From: Pseudomonadota bacterium
Lineage (GTDB): Bacteria > Pseudomonadota > Gammaproteobacteria > Steroidobacterales > Steroidobacteraceae
NCBI GenBank assembly: GCA_019352035.1
Contig: JABBNZ010000022.1
Span: 11,296 to 46,990, forward strand
Direction of reading: 5' to 3'
DNA: 35,695 bases
Shown here: piece after piece, positions 1 to 35,695 of the stretch
Numbering within the stretch: position 1 is the stretch's first letter
How the letters are laid out: every line of letters begins with the position of its first letter
The notes under the pieces: model-generated
Database searches by the model: none
Seen by the model: only the letters and a program-made list of their open reading frames with translations
What the model was told of the DNA's origin: nothing
Position numbers and translations under genes: made by a program

Positions 1-627
1 GCGCTGGTGTCCGCGCAGGGACGCTGGGCGTTGCTCGATGCCGCCGGCGTGCGCCAACCCCTCGAGGTCGCGCGCCTGCCGGCGCCGTTGCCGCTCGAGG
101 GGCCCTGGAATCTGACATTCCCGGCGCGACCCCCGGCGGCACCGGGCCGCCGCTCGGCGCGGGCCGTGCGTGTCAAGCTGACCGATCTCGTCTCGTGGAC
201 CGAGCTGTCGCAGAGTGAGGCGCGCCATTTCTCCGGGACCGCCCTCTACCGGACCTTTTTCGAGCTGCCGCCCGAGCTCCTCGGCGCGGACCGGACCCTG
301 TGGCTCGATCTCGGCGAGGTGCACGAGATCGCCGCCGTGCGGGTGAACGGCAAGGCGCTCGGGGTGCTGTGGAAGCCGCCCTTTACCATCGAGATCACCG
401 GGGCCGCGCACGCCGGCCGCAATTCCCTCAGCCTGCGTGTCACCAACACCTGGCGCAATCGGCTGATCGGGGATTACGGCAAGCCCGCGGCGCAGCGCGA
501 GACCTTCGTCGTGCCCATGCTGCGCAAGGGGGAGCCGTGGCTGCCCGGCGGACCGGGCGTGAAGCTCTCACCGGCCGGGGTGTTGGGGCCGGTGGCGGTG
601 AGGAGCGTGGCGCGGGTGAGTCTGTGA
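1..627 (+). CDS. Alpha-L-rhamnosidase, GH106-like, C-terminal part (5' end outside window)
   Basis: The frame is open from base 1 to the TGA at 625-627, so this is the last roughly 208 residues of a longer protein and not a small gene starting at the GTG at 7. The visible part is a beta-sandwich sugar-binding module. It begins with a GPWNLTF strand, continues through FSGTALYRTFF and LDLGEVHEIAAVRVNGKALG, then LWKPPFTIEIT, and ends with VTNTWRNRLIGD. This order is typical of the C-terminal domain of GH106 alpha-L-rhamnosidases and some GH2-like enzymes. The catalytic domain is not in the window, so the family call rests on this module and on the neighbouring rhamnose genes. It converges on the IclR gene with only 16 bp between stop codons. 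Confidence 0.72.
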   Translation, partial: ALVSAQGRWALLDAAGVRQPLEVARLPAPLPLEGPWNLTFPARPPAAPGRRSARAVRVKLTDLVSWTELSQSEARHFSGTALYRTFFELPPELLGADRTLWLDLGEVHEIAAVRVNGKALGVLWKPPFTIEITGAAHAGRNSLSLRVTNTWRNRLIGDYGKPAAQRETFVVPMLRKGEPWLPGGPGVKLSPAGVLGPVAVRSVARVSL

Positions 628-643
628 GCCGCTGTCGCGGCGC

Positions 644-1636
644 TTACTTGCGCCGGTCACTGCGGCGGCGACCGCCGCGCGACTTCGGCGGCGGCGCCAG
701 GAACTGGCCCCCTGCGCCTGCGCGCCCGCCATCGGATGCCAACGGCGGGGCGGGCTGACGCCCGGTCCAACCGAGGCCTTCGCTGATGCGATGCGCTGCG
801 GCCATCACGTCCTTGCTGAGCGACTGCAGGCGATGGTCGCTCATGTATTGAGCGGCGCTCGAGACGCTGATCGCGGCGATGGTGCGGCCGGCGACGTCAC
901 GCACGGGAGCCGCGATGCAGCGGATCTGCTCCTCGTTCTCCTCCAGATCGAAGGCGTAGCCCGCCTGCACGTAGCCGCGCATGCGCGCCAGCCACTCCTG
1001 TTGGGAAATCTCCGCTCGCCGCCGCGCGCCCGGCCTGCCGGCCTCGCCCCGCTCCGCGCGAAAGAGCTCGAGCCACGCGTCCTCATCGAGATCCAGGATC
1101 AGCGCCTTGCCGAGGCCGGTGGAGGTCACCGGCTGGAGCTCCCCGATCCGCGAGCTGATGTTGATGCGCCGCTTGCCCGGCACCTTGTCGAGATAGAGCA
1201 CCCGGCCGCGGTCGAGGATGCCCAAGTGCACCGTGTCCTCGGTGAGCAGCGCGAGCCGCTCGATGTGCGGCGCGGCGATGCGCGGCAGGTCGAGCTCGTC
1301 GCGCACGCGAAATCCCAGCTCGAGGAGCTTCGGTCCCAGGCTGTAGCCGCTGTGCGGGACGAAGCTGAGATAACGCCGGTCGGCGAGCGCGGAGGCGAGC
1401 CGGTGCGTGGTGCTGCGGGTGAGGCCGAGGCGCGCGGCGAGATCCCCGAGCTTGATCGGGCCCTCGGCGACGACATCGATCACATCGAGGCCGCGAAAGA
1501 GAGTCTGGCTGCCGAGCCGCGCACCCGCGCGCGCACGCGAGAGCGGCTCGGCCGCGCGCTCCGCGCCGGCAGTGCGCCGCTGCGCAGCGGCGGGCTGCCG
1601 CTCGGGTCTGCTGCCGATGGTGCGCGTGCTTCTCAT
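644..1636 (-). CDS. IclR-family transcriptional regulator, probable regulator of the rhamnose operon
   Basis: A 330-residue IclR-type protein. A winged helix-turn-helix lies at about residues 48-100 ([20 protein letters not shown]). The effector-binding domain follows, with [19 protein letters not shown], the [18 protein letters not shown] segment and [16 protein letters not shown], all standard for the family. About 45 Arg/Ala-rich residues precede the HTH, and a basic tail ([16 protein letters not shown]) follows the usual family end, so the protein is longer than the common 250-270 residues. The true start could be downstream of the ATG at 1636. It is divergent from rhmD across about 95 bp, the usual arrangement for a local sugar-acid regulator. 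IclR proteins commonly bind pathway intermediates; L-rhamnonate or a keto-deoxy acid would fit here, but that is inference. Confidence 0.9.
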
Positions 1637-1658
1637 TATGTGGTACCCGTATTAGTAT
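1630..1658 (+). promoter_or_regulatory. Candidate rhmD promoter
   Basis: TTCTCA (1630-1635) and TAGTAT (1653-1658) are separated by 17 bases, a moderate match to a housekeeping promoter. Transcription would begin near 1665. That rules out the in-frame ATG at 1657 as the rhmD start and supports a start at 1711 or 1732. This is a pattern match only. Confidence 0.3.
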
Positions 1659-1662
1659 GTGG
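1637..1662. promoter_or_regulatory. Direct repeat TATGTGG, candidate IclR operator
   Basis: TATGTGG occurs at 1637-1643 and again at 1656-1662, a 19-base period, in the short divergent region between the IclR gene and rhmD. GGTACC (1642-1647) lies next to the first copy. The repeats sit across the candidate promoter, where a repressor or activator would bind. The assignment to the adjacent IclR protein is inferred from position. Confidence 0.3.
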
Positions 1663-1731
1663 GACGAGGTCCCCGGCCGCAACCGGGTCCGGGGCCGATC
1701 CCAGCGAACGATGAGGCACGGCGCCGACAAG

Positions 1732-2913
1732 ATGAGCTTCCCGGCAATAAGACAGGTCCGCGCGTACGTGCTGCGGGGCGGCGGCGCCGACTACCACGAC
1801 CAGCAGGGCGGGCACTGGATCGACGATCACATCGCGACGCCCATGAGCCGTTACCCCGAGTACCGCCAGAGCCGGCGCAGCTTCGGCATCAACGTGCTCG
1901 GCACGCTCGTGGTGGAGATCGAGGCCGCCGACGGCACGATCGGCTTCGCCGTCACCACGGGCGGGGAGCCTGCCGCCTTCATCGTGGAGCGGCATCTGGC
2001 GCGCTTCCTCGAAGGGCGGGACCCGGCCGCGATCGAGAAGATCTGGGACCAGATGTATTTCGCCACCCAGTATTACGGGCGCAAGGGCCTGGTGATCAAC
2101 GCCATCTCCGGGGTGGACCTCGCGCTGTGGGATCTTCTCGGCAAGCTCAGGCGCGAGCCGGTGTATCAGCTGCTGGGCGGCGCCGTGCGCGACGAGCTCG
2201 TCTTCTACGCGACCGGCTCGCGGCCGGACCTCGCCAAGCAGCTCGGCTTCATCGGCGGCAAGTTGCCGCTGCATCATGGGCCGGCCGAGGGCGAGGAGGG
2301 CCTGAAGCGCAACCTCGAGGCGCTCGGGCAGATGCGCAGCCGCGTCGGGCCGGACTTCTGGCTGATGCTCGATTGCTGGATGAGCCTCGATCTTCCCTAC
2401 GCGGTGAGACTCTCGCATGGCGCTCGCGAACACGGACTGAAGTGGCTCGAGGAGGCGTTGTCGCCCGATGATTACTGGGGGTACGCGCAGCTGAAGCGTA
2501 GCATGCCGCCCGGCATGCTGCTGACCACCGGCGAGCACGAGGCCACGCGCTGGGGCTTTCGCATGCTGTTGGAGATGGAATGCTGCGACATCATCCAGCC
2601 GGACGTCGGCTGGTGCGGCGGCATCACGGAGCTCCTGAAGATCGCCGCGCTCGCCGACAGCCGGGCAGTGGCGGTCGTGCCGCACGGCTCGAGCGTCTAC
2701 AGCTACCACTTCGTCATCACCCGCCACAACAGCCCCTTCGCCGAGTTCCTGATGATGGCGCCGCAGGCCGACCGGGTGGTGCCGATGTTCCACCCGCAGC
2801 TCCTCGGCGAGCCGGTGCCGGTCAACGGGCGCCTGAAGCTCCCCGACACGCCGGGCTTCGGCGTGGAGCTCAACCGCGCCCTGCCGCTGCACCGGCCGTA
2901 TCCGCACGGCTGA
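1732..2913 (+). CDS. rhmD: L-rhamnonate dehydratase
   Basis: A 393-residue enolase-superfamily enzyme that dehydrates L-rhamnonate to 2-keto-3-deoxy-L-rhamnonate in the cytoplasm. The sequence follows E. coli RhmD closely: KxxxVRAY start, [55 protein letters not shown] and FGVELNR. Metal ligands are D214, E240 and E268, and the catalytic base is H318. All are shifted by a near-constant 11-12 residues from the E. coli numbering. I chose the ATG at 1732 because [12 protein letters not shown] aligns with the family N-terminus. In-frame ATGs at 1711 and 1657 exist, but the latter overlaps the likely promoter. First gene of the rhamnose operon. Confidence 0.95.
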
Positions 2914-2954
2914 GCCATTTTCCCTCATAGAACCTCAAAGGACACGAGCCCAAG

Positions 2955-3809
2955 ATGAAACTGCTGCGCTACGGCCCCGCCGGCCACGAACAGCCCGGAA
3001 TTCTCGACGCCCACGGCCGCATCCGCTCGCTGGCGGGCAGCATTCCCGACCTGACGGCGCAGCATCTCTCGCCCGCCGCGCTCGCGCGCCTCGCGGGCAT
3101 CGATCCTGCCTCGCTCCCCGTCGCGACCGGCACGCCGCGGCTCGGCGTGCCTTTCACGGGCACCCGCAAGTTCATCGCCATTGGGTTGAATTTCGCCGAC
3201 CACGCCGCGGAGTCGAATCTGCCGGTTCCCACCGAGCCGGTCGTCTTCACCAAGGCGGTGAGCTGCCTGCAGGGACCGAATGACGATGTCATGATCCCGA
3301 GAGGCTCGAAGAAGACCGATTGGGAGGTCGAGCTCGGCGTCGTGATCGGCACGACCGCCCGCTACGTGGAGGAGCGCGACGCCCTCGAGCACGTTGCCGG
3401 TTATTGCGTGGTCAACGACCTCTCCGAGCGCGAATACCAGACCGAGCGCGGCGGCACCTGGGACAAGGGCAAGGGCTGCGACACCTTCGGCCCCGTGGGT
3501 CCCTGGCTCGTGACCCGCGATGAGGTGGGTGACGTGCAGGACCTGGACATGTGGCTCGAGGTCAACGGGGAGCGCATGCAGACGGGCAACACCCGCACCA
3601 TGATCTTCTCCGTCGCCAGGATCGTGAGCTATGTCAGCGAGTTCATGACCCTCGAGCCCGGTGACATCATCACCACGGGCACCCCGCCCGGCGTGGGGAT
3701 GGGCCGCAAGCCGCAGCCGGTCTACCTCGCCGCCGGCAACACCATACGGCTCGGGATCGAGAAGCTCGGCGAGCAGCGCCAGTCGGTCATCGCCTGGCGG
3801 CGTGCCTGA
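2955..3809 (+). CDS. 2,4-diketo-3-deoxy-L-rhamnonate hydrolase (fumarylacetoacetate hydrolase family)
   Basis: A 284-residue FAH-fold enzyme. The core has KFIAIGLNFADHAAE, the metal and substrate segment DWEVELGVVIG, the loop YQTERGGTWDKGKGCDTFGPVGPW, and the C-terminal EPGDIITTGTPPGVG. The acidic ligands expected for the divalent metal are present (WEVELG and the preceding ESN region). In the non-phosphorylating rhamnose pathway described in Sphingomonas (LRA6), this family splits 2,4-diketo-3-deoxy-L-rhamnonate into pyruvate and L-lactate. Its position between the dehydratase and the SDR makes this role much more likely than other FAH activities. An AAAGGA-type ribosome site precedes the ATG. 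The 41-bp gap after rhmD shows no terminator. Confidence 0.88.
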   Translation: MKLLRYGPAGHEQPGILDAHGRIRSLAGSIPDLTAQHLSPAALARLAGIDPASLPVATGTPRLGVPFTGTRKFIAIGLNFADHAAESNLPVPTEPVVFTKAVSCLQGPNDDVMIPRGSKKTDWEVELGVVIGTTARYVEERDALEHVAGYCVVNDLSEREYQTERGGTWDKGKGCDTFGPVGPWLVTRDEVGDVQDLDMWLEVNGERMQTGNTRTMIFSVARIVSYVSEFMTLEPGDIITTGTPPGVGMGRKPQPVYLAAGNTIRLGIEKLGEQRQSVIAWRRA

Positions 3810-3821
3810 GGGGAGCCAAGG

Positions 3822-4571
3822 ATGACGCACAATCCCGGACGTTTCCAAAATCGCGTCGCCGCCATCACCGGCGGCGCCTCTGGCGTCGGCCGCGAGGCGG
3901 CCGCCCGCATCGGCGCCGAAGGCGGCCGCGTGTTCCTGTGGGATCGCGATGCGGCCGCGCTCGCCGCCGCTGCCGCCGAAATCCCTGGGGCGCAGACCGC
4001 TACCGTCGACGTCGCCGATGCGGCGGACATGGCGCGCGCGGCCGAAGCCGCCTTCCGCGTGTACGGCCGCCTGGATGTGCTCGTGGCGAGCGCCGGGATC
4101 ACCGGCCCGACCGCCACGCTCTGGGAGTATCCCATCGAGCAGTGGCGCCGCGTCATCGACATCGACTTGAACGGCATCTTCAATACCTGCCGGGCCGTCG
4201 TCCCCTTGATGCTCAAGAACGACTACGGCCGCATCGTCAACATCAGCTCCGTGGCCGGCAAGGAAGGCAATCCCAACGCCTCCGCCTATTCCACCGCCAA
4301 AGCCGGCGTCATCGGCCTCACCAAGTCCCTCGGCAAGGAGCTGGCCCTCACCGGCGTGCGCGTCAACTGCATCACCCCGGCGACTTTCAAAAGTCCCATC
4401 CTCTCGCAGCTCCCCCAGTCCCAGGTCGACTACATGAAATCGAAAATTCCCATGGGGCGCCTCGGGGAGGTGGAGGAGGTCGCGGCCCTGGTCTGCTGGC
4501 TCGCGAGCGAGGAGTGCTCCTTCTCCACCGCCGCGACCTTCGACATCTCCGGCGGCCGCACGACCTACTGA
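3822..4571 (+). CDS. 2-keto-3-deoxy-L-rhamnonate 4-dehydrogenase (SDR)
   Basis: A 249-residue classical short-chain dehydrogenase. The cofactor motif TGGASGVG lies at residues 16-23, NISSVAG carries the catalytic Ser, and Tyr156 and Lys160 lie in AYSTAKAG. The usual NNAG motif reads VASAGITG, a variation that does not touch the catalytic residues. With a hydrolase that takes the 2,4-diketo acid just upstream, the expected reaction is NAD-dependent oxidation of C4 of 2-keto-3-deoxy-L-rhamnonate (LRA5 in Sphingomonas). It starts 12 bp after the hydrolase stop, with GGGAG upstream, and is clearly co-transcribed. The substrate is inferred from the operon; the SDR family by itself does not define it. 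Confidence 0.87.
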   Translation: MTHNPGRFQNRVAAITGGASGVGREAAARIGAEGGRVFLWDRDAAALAAAAAEIPGAQTATVDVADAADMARAAEAAFRVYGRLDVLVASAGITGPTATLWEYPIEQWRRVIDIDLNGIFNTCRAVVPLMLKNDYGRIVNISSVAGKEGNPNASAYSTAKAGVIGLTKSLGKELALTGVRVNCITPATFKSPILSQLPQSQVDYMKSKIPMGRLGEVEEVAALVCWLASEECSFSTAATFDISGGRTTY

Positions 4572-4600
4572 CCGGGCTACCGGGCATGGGGGGGAACACG

Positions 4601-5512
4601 GTGACAACCGAGCTCGAGATCGTCGATGCCCATATTCACCTGTGGGACCTCTCCCGCATCTCCTATCCCTGGCTGACGCCCCCGCTCCCGGTGGGCATCA
4701 CCGGCGAGGTCGGCTCCATCGCCCACGATTATCTGCTCGAGGATTACCTGCGTGACTGCGCCGCTCACGAGAGCCGCGTGCGGGTGAGCAAGGTCGTCCA
4801 CGTGCAAGCGGGTGCCCACCCCGCCGACGCCCTCGCCGAAACCCGCTGGCTGCAGAGCATCGCCGAGGAGCGCGGCTTTCCCCAGGCCATCATCGCCCAC
4901 GCCGAGCTGGAAAAGCCCGGCGTCGAGGCGCTCCTCGCCGAGCACGCCGCCCACCGCAACGTCCGCGGCGTCCGCCAGATCCTCAACTGGCATCCCGATC
5001 CCCACAAGACCTACACCCCCGGCGATCTGCTGAGCGAGGAGTCCTGGCGCCGCGGCTTCGCCCGCCTGGCCCGCCACGGCCTCTCCTTCGATCTGCAGAT
5101 CTATCCGGCCCAGATGCCCGCCGCCGCGCGCCTGGCCGCGCTCCATCCCAACATCCCCCTGATCCTGAACCACACCGGCATGCCCGTCGACAAGGACGCC
5201 GCCGGCATCGAGGCGTGGCGCGCCGGCATGCGCGCGCTCGCCGCGCAACCGAACGTGTCCGTCAAGATCTCCGGCCTCGCCATGCTCGACTGGCACTGGA
5301 CGCTCGAGAGCATCCGACCCTTCGTGCTCGAGACCCTCGAGATCTTCGGCGCCGACCGCGTGATGGTGGCGAGCAACTTTCCCGTGGATCGCCTCTTCGG
5401 CACCTTCGCCGCCTTCTACGGGGCCTATCGATCCCTCTTTGCCGGCGCGAGCGAGGAGGAGCACTCGAAGCTCTTCGCACGCAACGCCGAGCGCATCTAT
5501 AGAATCCAATGA
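4601..5512 (+). CDS. Amidohydrolase-2 family lactonase, probable L-rhamnono-1,4-lactonase
   Basis: About 303 residues of a COG3618-type TIM-barrel metal-dependent hydrolase. It starts with the metal motif VDAHIHLWD, continues through KVVHVQAGAHPAD, GVRQILN and the LNHTGMP histidine segment, and ends with MVASNFPVDRL and ARNAERIYRI. This family includes L-fuconolactonase and the L-rhamnonolactonase of the non-phosphorylating pathway, and the operon favours the rhamnono-lactone. I chose the GTG at 4601, which has a GGGGGGAA ribosome site at about 7 bases. The ATG at 4586 is an alternative without a good site. The stop overlaps the rhaT start as ATGA. Confidence 0.82.
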   Translation: MTTELEIVDAHIHLWDLSRISYPWLTPPLPVGITGEVGSIAHDYLLEDYLRDCAAHESRVRVSKVVHVQAGAHPADALAETRWLQSIAEERGFPQAIIAHAELEKPGVEALLAEHAAHRNVRGVRQILNWHPDPHKTYTPGDLLSEESWRRGFARLARHGLSFDLQIYPAQMPAAARLAALHPNIPLILNHTGMPVDKDAAGIEAWRAGMRALAAQPNVSVKISGLAMLDWHWTLESIRPFVLETLEIFGADRVMVASNFPVDRLFGTFAAFYGAYRSLFAGASEEEHSKLFARNAERIYRIQ

Positions 5513-6603
5513 CTTCCAACCCACTGCTCGGTGTCTTCTTCCACTGGGTCGGGGGCCTCGCCTCCGCCAGCTTCTACGTGCCGTACCGCGCCGTGCGCGG
5601 CTGGTCGTGGGAGGTGTTCTGGCTGGTCGGCGGGATCTTCAGCTGGATCATCGCGCCCTGGCTCTTCGCGGGGCTGCACACCCGCGAGCTCCTGGCGGTG
5701 CTCGCGGCCACGCCGCCCCGCACCCTGGAGCTCTGTTATCTCTTCGGGTTCCTGTGGGGGTTCGGCGGCCTGACCTTCGGGCTCAGCATGCGCTATCTCG
5801 GGATCTCCCTCGGCACCGCGGTCGCTCTCGGGCTCACCGCGGCGTTCGGAACGCTGATCCCGCCGCTCGTCAACGGACAGCTCTTCGGGAGCCTCATCCA
5901 CACGACGGGCGGACTCGTGGTGCTGGGGGGCGTCGCGATCGCGCTCGGCGGCATCGCCATCGTCGGCAAGGCGGGGCACGACAAGGAGCTCGAGCAGGCG
6001 GCGCGGCAGACCGATCCGCCCGCGGGCGAGAGCGGCCAACCGCAGGCGAGGGATTTTCGCAAGGGGCTGGCGGTGGCGGTGTTCTCCGGCATCATGAGCA
6101 GCTGCTTCGCCTACGGGCTCGATGCCGGCGGCCCGATCCGTCACCTGACGCTCGCCCATGGCACGAGCACTCTGGCGCAGGGCCTGCCGGTGCTGGTCGT
6201 GGTGCTGCTCGGCGGGTTCACCACCAATGCCATCTGGTGCGCGTATCTCATCGTCAGGAACGCGAGCGCGCGCGAGCTCAAGGGCGAGGTGAAGGTCGCG
6301 GGCGCCGCTGCGCCGGTGCCGCTCACCCGCAATTATCTGCTCTGCGCGCTCGGCGGCACGGCCTGGTACCTGCAGTTCTTCTTCTACACCATGGGGGAAA
6401 GTCAGATGGGGCGGTACGCCTTCTCCAGTTGGACGCTGCACATGTCGAGCATCATCATCTTCGCGACCCTCTGGGGTCTGGCCCTGAAGGAGTGGAAGGG
6501 CGCGAGCGCCCGCAGCCTCGGTGTCATGACGCTCGGTCTCATCGTTCTCATCGGGGCGACCGTCGTCATCGGCTGGGGCAACTATCTCGTGGTGCGCGGA
6601 TGA
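5509..6603 (+). CDS. rhaT: L-rhamnose/proton symporter RhaT
   Basis: A 364-residue inner-membrane protein with about ten hydrophobic segments and clear RhaT signatures: FFHWVGGLASASFYVPYRAVRGWSWE near the N-terminus, FSWIIAPWL, FGFLWGFGGLTFGLSMRYLG and GTLIPPLVNG. E. coli RhaT (344 residues) has the same order. It imports L-rhamnose with protons. It overlaps the lactonase stop by ATGA and is itself overlapped by the next gene, so translation is probably coupled. A polar loop of about 30 residues (KELEQAARQTDPPAGESG) accounts for its slightly greater length. It supplies substrate to the enzymes upstream and takes up rhamnose released by the glycosidases of the locus. Confidence 0.94.
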   Translation: MTSNPLLGVFFHWVGGLASASFYVPYRAVRGWSWEVFWLVGGIFSWIIAPWLFAGLHTRELLAVLAATPPRTLELCYLFGFLWGFGGLTFGLSMRYLGISLGTAVALGLTAAFGTLIPPLVNGQLFGSLIHTTGGLVVLGGVAIALGGIAIVGKAGHDKELEQAARQTDPPAGESGQPQARDFRKGLAVAVFSGIMSSCFAYGLDAGGPIRHLTLAHGTSTLAQGLPVLVVVLLGGFTTNAIWCAYLIVRNASARELKGEVKVAGAAAPVPLTRNYLLCALGGTAWYLQFFFYTMGESQMGRYAFSSWTLHMSSIIIFATLWGLALKEWKGASARSLGVMTLGLIVLIGATVVIGWGNYLVVRG

Positions 6604-7838
6604 GCCGGCGAGTCAACATCACGGCGCTGCTGTGCGCCGCCGCGTCCCTCGGCTTCGGTCTCGCGGCCCCGATGGCCCGGGCCGCGACGAGCGGCCACTG
6701 GGTGGCGGCCTGGTACTCCCCGCCCTTTCCGACGACGGCGGTGTGGGGCTGCAATCAGGTGCGCGTATTCAGCCATCAGACCGTCCGGCAGGTCGTGCGG
6801 CTCGAGGCCGGCGGCAACCGGTTGCGGGTGCGCCTCACCAACGAGCTCGGCCTCGGGCCGCTGACCTTCGGGGAGGTGCGCGTGGCGCTTGCCTCGCCCA
6901 ACGGAGTGACCGAGCCGGGCACCGACCGCATCGTCACCTTCGGCGGCAGGCATGGCGCGACCATCGCGCGGGGCAAGGCGCTCGTGAGCGACCCGGTCGA
7001 ACTGAAGGTGCGCCGATTCCAGCAGCTCGCGATCTCCGTCTATTACCCGGGCGGCGCGGCGCCGGCCGGGCATCTGCACAGGCTCGAGATCTCCCCGCCC
7101 GGCGACCACGCCGCCGAGCCCGTGTGGCCTTCGGCCGGGCGCTCCCAGGCGCCGGGCCTTGCGAGCGGCGTCGACGTCGAGACCGCCTCGCCCAGGAAAG
7201 TGCTGGTGGCGTTCGGCGACTCCATCACGGAAGGGTTCTGCTCCACCCCGGGCACGCATCGGGACTATCCGGAGGCGCTGGCGGATCTGCTGGCCGCGCA
7301 TCCGGGCGAGGACCGCGCCTGGGTCGTCATCAACTCCGGCATCAGCGGCAATCGCCTGCTGCGTGAGGGGGCGGGCCCGAAGGCGCTTGCCCGCTTCAAG
7401 CGCGACGCGCTCAAGATCCCGGGCGTCAAGGCCATCCTGCTGCTCGAAGGCATCAACGACATCGGCTGGGCCTTCGATCCTGCCGGCAACAGCCCGCCGC
7501 TCGCCGCCAGCGACATCATCGGCGCGTACCAGACCCTGATCCGCCGCGCGCATGCGCAGGGGGTGAAGGTCTACCTCGGAACGCTCACGCCGTATGAGGG
7601 CGCGGTCTACTCGCGTCCGCAGGGAGAGAAGGTGCGGGAAGAGGTCAACGCGTGGATTCGCAAGGGCCAGGGGTTCGACGGCGTCGTCGACTTCGATGCG
7701 GCGCTGCGCGATCCGGCGAGCCCGCTGCACTTTCGCGGCGCGGATCAGTGCGGCGATGACCTCCATCCCAACGATGCCGGCTACCACGCCATGGCGGAGC
7801 TCGCTTTCAAACGCCTGTTTGCGCCGGGCCGGCACTGA
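6600..7838 (+). CDS. Exported SGNH/GDSL-family hydrolase, probable carbohydrate acetylesterase
   Basis: A 412-residue protein that starts at the ATG overlapping the rhaT stop. The N-terminus (MSRR, a hydrophobic stretch, then MARAAT) is a Sec-type signal peptide cut near residue 28. A beta-rich module of about 160 residues follows, then the SGNH domain: GDSITEG (nucleophile Ser), INSGISGNR, the GIND block, and DDLHPND with the Asp-His pair. The architecture resembles GDSL esterases that act on decorated plant polysaccharides. Given the two rhamnosidases, removal of acetyl groups from rhamnogalacturonan or related glycosides is plausible. The substrate is not proven by the sequence. The frame is open far upstream, but that extension lies inside rhaT and is not coding. 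Confidence 0.85.
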   Translation: MSRRVNITALLCAAASLGFGLAAPMARAATSGHWVAAWYSPPFPTTAVWGCNQVRVFSHQTVRQVVRLEAGGNRLRVRLTNELGLGPLTFGEVRVALASPNGVTEPGTDRIVTFGGRHGATIARGKALVSDPVELKVRRFQQLAISVYYPGGAAPAGHLHRLEISPPGDHAAEPVWPSAGRSQAPGLASGVDVETASPRKVLVAFGDSITEGFCSTPGTHRDYPEALADLLAAHPGEDRAWVVINSGISGNRLLREGAGPKALARFKRDALKIPGVKAILLLEGINDIGWAFDPAGNSPPLAASDIIGAYQTLIRRAHAQGVKVYLGTLTPYEGAVYSRPQGEKVREEVNAWIRKGQGFDGVVDFDAALRDPASPLHFRGADQCGDDLHPNDAGYHAMAELAFKRLFAPGRH

Positions 7839-7849
7839 GCGCGGCGACG

Positions 7850-10800
7850 ATGGCGAAACTCGATCGTCGCCGCCTGCTCTTCGGCACCGGCATTCTCGCG
7901 GTCACCCCGCGGCTGCTGCGCACGGCGGATGCCGCGGCGGTGCCCGGTGCGGGGCAGCCGGGCGCAGCGGATGAGCAGGGCATCACGCCTTCGGACGAGG
8001 CGACGCTGCGCGTAGAGCGGCTCTGGGCCGAGCGCATCGAGTCTCCGTTGGGGCTGGAGGTCGGTAGACCGCAGCTCTCATGGTCAGTGGCCAGCGCCGG
8101 GCGCGGCGCCCTCCAGAGCGCGTATCGGGTCACTGCAGCCTCCACTCGCAAGCGTCTGGAGTCGGACGAAGCGGATCTCTGGGACAGCGGCCGCATCGCT
8201 TCCGACCGCTGTTTCGACGTCGAATACGACGGTAAGGTGCTGCATTCGGCTCAGCGTGTCTGGTGGCGCGTGCAGGTTTGGGATGGCGCCGGGCGAGCCT
8301 CCTCACCGAGCGTTGCAACCTGGTTCGAGATGGGCCTGCTCCAACCGTCGGACTGGCAGGCGCAGTGGCTCGACATCGAGGACCCCGAGGAGCGTGCCGA
8401 CCGCGCCGCGGGAATCCATTGGATCTGGAGTCAGGCGCACCCGCTCGCGGCGGGCCCGCAGCAGTTCCGATACCGGCTGGAGCTGCCGCAAGCATCGCGC
8501 GACGCCGAGCTCCTCCTCTGCGCCAAGGACGATTTCCTCGGCCTCTGGATCGATGGCAAGGCGGTGCCGCTGCCTGCCAAGACCTACTGGGGCACGATGA
8601 TGCGGTTCCCGATCCCTGCCGCGCCCGGCGCCCATGTCATTGCCGTGCAGGCGAAGGCGCAGAGCGGCGGCTTCATGCCCGGCACCGGCGGGGCGGTCGC
8701 CGCGCTGGTGAAGATCCGCGAGGCGGGCGGCGGCATCCGCAGGCTGACGACGGGCGCGGATTGGCGGGCCTCGAGCGATGCGCCCGCCGGATGGCACGAG
8801 TTGGAATACGACGACCGCTCCTGGGCGCCGGCGAGGGCAGCCCCGAGCGCCCCTCCCTGCGATCCGCGGCCGCCGCGCCCGGCGTTGTGGGCGCGCCGCG
8901 AGTTCAACGTGGTGAAGCCGCTCGCGCGAGCGAGGCTGTATGCGACCGCCCTCGGGGCTTACGAGGTCCACGTCAACGGCGAGCGCTTGGGAGACGCTCA
9001 TCTGGCGCCCGAGATCACCGTAGCGGCCGATCACGTTCTTTATCAGTGTCATGATGCGACGCCGCTACTGAAGCAAGGGCCCAACAGCCTCGCCGCACTC
9101 ATCGGCGATGGCTGGTACGCATCCGCATTCAGCTGGCTGAATGCGCGTTATGCCCTCGCCGACAGTCCGCGCCGCTTCCTCGCGCAGCTGGTATTGGACT
9201 ATGAGGACGGCAGCCGCGAGGTGATCGCGACGGATGGAAGCTGGCATCTGGGACCCTCGGCCGTGCGGTCGTCGGAGATCTACAACGGTGAGGACTACGA
9301 CGCTCGCCGCGAGGACTTCGGCGCCGCCCGGCAGGGCCCTGAAGCCGAAGCCAGCCTCTGGCGGACCGCCCGGATCGGCGATGCGCCCGGGATACGGCTC
9401 GTGGCGCAGGTCGGTCCGCCCATCCGGCCCATTCAGGTGCTCCCCGCCCGCCGGATGAGCCGGCCGCGGCCCGGGACGTTCGTTTTCGACTTCGGCCAGA
9501 ATTTCGCCGGCTGGTGCCGGCTGCGCGTCAAAGGACCGGCGGGGACCGTCGTGCGGCTGCGTCACGCGGAGATCCTCCACCCGAACGGCGAGATCAACAC
9601 GACCAACCTGCGCGACGCCCGCGCCACCGACACCTATACGCTGCGCGGGGATCCGGCGGGAGAGCTCTACGAGCCCCGGTTCACCTATCACGGATTCCGC
9701 TACGTGGAGCTCACGGGCTATCCGGGAAAGCCGGACCTCGCCACGATCGAGGGTATCGTGGTGCATACGGACGCGCCGGCGACCGGAACGCTGTCGGTGG
9801 AGAACCGGCTCGCGCAGCAGATCTGGCACAACGCGCTCTGGAGCCAGCGCTCCAACTTCTTCGGCGTGCCGACGGACTGCCCGCAGCGCGATGAGCGCAT
9901 GGGCTGGATGGGTGACATCCAGGTATTCCTCGATGCCGCGGCATTCAACATGGACGTCGACTCCTTCATCCGCCGCTTCATGGGCGAGGTGCGCGCCGGG
10001 CAGACGCCCGACGGGGCATTCCCCATCGTGACACCGCAACCGCGCTCCTTCCCGGAGCTCGTGACCGCGGGGTGGAGCGATGCCGGGGTCATCCTGCCCT
10101 GGACGCTCTATCGCCGCTACGGGGATACGGCGGTGATCGAGGAGAACTGGCAGCCGATGCAGCGCTGGCTCGACTACGTCGCCGACGTCAATCCGGACTA
10201 CATCTGGCGCCGCCGCCGGGGGCTCGATCTCGGAGACTGGCTGTCGGTCGATGCGAAGAAGCCGTCGGATGCGACCACGCCGAAGGCGCTCGTCGCGACC
10301 GCTTTCTGGGCCCGCTGCGCCAGCATGATGGCGCAGATGGCTACGGCGATCGGCCATGCGGACGATGCCGCCCGCTATGCGCGTATGCGCTCCAACATCG
10401 AGCAGGCATTCGCGCGGGAGTTCGTCCGGCCCGACGGCATGGTCGGCAACGACAGCCAGACCTCCTACTCGCTGGCGCTGCGCTTTGGGCTAGTGCCGGC
10501 ACCGCTGCGCGCCGCCGCCGGCGAGAGGCTCGCGGCCAACATCAAGGCGCGCGGCACGCTTCTCTCGACCGGCTTCCTCGGCACGCCGTATCTTCTTGAT
10601 GCGCTGGCGGACAGCGGCCACGAGCGGCTCGCCGTCTCGCTCCTGCTGCAGACGAAGTATCCCTCCTGGGGATTCATGATCAAGATGGGCGCGACCACCA
10701 TGTGGGAGCGCTGGAACGGCGGCATCGTGGATGCCTCCATGAATTCCTACAACCACTACGCCTACGGGGCGGTGGTCGGCTTCATGTACCGCCGCCTCGC

Positions 10801-11131
10801 CGGCATCGCCGAGGCGGCGCCGGGCTTTCGGCGCATCGCCGTCGATCCGATCTTCGATCCGCGCCTCGGGCGCGTGAGCGCCCGCTATGATTCCTGCCTC
10901 GGCCCGATCTCGACCGACGTGCGGGGCGATCGCCACGGCCTCTCGCGGCTCGGGCTCGAGCTGCCCGCCAACTCGACGGCGCAGGTGCGCCTGCCGGGAC
11001 GTCCTCACGACTGGATCGAGGGCGGCCGCCCGCTCGGGCATGCGGCGCAACGGCTCATCGGGAGCCAGGGCTCGCACTTCGTGGTCGAGCTCGGCTCGGG
11101 GCATTACGACTTGAGGAGGCAACGGACTTGA
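7850..11131 (+). CDS. Alpha-L-rhamnosidase, GH78, exported
   Basis: A 1,093-residue protein. The N-terminus (LDRRRLLFGTGILAV, then TADAAA) looks like a Tat leader. The order is then the usual GH78 one: an N-terminal beta-sandwich (VERLWAERIESPLGLEVGRPQLSW), the rhamnosidase N-domain (RREFNVVKPLARARLYATALGAYEVHVNG), a Bac_rhamnosid module, an alpha/alpha barrel and a C-terminal beta-sandwich. The catalytic signature CPQRDERMGWMGD starts at C677, with the probable general acid E682. The second acidic residue is E953 in TTMWERWNGG. It would release terminal alpha-L-rhamnose outside the cytoplasm for RhaT to import. It starts 11 bp after the esterase. Confidence 0.94.
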   Translation: MAKLDRRRLLFGTGILAVTPRLLRTADAAAVPGAGQPGAADEQGITPSDEATLRVERLWAERIESPLGLEVGRPQLSWSVASAGRGALQSAYRVTAASTRKRLESDEADLWDSGRIASDRCFDVEYDGKVLHSAQRVWWRVQVWDGAGRASSPSVATWFEMGLLQPSDWQAQWLDIEDPEERADRAAGIHWIWSQAHPLAAGPQQFRYRLELPQASRDAELLLCAKDDFLGLWIDGKAVPLPAKTYWGTMMRFPIPAAPGAHVIAVQAKAQSGGFMPGTGGAVAALVKIREAGGGIRRLTTGADWRASSDAPAGWHELEYDDRSWAPARAAPSAPPCDPRPPRPALWARREFNVVKPLARARLYATALGAYEVHVNGERLGDAHLAPEITVAADHVLYQCHDATPLLKQGPNSLAALIGDGWYASAFSWLNARYALADSPRRFLAQLVLDYEDGSREVIATDGSWHLGPSAVRSSEIYNGEDYDARREDFGAARQGPEAEASLWRTARIGDAPGIRLVAQVGPPIRPIQVLPARRMSRPRPGTFVFDFGQNFAGWCRLRVKGPAGTVVRLRHAEILHPNGEINTTNLRDARATDTYTLRGDPAGELYEPRFTYHGFRYVELTGYPGKPDLATIEGIVVHTDAPATGTLSVENRLAQQIWHNALWSQRSNFFGVPTDCPQRDERMGWMGDIQVFLDAAAFNMDVDSFIRRFMGEVRAGQTPDGAFPIVTPQPRSFPELVTAGWSDAGVILPWTLYRRYGDTAVIEENWQPMQRWLDYVADVNPDYIWRRRRGLDLGDWLSVDAKKPSDATTPKALVATAFWARCASMMAQMATAIGHADDAARYARMRSNIEQAFAREFVRPDGMVGNDSQTSYSLALRFGLVPAPLRAAAGERLAANIKARGTLLSTGFLGTPYLLDALADSGHERLAVSLLLQTKYPSWGFMIKMGATTMWERWNGGIVDASMNSYNHYAYGAVVGFMYRRLAGIAEAAPGFRRIAVDPIFDPRLGRVSARYDSCLGPISTDVRGDRHGLSRLGLELPANSTAQVRLPGRPHDWIEGGRPLGHAAQRLIGSQGSHFVVELGSGHYDLRRQRT

Positions 11132-11805
11132 ACCCCCGCAGAATCTGTCTCATCCATACCGCACCTCTCATGGTGCAGGTCTTCACGCCGCTCTGTCGCG
11201 ACAGGCTGCCGGACGTGAAGGTCACGCAGATCATCAACGAGTCGATGATCAAGGACACCATCGAGGCCGGACATGTCCGCCAGCCGACGATCGATGCCCT
11301 GCACACGTTCGCCGAGGCGTCCTTCAAGCTCGGAACGGAGCTCGTCATGGTGACCTGCTCCTCGATAGGACCGGCGGTGGACCTCATTCAGAGCCGGTTC
11401 AAGAAGCCGGTGCTGCGGGTCGATGAGCCGATGGCCGAGGCGGCCGTGGCGCGCGGCACTCGCATCGGGGTCGCGGCCACGCTGCGCACCACGCTCGAGC
11501 CCACCTCGGCGCTGCTGCTGCGCAAGGCGCAGGAGGCGGGCAAACAGGTGCAGCTCATCGAGTGCCTCTGCGAGGGCGCCTTCGATGCGGTCATCGCGGG
11601 TGATACCGAGACGCACGATGCGCTCGTCTCGCAAGCCATGGTGAACAAGCTGGCCGACGTGGATGTCATCGTGCTGGCGCAGGCCTCGATGGCGCGCGTG
11701 ACCGAGCGGCTGCCGCCCGGTGCGATCACGGCGCCGGTGCTCTCGAGCCCCGCGCTGGCGATGGATTACCTCAAGGAGCGGCTGGCGCGCCTGCGTCCCA
11801 ATTGA
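11128..11805 (+). CDS. Asp/Glu/hydantoin racemase-family protein
   Basis: A 225-residue protein that starts with TTG, overlapping the GH78 stop as TTGA. GAGGAGGC lies 7 bases upstream, a strong ribosome site that decides the start. The racemase fold is recognisable from VMVTCSSIGPAVD, with Cys77 as the N-terminal catalytic thiol, RIGVAATLRTTLEP, and VIVLAQASMARV. At the last segment the second catalytic Cys of two-base racemases is replaced (AQAS). Single-thiol members of this superfamily are not ordinary racemases; some act as isomerases or decarboxylases. Co-expression with a rhamnosidase suggests work on a sugar-acid product, but I cannot name the substrate. Confidence 0.8.
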   Translation: MNPRRICLIHTAPLMVQVFTPLCRDRLPDVKVTQIINESMIKDTIEAGHVRQPTIDALHTFAEASFKLGTELVMVTCSSIGPAVDLIQSRFKKPVLRVDEPMAEAAVARGTRIGVAATLRTTLEPTSALLLRKAQEAGKQVQLIECLCEGAFDAVIAGDTETHDALVSQAMVNKLADVDVIVLAQASMARVTERLPPGAITAPVLSSPALAMDYLKERLARLRPN

Positions 11806-11864
11806 AGCGCTGGATCCGGGCGCCTGCCCGGCCCAGCGTGGCGGCGTGCGAAAGGCGCGACTTT

Positions 11865-11896
11865 TGCCCGCCGCTCGCCGCCTGCGGCGGCGGGCA
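11865..11896. other. GC-rich inverted repeat in the 150-bp gap before the MFS gene
   Basis: TGCCCGCCGC (11865-11874) pairs with GCGGCGGGCA (11887-11896) across a 12-base loop, in the non-coding stretch 11806-11955. There is no T-run after it on the plus strand, so it is not a textbook terminator. It may still end the rhamnose operon transcript or act as a regulatory hairpin for the MFS gene. I saw nothing else convincing in this gap. Confidence 0.35.
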
Positions 11897-11955
11897 CCGT
11901 CCTGTGCCTGTGATTCATGCTTCGAGATCGCGCACCGAGCGAGGGGGCAATTGGG

Positions 11956-13251
11956 ATGAGAAAGCGCTACGCCGTCGTCGGGCTGCTCGGGGTCGTCTCG
12001 GTCATCACCTTCCTCGACCGGATGGCCATCGCGGTGCTGGCGCCCTGGATCCGGCGCGATCTGGGCATGGGGGCGGCCGAGTGGGGCTGGGTGTTGAGCG
12101 CGTACGTCATCGCCTACGGCATCTTCGAGATTCCCTCAGGCGCCATGGGCGATCGCAACGGCCAGCGGCGCGAGCTCACGCGCATCGCGGCCTGGTGGTC
12201 GGCCTTCACCGCGCTCACCGGCGCGAGCTCGCGCTTCATCGAGCTCATCATCGTGCGCTTCTGCTTCGGCCTGGGCTCCGCGGGCGCGTATCCGAACGCC
12301 TCGGGCGTTCTCTGGCGCTGGCTGCCGGCGCGGGAGCGGGCGCGCGGCCAGGGGGTCGTCTGGGCCGCGAGCCGGCTCGGCGGGGCGCTTGCGCCGCTGC
12401 TCCTCGTGCCCCTCGCCATCGCCTTCGGCTGGCGCGCGGCGTTCTGGGTGCTGGCGGTCGTGGGTGTTCTCTGGGCGGCCGCCTGGTGGGCCTGGTATCA
12501 CGATGACCCCGCCGCGCATCCGGGCATCACCGCGGCGGAGCTGGAGGAGATAGGCGTGCGCGGCGGACGCGGTGCGCACGGCGGTGCGCCCTGGGGGCAG
12601 CTCCTCAAGCTTCGTCAGCTGTGGCTGATCGTGCTCGCCTACGGCTTCTATGGCTGCGGCAGCTGGTTCTATTTCAACTGGTATCCGAGCTGGCTGCTGC
12701 ATGCGGGCCACTTCTCGCTGCGTCAGATGGGACTCTATGCCTCCTTCCCGTTCCTCCTCGGCATCGGCGCCAATCTCATCGGCGGGACGCTCTGCGACCG
12801 GCTCGGCATGCGCTTTGGGATCAAGGCAGCCTCGCGCGCGATGACCTTCGGGTGCCTCGCCGTCGGCGCGGCGCTGCTGCTCTCGATGAGCCTCGTGCAG
12901 GGCCACACCGAGGTGATCGCGCTTTCGAGTATCGGCTTCGCGGTGATGGACCTCATGTTGCCGGCGGCGTGGGCCATGTGCATGAGCATCGGCGGTCCGC
13001 ACGGCGGCCTCGCCACGGGTGTCATGAACACCGCGGGCCAGGTGGGCGGAGTAGTGTGTACGCTCGTCTTCGGTTACGTCGTGAGCGCGACCGGCAACTA
13101 CGAGCTGCCGGTGCAAGTGGTGGCGGCGATGGTGCTCGTCGCCGCGGTGGTGTTCTTGCGGGTGGACTGTACGGCGGGCCTAGCGCCAGAGCCTGACACG
13201 CTCGAAGAAGTCATCGCCCCCCACCTGCCCGCCCTTCAGGACGAGCTGTAA
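11956..13251 (+). CDS. MFS transporter, anion:cation (ACS)-like sugar-acid permease
   Basis: A 431-residue protein with about twelve membrane segments. The N-terminus VVSVITFLDRMAIAVLAPWIRRDLG is typical of the ACS branch (hexuronate, galactonate, glucarate and related permeases). The loop motif reads GAMGDRNGQRR, and the segment RFCFGLGSAGAYPNASGVLWRW is also diagnostic. I chose the ATG at 11956, preceded by GAGGGGG at about 8 bases. An in-frame ATG at 11917 lacks a site. The 3' end overlaps the 3' end of the convergent kinase gene by 72 bp. By position it may import the acid sugar handled by the kinase and RuBisCO-like protein. The substrate is inferred. Confidence 0.87.
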   Translation: MRKRYAVVGLLGVVSVITFLDRMAIAVLAPWIRRDLGMGAAEWGWVLSAYVIAYGIFEIPSGAMGDRNGQRRELTRIAAWWSAFTALTGASSRFIELIIVRFCFGLGSAGAYPNASGVLWRWLPARERARGQGVVWAASRLGGALAPLLLVPLAIAFGWRAAFWVLAVVGVLWAAAWWAWYHDDPAAHPGITAAELEEIGVRGGRGAHGGAPWGQLLKLRQLWLIVLAYGFYGCGSWFYFNWYPSWLLHAGHFSLRQMGLYASFPFLLGIGANLIGGTLCDRLGMRFGIKAASRAMTFGCLAVGAALLLSMSLVQGHTEVIALSSIGFAVMDLMLPAAWAMCMSIGGPHGGLATGVMNTAGQVGGVVCTLVFGYVVSATGNYELPVQVVAAMVLVAAVVFLRVDCTAGLAPEPDTLEEVIAPHLPALQDEL

Positions 13252-14499
13252 ACCGTCGATCTTCGCCGCCTGCGCATGCGCGCGGCAGAGCGGTGCGCCC
13301 GGCTCGAGGCTCGCCTCCCACGTGAGGGCGTGCGCTCCGAGCTGCATCACGGCATGCGTCGAGGTGTCCCCTCCCGCGAGCACGACCCGCGGCACCGGCG
13401 CCTGCCTCAGGATGCGCCGGAGCAACGCGCCTGCGCGGCGCCCGAGCGCCTCGCCGCAGGGGTGTGCGGCGGGAGCGAGAGGTCCGAGCGCGCTGTAAAG
13501 AATGGTGCTCCGTCCCGCGCGCAGATGACCCACTGCCTCCGCGACGGCATTCTCGGCCGCCGCAGCGCCGCCGTTCTCATCGAGCAGCTGAGTCACATTG
13601 AGCGCAACACCTTGATAACCGTTGGCGAGCGCTTTGCGGATCTGACGCTCGGTCACGGGTGAGCAGCTGCCGCTCAATACGAGAAGTGTCTCGACGGAGT
13701 CAGCCTGCGAGGCGGCGGGCTCGCCCGCAATGAGGCCGGCTCGGCGCCATGCCGACAGCAGTGCGTAAGTCAGCCCGGAGCTGCCGGCGCAGAAAAGAGG
13801 AGGCTCGGCGTCCGTGCCTCGCTCCGCGCACTCCCAGAGGATCCGCCCCGTCTCCCGCAGCTCCGCTTCGCTCACGCCGTCGAACAGCACTGCCGCATCC
13901 CCTCGCGAGAGGCAGTCCGACAGCGCCTCACGCGCCCGGCCGCGGGCGAAGTCGGTCAGGTCCACGAGGCCGATGCCCAGCGCGGTCTGTGCGGCCAGAT
14001 GACGGCGCAGATCCGCCTCGTACATGGGGGTCACCGGATGCGCGCGCATGGTCGGATGCCGGTCGATGCGGTGAATCGTCTCGCCGGCGGCGGCGAAGAG
14101 GTGGCCGAAGGCGAGGTAACGGCGCAGATGCGGCGCCGCGACCACGATGGGAATGAAGGGCGGCGAGAGCGTCTCGCGGCCGATCTCGAGCGCGCGCCCG
14201 ATCGAGCCGATCTGCGGCGAGCTGTCGAAGGTCGAGCAGGTCTTGTAGTGGATGACGGGGCATCGCAGCGCGCCGAGACGGCGGAACACGGCCGGCAGAT
14301 GCTGGCTCATCCAGTCGGACGCGCGGCTGCGGCTCTCGCCGGCGATGCCGAAGGCCTGACAGTCGCCGAACTCCCCCCAGCGCTCTTCAGCGGGCAGGCC
14401 GATGAAAAGCACGGTCCGTATGCCAGCGAGGGCCAGCGCCTCGAGCACGTCGGTCGAGCCCGTGAAATCATCCCCGTAGTAGCCGTAGAGCGGACGCAC
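13180..14499 (-). CDS. DUF1537 four-carbon acid-sugar kinase family (3-oxo-isoapionate kinase candidate, OiaK-like)
   Basis: A 439-residue protein with a GTG start. The N-terminal domain begins with YGYYGDDFTGSTDVLEAL, the DUF1537 substrate-domain signature, and IHYKTCSTFDSSPQIGSIG is the second one. The C-terminal nucleotide-binding domain has VLSGSCSPVTERQI and the glycine-rich VVLAGGDTSTHAV. The family phosphorylates threonate, erythronate and other acid sugars. It starts 11 bp after the RuBisCO-like gene, on the same strand. In characterised D-apiose pathways this pair phosphorylates 3-oxo-isoapionate and passes the 4-phosphate to the RLP. That specific role is inferred from the pairing. 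The last 24 codons overlap the MFS gene on the other strand. Confidence 0.88.
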   Translation of the reverse strand: MRPLYGYYGDDFTGSTDVLEALALAGIRTVLFIGLPAEERWGEFGDCQAFGIAGESRSRASDWMSQHLPAVFRRLGALRCPVIHYKTCSTFDSSPQIGSIGRALEIGRETLSPPFIPIVVAAPHLRRYLAFGHLFAAAGETIHRIDRHPTMRAHPVTPMYEADLRRHLAAQTALGIGLVDLTDFARGRAREALSDCLSRGDAAVLFDGVSEAELRETGRILWECAERGTDAEPPLFCAGSSGLTYALLSAWRRAGLIAGEPAASQADSVETLLVLSGSCSPVTERQIRKALANGYQGVALNVTQLLDENGGAAAAENAVAEAVGHLRAGRSTILYSALGPLAPAAHPCGEALGRRAGALLRRILRQAPVPRVVLAGGDTSTHAVMQLGAHALTWEASLEPGAPLCRAHAQAAKIDGLQLVLKGGQVGGDDFFERVRLWR

Positions 14500-14510
14500 T
14501 GTCTCGGCTT

Positions 14511-15800
14511 TCAGCGGCCGAACGCCGCCAGGGTTGCGGCGAGCTCGCGGTGGGTGCGGGCGTAATCGGCGAGCGGGATGCCGGATACGGCGGCCTCCCA
14601 GCCCTGGTGCAGACTCCTCACGCCCGCGGCGACGCCGCCGGGATGGCCCATGATGCTGCCGCCGCAGGCGTGAATGAGATCGACGGAGCCCAGCGCCCGG
14701 TAGGTGTCCGGTGCCTGCAGCGCCGACTGTCCCGAGGAGAAGACCGGCATGACCTCACACCCAGGGTGGGGCTGCGGGAACATGGGCGTCAGGCATTCGC
14801 GGGCCGAGGCGATCACCGACTCGTTGCTCTCGCAGAACTTGTTGTCGAGTCCATTGACATGGACGTGGTCGATGCCCGCCAGCCGCCAGAGCTTCTGCCA
14901 GGCGACGAAGCTCATGCCGATCGCCGGCGAGCGCCCGAGCAGTCCCCAGCCGTTGCGGTGGCCGTGGATCGCCACCTGGCACTGCGCCCGCAGCGCCGCG
15001 AGCGCCGGCAGGCCGATGCTGTTCAGGCTGACCATGACGCAGGTGTTGCCCGCGGCCACGACGAGGTCATGCCGGCGCAGCATCTCGTCGATGTCACCTG
15101 TGATGTTGACGGCGTACATCACCCGTTTGCCGGTCCTGTCGGCGTGCGCGTCGAGCACCCGCATCACCGCGCTCAGCCGCTCCTCGAACGGACAATGCGG
15201 CCCGTCCGCCTGCAGCTCATCGTCCTTGACGAAGTCGATGCCCGCGGCGGCGATCGCGGCGACCCGCTCAGCGGTGGCAGCGGGCGAGAGCCCGACGCTC
15301 GGCTTGATGATCGTCCCGATGACGGGTCTGCCGTGCACGCCGGTCAGGGCTCGCGTACCGGCGATGCCGAACCGCGGACCGCGGTAGCGCCCGAGGAATT
15401 GCGGCGGCAGCGTCAGATCGAGCAGCCGCATGCCGGAGAAGGGCTTGAGCTCCCACAGGTTGCCGGCGACCGTGGCGAGGAGGTTGGGCAGCGAGGGCCC
15501 GAAATTGTGCAGCGGCCAGGAAAGCGTCACCTCCGCCGTCCGCCATCGCGCTGGGCCCGACTGCGGTGCCGAGGCGCCGGGGAGGGAGGGCGCCGCGGCT
15601 TCGCCGAGCTCCACGAGCGACTCGATGCGCGCGCCGCAGTGCTCGCGCAGCTCGTCGGTCTCGCCCGCCACCCGCACGAAGGTGCCGGTCGACTGCTCGC
15701 CGGCCATGATCGCCGCCGCCGCCTCGAGCGGGCGGGCGCTCTCGATCCAGTATCGTGCCGTGACGCGCGCGGGTGTCTCAGGCGCGTTTGAAGTAGACAT
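14511..15800 (-). CDS. RuBisCO-like protein (form IV; OiaX-type 3-oxo-isoapionate-4-phosphate transcarboxylase/hydrolase candidate)
   Basis: A 429-residue RuBisCO large-subunit homologue. The usual TIM-barrel landmarks are present: the Asn of VAGNLWELK, K166 (RuBisCO K175) in TIIKPSVG, K192-D193-D194-E195 (K201 to E204, the carbamylated Lys and metal ligands), H281 (H294), H314 (H327), K321 (loop 6 K334), S356 (S379) and the phosphate loop GGSIMGHPGG. The clear change is K177, which is Ser168. It lies between the GH127 gene (23-bp overlap) and the DUF1537 kinase. Known kinase-linked RLPs cleave 3-oxo-isoapionate 4-phosphate to 3-phosphoglycerate and glycolate. True carbon fixation is unlikely: no small subunit or phosphoribulokinase is nearby. 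Confidence 0.92.
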   Translation of the reverse strand: MSTSNAPETPARVTARYWIESARPLEAAAAIMAGEQSTGTFVRVAGETDELREHCGARIESLVELGEAAAPSLPGASAPQSGPARWRTAEVTLSWPLHNFGPSLPNLLATVAGNLWELKPFSGMRLLDLTLPPQFLGRYRGPRFGIAGTRALTGVHGRPVIGTIIKPSVGLSPAATAERVAAIAAAGIDFVKDDELQADGPHCPFEERLSAVMRVLDAHADRTGKRVMYAVNITGDIDEMLRRHDLVVAAGNTCVMVSLNSIGLPALAALRAQCQVAIHGHRNGWGLLGRSPAIGMSFVAWQKLWRLAGIDHVHVNGLDNKFCESNESVIASARECLTPMFPQPHPGCEVMPVFSSGQSALQAPDTYRALGSVDLIHACGGSIMGHPGGVAAGVRSLHQGWEAAVSGIPLADYARTHRELAATLAAFGR

Positions 15801-17619
15801 CGTACGACTCGTTCTCCACGGTATGGAACGGGACGAAAACCCTCTCCTGCCGCTGCGTGCGGCCGGTCTGCACGTAGCTCTGCCTCGAGCCGGCCACCGG
15901 CTCGAGGCGGCCGCTCCCGAGCGCAGCGAGCGGCACGCCCGGCGCGGCGGGCTGCGCCTCGCTGAAGTCGAGCGCGCAGTACAGCAGCGGGCCGCGCATC
16001 AGCGCGACCGTGTCCCGATGCGCGGGGTCGACGGGCTCCTGGCGGAAGGGCTGCGGCAATCGCAGCTCGATGCGATCGTCGCGCTTCCACGTGCGCCGCA
16101 GCGCCGCGAACGTGCCGGGTGCGGCGCTCACCGAGGCGCGCCCCCCGTTCACTCGAATCTCCGGCTCCTCCTGCAACCATCCCGGAATCCGGATCATCAG
16201 CGTGAACGCCGCCGGCGCGTCCGCTTCGACGTGCAACGTCACCAGCTCATCCGCGGGGTACTCGGTCTCCTGCGCAAGGCTCACCCGGCGTCCTCCGACG
16301 AGCCATCTCGCTCGGGAGGGCGTGAAGATGTTGACGTAGATCGTCCCTGGCGCATGGAAATAAATGTTGCGGACGTAGTCGGCAACGCCCTGCACGAGCG
16401 TGCCCGAGCAACAAGGCCACTTCGCAGGGTAGAAGACCTTGGTCGCGCCGGGGTTGTAGCTCGAGTAGTACGGCGAGTTGCCGTCAGAGTCCGGCCGCTT
16501 GACCGCCAGCAGCCCGTTGTACATGACTCTCTCCAGCCCATCCCCATAGCGCGCGTCCGCGGTGAAGCGCATGAGGTAGCGCGCGAGCCTCATCGAGGCG
16601 TAGGTGCCGCACGGCGTCTCGAAGTGGCTGGCGGTGGTGGTCAGGCTGTCCACGAGCTGCGAGGTGTCCGGCTTCACCAGCAGCTCGTTCGGGCCCCAGC
16701 CGCCGGAGGCATAGCTTTGCATCCCGAGGAACTTCCAGCCGTTCGCGGCGGCCGCCCGATAGCGCGGATCGCCGAGCTCGACATAGGCGCGGGCCGCCGA
16801 GCTCAACGCCATCACGTGACTGTAGGCGTGCCGCCCGGCCAACACGTCCTCGCCGCGCGCGAGCGGATCGAAGTAGGGGGCGTCGAGGAGGTAGTGGACG
16901 GCCAACTTCCGCAAGCGGGCATCGCCCGTCAGATGCGCCGCCGCGAAGAAGTTCTCCGGCAGGATGTAGGTCTCGTCGTAAGGCGGATTCCTGACGCCGA
17001 TCCGGTCGCGGCTCACCGGGGAGATGTAGGGGAGGGCGCCGTGAACCACGCTCGGGATCAGGGAGCGGGCGCGCTCGACGCCGCTCAGGGCGTAGGCGTC
17101 GAGAAGTCCGATGATGTGCTTGTCGAGGACGTACGCGGGCCACACCTTCTGCGCGCCAGGCCCGGCGTACGGCACCGGATTGGCCGCGAGGGCGGCGGCG
17201 AAGCCGTCGATGAGCTGACTCACCTTCACGTGGCAGGCGGGATCGCCCGTGGTGCGTCCGAGGCGCGCGATGCCGGAGATGTATTGGCCGAGGGAGTGGC
17301 CCGGAATGAAGCCGTCCTCCCCATACCAGCCGCCCATGTCGAGGCCGGGCGCCGCGAGCCCGGCGTGCTGGCGGTAGGGCTTCAGGAGCCGGTCGTTGTC
17401 GAGCCCGAGGTAGTGCGCGTGGATGAAGTCGTACTGCGCCTTGAGCGGGCCGCCGGTGAGCTCGACGGCGCCATAGGGGAAATCGTGCAGCCGCCCGGGC
17501 GCAGCCCGCACCCCCGCGCCTTCTGCCCACGCAGGCGCCAAAACGGGCGCCATGGCGCCGGCGGCTGCCGCCGATGCGACCGTGCGCAGGAACGTCCGCC
17601 GGGAGGTCCGTCGAATCAT
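15778..17619 (-). CDS. GH127-type (DUF1680) glycosidase, probable beta-L-arabinofuranosidase, Tat-exported
   Basis: A 613-residue protein. The leader TSRRTFLRTVASAAAAGAMA is a classical twin-arginine signal. The alpha/alpha barrel has GGWYGEDGFIPGHSLGQY, AYVLDKHIIGLLDAY and ASHFETPCGTYASMRLARYLMR. Family zinc and nucleophile residues are visible: E334 and C337 in ETPC, and C403-C404 in KWPCCSG. C403 corresponds to the nucleophilic Cys of HypBA1. GH127 and its relatives remove beta-L-arabinofuranose, but DUF1680 members are diverse, so linkage specificity is open. The start at 17619 has AGGAGGC at 9 bases and overlaps the upstream stop as ATGA. The frame stays open further upstream, but that part lies inside the previous gene. 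Confidence 0.88.
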   Translation of the reverse strand: MIRRTSRRTFLRTVASAAAAGAMAPVLAPAWAEGAGVRAAPGRLHDFPYGAVELTGGPLKAQYDFIHAHYLGLDNDRLLKPYRQHAGLAAPGLDMGGWYGEDGFIPGHSLGQYISGIARLGRTTGDPACHVKVSQLIDGFAAALAANPVPYAGPGAQKVWPAYVLDKHIIGLLDAYALSGVERARSLIPSVVHGALPYISPVSRDRIGVRNPPYDETYILPENFFAAAHLTGDARLRKLAVHYLLDAPYFDPLARGEDVLAGRHAYSHVMALSSAARAYVELGDPRYRAAAANGWKFLGMQSYASGGWGPNELLVKPDTSQLVDSLTTTASHFETPCGTYASMRLARYLMRFTADARYGDGLERVMYNGLLAVKRPDSDGNSPYYSSYNPGATKVFYPAKWPCCSGTLVQGVADYVRNIYFHAPGTIYVNIFTPSRARWLVGGRRVSLAQETEYPADELVTLHVEADAPAAFTLMIRIPGWLQEEPEIRVNGGRASVSAAPGTFAALRRTWKRDDRIELRLPQPFRQEPVDPAHRDTVALMRGPLLYCALDFSEAQPAAPGVPLAALGSGRLEPVAGSRQSYVQTGRTQRQERVFVPFHTVENESYDVYFKRA

Positions 17620-18770
17620 TTGAGTAGTGCCTCCTGATATAGACGATTGATGGCCGCGATGGTGCTCCCGGCCGGCTCGCCGGACGCGAGCGCCGCGCGC
17701 AGCCGCTCGGAAGCGGCCTGTTGGAAGGGCATGTACCCCGCGTGCCGCGGGCGAACCCACGCGCCCTCGAGTGTCGCGCGCGTGTTGCGATAGAAATTGA
17801 GCGAGGTCGCGTTGGCGGCGGCGTCGTCCCAGGCAGCCGAGCTCGCAGGCTGGCCGCCGCCCGTCACGTAGGGCCCGCACTGCGCTTCGGGGCCGGCGAC
17901 CCAACGCGCGAACTGGATCGCCGCCTCGCGGTGCGGCGAGCGCGCCGAGACGGCGATGCCGGTCCCGCCGAGCGCCGAGCCGCGCGGCGCGCCGCCCGGG
18001 GCGAGCGGAATGAGATTGCCGAAGGCGATCGGCGCCGGCAGCGCCGGCGACTGGCTGCGCGGCCGCGAGTAGCTGACATAGCCATAGACGAGCGGCGAGC
18101 AGGCGCAGGCGGACCGCGGCTCGGACATCCTCTGTAGCACCGCGATGGGGTCCATGGTGAGACAGGCCGGGTCGATGAGCGCGGCGAGCTCGCGCAGCAA
18201 CTCGTAAGCGAGGCCGGCGCCCGAGCGGTCGAGCAGATCGGGTCCCTCGATGTGCCCGGGGCTTCCCGCCAGTCCGCTCAGCGTGAAGAGGGACATGAGG
18301 TTGTGCGGCGGCCGCAGCGGGCAGAGCACTTTGCCCGCGGATGCGAGCTCCAGCATCGCCTTCCAGTCGGCGGGAGGGGTGCCTAACAGGTCCGGGCGCC
18401 ACGCCTGCACCTGCGCGGCCGCATCGATCGGCAATGCCCAGAGGCTCCCTTCCCAGAGGTAGCTCGCGAGCGAGGCTCCGACGTACTCCTTCCCCAGCAG
18501 GGCCACATCCGCAGCGCTCTGGAGCGGCGCGAGGCAGCGCTCGCGGGTGATCTGACCCACGTGCGGATGATCGATCACGATGAGATCGTAACGCTCGGCG
18601 AGCTGCGCCACCGGAAACGACTCGAAGTCCTGCAGCGAGCGGCGCTCCCACTCGATGCGCACGCCGGTGCGCGCCTGCCAGAGGGCGGCGCAGGCCGCGA
18701 GCGGATCGTAGCCCCGGGGATGGTCCCAGGTCATGCCGCGCAGCATCGCCGTCTCAGGTCGGGTTGACAT
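17616..18770 (-). CDS. Solute-binding-protein-like (family 1) protein without a signal peptide
   Basis: A protein of up to 384 residues with the fold and motifs of sugar-binding lipoproteins: YDLIVIDHPHVGQI early, LWALPIDAAAQVQAWRPDLL at the hinge, GGTGIAVSARSPHREAAIQFARWV, and a C-terminal INRLYQEALL helix. No hydrophobic leader, lipobox or Tat motif precedes the domain, because MTWDHPRGYDPL is almost at the N-terminus. No ABC permease or ATPase is in this operon. It may therefore be a cytosolic binding or sensing protein. The start is uncertain: the ATG at 18770 has no ribosome site, and the ATG at 18746 is an alternative. First gene of the operon with GH127, RLP and kinase. Confidence 0.8.
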   Translation of the reverse strand: MSTRPETAMLRGMTWDHPRGYDPLAACAALWQARTGVRIEWERRSLQDFESFPVAQLAERYDLIVIDHPHVGQITRERCLAPLQSAADVALLGKEYVGASLASYLWEGSLWALPIDAAAQVQAWRPDLLGTPPADWKAMLELASAGKVLCPLRPPHNLMSLFTLSGLAGSPGHIEGPDLLDRSGAGLAYELLRELAALIDPACLTMDPIAVLQRMSEPRSACACSPLVYGYVSYSRPRSQSPALPAPIAFGNLIPLAPGGAPRGSALGGTGIAVSARSPHREAAIQFARWVAGPEAQCGPYVTGGGQPASSAAWDDAAANATSLNFYRNTRATLEGAWVRPRHAGYMPFQQAASERLRAALASGEPAGSTIAAINRLYQEALLK

Positions 18771-18771
18771 C

Positions 18772-18785
18772 GTTTGTTAACGAAC
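18772..18785. promoter_or_regulatory. Palindrome GTTTGTTAACGAAC, candidate operator
   Basis: A 14-base inverted repeat (6 of 7 pairs match) centred on GTTAAC. It lies in the 52-bp region between two divergent operons, directly upstream of the solute-binding-like gene, and contains the probable -35 box of the CoA-transferase promoter. A dimeric regulator bound here could control both directions. Confidence 0.4.
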
Positions 18786-18803
18786 ATAGCATTTACGTAT
18801 AAA
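18774..18803 (+). promoter_or_regulatory. Candidate promoter of the CoA-transferase operon
   Basis: TTGTTA (18774-18779) and TATAAA (18798-18803) are separated by 18 bases, in an AT-rich island within GC-rich DNA. Transcription would start near 18810, giving a short leader before the TTG at 18823. Confidence 0.45.
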
Positions 18804-18810
18804 CTATACG
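18796..18810. promoter_or_regulatory. Perfect inverted repeat CGTATA-N3-TATACG, candidate operator
   Basis: Two 6-base arms pair perfectly around AAC. The repeat covers the -10 box of the candidate CoA-transferase promoter, so occupancy would be expected to repress it. The regulator is unknown; the IclR protein encoded at 24138-24977 is one candidate. Confidence 0.45.
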
Positions 18811-18822
18811 CGAGGAGCGGGG

Positions 18823-20028
18823 TTGACGGTAGCGCACGCAGGCCAGCAGCGATCCGGGGAAGGGGAGCGTCCGCTCCAGGGAGTGCTGGTCCTCGATTTC
18901 AGCCAATTCCTGGCAGGTCCTTCCTGTTGCCTGCGGCTCGCCGATCTCGGCGCTGAGGTCATCAAGGTGGAGCGGCCGCGGGGCGGGGATCTCGCGCGCC
19001 GGCTGCAGCTCGCCGACCAGACCTTCGGCGATGACAGCACCCTCTTTCACACCATCAACCGCAACAAGAAGAGCTTCGCGGCGGACCTGAAGGATCCGCG
19101 CGATCTCGAGCGGGTGAAGGCGCTCATCGCGCGCGCCGATGTGATGGTGCACAACTTCCGCCCGGGCGTGATGGATCGGCTCGGTCTCGATTTCGACACC
19201 GTCGCCGCGTTGAATCCCGGTCTGATCTACGCGGCCATCACCGGCTACGGCGACCGCGGGCCGTGGCGGGAGAAGCCGGGACAGGACCTGCTGGTGCAGG
19301 CCATGTCCGGGCTCGCCTGGCTCTCGGGCGATGCCGGCCAGGGTCCGGTGCCCGTCGGCCTCTCGGTGGCGGACCTCATGGCCGGGGCGCAATTGTGCCA
19401 GGGCGTGCTGGCGCTTCTGGTGCGGCGGGGCCGCACCGGACGGGGCGGCCGCGTCGATGTCAGCCTCCTCGAGTCCGCCATCGACATGCAGTTCGAGCAG
19501 CTCACCGCATTCCTCAACGGCGATGGCCGCCAGCCGCCGCGCGATGCGGTCAACAATGCGAGCATCTACCTGGGCGCGCCCTACGGCATCTACAAGACCG
19601 CCGACGGTTATCTCGCAGTCGCCATGACACCGGTCGGGGCCCTCGCCGAGCTCATCGGCTGCAAGCCGCTCGCGGCCTACGCCGATCCGGCGACGTGGTT
19701 CGGGGAGCGCGCGCGCATCAAGTCGCTCCTCGCCGCCCACCTGGCGCAGCGCCCGACGGCGCATTGGCTCTCGATCCTCGAGCCGGCCGACATCTGGTGC
19801 GCACCGGTGCTCGACTGGACGCAGCTCGTGCGTCACGAGGGCTTCGCGGCGCTCGAGCTCACGCAGCAGATCGAGAACCCGCGGCATGGCCGCATGCGCA
19901 CCACCCGCTGTCCGCTGCGGGTCGACGGGGAGGTGCTGACCTCGCCGCGGGGCGCGCCTTCCCTTGGCGCCGACAACGAGGAGGTGCTGCGGCGCCTGGA
20001 AACCGGCTCCCGCGAGGGACGGTCATGA
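18823..20028 (+). CDS. Family III CoA-transferase (CaiB/BaiF)
   Basis: A 401-residue protein, starting at a TTG with GAGGAG 5 bases upstream. Signatures are [63 protein letters not shown], and [22 protein letters not shown] with the catalytic Asp155 that forms the aspartyl-CoA thioester. The family moves CoA between carboxylic acids such as carnitine, oxalate, succinate and hydroxy acids. The next gene, a MaoC hydratase, overlaps its stop and would act on the resulting acyl-CoA. The substrate is unknown. Its place in a sugar-acid locus suggests activation of a sugar-derived or other organic acid. Confidence 0.9.
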
Positions 20029-20477
20029 TCGTCGAGCAATTCTTCGAGGACTACGAGATCGGCTTCACCCGCCGCACGTTCGGGCGCACGGTGACCGAGG
20101 CCGACATCGTGACCCACGCCGGTCAGACGGGCGACTTCTTCCCCCATCACATGGACGCCGAGTGGTGCGCCCAGCAGGATTTCAAGCGGCGGATCGCTCA
20201 CGGCACCCTGATTCTCAGCATGGGAATCGGGATGACGGCGGGCACCATCAACCCGCGGTCGATGTCCTACGGCTATGACCGCGTGCGCTTCATCCGTCCC
20301 GTATTCATCGGCGATACGATCACCGTCACCGCGCGCATCACGGAGCGCCGGGACCATCCCAAGCGCAAGAGCCATGGCGTGGTGGTGGAGGCGGTGCAGA
20401 TCGCCAATCAGCATGGAGAGGTGGTGCTAGCCTGCGAGCACCTGTATCTCGTGGAGCGCCGCGGAGCCGCTCCGTGA
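20025..20477 (+). CDS. MaoC-family hot-dog dehydratase / (R)-enoyl-CoA hydratase
   Basis: A 150-residue single hot-dog domain. The ATG overlaps the CoA-transferase stop (ATGA). The catalytic region reads [21 protein letters not shown], followed by [15 protein letters not shown], so the Asp and His of the hydratase site are present. [19 protein letters not shown] is the usual middle strand pair. The frame stays open upstream but only as a shadow of the CoA-transferase gene. With that partner it probably hydrates or dehydrates a CoA thioester in the cytoplasm, as in mesaconyl- or beta-methylmalyl-CoA hydratases. The actual substrate is unknown. Confidence 0.88.
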
Positions 20478-20496
20478 GGCTCGCCGCCTGCACGTC

Positions 20497-21510
20497 ATGA
20501 ACGCGCGGGCTCCTGCGGCGGCGGCATTCCTGGCGCTCGGCGCGATGCTGGGGCCGCTCCCTGCCGCCGCGGCCGCGACGCCGGCGCGCGAGGGGACCTC
20601 GCCGCGCACCACTCGGGCCGCACCGCTGCGGTTCGGCCTCTCGAGCGCCGGCCTGAGCTACCCTTTCGCCGCGGCGATCGCCCAGGGCTTCGAGCATCAG
20701 GCGGCCCGCGACGGCGTCGATGCGATCGTGCTCGATGCGCAGGAGCGGGTGCAGAAGCAGGCCAACGACCTCGAGGACCTGGTGTCGGAGCGCGTCAATG
20801 GCATCGTGCTGATGCCGCTCGACTCCGTCATCGCCCAGAGCTGGGTCAATCGCGCGACCGCGGCCGGCATCCCCGTGGTGGCGGTCGGCTCGCAGGTGGG
20901 CGATCCGGCCACGCGGCCGCTGCGCGAGGTATACCCCAGGCTCACCGCGCTCGTGACCCAGGACGAAGTGGCCGCCGGCCGGGAGGCCGGGCGGCTCGCG
21001 CTGAAGCTGCTGCCGCGCAACCGGGTCGCGCGCATCGCGATCATCCAGGGCGCGCCCGGCTTCCCCGAGGTCCTGCAGCGGGAGGCGGGATTCAAGCAGG
21101 CGCTCGATGCGGCGCACGTGCGCTACCGCATTGTGGCCTCGCAGCCGGGCAACTGGTCGGCGGACGGTGCGGATGCCGCCTGCCAGAACATCCTCGCGGC
21201 GCATCCTGACATCGATCTTTTCTTCAACGAGGCCGATGACATGGCGGTCGGATGCGCCCATGCCGTGCGCGCGGCCGGAGCGCACGCGCGCCTCGTGGGC
21301 ATCGGCGGCTCGCGGCTCGCCATGGTGTCGCTTCGGGCCGGGAGGATCGACGGCACGGTCTGCTACAAGCCCCGCGAGCTCGGCGAGCTCGCCTTCGATG
21401 CGCTCTACGGCGAGGTGACGGGCCGCAAGCCCCTGCATGCGGCCTTCATCACCTACCGGACGCCGGGCATCACGCGCGCGAATGTCAGCGCCTGTGCGCC
21501 GCAGTGGTGA
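20497..21510 (+). CDS. Sugar ABC transporter substrate-binding protein (ribose type, Peripla_BP_4)
   Basis: A 337-residue periplasmic protein. It has a hydrophobic leader ending around PAAAAATPA. The mature domain starts with LRFGLSSAGLSYPFAAAIAQGFE and has ERVNGIVLMPLDS, AGIPVVAVGSQVGD, ARIAIIQGAPGFPEV and LFFNEADDMAVGCAHAVRAAG. This is the ribose/galactose-type periplasmic binding fold, which usually binds free monosaccharides. It is followed by the matching ATPase and permease, so it is a normal importer component, unlike the two leaderless binding-like proteins nearby. The ligand is not readable from the sequence. D-apiose, bound by members of this family, and L-fucose or L-rhamnose are candidates from context. 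Confidence 0.9.
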   Translation: MNARAPAAAAFLALGAMLGPLPAAAAATPAREGTSPRTTRAAPLRFGLSSAGLSYPFAAAIAQGFEHQAARDGVDAIVLDAQERVQKQANDLEDLVSERVNGIVLMPLDSVIAQSWVNRATAAGIPVVAVGSQVGDPATRPLREVYPRLTALVTQDEVAAGREAGRLALKLLPRNRVARIAIIQGAPGFPEVLQREAGFKQALDAAHVRYRIVASQPGNWSADGADAACQNILAAHPDIDLFFNEADDMAVGCAHAVRAAGAHARLVGIGGSRLAMVSLRAGRIDGTVCYKPRELGELAFDALYGEVTGRKPLHAAFITYRTPGITRANVSACAPQW

Positions 21511-21517
21511 GGTCCTC

Positions 21518-23044
21518 GTGAGCGCGGACACCCCTCTGCTCGAGCTCCAGGGCGTGGCCAAGGTCTACCCGAACGGGACCGCCGCGCTCGCGGGCGTGGA
21601 CCTCACGGTCCGGGCCGCCGCCGTGCACGGCCTGCTCGGCGCCAACGGCGCCGGCAAATCGACACTCATCCGCATCCTCTCGGGCGCGGCGCGGGCGAGC
21701 GGCGGCCGCATCCTCTGGCGCGGTGAGGCCGTGAGCTGGAGCCGGCCGGCGCAGGCGCGCGCGGCCGGCATCGCGACCCTCCATCAGCAGATTCCGCTGG
21801 TGGGGACGCTGTCGGTGTTGGAGAACGTCTTTCTCGCCGAGCGCGGCGGGCGGCGGCGCGGCCGGCCGCTCGCGGCGCGGCTGCGCCGGCTCATGGCATC
21901 GATCGGGTACGAGCTCGACATCGATGCGCCCGTCGGCACGCTGCCGATCGGGGCGCGGCAGATGGTCGGCATCCTGCAGGCGCTCGCCGCCGATGCCGCC
22001 CTCATCATCATGGATGAGCCGACCGCCTCGCTCGCGGCCGCGGAGCGGCGGATCGTGCACGGGGCCATCCGGCGCCTCGCCGCGGAGGGCAGGGCGGTGC
22101 TGCTCGTGAGCCATTTTCTCGATGAGGTGCTGGCGTTGACCCGGGAGGTCACCGTGCTGCGCGACGGCGCCGCCGTGTTGACTTCGGTCACCGCGGAGGT
22201 GGATGAGGCCGGCCTGGCCGCGGCGATCGTGGGGCGCCCCATGCGCCCACCGCGCTCACGGCCGGCGGCGGACGCGGCGAGCGGCGGGATCGTGGCGCAG
22301 ATCGTCGGACTCGAGAGCCCGGGACGGCTCGCGCCCTGCACGTTCGAAGTCCGTGCCGGCGAAGTGCTCGGCATCGCGGGCTTCCTCGGCTCCGGACGCA
22401 GCGAGCTGCTGCATGCGATCTTCGGCGCGGATCGCGCCGCCCGCGGCGAGGTGCGGCTCTGCGGCACGCCATTGGCGCGCTCGCCCCGGGCCGCGGTGGC
22501 CGCGGGAGTCGGCCTCGTGCCGGAGGACCGCCAGGCGCAGGGACTCGTGCCGCAGTTTCCGCTGTGGCAGAACCTGACGCTCGCGCACCTCGACCACTTC
22601 GCGCGCGGGAGGCTCTTCGCGCGCGCCGGCGCCGAGCGCGCCGCGGCCGAGGAGGCGATCGGGCGGCTCGGCATCAAGGCGAACGGCCCGGACACGCCGG
22701 TCACCGAGCTCTCAGGCGGCAACGCGCAGAAGGTCAGCCTCGGCCGCTGGCTCTGCGGCCCGGTCCGCCTCCTGCTCCTCGATGAGCCGACCGCCGGGGT
22801 CGACGTCGGGGCCAAGGCCGAGATCCTCGGGATCGTGCGCGAGCTCGCGGCCGCCGGTCTCGCGGTGGTGTTGGTCACATCCGAGCTGACGGAGCTCACG
22901 GCGGCCGCCGACCGCATCCTCGTCATGCGCGAGGGCGCCATCGTGGCGCAGCGCGCGGCGGCGCAAACGAACGAGGAGGAGCTGGTGTTGCTTGCTTCCG
23001 GGGCGGCCCAAGGCCGCATCAGGACCGGCGAGGCGGCCCGATGA
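21518..23044 (+). CDS. Sugar ABC transporter ATP-binding protein (RbsA/MglA type, two nucleotide domains)
   Basis: A 508-residue duplicated ATPase. The first domain has Walker A GANGAGKST, a degenerate signature LPIGARQMVGI and Walker B LIIMDEPTASL. The second has a degenerate Walker A GFLGSGRSELL, the signature LSGGNAQKVSL and Walker B LLLLDEPTAGVD. Alternation of one good and one degenerate site is normal in RbsA proteins. I chose the GTG at 21518, which has GAGG just upstream. An in-frame ATG at 21482 would overlap the binding-protein gene. It energises import with the neighbouring permease, whose ATG overlaps this stop codon. Confidence 0.93.
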   Translation: MSADTPLLELQGVAKVYPNGTAALAGVDLTVRAAAVHGLLGANGAGKSTLIRILSGAARASGGRILWRGEAVSWSRPAQARAAGIATLHQQIPLVGTLSVLENVFLAERGGRRRGRPLAARLRRLMASIGYELDIDAPVGTLPIGARQMVGILQALAADAALIIMDEPTASLAAAERRIVHGAIRRLAAEGRAVLLVSHFLDEVLALTREVTVLRDGAAVLTSVTAEVDEAGLAAAIVGRPMRPPRSRPAADAASGGIVAQIVGLESPGRLAPCTFEVRAGEVLGIAGFLGSGRSELLHAIFGADRAARGEVRLCGTPLARSPRAAVAAGVGLVPEDRQAQGLVPQFPLWQNLTLAHLDHFARGRLFARAGAERAAAEEAIGRLGIKANGPDTPVTELSGGNAQKVSLGRWLCGPVRLLLLDEPTAGVDVGAKAEILGIVRELAAAGLAVVLVTSELTELTAAADRILVMREGAIVAQRAAAQTNEEELVLLASGAAQGRIRTGEAAR

Positions 23045-24123
23045 GGCTGCGGGGACCGATGCCGCGGGCGCTCGGGCTGCGCGAGGCGGGCGTCTACTAC
23101 GCGCTCCTGCTGCTCCTGCTGGCGCTCGCCGCGGTCTGCGCCGCGCTCGGGAGGCCGAGCTATCTGAGCGCGGTCAACCTCATCAACATCGTCTATCAGG
23201 CCTCGCCCGTCGCCCTGATGGGAGTCGCGATGACGGTGGTGCTCATCACGGGCAACTTCGATCTGTCGGTGGCCTCGGTGGCGGCGCTCGCCGCCGCCGT
23301 GCAGATCCTGACGGTGGATGCGGTCGGCTTCTGGCCGGCGCTGCTGCTCTCCCTCGCGGCGGCGGGCGCCGTGGGCCTGCTGAATGGCCTCATGGTGCAG
23401 CTCGTCGGCATCAATGCCTTCATCGTCACCCTGGGTACGATGACGGCCATCCGCGGCCTCGTCCTCATCGTCACCGGCGGGCAGTCGCTCATGGTGCAGA
23501 CTCCGGCGGCGCTCAACGTGATGACGAACTTCGAGAGCGGCCGCGCCGGGCCGCTCCCGTATCCGATCCTCTACATGGCGGGCTTCACGCTCATCGTCTG
23601 GCTGGTGCTGCAGTTCACCACGGTCGGCCGGCGCATCTACGCGGTTGGCGGCAATGCGGAGGCGGCGCGGCTCTGCGGCATCAGCGTGCCCGTCTACCGC
23701 ATCGGCGCCTTCGTGCTCTCGGCGCTCGCCGCGGGGTTCGCCGGCGTGCTCTACGCCTCGCGTTTCGGCGCCATGAATCCCACCGCCCTGCAGGGCGAGG
23801 AGCTCACCGTCATCGCGGCGGCGATTCTCGGCGGCACATCGCTCTTCGGAGGCGCGGGGAGTGTTCTGAAGACCGTGGCCGGGGCGCTCGTGCTCTACAC
23901 GCTCACCAACGGATTCAATGTCCTTGACCTCGGGGCGAACTATCAGGGATTGATCGAGGGCACGGTGCTGATCGCCGCCGCCGCCATCTACACGATCGGC
24001 GGGCGCCGGACTTCTCATGCGCTGCGCGCAGGACCCACGGGGTCCGCCACCGGCGAACCCGGTCCTCTTCCCGGCGCGAAGACGCGCCGGGAAGAGGACT
24101 TGCCTATAATTCGGGGCGAATGA
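23041..24123 (+). CDS. Sugar ABC transporter permease (RbsC type) with an unusual C-terminal extension
   Basis: A 360-residue inner-membrane protein with eight to ten hydrophobic segments. Family motifs are VALMGVAMTVVLITGNFDLSV, NAFIVTLGTMTAIRGL, GRRIYAVGGNAEAARLCGI and TVIAAAILGGTSLFGGAGSV. RbsC proteins normally end shortly after the last helix (here AAIYTIGGRR, about residue 322). This one continues for about 38 polar residues. That tail is encoded by two inverted repeats and the region directly before the IclR gene, and so looks like read-through of formerly intergenic DNA. The stop overlaps the ATG at 24120, but the likely IclR start is at 24138. Confidence 0.92.
   Translation: MRLRGPMPRALGLREAGVYYALLLLLLALAAVCAALGRPSYLSAVNLINIVYQASPVALMGVAMTVVLITGNFDLSVASVAALAAAVQILTVDAVGFWPALLLSLAAAGAVGLLNGLMVQLVGINAFIVTLGTMTAIRGLVLIVTGGQSLMVQTPAALNVMTNFESGRAGPLPYPILYMAGFTLIVWLVLQFTTVGRRIYAVGGNAEAARLCGISVPVYRIGAFVLSALAAGFAGVLYASRFGAMNPTALQGEELTVIAAAILGGTSLFGGAGSVLKTVAGALVLYTLTNGFNVLDLGANYQGLIEGTVLIAAAAIYTIGGRRTSHALRAGPTGSATGEPGPLPGAKTRREEDLPIIRGE
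24031..24045. repeat. Inverted repeat GGACCC-N3-GGGTCC
   Basis: Perfect 6-bp arms around ACG, within the extra tail of the permease gene and 16 bp before a much longer hairpin. Probably part of the same structured element. Confidence 0.5.
24062..24099. repeat. Perfect 17-bp stem, 4-base-loop palindrome
   Basis: Arms 24062-24078 and 24083-24099 are exact reverse complements around the loop AAGA. As RNA this is a very stable GC-rich hairpin. It lies at the end of the ABC operon, 38 bp before the preferred IclR start, but is followed by TTGCCTATAATTCGG and not a T-run. It may be an intergenic terminator or attenuator that became coding, or a small mobile palindrome. Confidence 0.7.
24105..24110 (+). 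promoter_or_regulatory. Perfect TATAAT box upstream of the IclR gene
   Basis: A consensus -10 hexamer directly after the long hairpin. The -35 position (24082-24087) reads ACGCGC, which is poor, so promoter activity would need an activator or be weak. A start near 24117 would leave about 20 bases before the ATG at 24138. Confidence 0.3.
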
Positions 24124-24137
24124 TGGAGGCTAACCTT

Positions 24138-24977
24138 ATGCCACAAGACACGCTGCTGAGCCTCGAGGAGCGGCGCACGAAGTACTCGGTGCCGGCGCTG
24201 GAGAAGGCTCTCGATGTGCTGGAATACCTCTCCGAGCAGGCGGTGCCGCTCACTCAGGCGCAGCTCGCCCGGGCGCTCAACCGGCAGGCGGGGGAGATCT
24301 TCCGCATGCTGGCCTGCCTCGAGAGCCGCGGCTACCTGCGCCGTGAGCCGGTCACCGGCGCTTATTCGCTCACCCTGAAGCTCTTCGAGCTCTCGCGCGC
24401 CCACTCCCCGTACGAGGTGCTGCTCAAGGCGGCGCAGCCGCTCATGCGCAGCCTCGCCGAGGACCTGCGCGAGTCCTGCCATCTTTGCGTGTTGCACCGC
24501 GACCGGGTACTGGTCCTCGCGCAGGAGGAGAGCCCGAGGCCCTTCCGGCTGTCGGTCGAGGTGGGATCGCTGCACTCACCGCTCCATACGACCTCGGGGC
24601 GCGTGCTGCTCGCCAGCATGGAGGAAGGGCAGTGCGAGGAGATCCTGGTGCGCGATCTCGAGTGGCGGCGGGAGAAGCCGGCGCTGCGCGCCGCGTTCGT
24701 CAAGCGCCTGGCGGTCATTCGCGCGCGCGGGTACGAGCGCTCGGAGGGCGAGCGCTTCGTCGGCGGACTCGACATCGGGGTGCCGGTGGGTCCGCCGGAA
24801 TGCTCCATCAAGGCGGCGTTGACGATCGCGACGCTCAAGGAGAAGAACGGCCCGAGTCTCGAGACCATGCTGCCGGCGCTGCGGGCCTGCGCCGAAGTGA
24901 TCGCGGTGCATGCGGGCCTGAAGCGGGAGGAGGAAGCGCCGAGTGCCGACGCTGCGAATCGCTGTCCGCAAGTTTGA
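24138..24977 (+). CDS. IclR-family transcriptional regulator
   Basis: About 279 residues. The winged HTH lies near the N-terminus (VPLTQAQLARALNRQAGEIFRMLACLESRGYL). The effector domain has LRESCHLCVLHRDRVLVLAQEESP, VGSLHSPLHTTSGRVLLASM and a C-terminal IKAALTIATL. I chose the ATG at 24138 because GGAGG lies 8 bases upstream; ATGs at 24120 and 24123 are less well placed. It is followed, with a 35-bp overlap, by a solute-binding-like gene, then an oxidoreductase and an SDR. It probably controls this operon and perhaps the ABC importer. The divergent promoter at 18771-18822 is another possible target. Confidence 0.9.
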   Translation: MPQDTLLSLEERRTKYSVPALEKALDVLEYLSEQAVPLTQAQLARALNRQAGEIFRMLACLESRGYLRREPVTGAYSLTLKLFELSRAHSPYEVLLKAAQPLMRSLAEDLRESCHLCVLHRDRVLVLAQEESPRPFRLSVEVGSLHSPLHTTSGRVLLASMEEGQCEEILVRDLEWRREKPALRAAFVKRLAVIRARGYERSEGERFVGGLDIGVPVGPPECSIKAALTIATLKEKNGPSLETMLPALRACAEVIAVHAGLKREEEAPSADAANRCPQV

Positions 24978-26145
24978 TCCCTTCGAGAGCGCCGTCAGGC
25001 GGCAGCTCGAGGACTTCGCGCGCGCGTCGGGGTTGGATGCGCGGGTCGAGCTCGAGCCTCTCGAGCTCAACGATCTTCACCGGCGGCTTCTCGAGGAGCG
25101 CGGCCTCGCCGACGGCTCGCTCGACATCGCCTTCCTCTCCACCGACTGGCTGGCCGAGGCGCAGGCGGCGGCGCTGATCGATGACCTGACGCCGCACCTG
25201 AAGGGCGCCCCGATCGCGGATTTCCCGCAGGCGTGGAGTCCCTCGCTCCTCGGCCTGCAGGCCTTCGCCGGCGGCTTCTGGGGCATGCCGTATCACGACG
25301 GCCCGGCGTGTCTCATCTATCGCAAGGATCTGCTCGAGCAGGCCGGGCTCGAGGTGCCGCGCACGTGGGAGGAATTCCATGCGGCCGCGCGGCGCCTGCA
25401 CGCGCCCGAGCGCGGCTGCTACGGCACGGCCCTCGCACTGTTTCCCGACGGGCACAACGGCTTCTACGACTTCTGCATCCAGGTCTGGAGCCGGGGCGGG
25501 GAGCCCTTCGGCGAGGGCGCCCGCCCGCAGCTGGGCACGCGCGCGGCGGCGGAGGCGCTCGAATTCCTGCGCCGCCTGGCCGGTGACGGCGCGGCGATCG
25601 CCCCCGGGGCGCGCGGCCTCGACAGCGTCAAGGCGGGGCTCCTCTTCTGCGAGGGCAAGGTGGCTCTCATGACCAACTGGTTCGGCTTCGCCGCTCTCGG
25701 CGAGCGTTGGGATGCGAGCCGCGTCCGCGGACGCATCGAGGTGGCGCCGATCCCGCGGGGACCGGGGGCGGGTGGCGAAGGACGCAGTGTGTCGCTGAAT
25801 GTCTTCTGGGTGCTCGCGCTGGCCGCGGGCTCGCGCCAGAAGGATCTGGCGTGGTCCTTCATGCGTCACATCGCGACTGCCGCGATGGACAAGCTGACGA
25901 CGCTCGAGGGGGCCATCGGCGTGCGCCGCTCCACCTGGGCGGATGCGCAGATCAACCGGCTCATCCCGTTCTTCCACAAGCTCGACCTGCTGCACCGCCA
26001 CGCGCGCGAGCTGCCGGCGCATCCGCGGCTCGCCGACATCTCACACGTGATCGACGACATGCTGGCGAAGGCCACCGGCACCGGCGTGCCGGTCGAGGGT
26101 CTGCTGCGGGAAGCGCAGAGCCGGATCGAGAGGATCGTGGCGTGA
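24943..26145 (+). CDS. Second leaderless solute-binding-protein-like (family 1) protein
   Basis: A 400-residue protein with a GTG start and GGGAGGAGGAA upstream. It reads as a sugar-binding lipoprotein core from its first residues: LRIAVRKFDPFESAVRRQLEDF, GSLDIAFLSTDWLAEAQAA, GGFWGMPYHDGPACLIYRKDLLEQAG, and a late SVSLNVFWVLALAAGSRQKDLAWSFM. There is no signal peptide, lipobox or room for one, because the coding region overlaps the IclR gene. No family 1 permeases (MalF/MalG type) are in the window. It lies between a regulator and a sugar oxidoreductase, which suggests a cytoplasmic binding role. That is inference; a mis-evolved or repurposed transporter part is the alternative. Confidence 0.83.
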   Translation: MPTLRIAVRKFDPFESAVRRQLEDFARASGLDARVELEPLELNDLHRRLLEERGLADGSLDIAFLSTDWLAEAQAAALIDDLTPHLKGAPIADFPQAWSPSLLGLQAFAGGFWGMPYHDGPACLIYRKDLLEQAGLEVPRTWEEFHAAARRLHAPERGCYGTALALFPDGHNGFYDFCIQVWSRGGEPFGEGARPQLGTRAAAEALEFLRRLAGDGAAIAPGARGLDSVKAGLLFCEGKVALMTNWFGFAALGERWDASRVRGRIEVAPIPRGPGAGGEGRSVSLNVFWVLALAAGSRQKDLAWSFMRHIATAAMDKLTTLEGAIGVRRSTWADAQINRLIPFFHKLDLLHRHARELPAHPRLADISHVIDDMLAKATGTGVPVEGLLREAQSRIERIVA

Positions 26146-27176
26146 CCTCGCTCGCATCGCCGTCGCTGCGCCAGCGCCATCCGCTGCCCTCCGTCCCAAG
26201 GCCCATCGTCCTCATCGGCGCCGGCGGCATCGCCAACGACGCGCACCTGCCCGCCTACGGGAAGGCGCGATTCCCGGTGGCGGGAGTGCTCGATGCGGAT
26301 CCCGCCAAGGCGCGCGCGACGGCGCAGCGGTGGGGGATCGCGCGCGTGTTCCAGTCCCTGCAGGAGGCCGCGACGGCCGTGCCGGGCTGTGTGTTCGATG
26401 TGGCCGCGCCCCCTGTCGCGCACGAGGCCATCCTCGCGGCGCTGCCCGAGGGCGCCGCGGTCCTCATCCAGAAGCCGCTCGGGCTCGATCTCACTCAGGC
26501 GACGGCCATCCGGGCGGTGTGCCGGGCGCGGCGCCTGCGGGCCGCGGTCAACTTCCAACTGCGGTTCTCGCCGATGATGCTCGCGGTGGCCGATGCGCTC
26601 GAGCAGGGACTGCTCGGACGGCTGCTCGACATCGAGGTGCACCTGAGCCTGCGCACCCCGTGGGAGCTCTTTCCGCATCTGAAGGGGAATCCCCGGGTGG
26701 AGATCGTCTCGCACTCCATCCACTACCTCGACACCATCCGCGCCCTCGCCGGCGAGCCGCGGCAGGTGCTCGCGCGGACCTATCATTTCCCCGGCAGCGA
26801 GCTCGCGGACACGCGCACCTCGGCCATCCTCGACTATGGCGATGAGCTGCGCGTGACGCTCTCGATCAATCATCACAGCGATTTTGGCCGCCGGTTCCAG
26901 GACGCGACCTTCCGCGTCGAGGGTGAGCGGGGCGCGGCGTTGGTGAAGCTGGGGCTGCTGCTCGACTATCCGCGCGGGGAGCCGGATGAGCTCTGGGTCG
27001 CCCCGAGGGGCGGCCCTTGGACCCCGGTGGCGCTCGAGGGAAAATGGTTTCCCGATGCGTTCATCGGGACGATGTCCAACGTGCAGCGTTTCGCCGCCGG
27101 TGAGGACAAGGTACTGAAGACGTCCGTCGAGGACGCATGGCACACAATGGCTCTCGTGGAAAGCTGCTACAAGTGA
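26142..27176 (+). CDS. Gfo/Idh/MocA-family oxidoreductase
   Basis: A 344-residue NAD(P)-dependent dehydrogenase with a GTG start overlapping the upstream stop (GTGA). The Rossmann motif is VLIGAGGIANDAHLPAYGKA, and the strand VAGVLDADPAKARA follows. The usual EKP motif reads QKP, with the catalytic Lys retained at residue 111. HSIHYLDTIRALAG carries the conserved His region of the C-terminal domain. The family oxidises sugars, inositols and glycosides. D-apiose dehydrogenase also belongs to it, so an oxidation of apiose or fucose is conceivable here. The 3' end overlaps the next SDR gene. Confidence 0.88.
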   Translation: MTSLASPSLRQRHPLPSVPRPIVLIGAGGIANDAHLPAYGKARFPVAGVLDADPAKARATAQRWGIARVFQSLQEAATAVPGCVFDVAAPPVAHEAILAALPEGAAVLIQKPLGLDLTQATAIRAVCRARRLRAAVNFQLRFSPMMLAVADALEQGLLGRLLDIEVHLSLRTPWELFPHLKGNPRVEIVSHSIHYLDTIRALAGEPRQVLARTYHFPGSELADTRTSAILDYGDELRVTLSINHHSDFGRRFQDATFRVEGERGAALVKLGLLLDYPRGEPDELWVAPRGGPWTPVALEGKWFPDAFIGTMSNVQRFAAGEDKVLKTSVEDAWHTMALVESCYK

Positions 27177-27910
27177 ATAAGCCGACTTTGCAAGGTAAGA
27201 CTGCGCTCGTCACCGCGGCAGCGCAGGGGATTGGACGCTCTAGCGCACTGGCGCTGGCCGCGGCGGGTGCTCGCGTCGTCGCCACCGATATCGATGAGGG
27301 GAAGCTGGCGACGCTTCGCGGTCAGGCTGGCATCGAGGTCTGCCGCATGGATGTGCGGGATGCGTCCAGCGTCACGTCCGCCGTTGCACTTGCGGGTACC
27401 GTCGACGTGCTCTTCAACTGCGCGGGGTTCGTGCATCACGGCACGGTGCTCGACTGCACCGAGGAGGAGCTGGATTTCGGCTACGACCTCAACGTGAAGG
27501 GCATGGTGCGGACCATCCGGGCCGTGTTGCCGGGCATGCTGGGGAAGGGCGCCGGCTGCATCATCAACATGGCGTCCGTGGCGAGCAGCGTCAAAGGAGT
27601 ACCGGTGCGCTGCGTCTACGGCACTACGAAGGCCGCGGTCATCGGGCTGACCAAGTCCGTCGCCGCGGATTTCGTGGGGCGCGGCATCCGCTGCAACGCC
27701 ATCTGTCCGGGAACGGTGGAGACGCCCTCGCTCGAGGGACGGCTGCAGTCGCAGGGCGATTATGCGAAGACGCGCGCCGCTTTCATCGCGCGCCAGCCGA
27801 TCGGGCGCATCGGGCGGCCGGAGGAGATCGCGGATCTGGTGGTGTACCTCGCCTCGGCGGGCTACACCACCGGGCAGACCCACGTCATCGACGGGGGCTG
27901 GTCGATTTGA
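27173..27910 (+). CDS. SDR dehydrogenase, 2-keto-3-deoxy-L-fuconate 4-dehydrogenase-like
   Basis: A 245-residue SDR. Distinctive parts are GKTALVTAAAQGIGRSSALA at the cofactor site, VDVLFNCAGFVHHGTVLDC, SVASSVKGVP, the catalytic YGTTKAAVIGLTKSVAADF, CNAICPGTVETPSLE, and a QTHVIDGGWS end. This set matches the FucDH/DHRS6-like branch that oxidises 2-keto-3-deoxy-L-fuconate in the non-phosphorylating L-fucose pathway. I prefer the GTG at 27173 because the GTGA overlap repeats the pattern of the operon. The ATG at 27137 would add 12 residues. Action on a fuconate- or rhamnonate-type keto-deoxy acid is likely; which one is not certain. Confidence 0.87.
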   Translation: MNKPTLQGKTALVTAAAQGIGRSSALALAAAGARVVATDIDEGKLATLRGQAGIEVCRMDVRDASSVTSAVALAGTVDVLFNCAGFVHHGTVLDCTEEELDFGYDLNVKGMVRTIRAVLPGMLGKGAGCIINMASVASSVKGVPVRCVYGTTKAAVIGLTKSVAADFVGRGIRCNAICPGTVETPSLEGRLQSQGDYAKTRAAFIARQPIGRIGRPEEIADLVVYLASAGYTTGQTHVIDGGWSI

Positions 27911-27931
27911 GGCCGGGGGCGGGCGCCCACG

Positions 27932-28225
27932 CTACTTCGCGGCAGCCGTGGGATCGGGAACGCGCGGCTCCCGGCTGAGCCGCCAGGTGTCGTAGCAGCG
28001 GGCGTGGAAATGCAGGGTGATCGGCGCACCGTCGAGCTGGGCCTCGACCTCGTATTCGATCTCCTCGGCGCTCACGAGGACGCGACAGTAATCGCAGGGT
28101 ACGCCGCATCCCTTGCCGCCCCACATGCGCCCGGGGATGACGCTGCGCAAGGCGGCGACAGACAACCGGCCCGATCGGTGTTCCGGCGCGGGCCCTTCGA
28201 GCCCTGCCGGTCGCGACCCAATCAT
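27932..28225 (-). CDS. Small cysteine-rich protein of unknown function
   Basis: About 97 residues. The C-terminal half has CGVPCDYCRVL, then EIEYEVEAQLDGAPITLHFHARCYDTW, a spacing of Cys and His that suggests a zinc-binding mini-domain. I recognise the pattern from hypothetical proteins of proteobacteria, but no function is known to me. I prefer the ATG at 28225 (AGGA 7 bases upstream), because further upstream the frame has AT-rich third positions unlike the surrounding genes. ATGs at 28303, 28342 (with GGGAG) and 28477 remain possible. It converges on the SDR gene with about 20 bp between. Confidence 0.6.
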   Translation of the reverse strand: MIGSRPAGLEGPAPEHRSGRLSVAALRSVIPGRMWGGKGCGVPCDYCRVLVSAEEIEYEVEAQLDGAPITLHFHARCYDTWRLSREPRVPDPTAAAK

Positions 28226-28291
28226 TGAATTGTCCTGCTCGACCGTCGGAGGTCGTGCTTGCAACGCAGACCAAGATATTCCGTAATGTAA

Positions 28292-28300
28292 AGCATACCA
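28292..28300 (-). promoter_or_regulatory. Candidate extended -10 promoter of the small Cys-rich gene
   Basis: On the minus strand TGGTATGCT matches an extended -10 element in an AT-richer patch about 65 bases upstream of the ATG at 28225. There is no convincing -35. Confidence 0.28.
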
Positions 28301-28372
28301 CATCGCTTCTGAAATGCCGATGAACGCTGGCTCGGATGGCATGGGCGGCTCCCGTCGCGGGTCGGATACTCT

Positions 28373-28401
28373 TTGCCTCGATGGCGGCTTTCCGCTATGG
28401 T
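28373..28401 (+). promoter_or_regulatory. Candidate promoter of the multi-HAMP kinase
   Basis: TTGCCT (28373-28378) and TATGGT (28396-28401) have a 17-base spacer. It lies in the 465-bp divergent region 28226-28690, which otherwise shows no convincing gene. It would give a leader of roughly 280 bases. Confidence 0.35.
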
Positions 28402-28690
28402 TCGATGACCGGTTGGCTCCTCGAAAGCCTACCTGGCACTCATTACTAGAATCTTTCTTCGGGGCTCTCAGTCGCACGGAAATCCGGACGCTGCTAGCGG
28501 GAGATTCCGTGGTGCAAAGCGGACTGCCAGCGAAGCGGGCTCTGGAATCCCCGCGACCGCCTGGCGAAATTCGCCTCCCGGCGCCTGGTGCGCCGGTGCT
28601 CGCCCGTGGCCGGCATCGACCGCTGCCACCTCATCACCCAGTGCCGTCCGCCGCCGAGCGCGCGCGGAGCCATCCTTTCGGAGAGTGAGA

Positions 28691-31600
28691 ATGCAATCGC
28701 AAGAGCACGGACCCGAGCCCAAGCGCCGCAAGACGAACGGCGGCGCCCGCAGGCCCGAGCCCGACGCTCTGGACCTGCGCGAGGTGCTGCGCGCGCTGCA
28801 GTCGGTGCGCGACGGCGACTTCTCCGTACGCCTCCCCGGGGACAAGGCGGGGCTCGCCGGCAAGATCTCCGACACCTTCAATGAAATCGTGAGCTCGAAC
28901 GAGCGCCTGGCGAGCGAGCTCGAGCGGGCGGGGCGCATCGTCGGCAAGGAAGGCCGCACCCGCCACCGCGTGGGGCTCGACCGCCGCTGCGGCGCCTGGG
29001 GCGCGATGGAGGCCTCGGTCAACACCCTGATCGACGATCTGCTCTGGCCGACCACGGAGGTGACCCGGGCCATCGCGGCGGTCGCCAAGGGCGACCTGTC
29101 CCAGACCATGAGCCTCGAGGTCGACGGCAGGCCGCTGCAGGGCGAGTTCCTGCGCTCGGCCAGCATCGTGAACGCCATGATTGAGCAGATGAGCGCCTTC
29201 ACCTCGGAGGTGACGCGTGTCGCGCGAGAGGTGGGCACCGAGGGCAAGCTCGGCGGCCAGGCGGCGGTGGCCGGTGTCTCGGGCACCTGGAAGGACCTGA
29301 CCGACAGCGTCAACTCCATGGCGAGCAACCTGACCGGCCAGGTGCGCAACATCTCCGAGGTGACCATCGCCGTCGCGAGCGGCGACCTCTCGCGCAAGAT
29401 CACGGTGGACGTGCGTGGCGAGATCCTGCAGCTGAAGGAGGCCATCAACACCATGGTGGATCAGCTGCGCTCCTTCGCGTCCGAGGTGACGCGCGTCGCG
29501 CGAGAGGTGGGCACCGAGGGCAAGCTCGGTGGCCAGGCCATCGTGCCGGGCGTCGCGGGCACCTGGAAGGACCTCACCGACAGCGTCAACGCGATGGCCA
29601 CCAACCTCACCGGCCAGGTGCGCAACATCGCGGAGGTGACGACCGCCATCGCGCGCGGCGATCTCTCGCGCAAGATCACCGCGGATGTGAAGGGCGAGAT
29701 CCTGGAGCTCAAGGACACCGTCAACATCATGGTGGACCAGCTGAACAGCTTCGCGGCGGAAGTGACCCGCGTGGCGCGCGAGGTCGGCACCGACGGCAAG
29801 CTCGGCGGCCAGGCGGCGGTGCCCGGGGTGGCGGGCACCTGGAAGGACCTCACCGACAGCGTGAACTCCATGGCCGGCAACCTCACCGGCCAGGTGCGCA
29901 ACATCGCGGAGGTGACGGTGGCGGTCGCGAACGGCGACCTCTCGCGCAAGATCACCGTGGACGTGCGCGGCGAGATCCTGCAGCTGAAGGAAGCCATCAA
30001 CACCATGGTGGACCAGCTGCGCTCCTTCGCGTCCGAGGTGACGCGCGTGGCGCGCGAGGTGGGCACCGAGGGCAAGCTCGGCGGCCAGGCGGCGGTCCCT
30101 GGCGTCGCGGGCACGTGGAAGGACCTCACCGACAGCGTGAACTCCATGGCCGGCAACCTCACCGGCCAGGTGCGCAACATCGCGGAGGTGACGGTGGCGG
30201 TCGCGAACGGCGACCTCTCGCGCAAGATCACCGTGGACGTGCGCGGCGAGATCCTGCAGCTGAAGGAAGCCATCAACACCATGGTGGACCAGCTGCGCTC
30301 CTTCGCGTCCGAGGTGACGCGCGTGGCGCGCGAGGTGGGCACCGAGGGCAAGCTCGGCGGCCAGGCGGCGGTCCCTGGCGTCGCGGGCACGTGGAAGGAC
30401 CTCACCGACAGCGTGAACTCCATGGCCGGCAACCTCACCGGCCAGGTGCGCAACATCGCGGAGGTGGCGACCGCCATCGCCCGCGGCGACCTCTCGCGCA
30501 AGATCACGGTGGACGTGCGCGGCGAGATCCTGCAGCTGAAGGAGACCATCAACACGATGGTCGATCAGCTGCGCTCGTTCGCCTCCGAAGTGACGCGCGT
30601 GGCGCGCGAGGTCGGCTCCGAGGGCAAGCTCGGCGGCCAGGCCGTCGTGCCGGGCGTCGCGGGGACCTGGAAGGACCTCACCGACAACGTCAATTCCATG
30701 GGTGGCAATCTCACCGCCCAGGTGCGCAACATCGCCGAGGTGACCACCGCCGTGGCTCGAGGCGACCTCTCGCGCAAGATCACGGTGGACGTCCAGGGCG
30801 AGATCCTGCAGCTGAAGGAGACCATCAACACGATGGTCGACCAGCTGAACAGCTTCGCGGCCGAGGTGACCCGTCTCGCGCGCGAGGTGGGCACCGAGGG
30901 CAAGCTCGGCGGCCAGGCCGAGGTGCCGGAGGTCGCGGGCACCTGGAAGGACCTCACCGACAACGTCAACGTGATGGCCAACAACCTCACGAACCAGGTG
31001 CGCGGCATCGTCAAGGTGGTGACCGCCGTGGCGAACGGCGACCTGAGACAGAGGCTGACGGTCGAATCGAAGGGCGAGGTCGCGGCCCTCGCCGACACGA
31101 TCAACAGCATGACCGATACGCTCGCGACCTTCGCCGACCAGGTGACGAGCGTGGCGCGCGAGGTGGGGGTGGAGGGCCGGCTCGGCGGCCAGGCGCACGT
31201 CCCGGGCGCCGCCGGCACCTGGAAGGACCTCACCGCGAACGTGAACCTGCTCGCCGCCAACCTCACCACCCAGGTGCGCGCGATCGCCGAGGTGGCGACC
31301 GCGGTGACCCAGGGCGACCTCACGCGCTCGATCCAGGTGGATGCGCGCGGGGAGGTGTCGGAGCTCAAGGACAACATCAACGCGATGATCGGGAACCTGC
31401 GCGCCACCACGGAGCGCAACACGGAGCAGGACTGGCTCAAGACCAACATCGCGAAGTTCAGCCGCATGCTGCAGGGCCAGCGCGATCTGGTCACGGTCGG
31501 GCGGCTGCTGCTCTCCGAGCTGGCCCCGCTCGTCAACGTGCAGCAGGGCATCATGTACGTCATGGAGGGGATGAACGACTCCTCCTGCCTGAAGGAGCTC

Positions 31601-34156
31601 GCGAGCTATGCCGACGGCGCGCGCGAGATGAGCGCTCCGCGCTTCTTCGCGATCGGCGAGGGCCTCATCGGCCAGGCGGCCGCCGACCGCAAGCGCCTGC
31701 TCATCACCGAGCTCGAACCGCGCGCGATCCAGGTGCGCGGCGGCCTCATCTCGGCCTGCCCGCGCAGCGTCATCGTGCTGCCGGTGCTGTTCGAGGGCGA
31801 GGTGAAGGCGGTGCTCGAGCTCGCCTCGCTCTACGAGTTCACCCCCTCGCAGCTCGCCTTCCTCGAGCAGCTCACCGACAGCATCGGCGTCGTGCTCAAC
31901 ACCATCGAGGCGACGATGCGCACCGAGGAGTTGCTGAAGCAGTCGCAGCAGCTCGCCGGGGAGCTTCAGACCCAGCAGAGCGAGCTGCAGCAGACGAACG
32001 AGGAGCTCGCCACCAAGGCGCGCCTGCTCGCCGAGCAGAACGTCGAGGTGGAGCGCAAGAACACCGAGATCGAGCTCGCGCGCAAGGCGCTCGAGGAGAA
32101 GGCGGCGGAGCTGGCGCTGACCTCGCGCTACAAGTCCGAGTTTCTCGCGAACATGTCGCACGAGCTGCGCACGCCGCTTAACAGCATCCTCATCCTCGGC
32201 CAGCAGCTGACGCAGAACAGCGAGGGCAACCTCTCGAACCGCCAGGTCGAGTACGCCCGCACCATCCACTCGGCGGGCACGGATCTGTTGAACCTCATCA
32301 CCGACATCCTGGATCTTTCGAAGATCGAGTCCGGAACGGTCACCGTCGAGTTCGAGGAGCTCAGCTTCGCCACGCTGAGAGAGACCATCGAGCGCACCTT
32401 CCGCCACGAGGCCGAGACGCGCAAGCTCGTCTTCACGCTCGATTTCGATCTGCGGATGGCGCGCTCGCTCAGCACCGACTCCAAGCGCCTGCTGCAGATC
32501 CTGAAGAACCTGCTGTCGAACGCCTTCAAGTTCACCGAGCGCGGCGGAGTGCGCCTGCATGTCGCGCCCGCCACGGGCGGCTGGAGCATGGAGCATCCGA
32601 CGCTGAGCCAGAGCGGCACGGTCATCGAGTTCTCGGTGAGCGACACCGGCATCGGCATCCCGATCGATAAGCAGCGCATCATCTTCGAGGCCTTCCAGCA
32701 GGCGGATGCGGGCACGGCCCGCAAGTACGGCGGCACGGGTCTCGGCCTCGCCATCAGCCGCGAGCTCGCGCAGCTGCTGGGCGGTGAGATCCGCCTGAGC
32801 AGCTCCCCGGGCGCGGGCAGCACCTTCACCCTGTATCTGCCGCAGTCGCAGAGCGGCGTGGCGCATGCGAAGGGCGCCGCCGCGGTTGCCGCCCCGGCGG
32901 CACAGGCCCTGTTACCCTCGGCCCGTGCAGCCGGGTCTCGCGTCGAGGAGATCGCCGACGATCGCGAGGACATCTCCCCCTCCGAGGCGGTGCTGCTCGT
33001 CGTGGAGGACGATCCGCATTACGCGCGCGTGCTGCTCGACCTCGCCCGGCAGAAGGGGTTCAAGGTGCTGGTGGCCGGCAGCGGCGAGCGGGCGCTGTCG
33101 CTCGCGGCGAAGCACAGGCCGACCGCGATCTCGCTCGATGTCTTCCTGCCCGATATGCTCGGGTGGACCGTGCTCAACCAGCTGAAGCGCAATCCCGACA
33201 CCCGGCACATTCCGGTGCAGCTGCTCACGGTCGAGGATGAGCGCCAGTATGGCCTCGAGCGCGGGGCCTTCTCCTTCGTCACCAAGTCGGTGACCACGGA
33301 AAGCGTGGAAGGAGCGCTCGAGCGGCTGAAGGAGTTCACCACCGCGCAGCCGCGGCGGCTCCTCGTGATCGAGGACAATGCGGCGGAGCGGCTGAGCATC
33401 ACCGAGCTGCTCGGATCCGGGGACATCGAGATCGAGACCGCCGCCAGCGGCGCCGCCGCGCTGGCGCTCATGCGCGAGCGCCCCTTCGACTGCGTCGTGC
33501 TCGACCTCTCCCTCCCCGATATCTCCGGCTTCGAGCTCCTCGCCGAGGTGCAGAAGGATTCGAGCCTGCGGAATACGCCCATCGTCGTCTTCACCGGACG
33601 GGAGCTGACGATGGAAGAGGAGGCGGAGCTCAGGCGCCAGGCGAAGAGCATCGTGCTGAAGGGCGTGCGCTCGCCGGAGCGGCTGCTCGATGAGACCGCG
33701 CTCTTCCTGCATCGGGTGATCACCGATCTGCCGGCCGAGAAGCAGCAGATGATCCGCTCGCTGCACGAGAGCGACGATGCGCTGCGCGGCCGCAAGGTGC
33801 TGGTGGTGGACGATGACATCCGCAACGTCTTCGCGCTCAACAGCCTGCTCGAGCGGCACGACATGCAGGTGGTCAATGCCAGCAACGGCTACGAGGCGAT
33901 CGACCTCCTGGAGCGGACCGAGGAGCTTTCCCTGGTCCTGATGGACGTGATGATGCCTGAGATGGACGGCTATGAGACGATGCGCCGCATCCGCACCAAA
34001 CCGCAGTTCAAGCTGCTGCCTATCATCGCGCTCACGGCGAAGGCCATGAAGGGCGACCGCGAGAAATGCCTCGAGGCCGGCGCTTCCGACTACGTCGCGA
34101 AGCCCGTGAACAGCGAGCAGCTCCTGTCCCTGGTCCGGATGTGGCTGCGCCGGTGA
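28691..34156 (+). CDS. Soluble multi-HAMP hybrid histidine kinase (HAMP array-GAF-HisKA-HATPase-three REC)
   Basis: A 1,821-residue cytoplasmic sensor; no membrane segment is visible. Residues about 25-900 are HAMP-like modules. From residue 214 they fall into 92-residue pairs, one canonical ([17 protein letters not shown]) and one divergent ([18 protein letters not shown]), giving about 19 in all. A GAF domain spans about 920-1075, then a coiled coil, HisKA with His1157 in SHELRTPLN, and HATPase with DTGIGIP and [10 protein letters not shown]. Three receiver domains follow with phospho-acceptors D1483, D1605 and D1752. The layout recalls group III (Nik1/Os-1) kinases of fungi, in which the HAMP array senses osmotic or cell-envelope stress. 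The ATG at 28691 is preceded by GGAGAG; a GTG at 28685 is possible. Confidence 0.93.
29330..31261 (+). repeat. Seven tandem 276-bp units encoding HAMP pairs
   Basis: Units begin at 29330, 29606, 29882, 30158, 30434, 30710 and 30986, each exactly 276 bases (92 codons), with a half unit starting at 31262. The constant period without indels shows in-frame expansion. Similarity is highest in the middle units and falls toward the last one. Confidence 0.9.
29840..30466 (+). repeat. Perfect 351-bp direct repeats inside the HAMP array
   Basis: Bases 29840-30190 and 30116-30466 are identical, offset by one 276-bp unit. The flanking bases differ (29839 C versus 30115 G; 30191 A versus 30467 G). Even synonymous positions agree, which points to a very recent duplication or gene conversion of one HAMP pair. 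Confidence 0.92.
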
Positions 34157-34184
34157 TGGCGCCGGATCGGGGGGCCCCAGCGAC

Positions 34185-35695
34185 ATGTCCATGAGCGAAA
34201 TCAAAGACAACGTGAGCATCCTGCTGGTCGACGACCAGCCGCAGCGGCTGATCGCCTATCGCGCGATCCTCGCCGATCTCGATCTGGGTCTGGTCTGCGC
34301 GCGCTCCGGCCGCGAGGCGCTCGAGCTGCTGATGGACCACGACTTCGCCGTGGTGCTGCTCGATGTCAGCATGCCCGACATGGACGGTTTCGAGGCGGCG
34401 AAGCTGATCCACGAGCATCCGCGCTTCGAGAAGACCCCGATCATCTTCGTGACGGGAGTGCATCTCGATGATCTCGACAAGTTGAAGGGCTACTCCCTCG
34501 GCGCCGTCGATTACGTCTCGGTGCCGATCGTGCCGCAGATCCTGCGCAGCAAGGTGTCGGTGCTGGTCGAGCTCTATTGCAAGAGGAAGGAGCTGCAGGA
34601 AGCGAACGAGGAGCTGGCCCACGCGAACGCACGGCTCTCCGAGGCCAACATCGCCCTGCAGGAGGAGAAGACGCGCGAGCTCGAGACGATGAACCTCAGC
34701 CTGCAGCGGGCCAATGCGGAGCTCGGGGCGGTGAACCGCTCGCTGCAGAGCGAGATCGGCGAGCGCGCCCGGATCGCGCAGGCCCTGAAGGAGGCCGACC
34801 GCCACAAGGACGAGTTCCTCGCCATGCTCGCCCACGAGCTGCGCAATCCGCTCGCCCCGATCCACAACGCGGTGGAGCTCATGCGCCTGAAGCCGCTCGG
34901 CGACCCGCAGCTGACCTGGGCGCGCGATGTGATCGCGCGCCAGCTCACGAGCCTCACGCGTCTGGTCGACGATCTGCTCGATGTCTCGCGCATCACGCGC
35001 GGGAAGATCAACCTCACCCGTCAGGTGGTCGAGCTGGACGGGCTCATATCACGCGCGGTGGAGACGGTGCACCCGCTCCTGGATGAGTACGGGCACGAGC
35101 TCACTCTGGAGTTGCCGCAGCCCGGATTGAAGATCTTTGGCGATCCCACCCGCCTCACGCAGGCGGTTGCCAACGTGCTCGGCAACGCGGCGAAATACAC
35201 GGACAAGGGCGGGCAGATCTCCCTCACGGCGAAGGGTCGCGGCGCGGACATCGAGATCCGCGTCCGCGACAACGGCATCGGCATCCGGCCCGAGCTGTTG
35301 CCGCATGTCTTCGAGCTCTTTACGCAGCTAGATCGCGGCGACGGCCGCACGCAGGGCGGCCTGGGCATCGGGTTGGCGCTCGTGCAGCGGCTGGTGCAGA
35401 TGCATGGCGGTGAAGTGACGGCGGCGAGCGAGGGACCGGGCAACGGGGCGGAATTCGTGATCAGGCTGCCGATGCTGCAGGAGGAAGCGCAGCCCGCGGC
35501 AGCAGAGCCAGTCAAGGCGAAAGCGGCGGTTGCGCAGGCGGGGCGACCCGCCGAGGCGCCCCCGAGCGGCGCGGACGTGGCTTGCGCCGTCGCGCCGCTC
35601 GTGGCCGCAGGCGCCCAGGGCATGGTCCGCAGGATCCTGCTCGCGGACGACAACAACGACGCACTGGAAAGCCTCGCGACGCTGCAGCAGCTGAG
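34185..35695 (+). CDS. Hybrid sensor kinase REC-coiled coil-HisKA-HATPase-REC, 3' end outside window
   Basis: The frame is open from the ATG at 34185 (or 34191) to the window edge, giving 503 residues. An N-terminal receiver domain (SILLVDDQPQRL, phospho-acceptor D60 in LLDVSMPDMDG) is followed by a coiled coil of about residues 125-200 (QEANEELAHANARLSEANIA). HisKA has His217 in LAHELRNPLAP, and HATPase has NVLGNAAKYT, DNGIGI and GGLGIGLAL. A Pro/Ala linker leads into a second receiver (RILLADDNNDAL) cut by the edge. It lies 28 bp after the multi-HAMP kinase. An N-terminal receiver suggests it is phosphorylated by, or relays from, that kinase. Confidence 0.9.
   Translation, partial: MSMSEIKDNVSILLVDDQPQRLIAYRAILADLDLGLVCARSGREALELLMDHDFAVVLLDVSMPDMDGFEAAKLIHEHPRFEKTPIIFVTGVHLDDLDKLKGYSLGAVDYVSVPIVPQILRSKVSVLVELYCKRKELQEANEELAHANARLSEANIALQEEKTRELETMNLSLQRANAELGAVNRSLQSEIGERARIAQALKEADRHKDEFLAMLAHELRNPLAPIHNAVELMRLKPLGDPQLTWARDVIARQLTSLTRLVDDLLDVSRITRGKINLTRQVVELDGLISRAVETVHPLLDEYGHELTLELPQPGLKIFGDPTRLTQAVANVLGNAAKYTDKGGQISLTAKGRGADIEIRVRDNGIGIRPELLPHVFELFTQLDRGDGRTQGGLGIGLALVQRLVQMHGGEVTAASEGPGNGAEFVIRLPMLQEEAQPAAAEPVKAKAAVAQAGRPAEAPPSGADVACAVAPLVAAGAQGMVRRILLADDNNDALESLATLQQL

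Follow-up and report, generated by a model that had tools for sequence, protein, structure and literature searches.

A RuBisCO-like protein (RLP), a DUF1537 kinase and a protein of the Asp/Glu-racemase family (AGR), encoded close together in a Steroidobacteraceae genome, probably supply a pathway that would break down a branched acid sugar without an oxidation step; the best candidate substrate is L-aceric acid from rhamnogalacturonan II (probability roughly 0.55). The proposal draws on gene content, conservation, active-site residues and the lack of apiose-type matches in the assembly; from these we infer the substrate and every reaction. L-aceric acid is 3-C-carboxy-5-deoxy-L-xylose, and a hydrolase that releases it is already known (BT1003, a GH127 enzyme). 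Aceric acid is not known to occur outside rhamnogalacturonan II.

The RLP-kinase pair and its surroundings

The window, by which we mean the whole stretch of DNA analyzed, comprises 35,695 nt (assembly GCA_019352035.1, contig JABBNZ010000022.1, positions 11,296 to 46,990). Its relevant features are listed in Table 1; the called gene starts, here and in relatives, are approximate.

Table 1. Features of the window, with the basis of each assignment
Feature	Position	Strand	Basis
RLP, OiaX/OiaT-like, proposed transcarboxylase/hydrolase	14511..15800	-	Pfam, NCBIfam, tree, active-site residues
DUF1537 kinase, OiaK-like	13180..14499	-	Pfam, NCBIfam, identity to annotated OiaK
GH127-superfamily glycosidase with twin-arginine-type leader, Zn-site Glu and three Cys	15778 to ~17619	-	Pfam, alignment, PDB search
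AGR, Asp/Glu-racemase family, lacking the second catalytic Cys; proposed as an aldose-ketose isomerase	11128..11805	+	Pfam, residue alignment, Foldseek
MFS carrier adjoining AGR	11917..13251	+	Pfam; nearest is the D-galactonate transporter model, below cut-off
GH78 alpha-L-rhamnosidase (context)	7850..11131	+	Pfam
Rhamnose genes: dehydratase-, hydrolase-, SDR-, amidohydrolase- and RhaT-like (context)	1711..6603	+	Read by eye
Sugar ABC importer (context)	20497..24123	+	Binding protein Peripla_BP_4 (Pfam); other two genes by eye

Open reading frames of 429 aa (ATG start) and 439 aa (GTG start) encode the RLP and the kinase, and the two genes lie 11 bp apart on the same strand. Pfam finds RuBisCO_large (232 bits) and RuBisCO_large_N (40 bits) in the RLP and, in the kinase, SBD_N (174 bits) and NBD_C (114 bits), the two DUF1537 kinase halves, both over cut-off. 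The start of the RLP gene is overlapped by 23 bp by the GH127-family gene, whose product has a twin-arginine-type leader at its N-terminus, recognized by eye from the motif RRTSRRTFL, and the MFS and kinase genes share 72 bp at their 3' ends. The first-pass annotation had described an adjacent RLP and DUF1537 kinase on one strand, a GH127-type glycosidase with a Tat leader beside them, and a position between rhamnose genes and a sugar ABC importer, all of which agrees with the coordinates, the Pfam matches and our reading of the other neighbors by eye.

The kinase gene directly follows the RLP gene on the same strand in 61 of 80 fetched relatives, showing that the pairing is no chance arrangement. 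Of the other relatives, 8 have the kinase gene at another place in the fetched locus, 9 show none and 2 are cut off by the end of the contig.

Family and active-site residues of the RLP and kinase

OiaX is the best-scoring curated family for the RLP (NCBIfam model NF042437), at 443.4 bits against an equivalog cut-off of 700; RuBisCO form III scores 250 bits. MtnW methionine-salvage enolases belong to the same RuBisCO superfamily, but their two models give only 180 and 136 bits, under cut-offs of 409 and 514. The kinase behaves similarly, reaching 467.2 bits with the OiaK model NF042436 (equivalog cut-off again 700), compared with 199 and 72 bits for the 3-oxo-tetronate and D-threonate kinase models. 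These scores support the first-pass annotation in comparing the kinase with OiaK and the RLP with OiaX. The kinase is 44% identical to an annotated OiaK, and the RLP is 45% identical to an annotated OiaX, 62% to the RLP of a Xanthobacteraceae MAG (locus L028) and about 29% to form I and form II RuBisCO. The two families also stand side by side in an annotated OiaX operon, as they do in the window. A second RuBisCO match in the genome, considered as another RLP of this kind, was rejected because it is close to form I RbcL.

Like form I-III RuBisCO, the RLP has E60, N123, K175, K201, D203, E204, H294, R295, H327, K334 and S379 (RuBisCO numbering), but it carries Ser for K177, Trp for H298 and Phe for W66, as well as Ser in place of one phosphate-site Gly (S382, a position that is Gly in 26 of 27 rows from AGR loci). 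E60, N123, H327 and K334 are kept in 93 of 93 non-OiaX rows of the family, whereas in all four annotated OiaX rows positions 60, 123 and 327 are D, G and Q, and S379, which the window family keeps, is changed as well. The RLP keeps the residues of RuBisCO carboxylation, and we assume that OiaT has them too.

These residues bear on whether the RLP might be a plain OiaX-like decarboxylase, forming a deoxypentulose phosphate that an aldolase would then cleave. Consistent with this, the OiaX model scores best and OiaX rows fall inside the same RLP tree as the window family; however, that family keeps four residues changed in every annotated OiaX, and inspection by eye revealed no aldolase gene next to the two genes in the window, so we regard simple decarboxylation as improbable.

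Apiose genes and the AGR partner

The first-pass annotation had assigned the pair to a probable D-apiose branch. OiaK/OiaX and OiaT of D-apiose catabolism were reportedly described by Carter et al. in 2018. The first-pass annotation had further credited OiaX with forming 3-phosphoglycerate and glycolate, which are the products of the OiaT reaction; NCBIfam names OiaX a decarboxylase, so the two reactions had been confused. A review describes decarboxylation and transcarboxylation/hydrolysis of 3-oxo-isoapionate-4-phosphate by the RLPs of A. radiobacter and X. autotrophicus (PMC6302742).

If the window pair acted on 3-oxo-isoapionate, the apiose dehydrogenase, lactonase and oxidoisomerase would have to lie elsewhere in the genome or be replaced by unrelated enzymes. 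We searched the window's assembly, which is 95% complete, and found no match to PF16896, which we take to be ApnO-like (control: 20 of 20 PF16896-type genomes positive), to apiosidase (PF13204; positive in 2 of 14 control genomes) or to a presumed ApnL query (control: 11 of 17 positive). An ApnL-like match was present in 3 of 15 AGR/GH127-type genomes. The Gfo/Idh gene of the window was tried as an apiose dehydrogenase and rejected, as it shares 24% identity with its Gfo/Idh counterpart in an OiaX operon. The window pair also differs from the OiaK/OiaX system in having AGR and an MFS carrier nearby. Although the closest curated families of the pair are OiaX and OiaK, related loci carry PF16896 or apiosidase, and rhamnogalacturonan II contains apiose as well as aceric acid, these findings make the D-apiose route unlikely. 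The evidence points instead toward the other option raised in the first-pass annotation, another branched acid sugar.

Counting the window with its 80 relatives gives 81 loci: 24 have AGR (window included), 34 have PF16896, 23 have neither and none has both. Strict exclusivity of the two, true of these loci, was dropped because locus L096, found later, carries the RLP, kinase, PF16896 and AGR in one operon, an arrangement that also speaks for the D-apiose route. Across 48 genomes that we chose, PF16896 was present in all 20 PF16896-type genomes and in 4 of the 28 AGR/GH127-type genomes; AGR relatives (40-50% identity) occur in 5 of the 20 PF16896-type genomes, and also beside other genes. Kinases from AGR and PF16896 loci are intermixed in a FastTree tree. 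No RLP column splits the two sets of loci except T/S at position 38, so the RLP sequence does not separate the two substrates.

AGR matches Pfam Asp_Glu_race, and its fold resembles Asp/Glu/hydantoin racemases (Foldseek TM about 0.6-0.75). Unlike them, it keeps only one catalytic cysteine, Cys70, the position of the second being Gln178 in 21 of 21 sequences, and it is often found among sugar genes. Judging from this gene context, a role as a plain amino acid racemase is unlikely. At locus L101, the neighbors of AGR are a DUF1537 kinase and an OtnC-like gene, a setting in which one would expect a ketol isomerase. The carriers adjacent to AGR would suit an anion: an MFS protein in the window and, elsewhere, a cluster of carriers that is annotated in Rufibacter as belonging to the bile acid:sodium symporter family.

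GH127-superfamily genes and the aceric acid hydrolase

GH127-superfamily genes occur in 18 of 24 AGR loci (10 GH127, 8 of a family that we call c19) and in 0 of 34 PF16896 loci (Fisher 3e-10, kinship ignored); none was seen in the other 6 AGR loci. Apiosidase is found in 0 of 24 AGR loci, 5 of 34 PF16896 loci and 7 of 81 overall (Fisher 0.07). A kinship-corrected test of the GH127 link on the RLP tree was not significant: supported branches yield only 4 independent pairs, of which 2.2 on average run in the same direction and 0 in the opposite one, and with so few a sign test cannot reach 0.05.

The window operon includes a relative of BT1003, but a distant one, scoring 98.7 bits with the aceric acid hydrolase model NF049879, far below its cut-off of 950. 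It has the catalytic and middle GH127 domains (Pfam), and its best PDB match is 5opj, a GH146 entry. Its Glu and three Zn-site Cys are kept in 5 of 5 aligned sequences; the roles of these residues in GH127/GH146 enzymes are described in PMC10850190. Family c19 has no Pfam match. Its placement depends on a profile search of the PDB (first match 5opj, E 0.0019, with a Cys-Cys pair aligned), on this Cys-Cys motif and on Foldseek, where the first 14 matches are GH127/146 entries, BT1003 included, at a TM of only 0.25-0.35 from a poor AlphaFold model (mean pLDDT 52); a direct profile comparison gave no link to aceric acid hydrolase-type sequences (probability 3.6) and a weak one to the window's GH127 set (probability 41).

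Aceric acid hydrolases over the cut-off were present in 4 of the 48 genomes, all four with AGR. In two Bacteroidota loci, the hydrolase gene lies upstream of the RLP gene, with 17 bp between them in L079 and at a distance of 3 kb in L074; at L076 some 17 kb of the same contig separate the two. Within the order of L074, 13 of 194 genomes encode the hydrolase. Both genomes with an AGR-type RLP are among the 13, and the three that have a PF16896-type RLP are not; 11 of the 13 lack the RLP.

Two further substrates can be weighed against these links. AGR could replace ApnO, turning a carboxylated apiose (a 3-C-carboxy-tetrose) into 3-oxo-isoapionate while a different oxidation serves apiose; 24 of the 81 loci have AGR in place of PF16896, and the chemistry of AGR would be the same as we propose for aceric acid. 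Such a route requires that some novel oxidase act on the apiose branch, finds no apiosidase in the window's genome and leaves the over-cut-off hydrolase beside the RLP unexplained, and we consider it quite unlikely. The substrate could also be another branched or four-carbon sugar acid, such as one of tetronate metabolism or a pectin acid not yet described, since DUF1537 kinases serve several acid sugars and AGR relatives adjoin the OtnC-like gene; the low tetronate and threonate kinase scores and the connections to GH127-superfamily genes and the aceric acid hydrolase make this unlikely.

A proposed route for L-aceric acid

For L-aceric acid, we suggest that the sugar would be freed by an exported GH127-superfamily enzyme and taken up by an anion carrier, the MFS protein in the window. 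AGR would then convert the aldose to the ketose HOOC-C(OH)(CHOH-CH3)-CO-CH2OH, the methyl homologue of 3-oxo-isoapionate, and the kinase would phosphorylate the CH2OH next to the ketone. Finally, the RLP would decarboxylate this product, shift the CO2 to the adjacent carbon and hydrolyze the result to 3-phosphoglycerate and L-lactate. The enediol handled by the RLP would be that of 5-deoxypentulose 1-phosphate, i.e. RuBP minus its 5-phosphate.

We found no pathway for aceric acid breakdown in the accessible portions of the mainly open-access literature on aceric acid or BT1003. We give roughly even odds to the fuller claim of a first pathway for the catabolism of L-aceric acid, in which a racemase-fold protein serves as the sugar isomerase, a RuBisCO-superfamily enzyme shifts CO2 within a sugar acid and no redox step is needed. 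If the proposal holds, it would name a substrate for some members of an RLP subfamily that spans many phyla in the RLP tree, add a reaction that closely resembles the carboxylation by RuBisCO and give the racemase fold a role as a sugar isomerase.

Gene content and family placement of the RLP-kinase pair

The first-pass annotation paired a RuBisCO-like protein (RLP) with a DUF1537 kinase and placed them in a probable D-apiose branch (OiaK/OiaX) inside a rhamnose locus. The pair is real: both open reading frames lie on one strand, 11 bp apart, and a GH127-family gene overlapping the RLP gene by 23 bp completes a three-gene set. Facing it are genes for an Asp/Glu-racemase-family protein (AGR), a proposed aldose-ketose isomerase, and an MFS carrier. 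The surroundings include a GH78 gene (Pfam), a sugar ABC importer and, read by eye, rhamnose-type genes; upstream, the same contig (L134) carries genes for GH106, two GH42 enzymes and an alpha-L-fucosidase, and one with weak GH43/GH32 matches.

Genes of the RLP locus in the window
Feature	Position	Strand	Basis
AGR, Asp/Glu-racemase family	11128-11805	+	Pfam
MFS carrier	11917-13251	+	Pfam
DUF1537 kinase	13180-14499	-	ORF + Pfam
RLP	14511-15800	-	ORF + Pfam
GH127-family glycosidase	15778 to ~17619	-	Pfam; twin-arginine-type leader read by eye

The pair is OiaK/OiaX-like, as first proposed: these NCBIfam models score highest for the kinase (467 bits) and the RLP (443 bits), though below their cut-offs of 700. 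Scores were lower, and under the respective cut-offs, for RuBisCO form III (250) and methionine-salvage models (180 and 136) with the RLP, and for tetronate (199) and threonate (72) models with the kinase. The closest solved RLP, 3nwr (49% identity by alignment), is titled merely 'A rubisco-like protein' in the PDB table.

Also in the window, a set at 17616-18770 (-), 18823-20477 (+) and 24943-26145 (+) has two solute-binding-family proteins, with no signal peptide visible by eye and no permeases of their own, next to a CoA-transferase III gene and a MaoC-type gene; the set recurs on Croceibacterium plasmid NZ_CP156083 and partly in L005 and L006. The 1823-aa product of the gene at 28685-34156 (+) looks by eye like a hybrid histidine kinase that carries several receiver domains along with numerous tandem HAMP-like repeats. 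Elsewhere in the assembly (contig C184, L135:7567-14437), a form I RbcL relative is followed by RbcS-, CbbX-, PRK- and aldolase-like genes (by eye), a cluster from which the source organism may be a facultative autotroph.

Two partners of one kinase-RLP core

Pattern matching in genome contigs yielded 277 stretches, 226 of which encode a relative; the best 80 of these 226, with the window, gave 81 loci, whose genes were called by a codon-composition script, clustered and searched with cluster-built profiles. The RLP-kinase module is accompanied by a PF16896 protein in 34 loci, by AGR in 24 (the window among them), by neither in 23 and by both in none. PMC11747546 gives as an apiose cluster a lactonase, an apiose dehydrogenase, an oxidoisomerase, a kinase and a decarboxylase. 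An annotated OiaX operon (L093) carries, alongside oiaX, a PF16896-type protein annotated as a phosphogluconate dehydrogenase C-terminal domain, with a four-carbon acid sugar kinase, triose-phosphate isomerase- and RpiB-type proteins, an ABC importer, a Gfo/Idh protein and a 614-aa hypothetical protein. Matching that cluster to this operon by elimination, the PF16896-type protein is presumably ApnO, the oxidoisomerase, and ApnL presumably the 614-aa protein. AGR and ApnO would then seem to be two alternative ways into a shared kinase-RLP core, which may also occur together: a single operon (L096:8355-12290) holds RLP, kinase, PF16896 protein and AGR.

In 48 of the 80 relatives' genomes, chosen by us, PF16896 was found in 20/20 with a PF16896-type locus and 4/28 with an AGR- or GH127-type locus. 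The presumed ApnL, as query against 32 genomes, matched 11/17 and 3/15, respectively, with the window's own assembly counted among the 15. The search for AGR covered 36 genomes. Of the AGR/GH127 type 15/16 gave a match, in one case a 41-residue fragment where a contig ends and in another with an identity of just 27%; of the PF16896 type 5/20, that of L096 included, gave one of at least 40% identity. Genome searches of the window's assembly (4.5 Mb, 217 contigs, 95% complete, 2.6% contaminated) gave no match to PF16896, apiosidase or the presumed ApnL. The presumed oxidoisomerase and lactonase of the suggested apiose branch were not found elsewhere in this genome, and apiose is an unlikely substrate in this organism.

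Residues of AGR and the RLP

The AGR model (mean pLDDT 93.9) resembles glutamate, aspartate and hydantoin racemases in fold, but the second catalytic Cys is replaced by Gln178, while the first (Cys70) is kept, in 21/21 AGR sequences; Asp92, His156 and Asp157 are invariant across the same 21. A 1,2 proton shift would be consistent with a single acid/base on one face. On a Deinococcus plasmid (L111), an AGR relative surrounded by glycoside hydrolase genes has a class II aldolase as its neighbour; in L101 the neighbours are a DUF1537 kinase and an OtnC-like gene, a setting in which an isomerase step would be expected. Other relatives have no readable functional context.

On an RLP tree (quick search, SH-aLRT support), AGR-type RLPs fall into three supported sets, with L021/L096 in addition and L048 and L073 scattered: Acidobacteriota and Gammaproteobacteria including the window (17 rows: 12 AGR, 4 neither, 1 PF16896; support 96), Paenibacillaceae (7/7 AGR; support 99) and Cytophagales with Opitutaceae (6 rows: 5 AGR and L079; support 99). 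Four annotated OiaX rows form a single set on a long branch (support 100). In spinach RuBisCO numbering, E60, N123, K175, K201, D203, E204, H294, R295, H327 and K334 are conserved in 93/93 non-OiaX family rows and S379 in 90/93, positions with established roles in RuBisCO. By contrast, all four OiaX rows, which are annotated rather than characterised enzymes, have D at 60, G at 123, Q at 327 and G or C at 379. On the basis of these residues, we read the RLP as probably still able to carboxylate, which a transcarboxylase/hydrolase reaction would require, rather than as a plain decarboxylase.

Glycosidases, carriers and a proposed route from L-aceric acid

GH127-family genes occur in 10/24 AGR loci and 0/34 PF16896 loci, and in 5/23 loci with neither partner, where AGR lies elsewhere in four of the five genomes (once merely the fragment). 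All eight Bacillota AGR loci carry c19, a family without Pfam match, upstream of AGR. Its profile first matches the GH146 structure 5opj in the PDB (E 0.0019, Cys-Cys pair aligned) and its model, although poor, retrieves GH127/146 structures at Foldseek ranks 1-14; direct profile comparison with GH127-type sets was negative or weak. These apparent GH127-superfamily enzymes (L062:7556-9283 and seven relatives) are perhaps a new glycosidase family. GH127 and c19 together cover 18/24 AGR versus 0/34 PF16896 loci; apiosidase genes occur in 0/24 and 5/34, and in 2/23 with neither partner.

Aceric acid hydrolase, scored over the cut-off of the NCBI equivalog model, was found in 4/48 genomes. In L079 its gene stops 17 bp before the RLP gene; in L074 3 kb separate it from the RLP-kinase-AGR-carrier set downstream, and in L076 it is ~17 kb off on the same contig. 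The fourth genome has a PF16896-type locus (L078) plus an AGR-carrier pair (L097). In L074's order, represented by 194 genomes, 13 exceed the hydrolase cut-off and five have this RLP, the hydrolase occurring in 2/2 with AGR beside the RLP and 0/3 with PF16896. Since 11 of the 13 lack this RLP, aceric acid release does not imply the RLP route. Compared with aceric acid hydrolase, the window's GH127 gene falls far under the cut-off (98.7 of 950 bits).

AGR adjoins an MFS carrier in the window and in most Acidobacteriota relatives; the window's carrier is nearest a D-galactonate transporter model (under cut-off). In Cytophagales, Opitutaceae and Planctomycetales genomes AGR adjoins a carrier of cluster c90, whose Rufibacter counterpart carries the annotation bile acid:sodium symporter family. 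A Croceibacterium plasmid bears the GH127-RLP-kinase set and an AGR-MFS pair apart on one replicon. Such carriers would suit an organic acid substrate; in the Bacillota loci their place is taken by genes that look, by eye, binding-protein- and permease-like. Several Acidobacteriota loci also encode, upstream of GH127-RLP, an IclR-type HTH fused to a Peripla_BP_4 domain (L008:2702-3934).

L-Aceric acid, a rhamnogalacturonan II sugar, is in our view the best supported substrate, at slightly better than even odds (about 0.55). Given its structure, C1/C2 isomerisation would yield HOOC-C(OH)(CHOH-CH3)-CO-CH2OH, which is 3-oxo-isoapionate plus one methyl; phosphorylation at CH2OH and an OiaT-type reaction would then give 3-phosphoglycerate and L-lactate. 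If the window's rhamnose genes are rightly read, theirs would be a route likewise ending in lactate.
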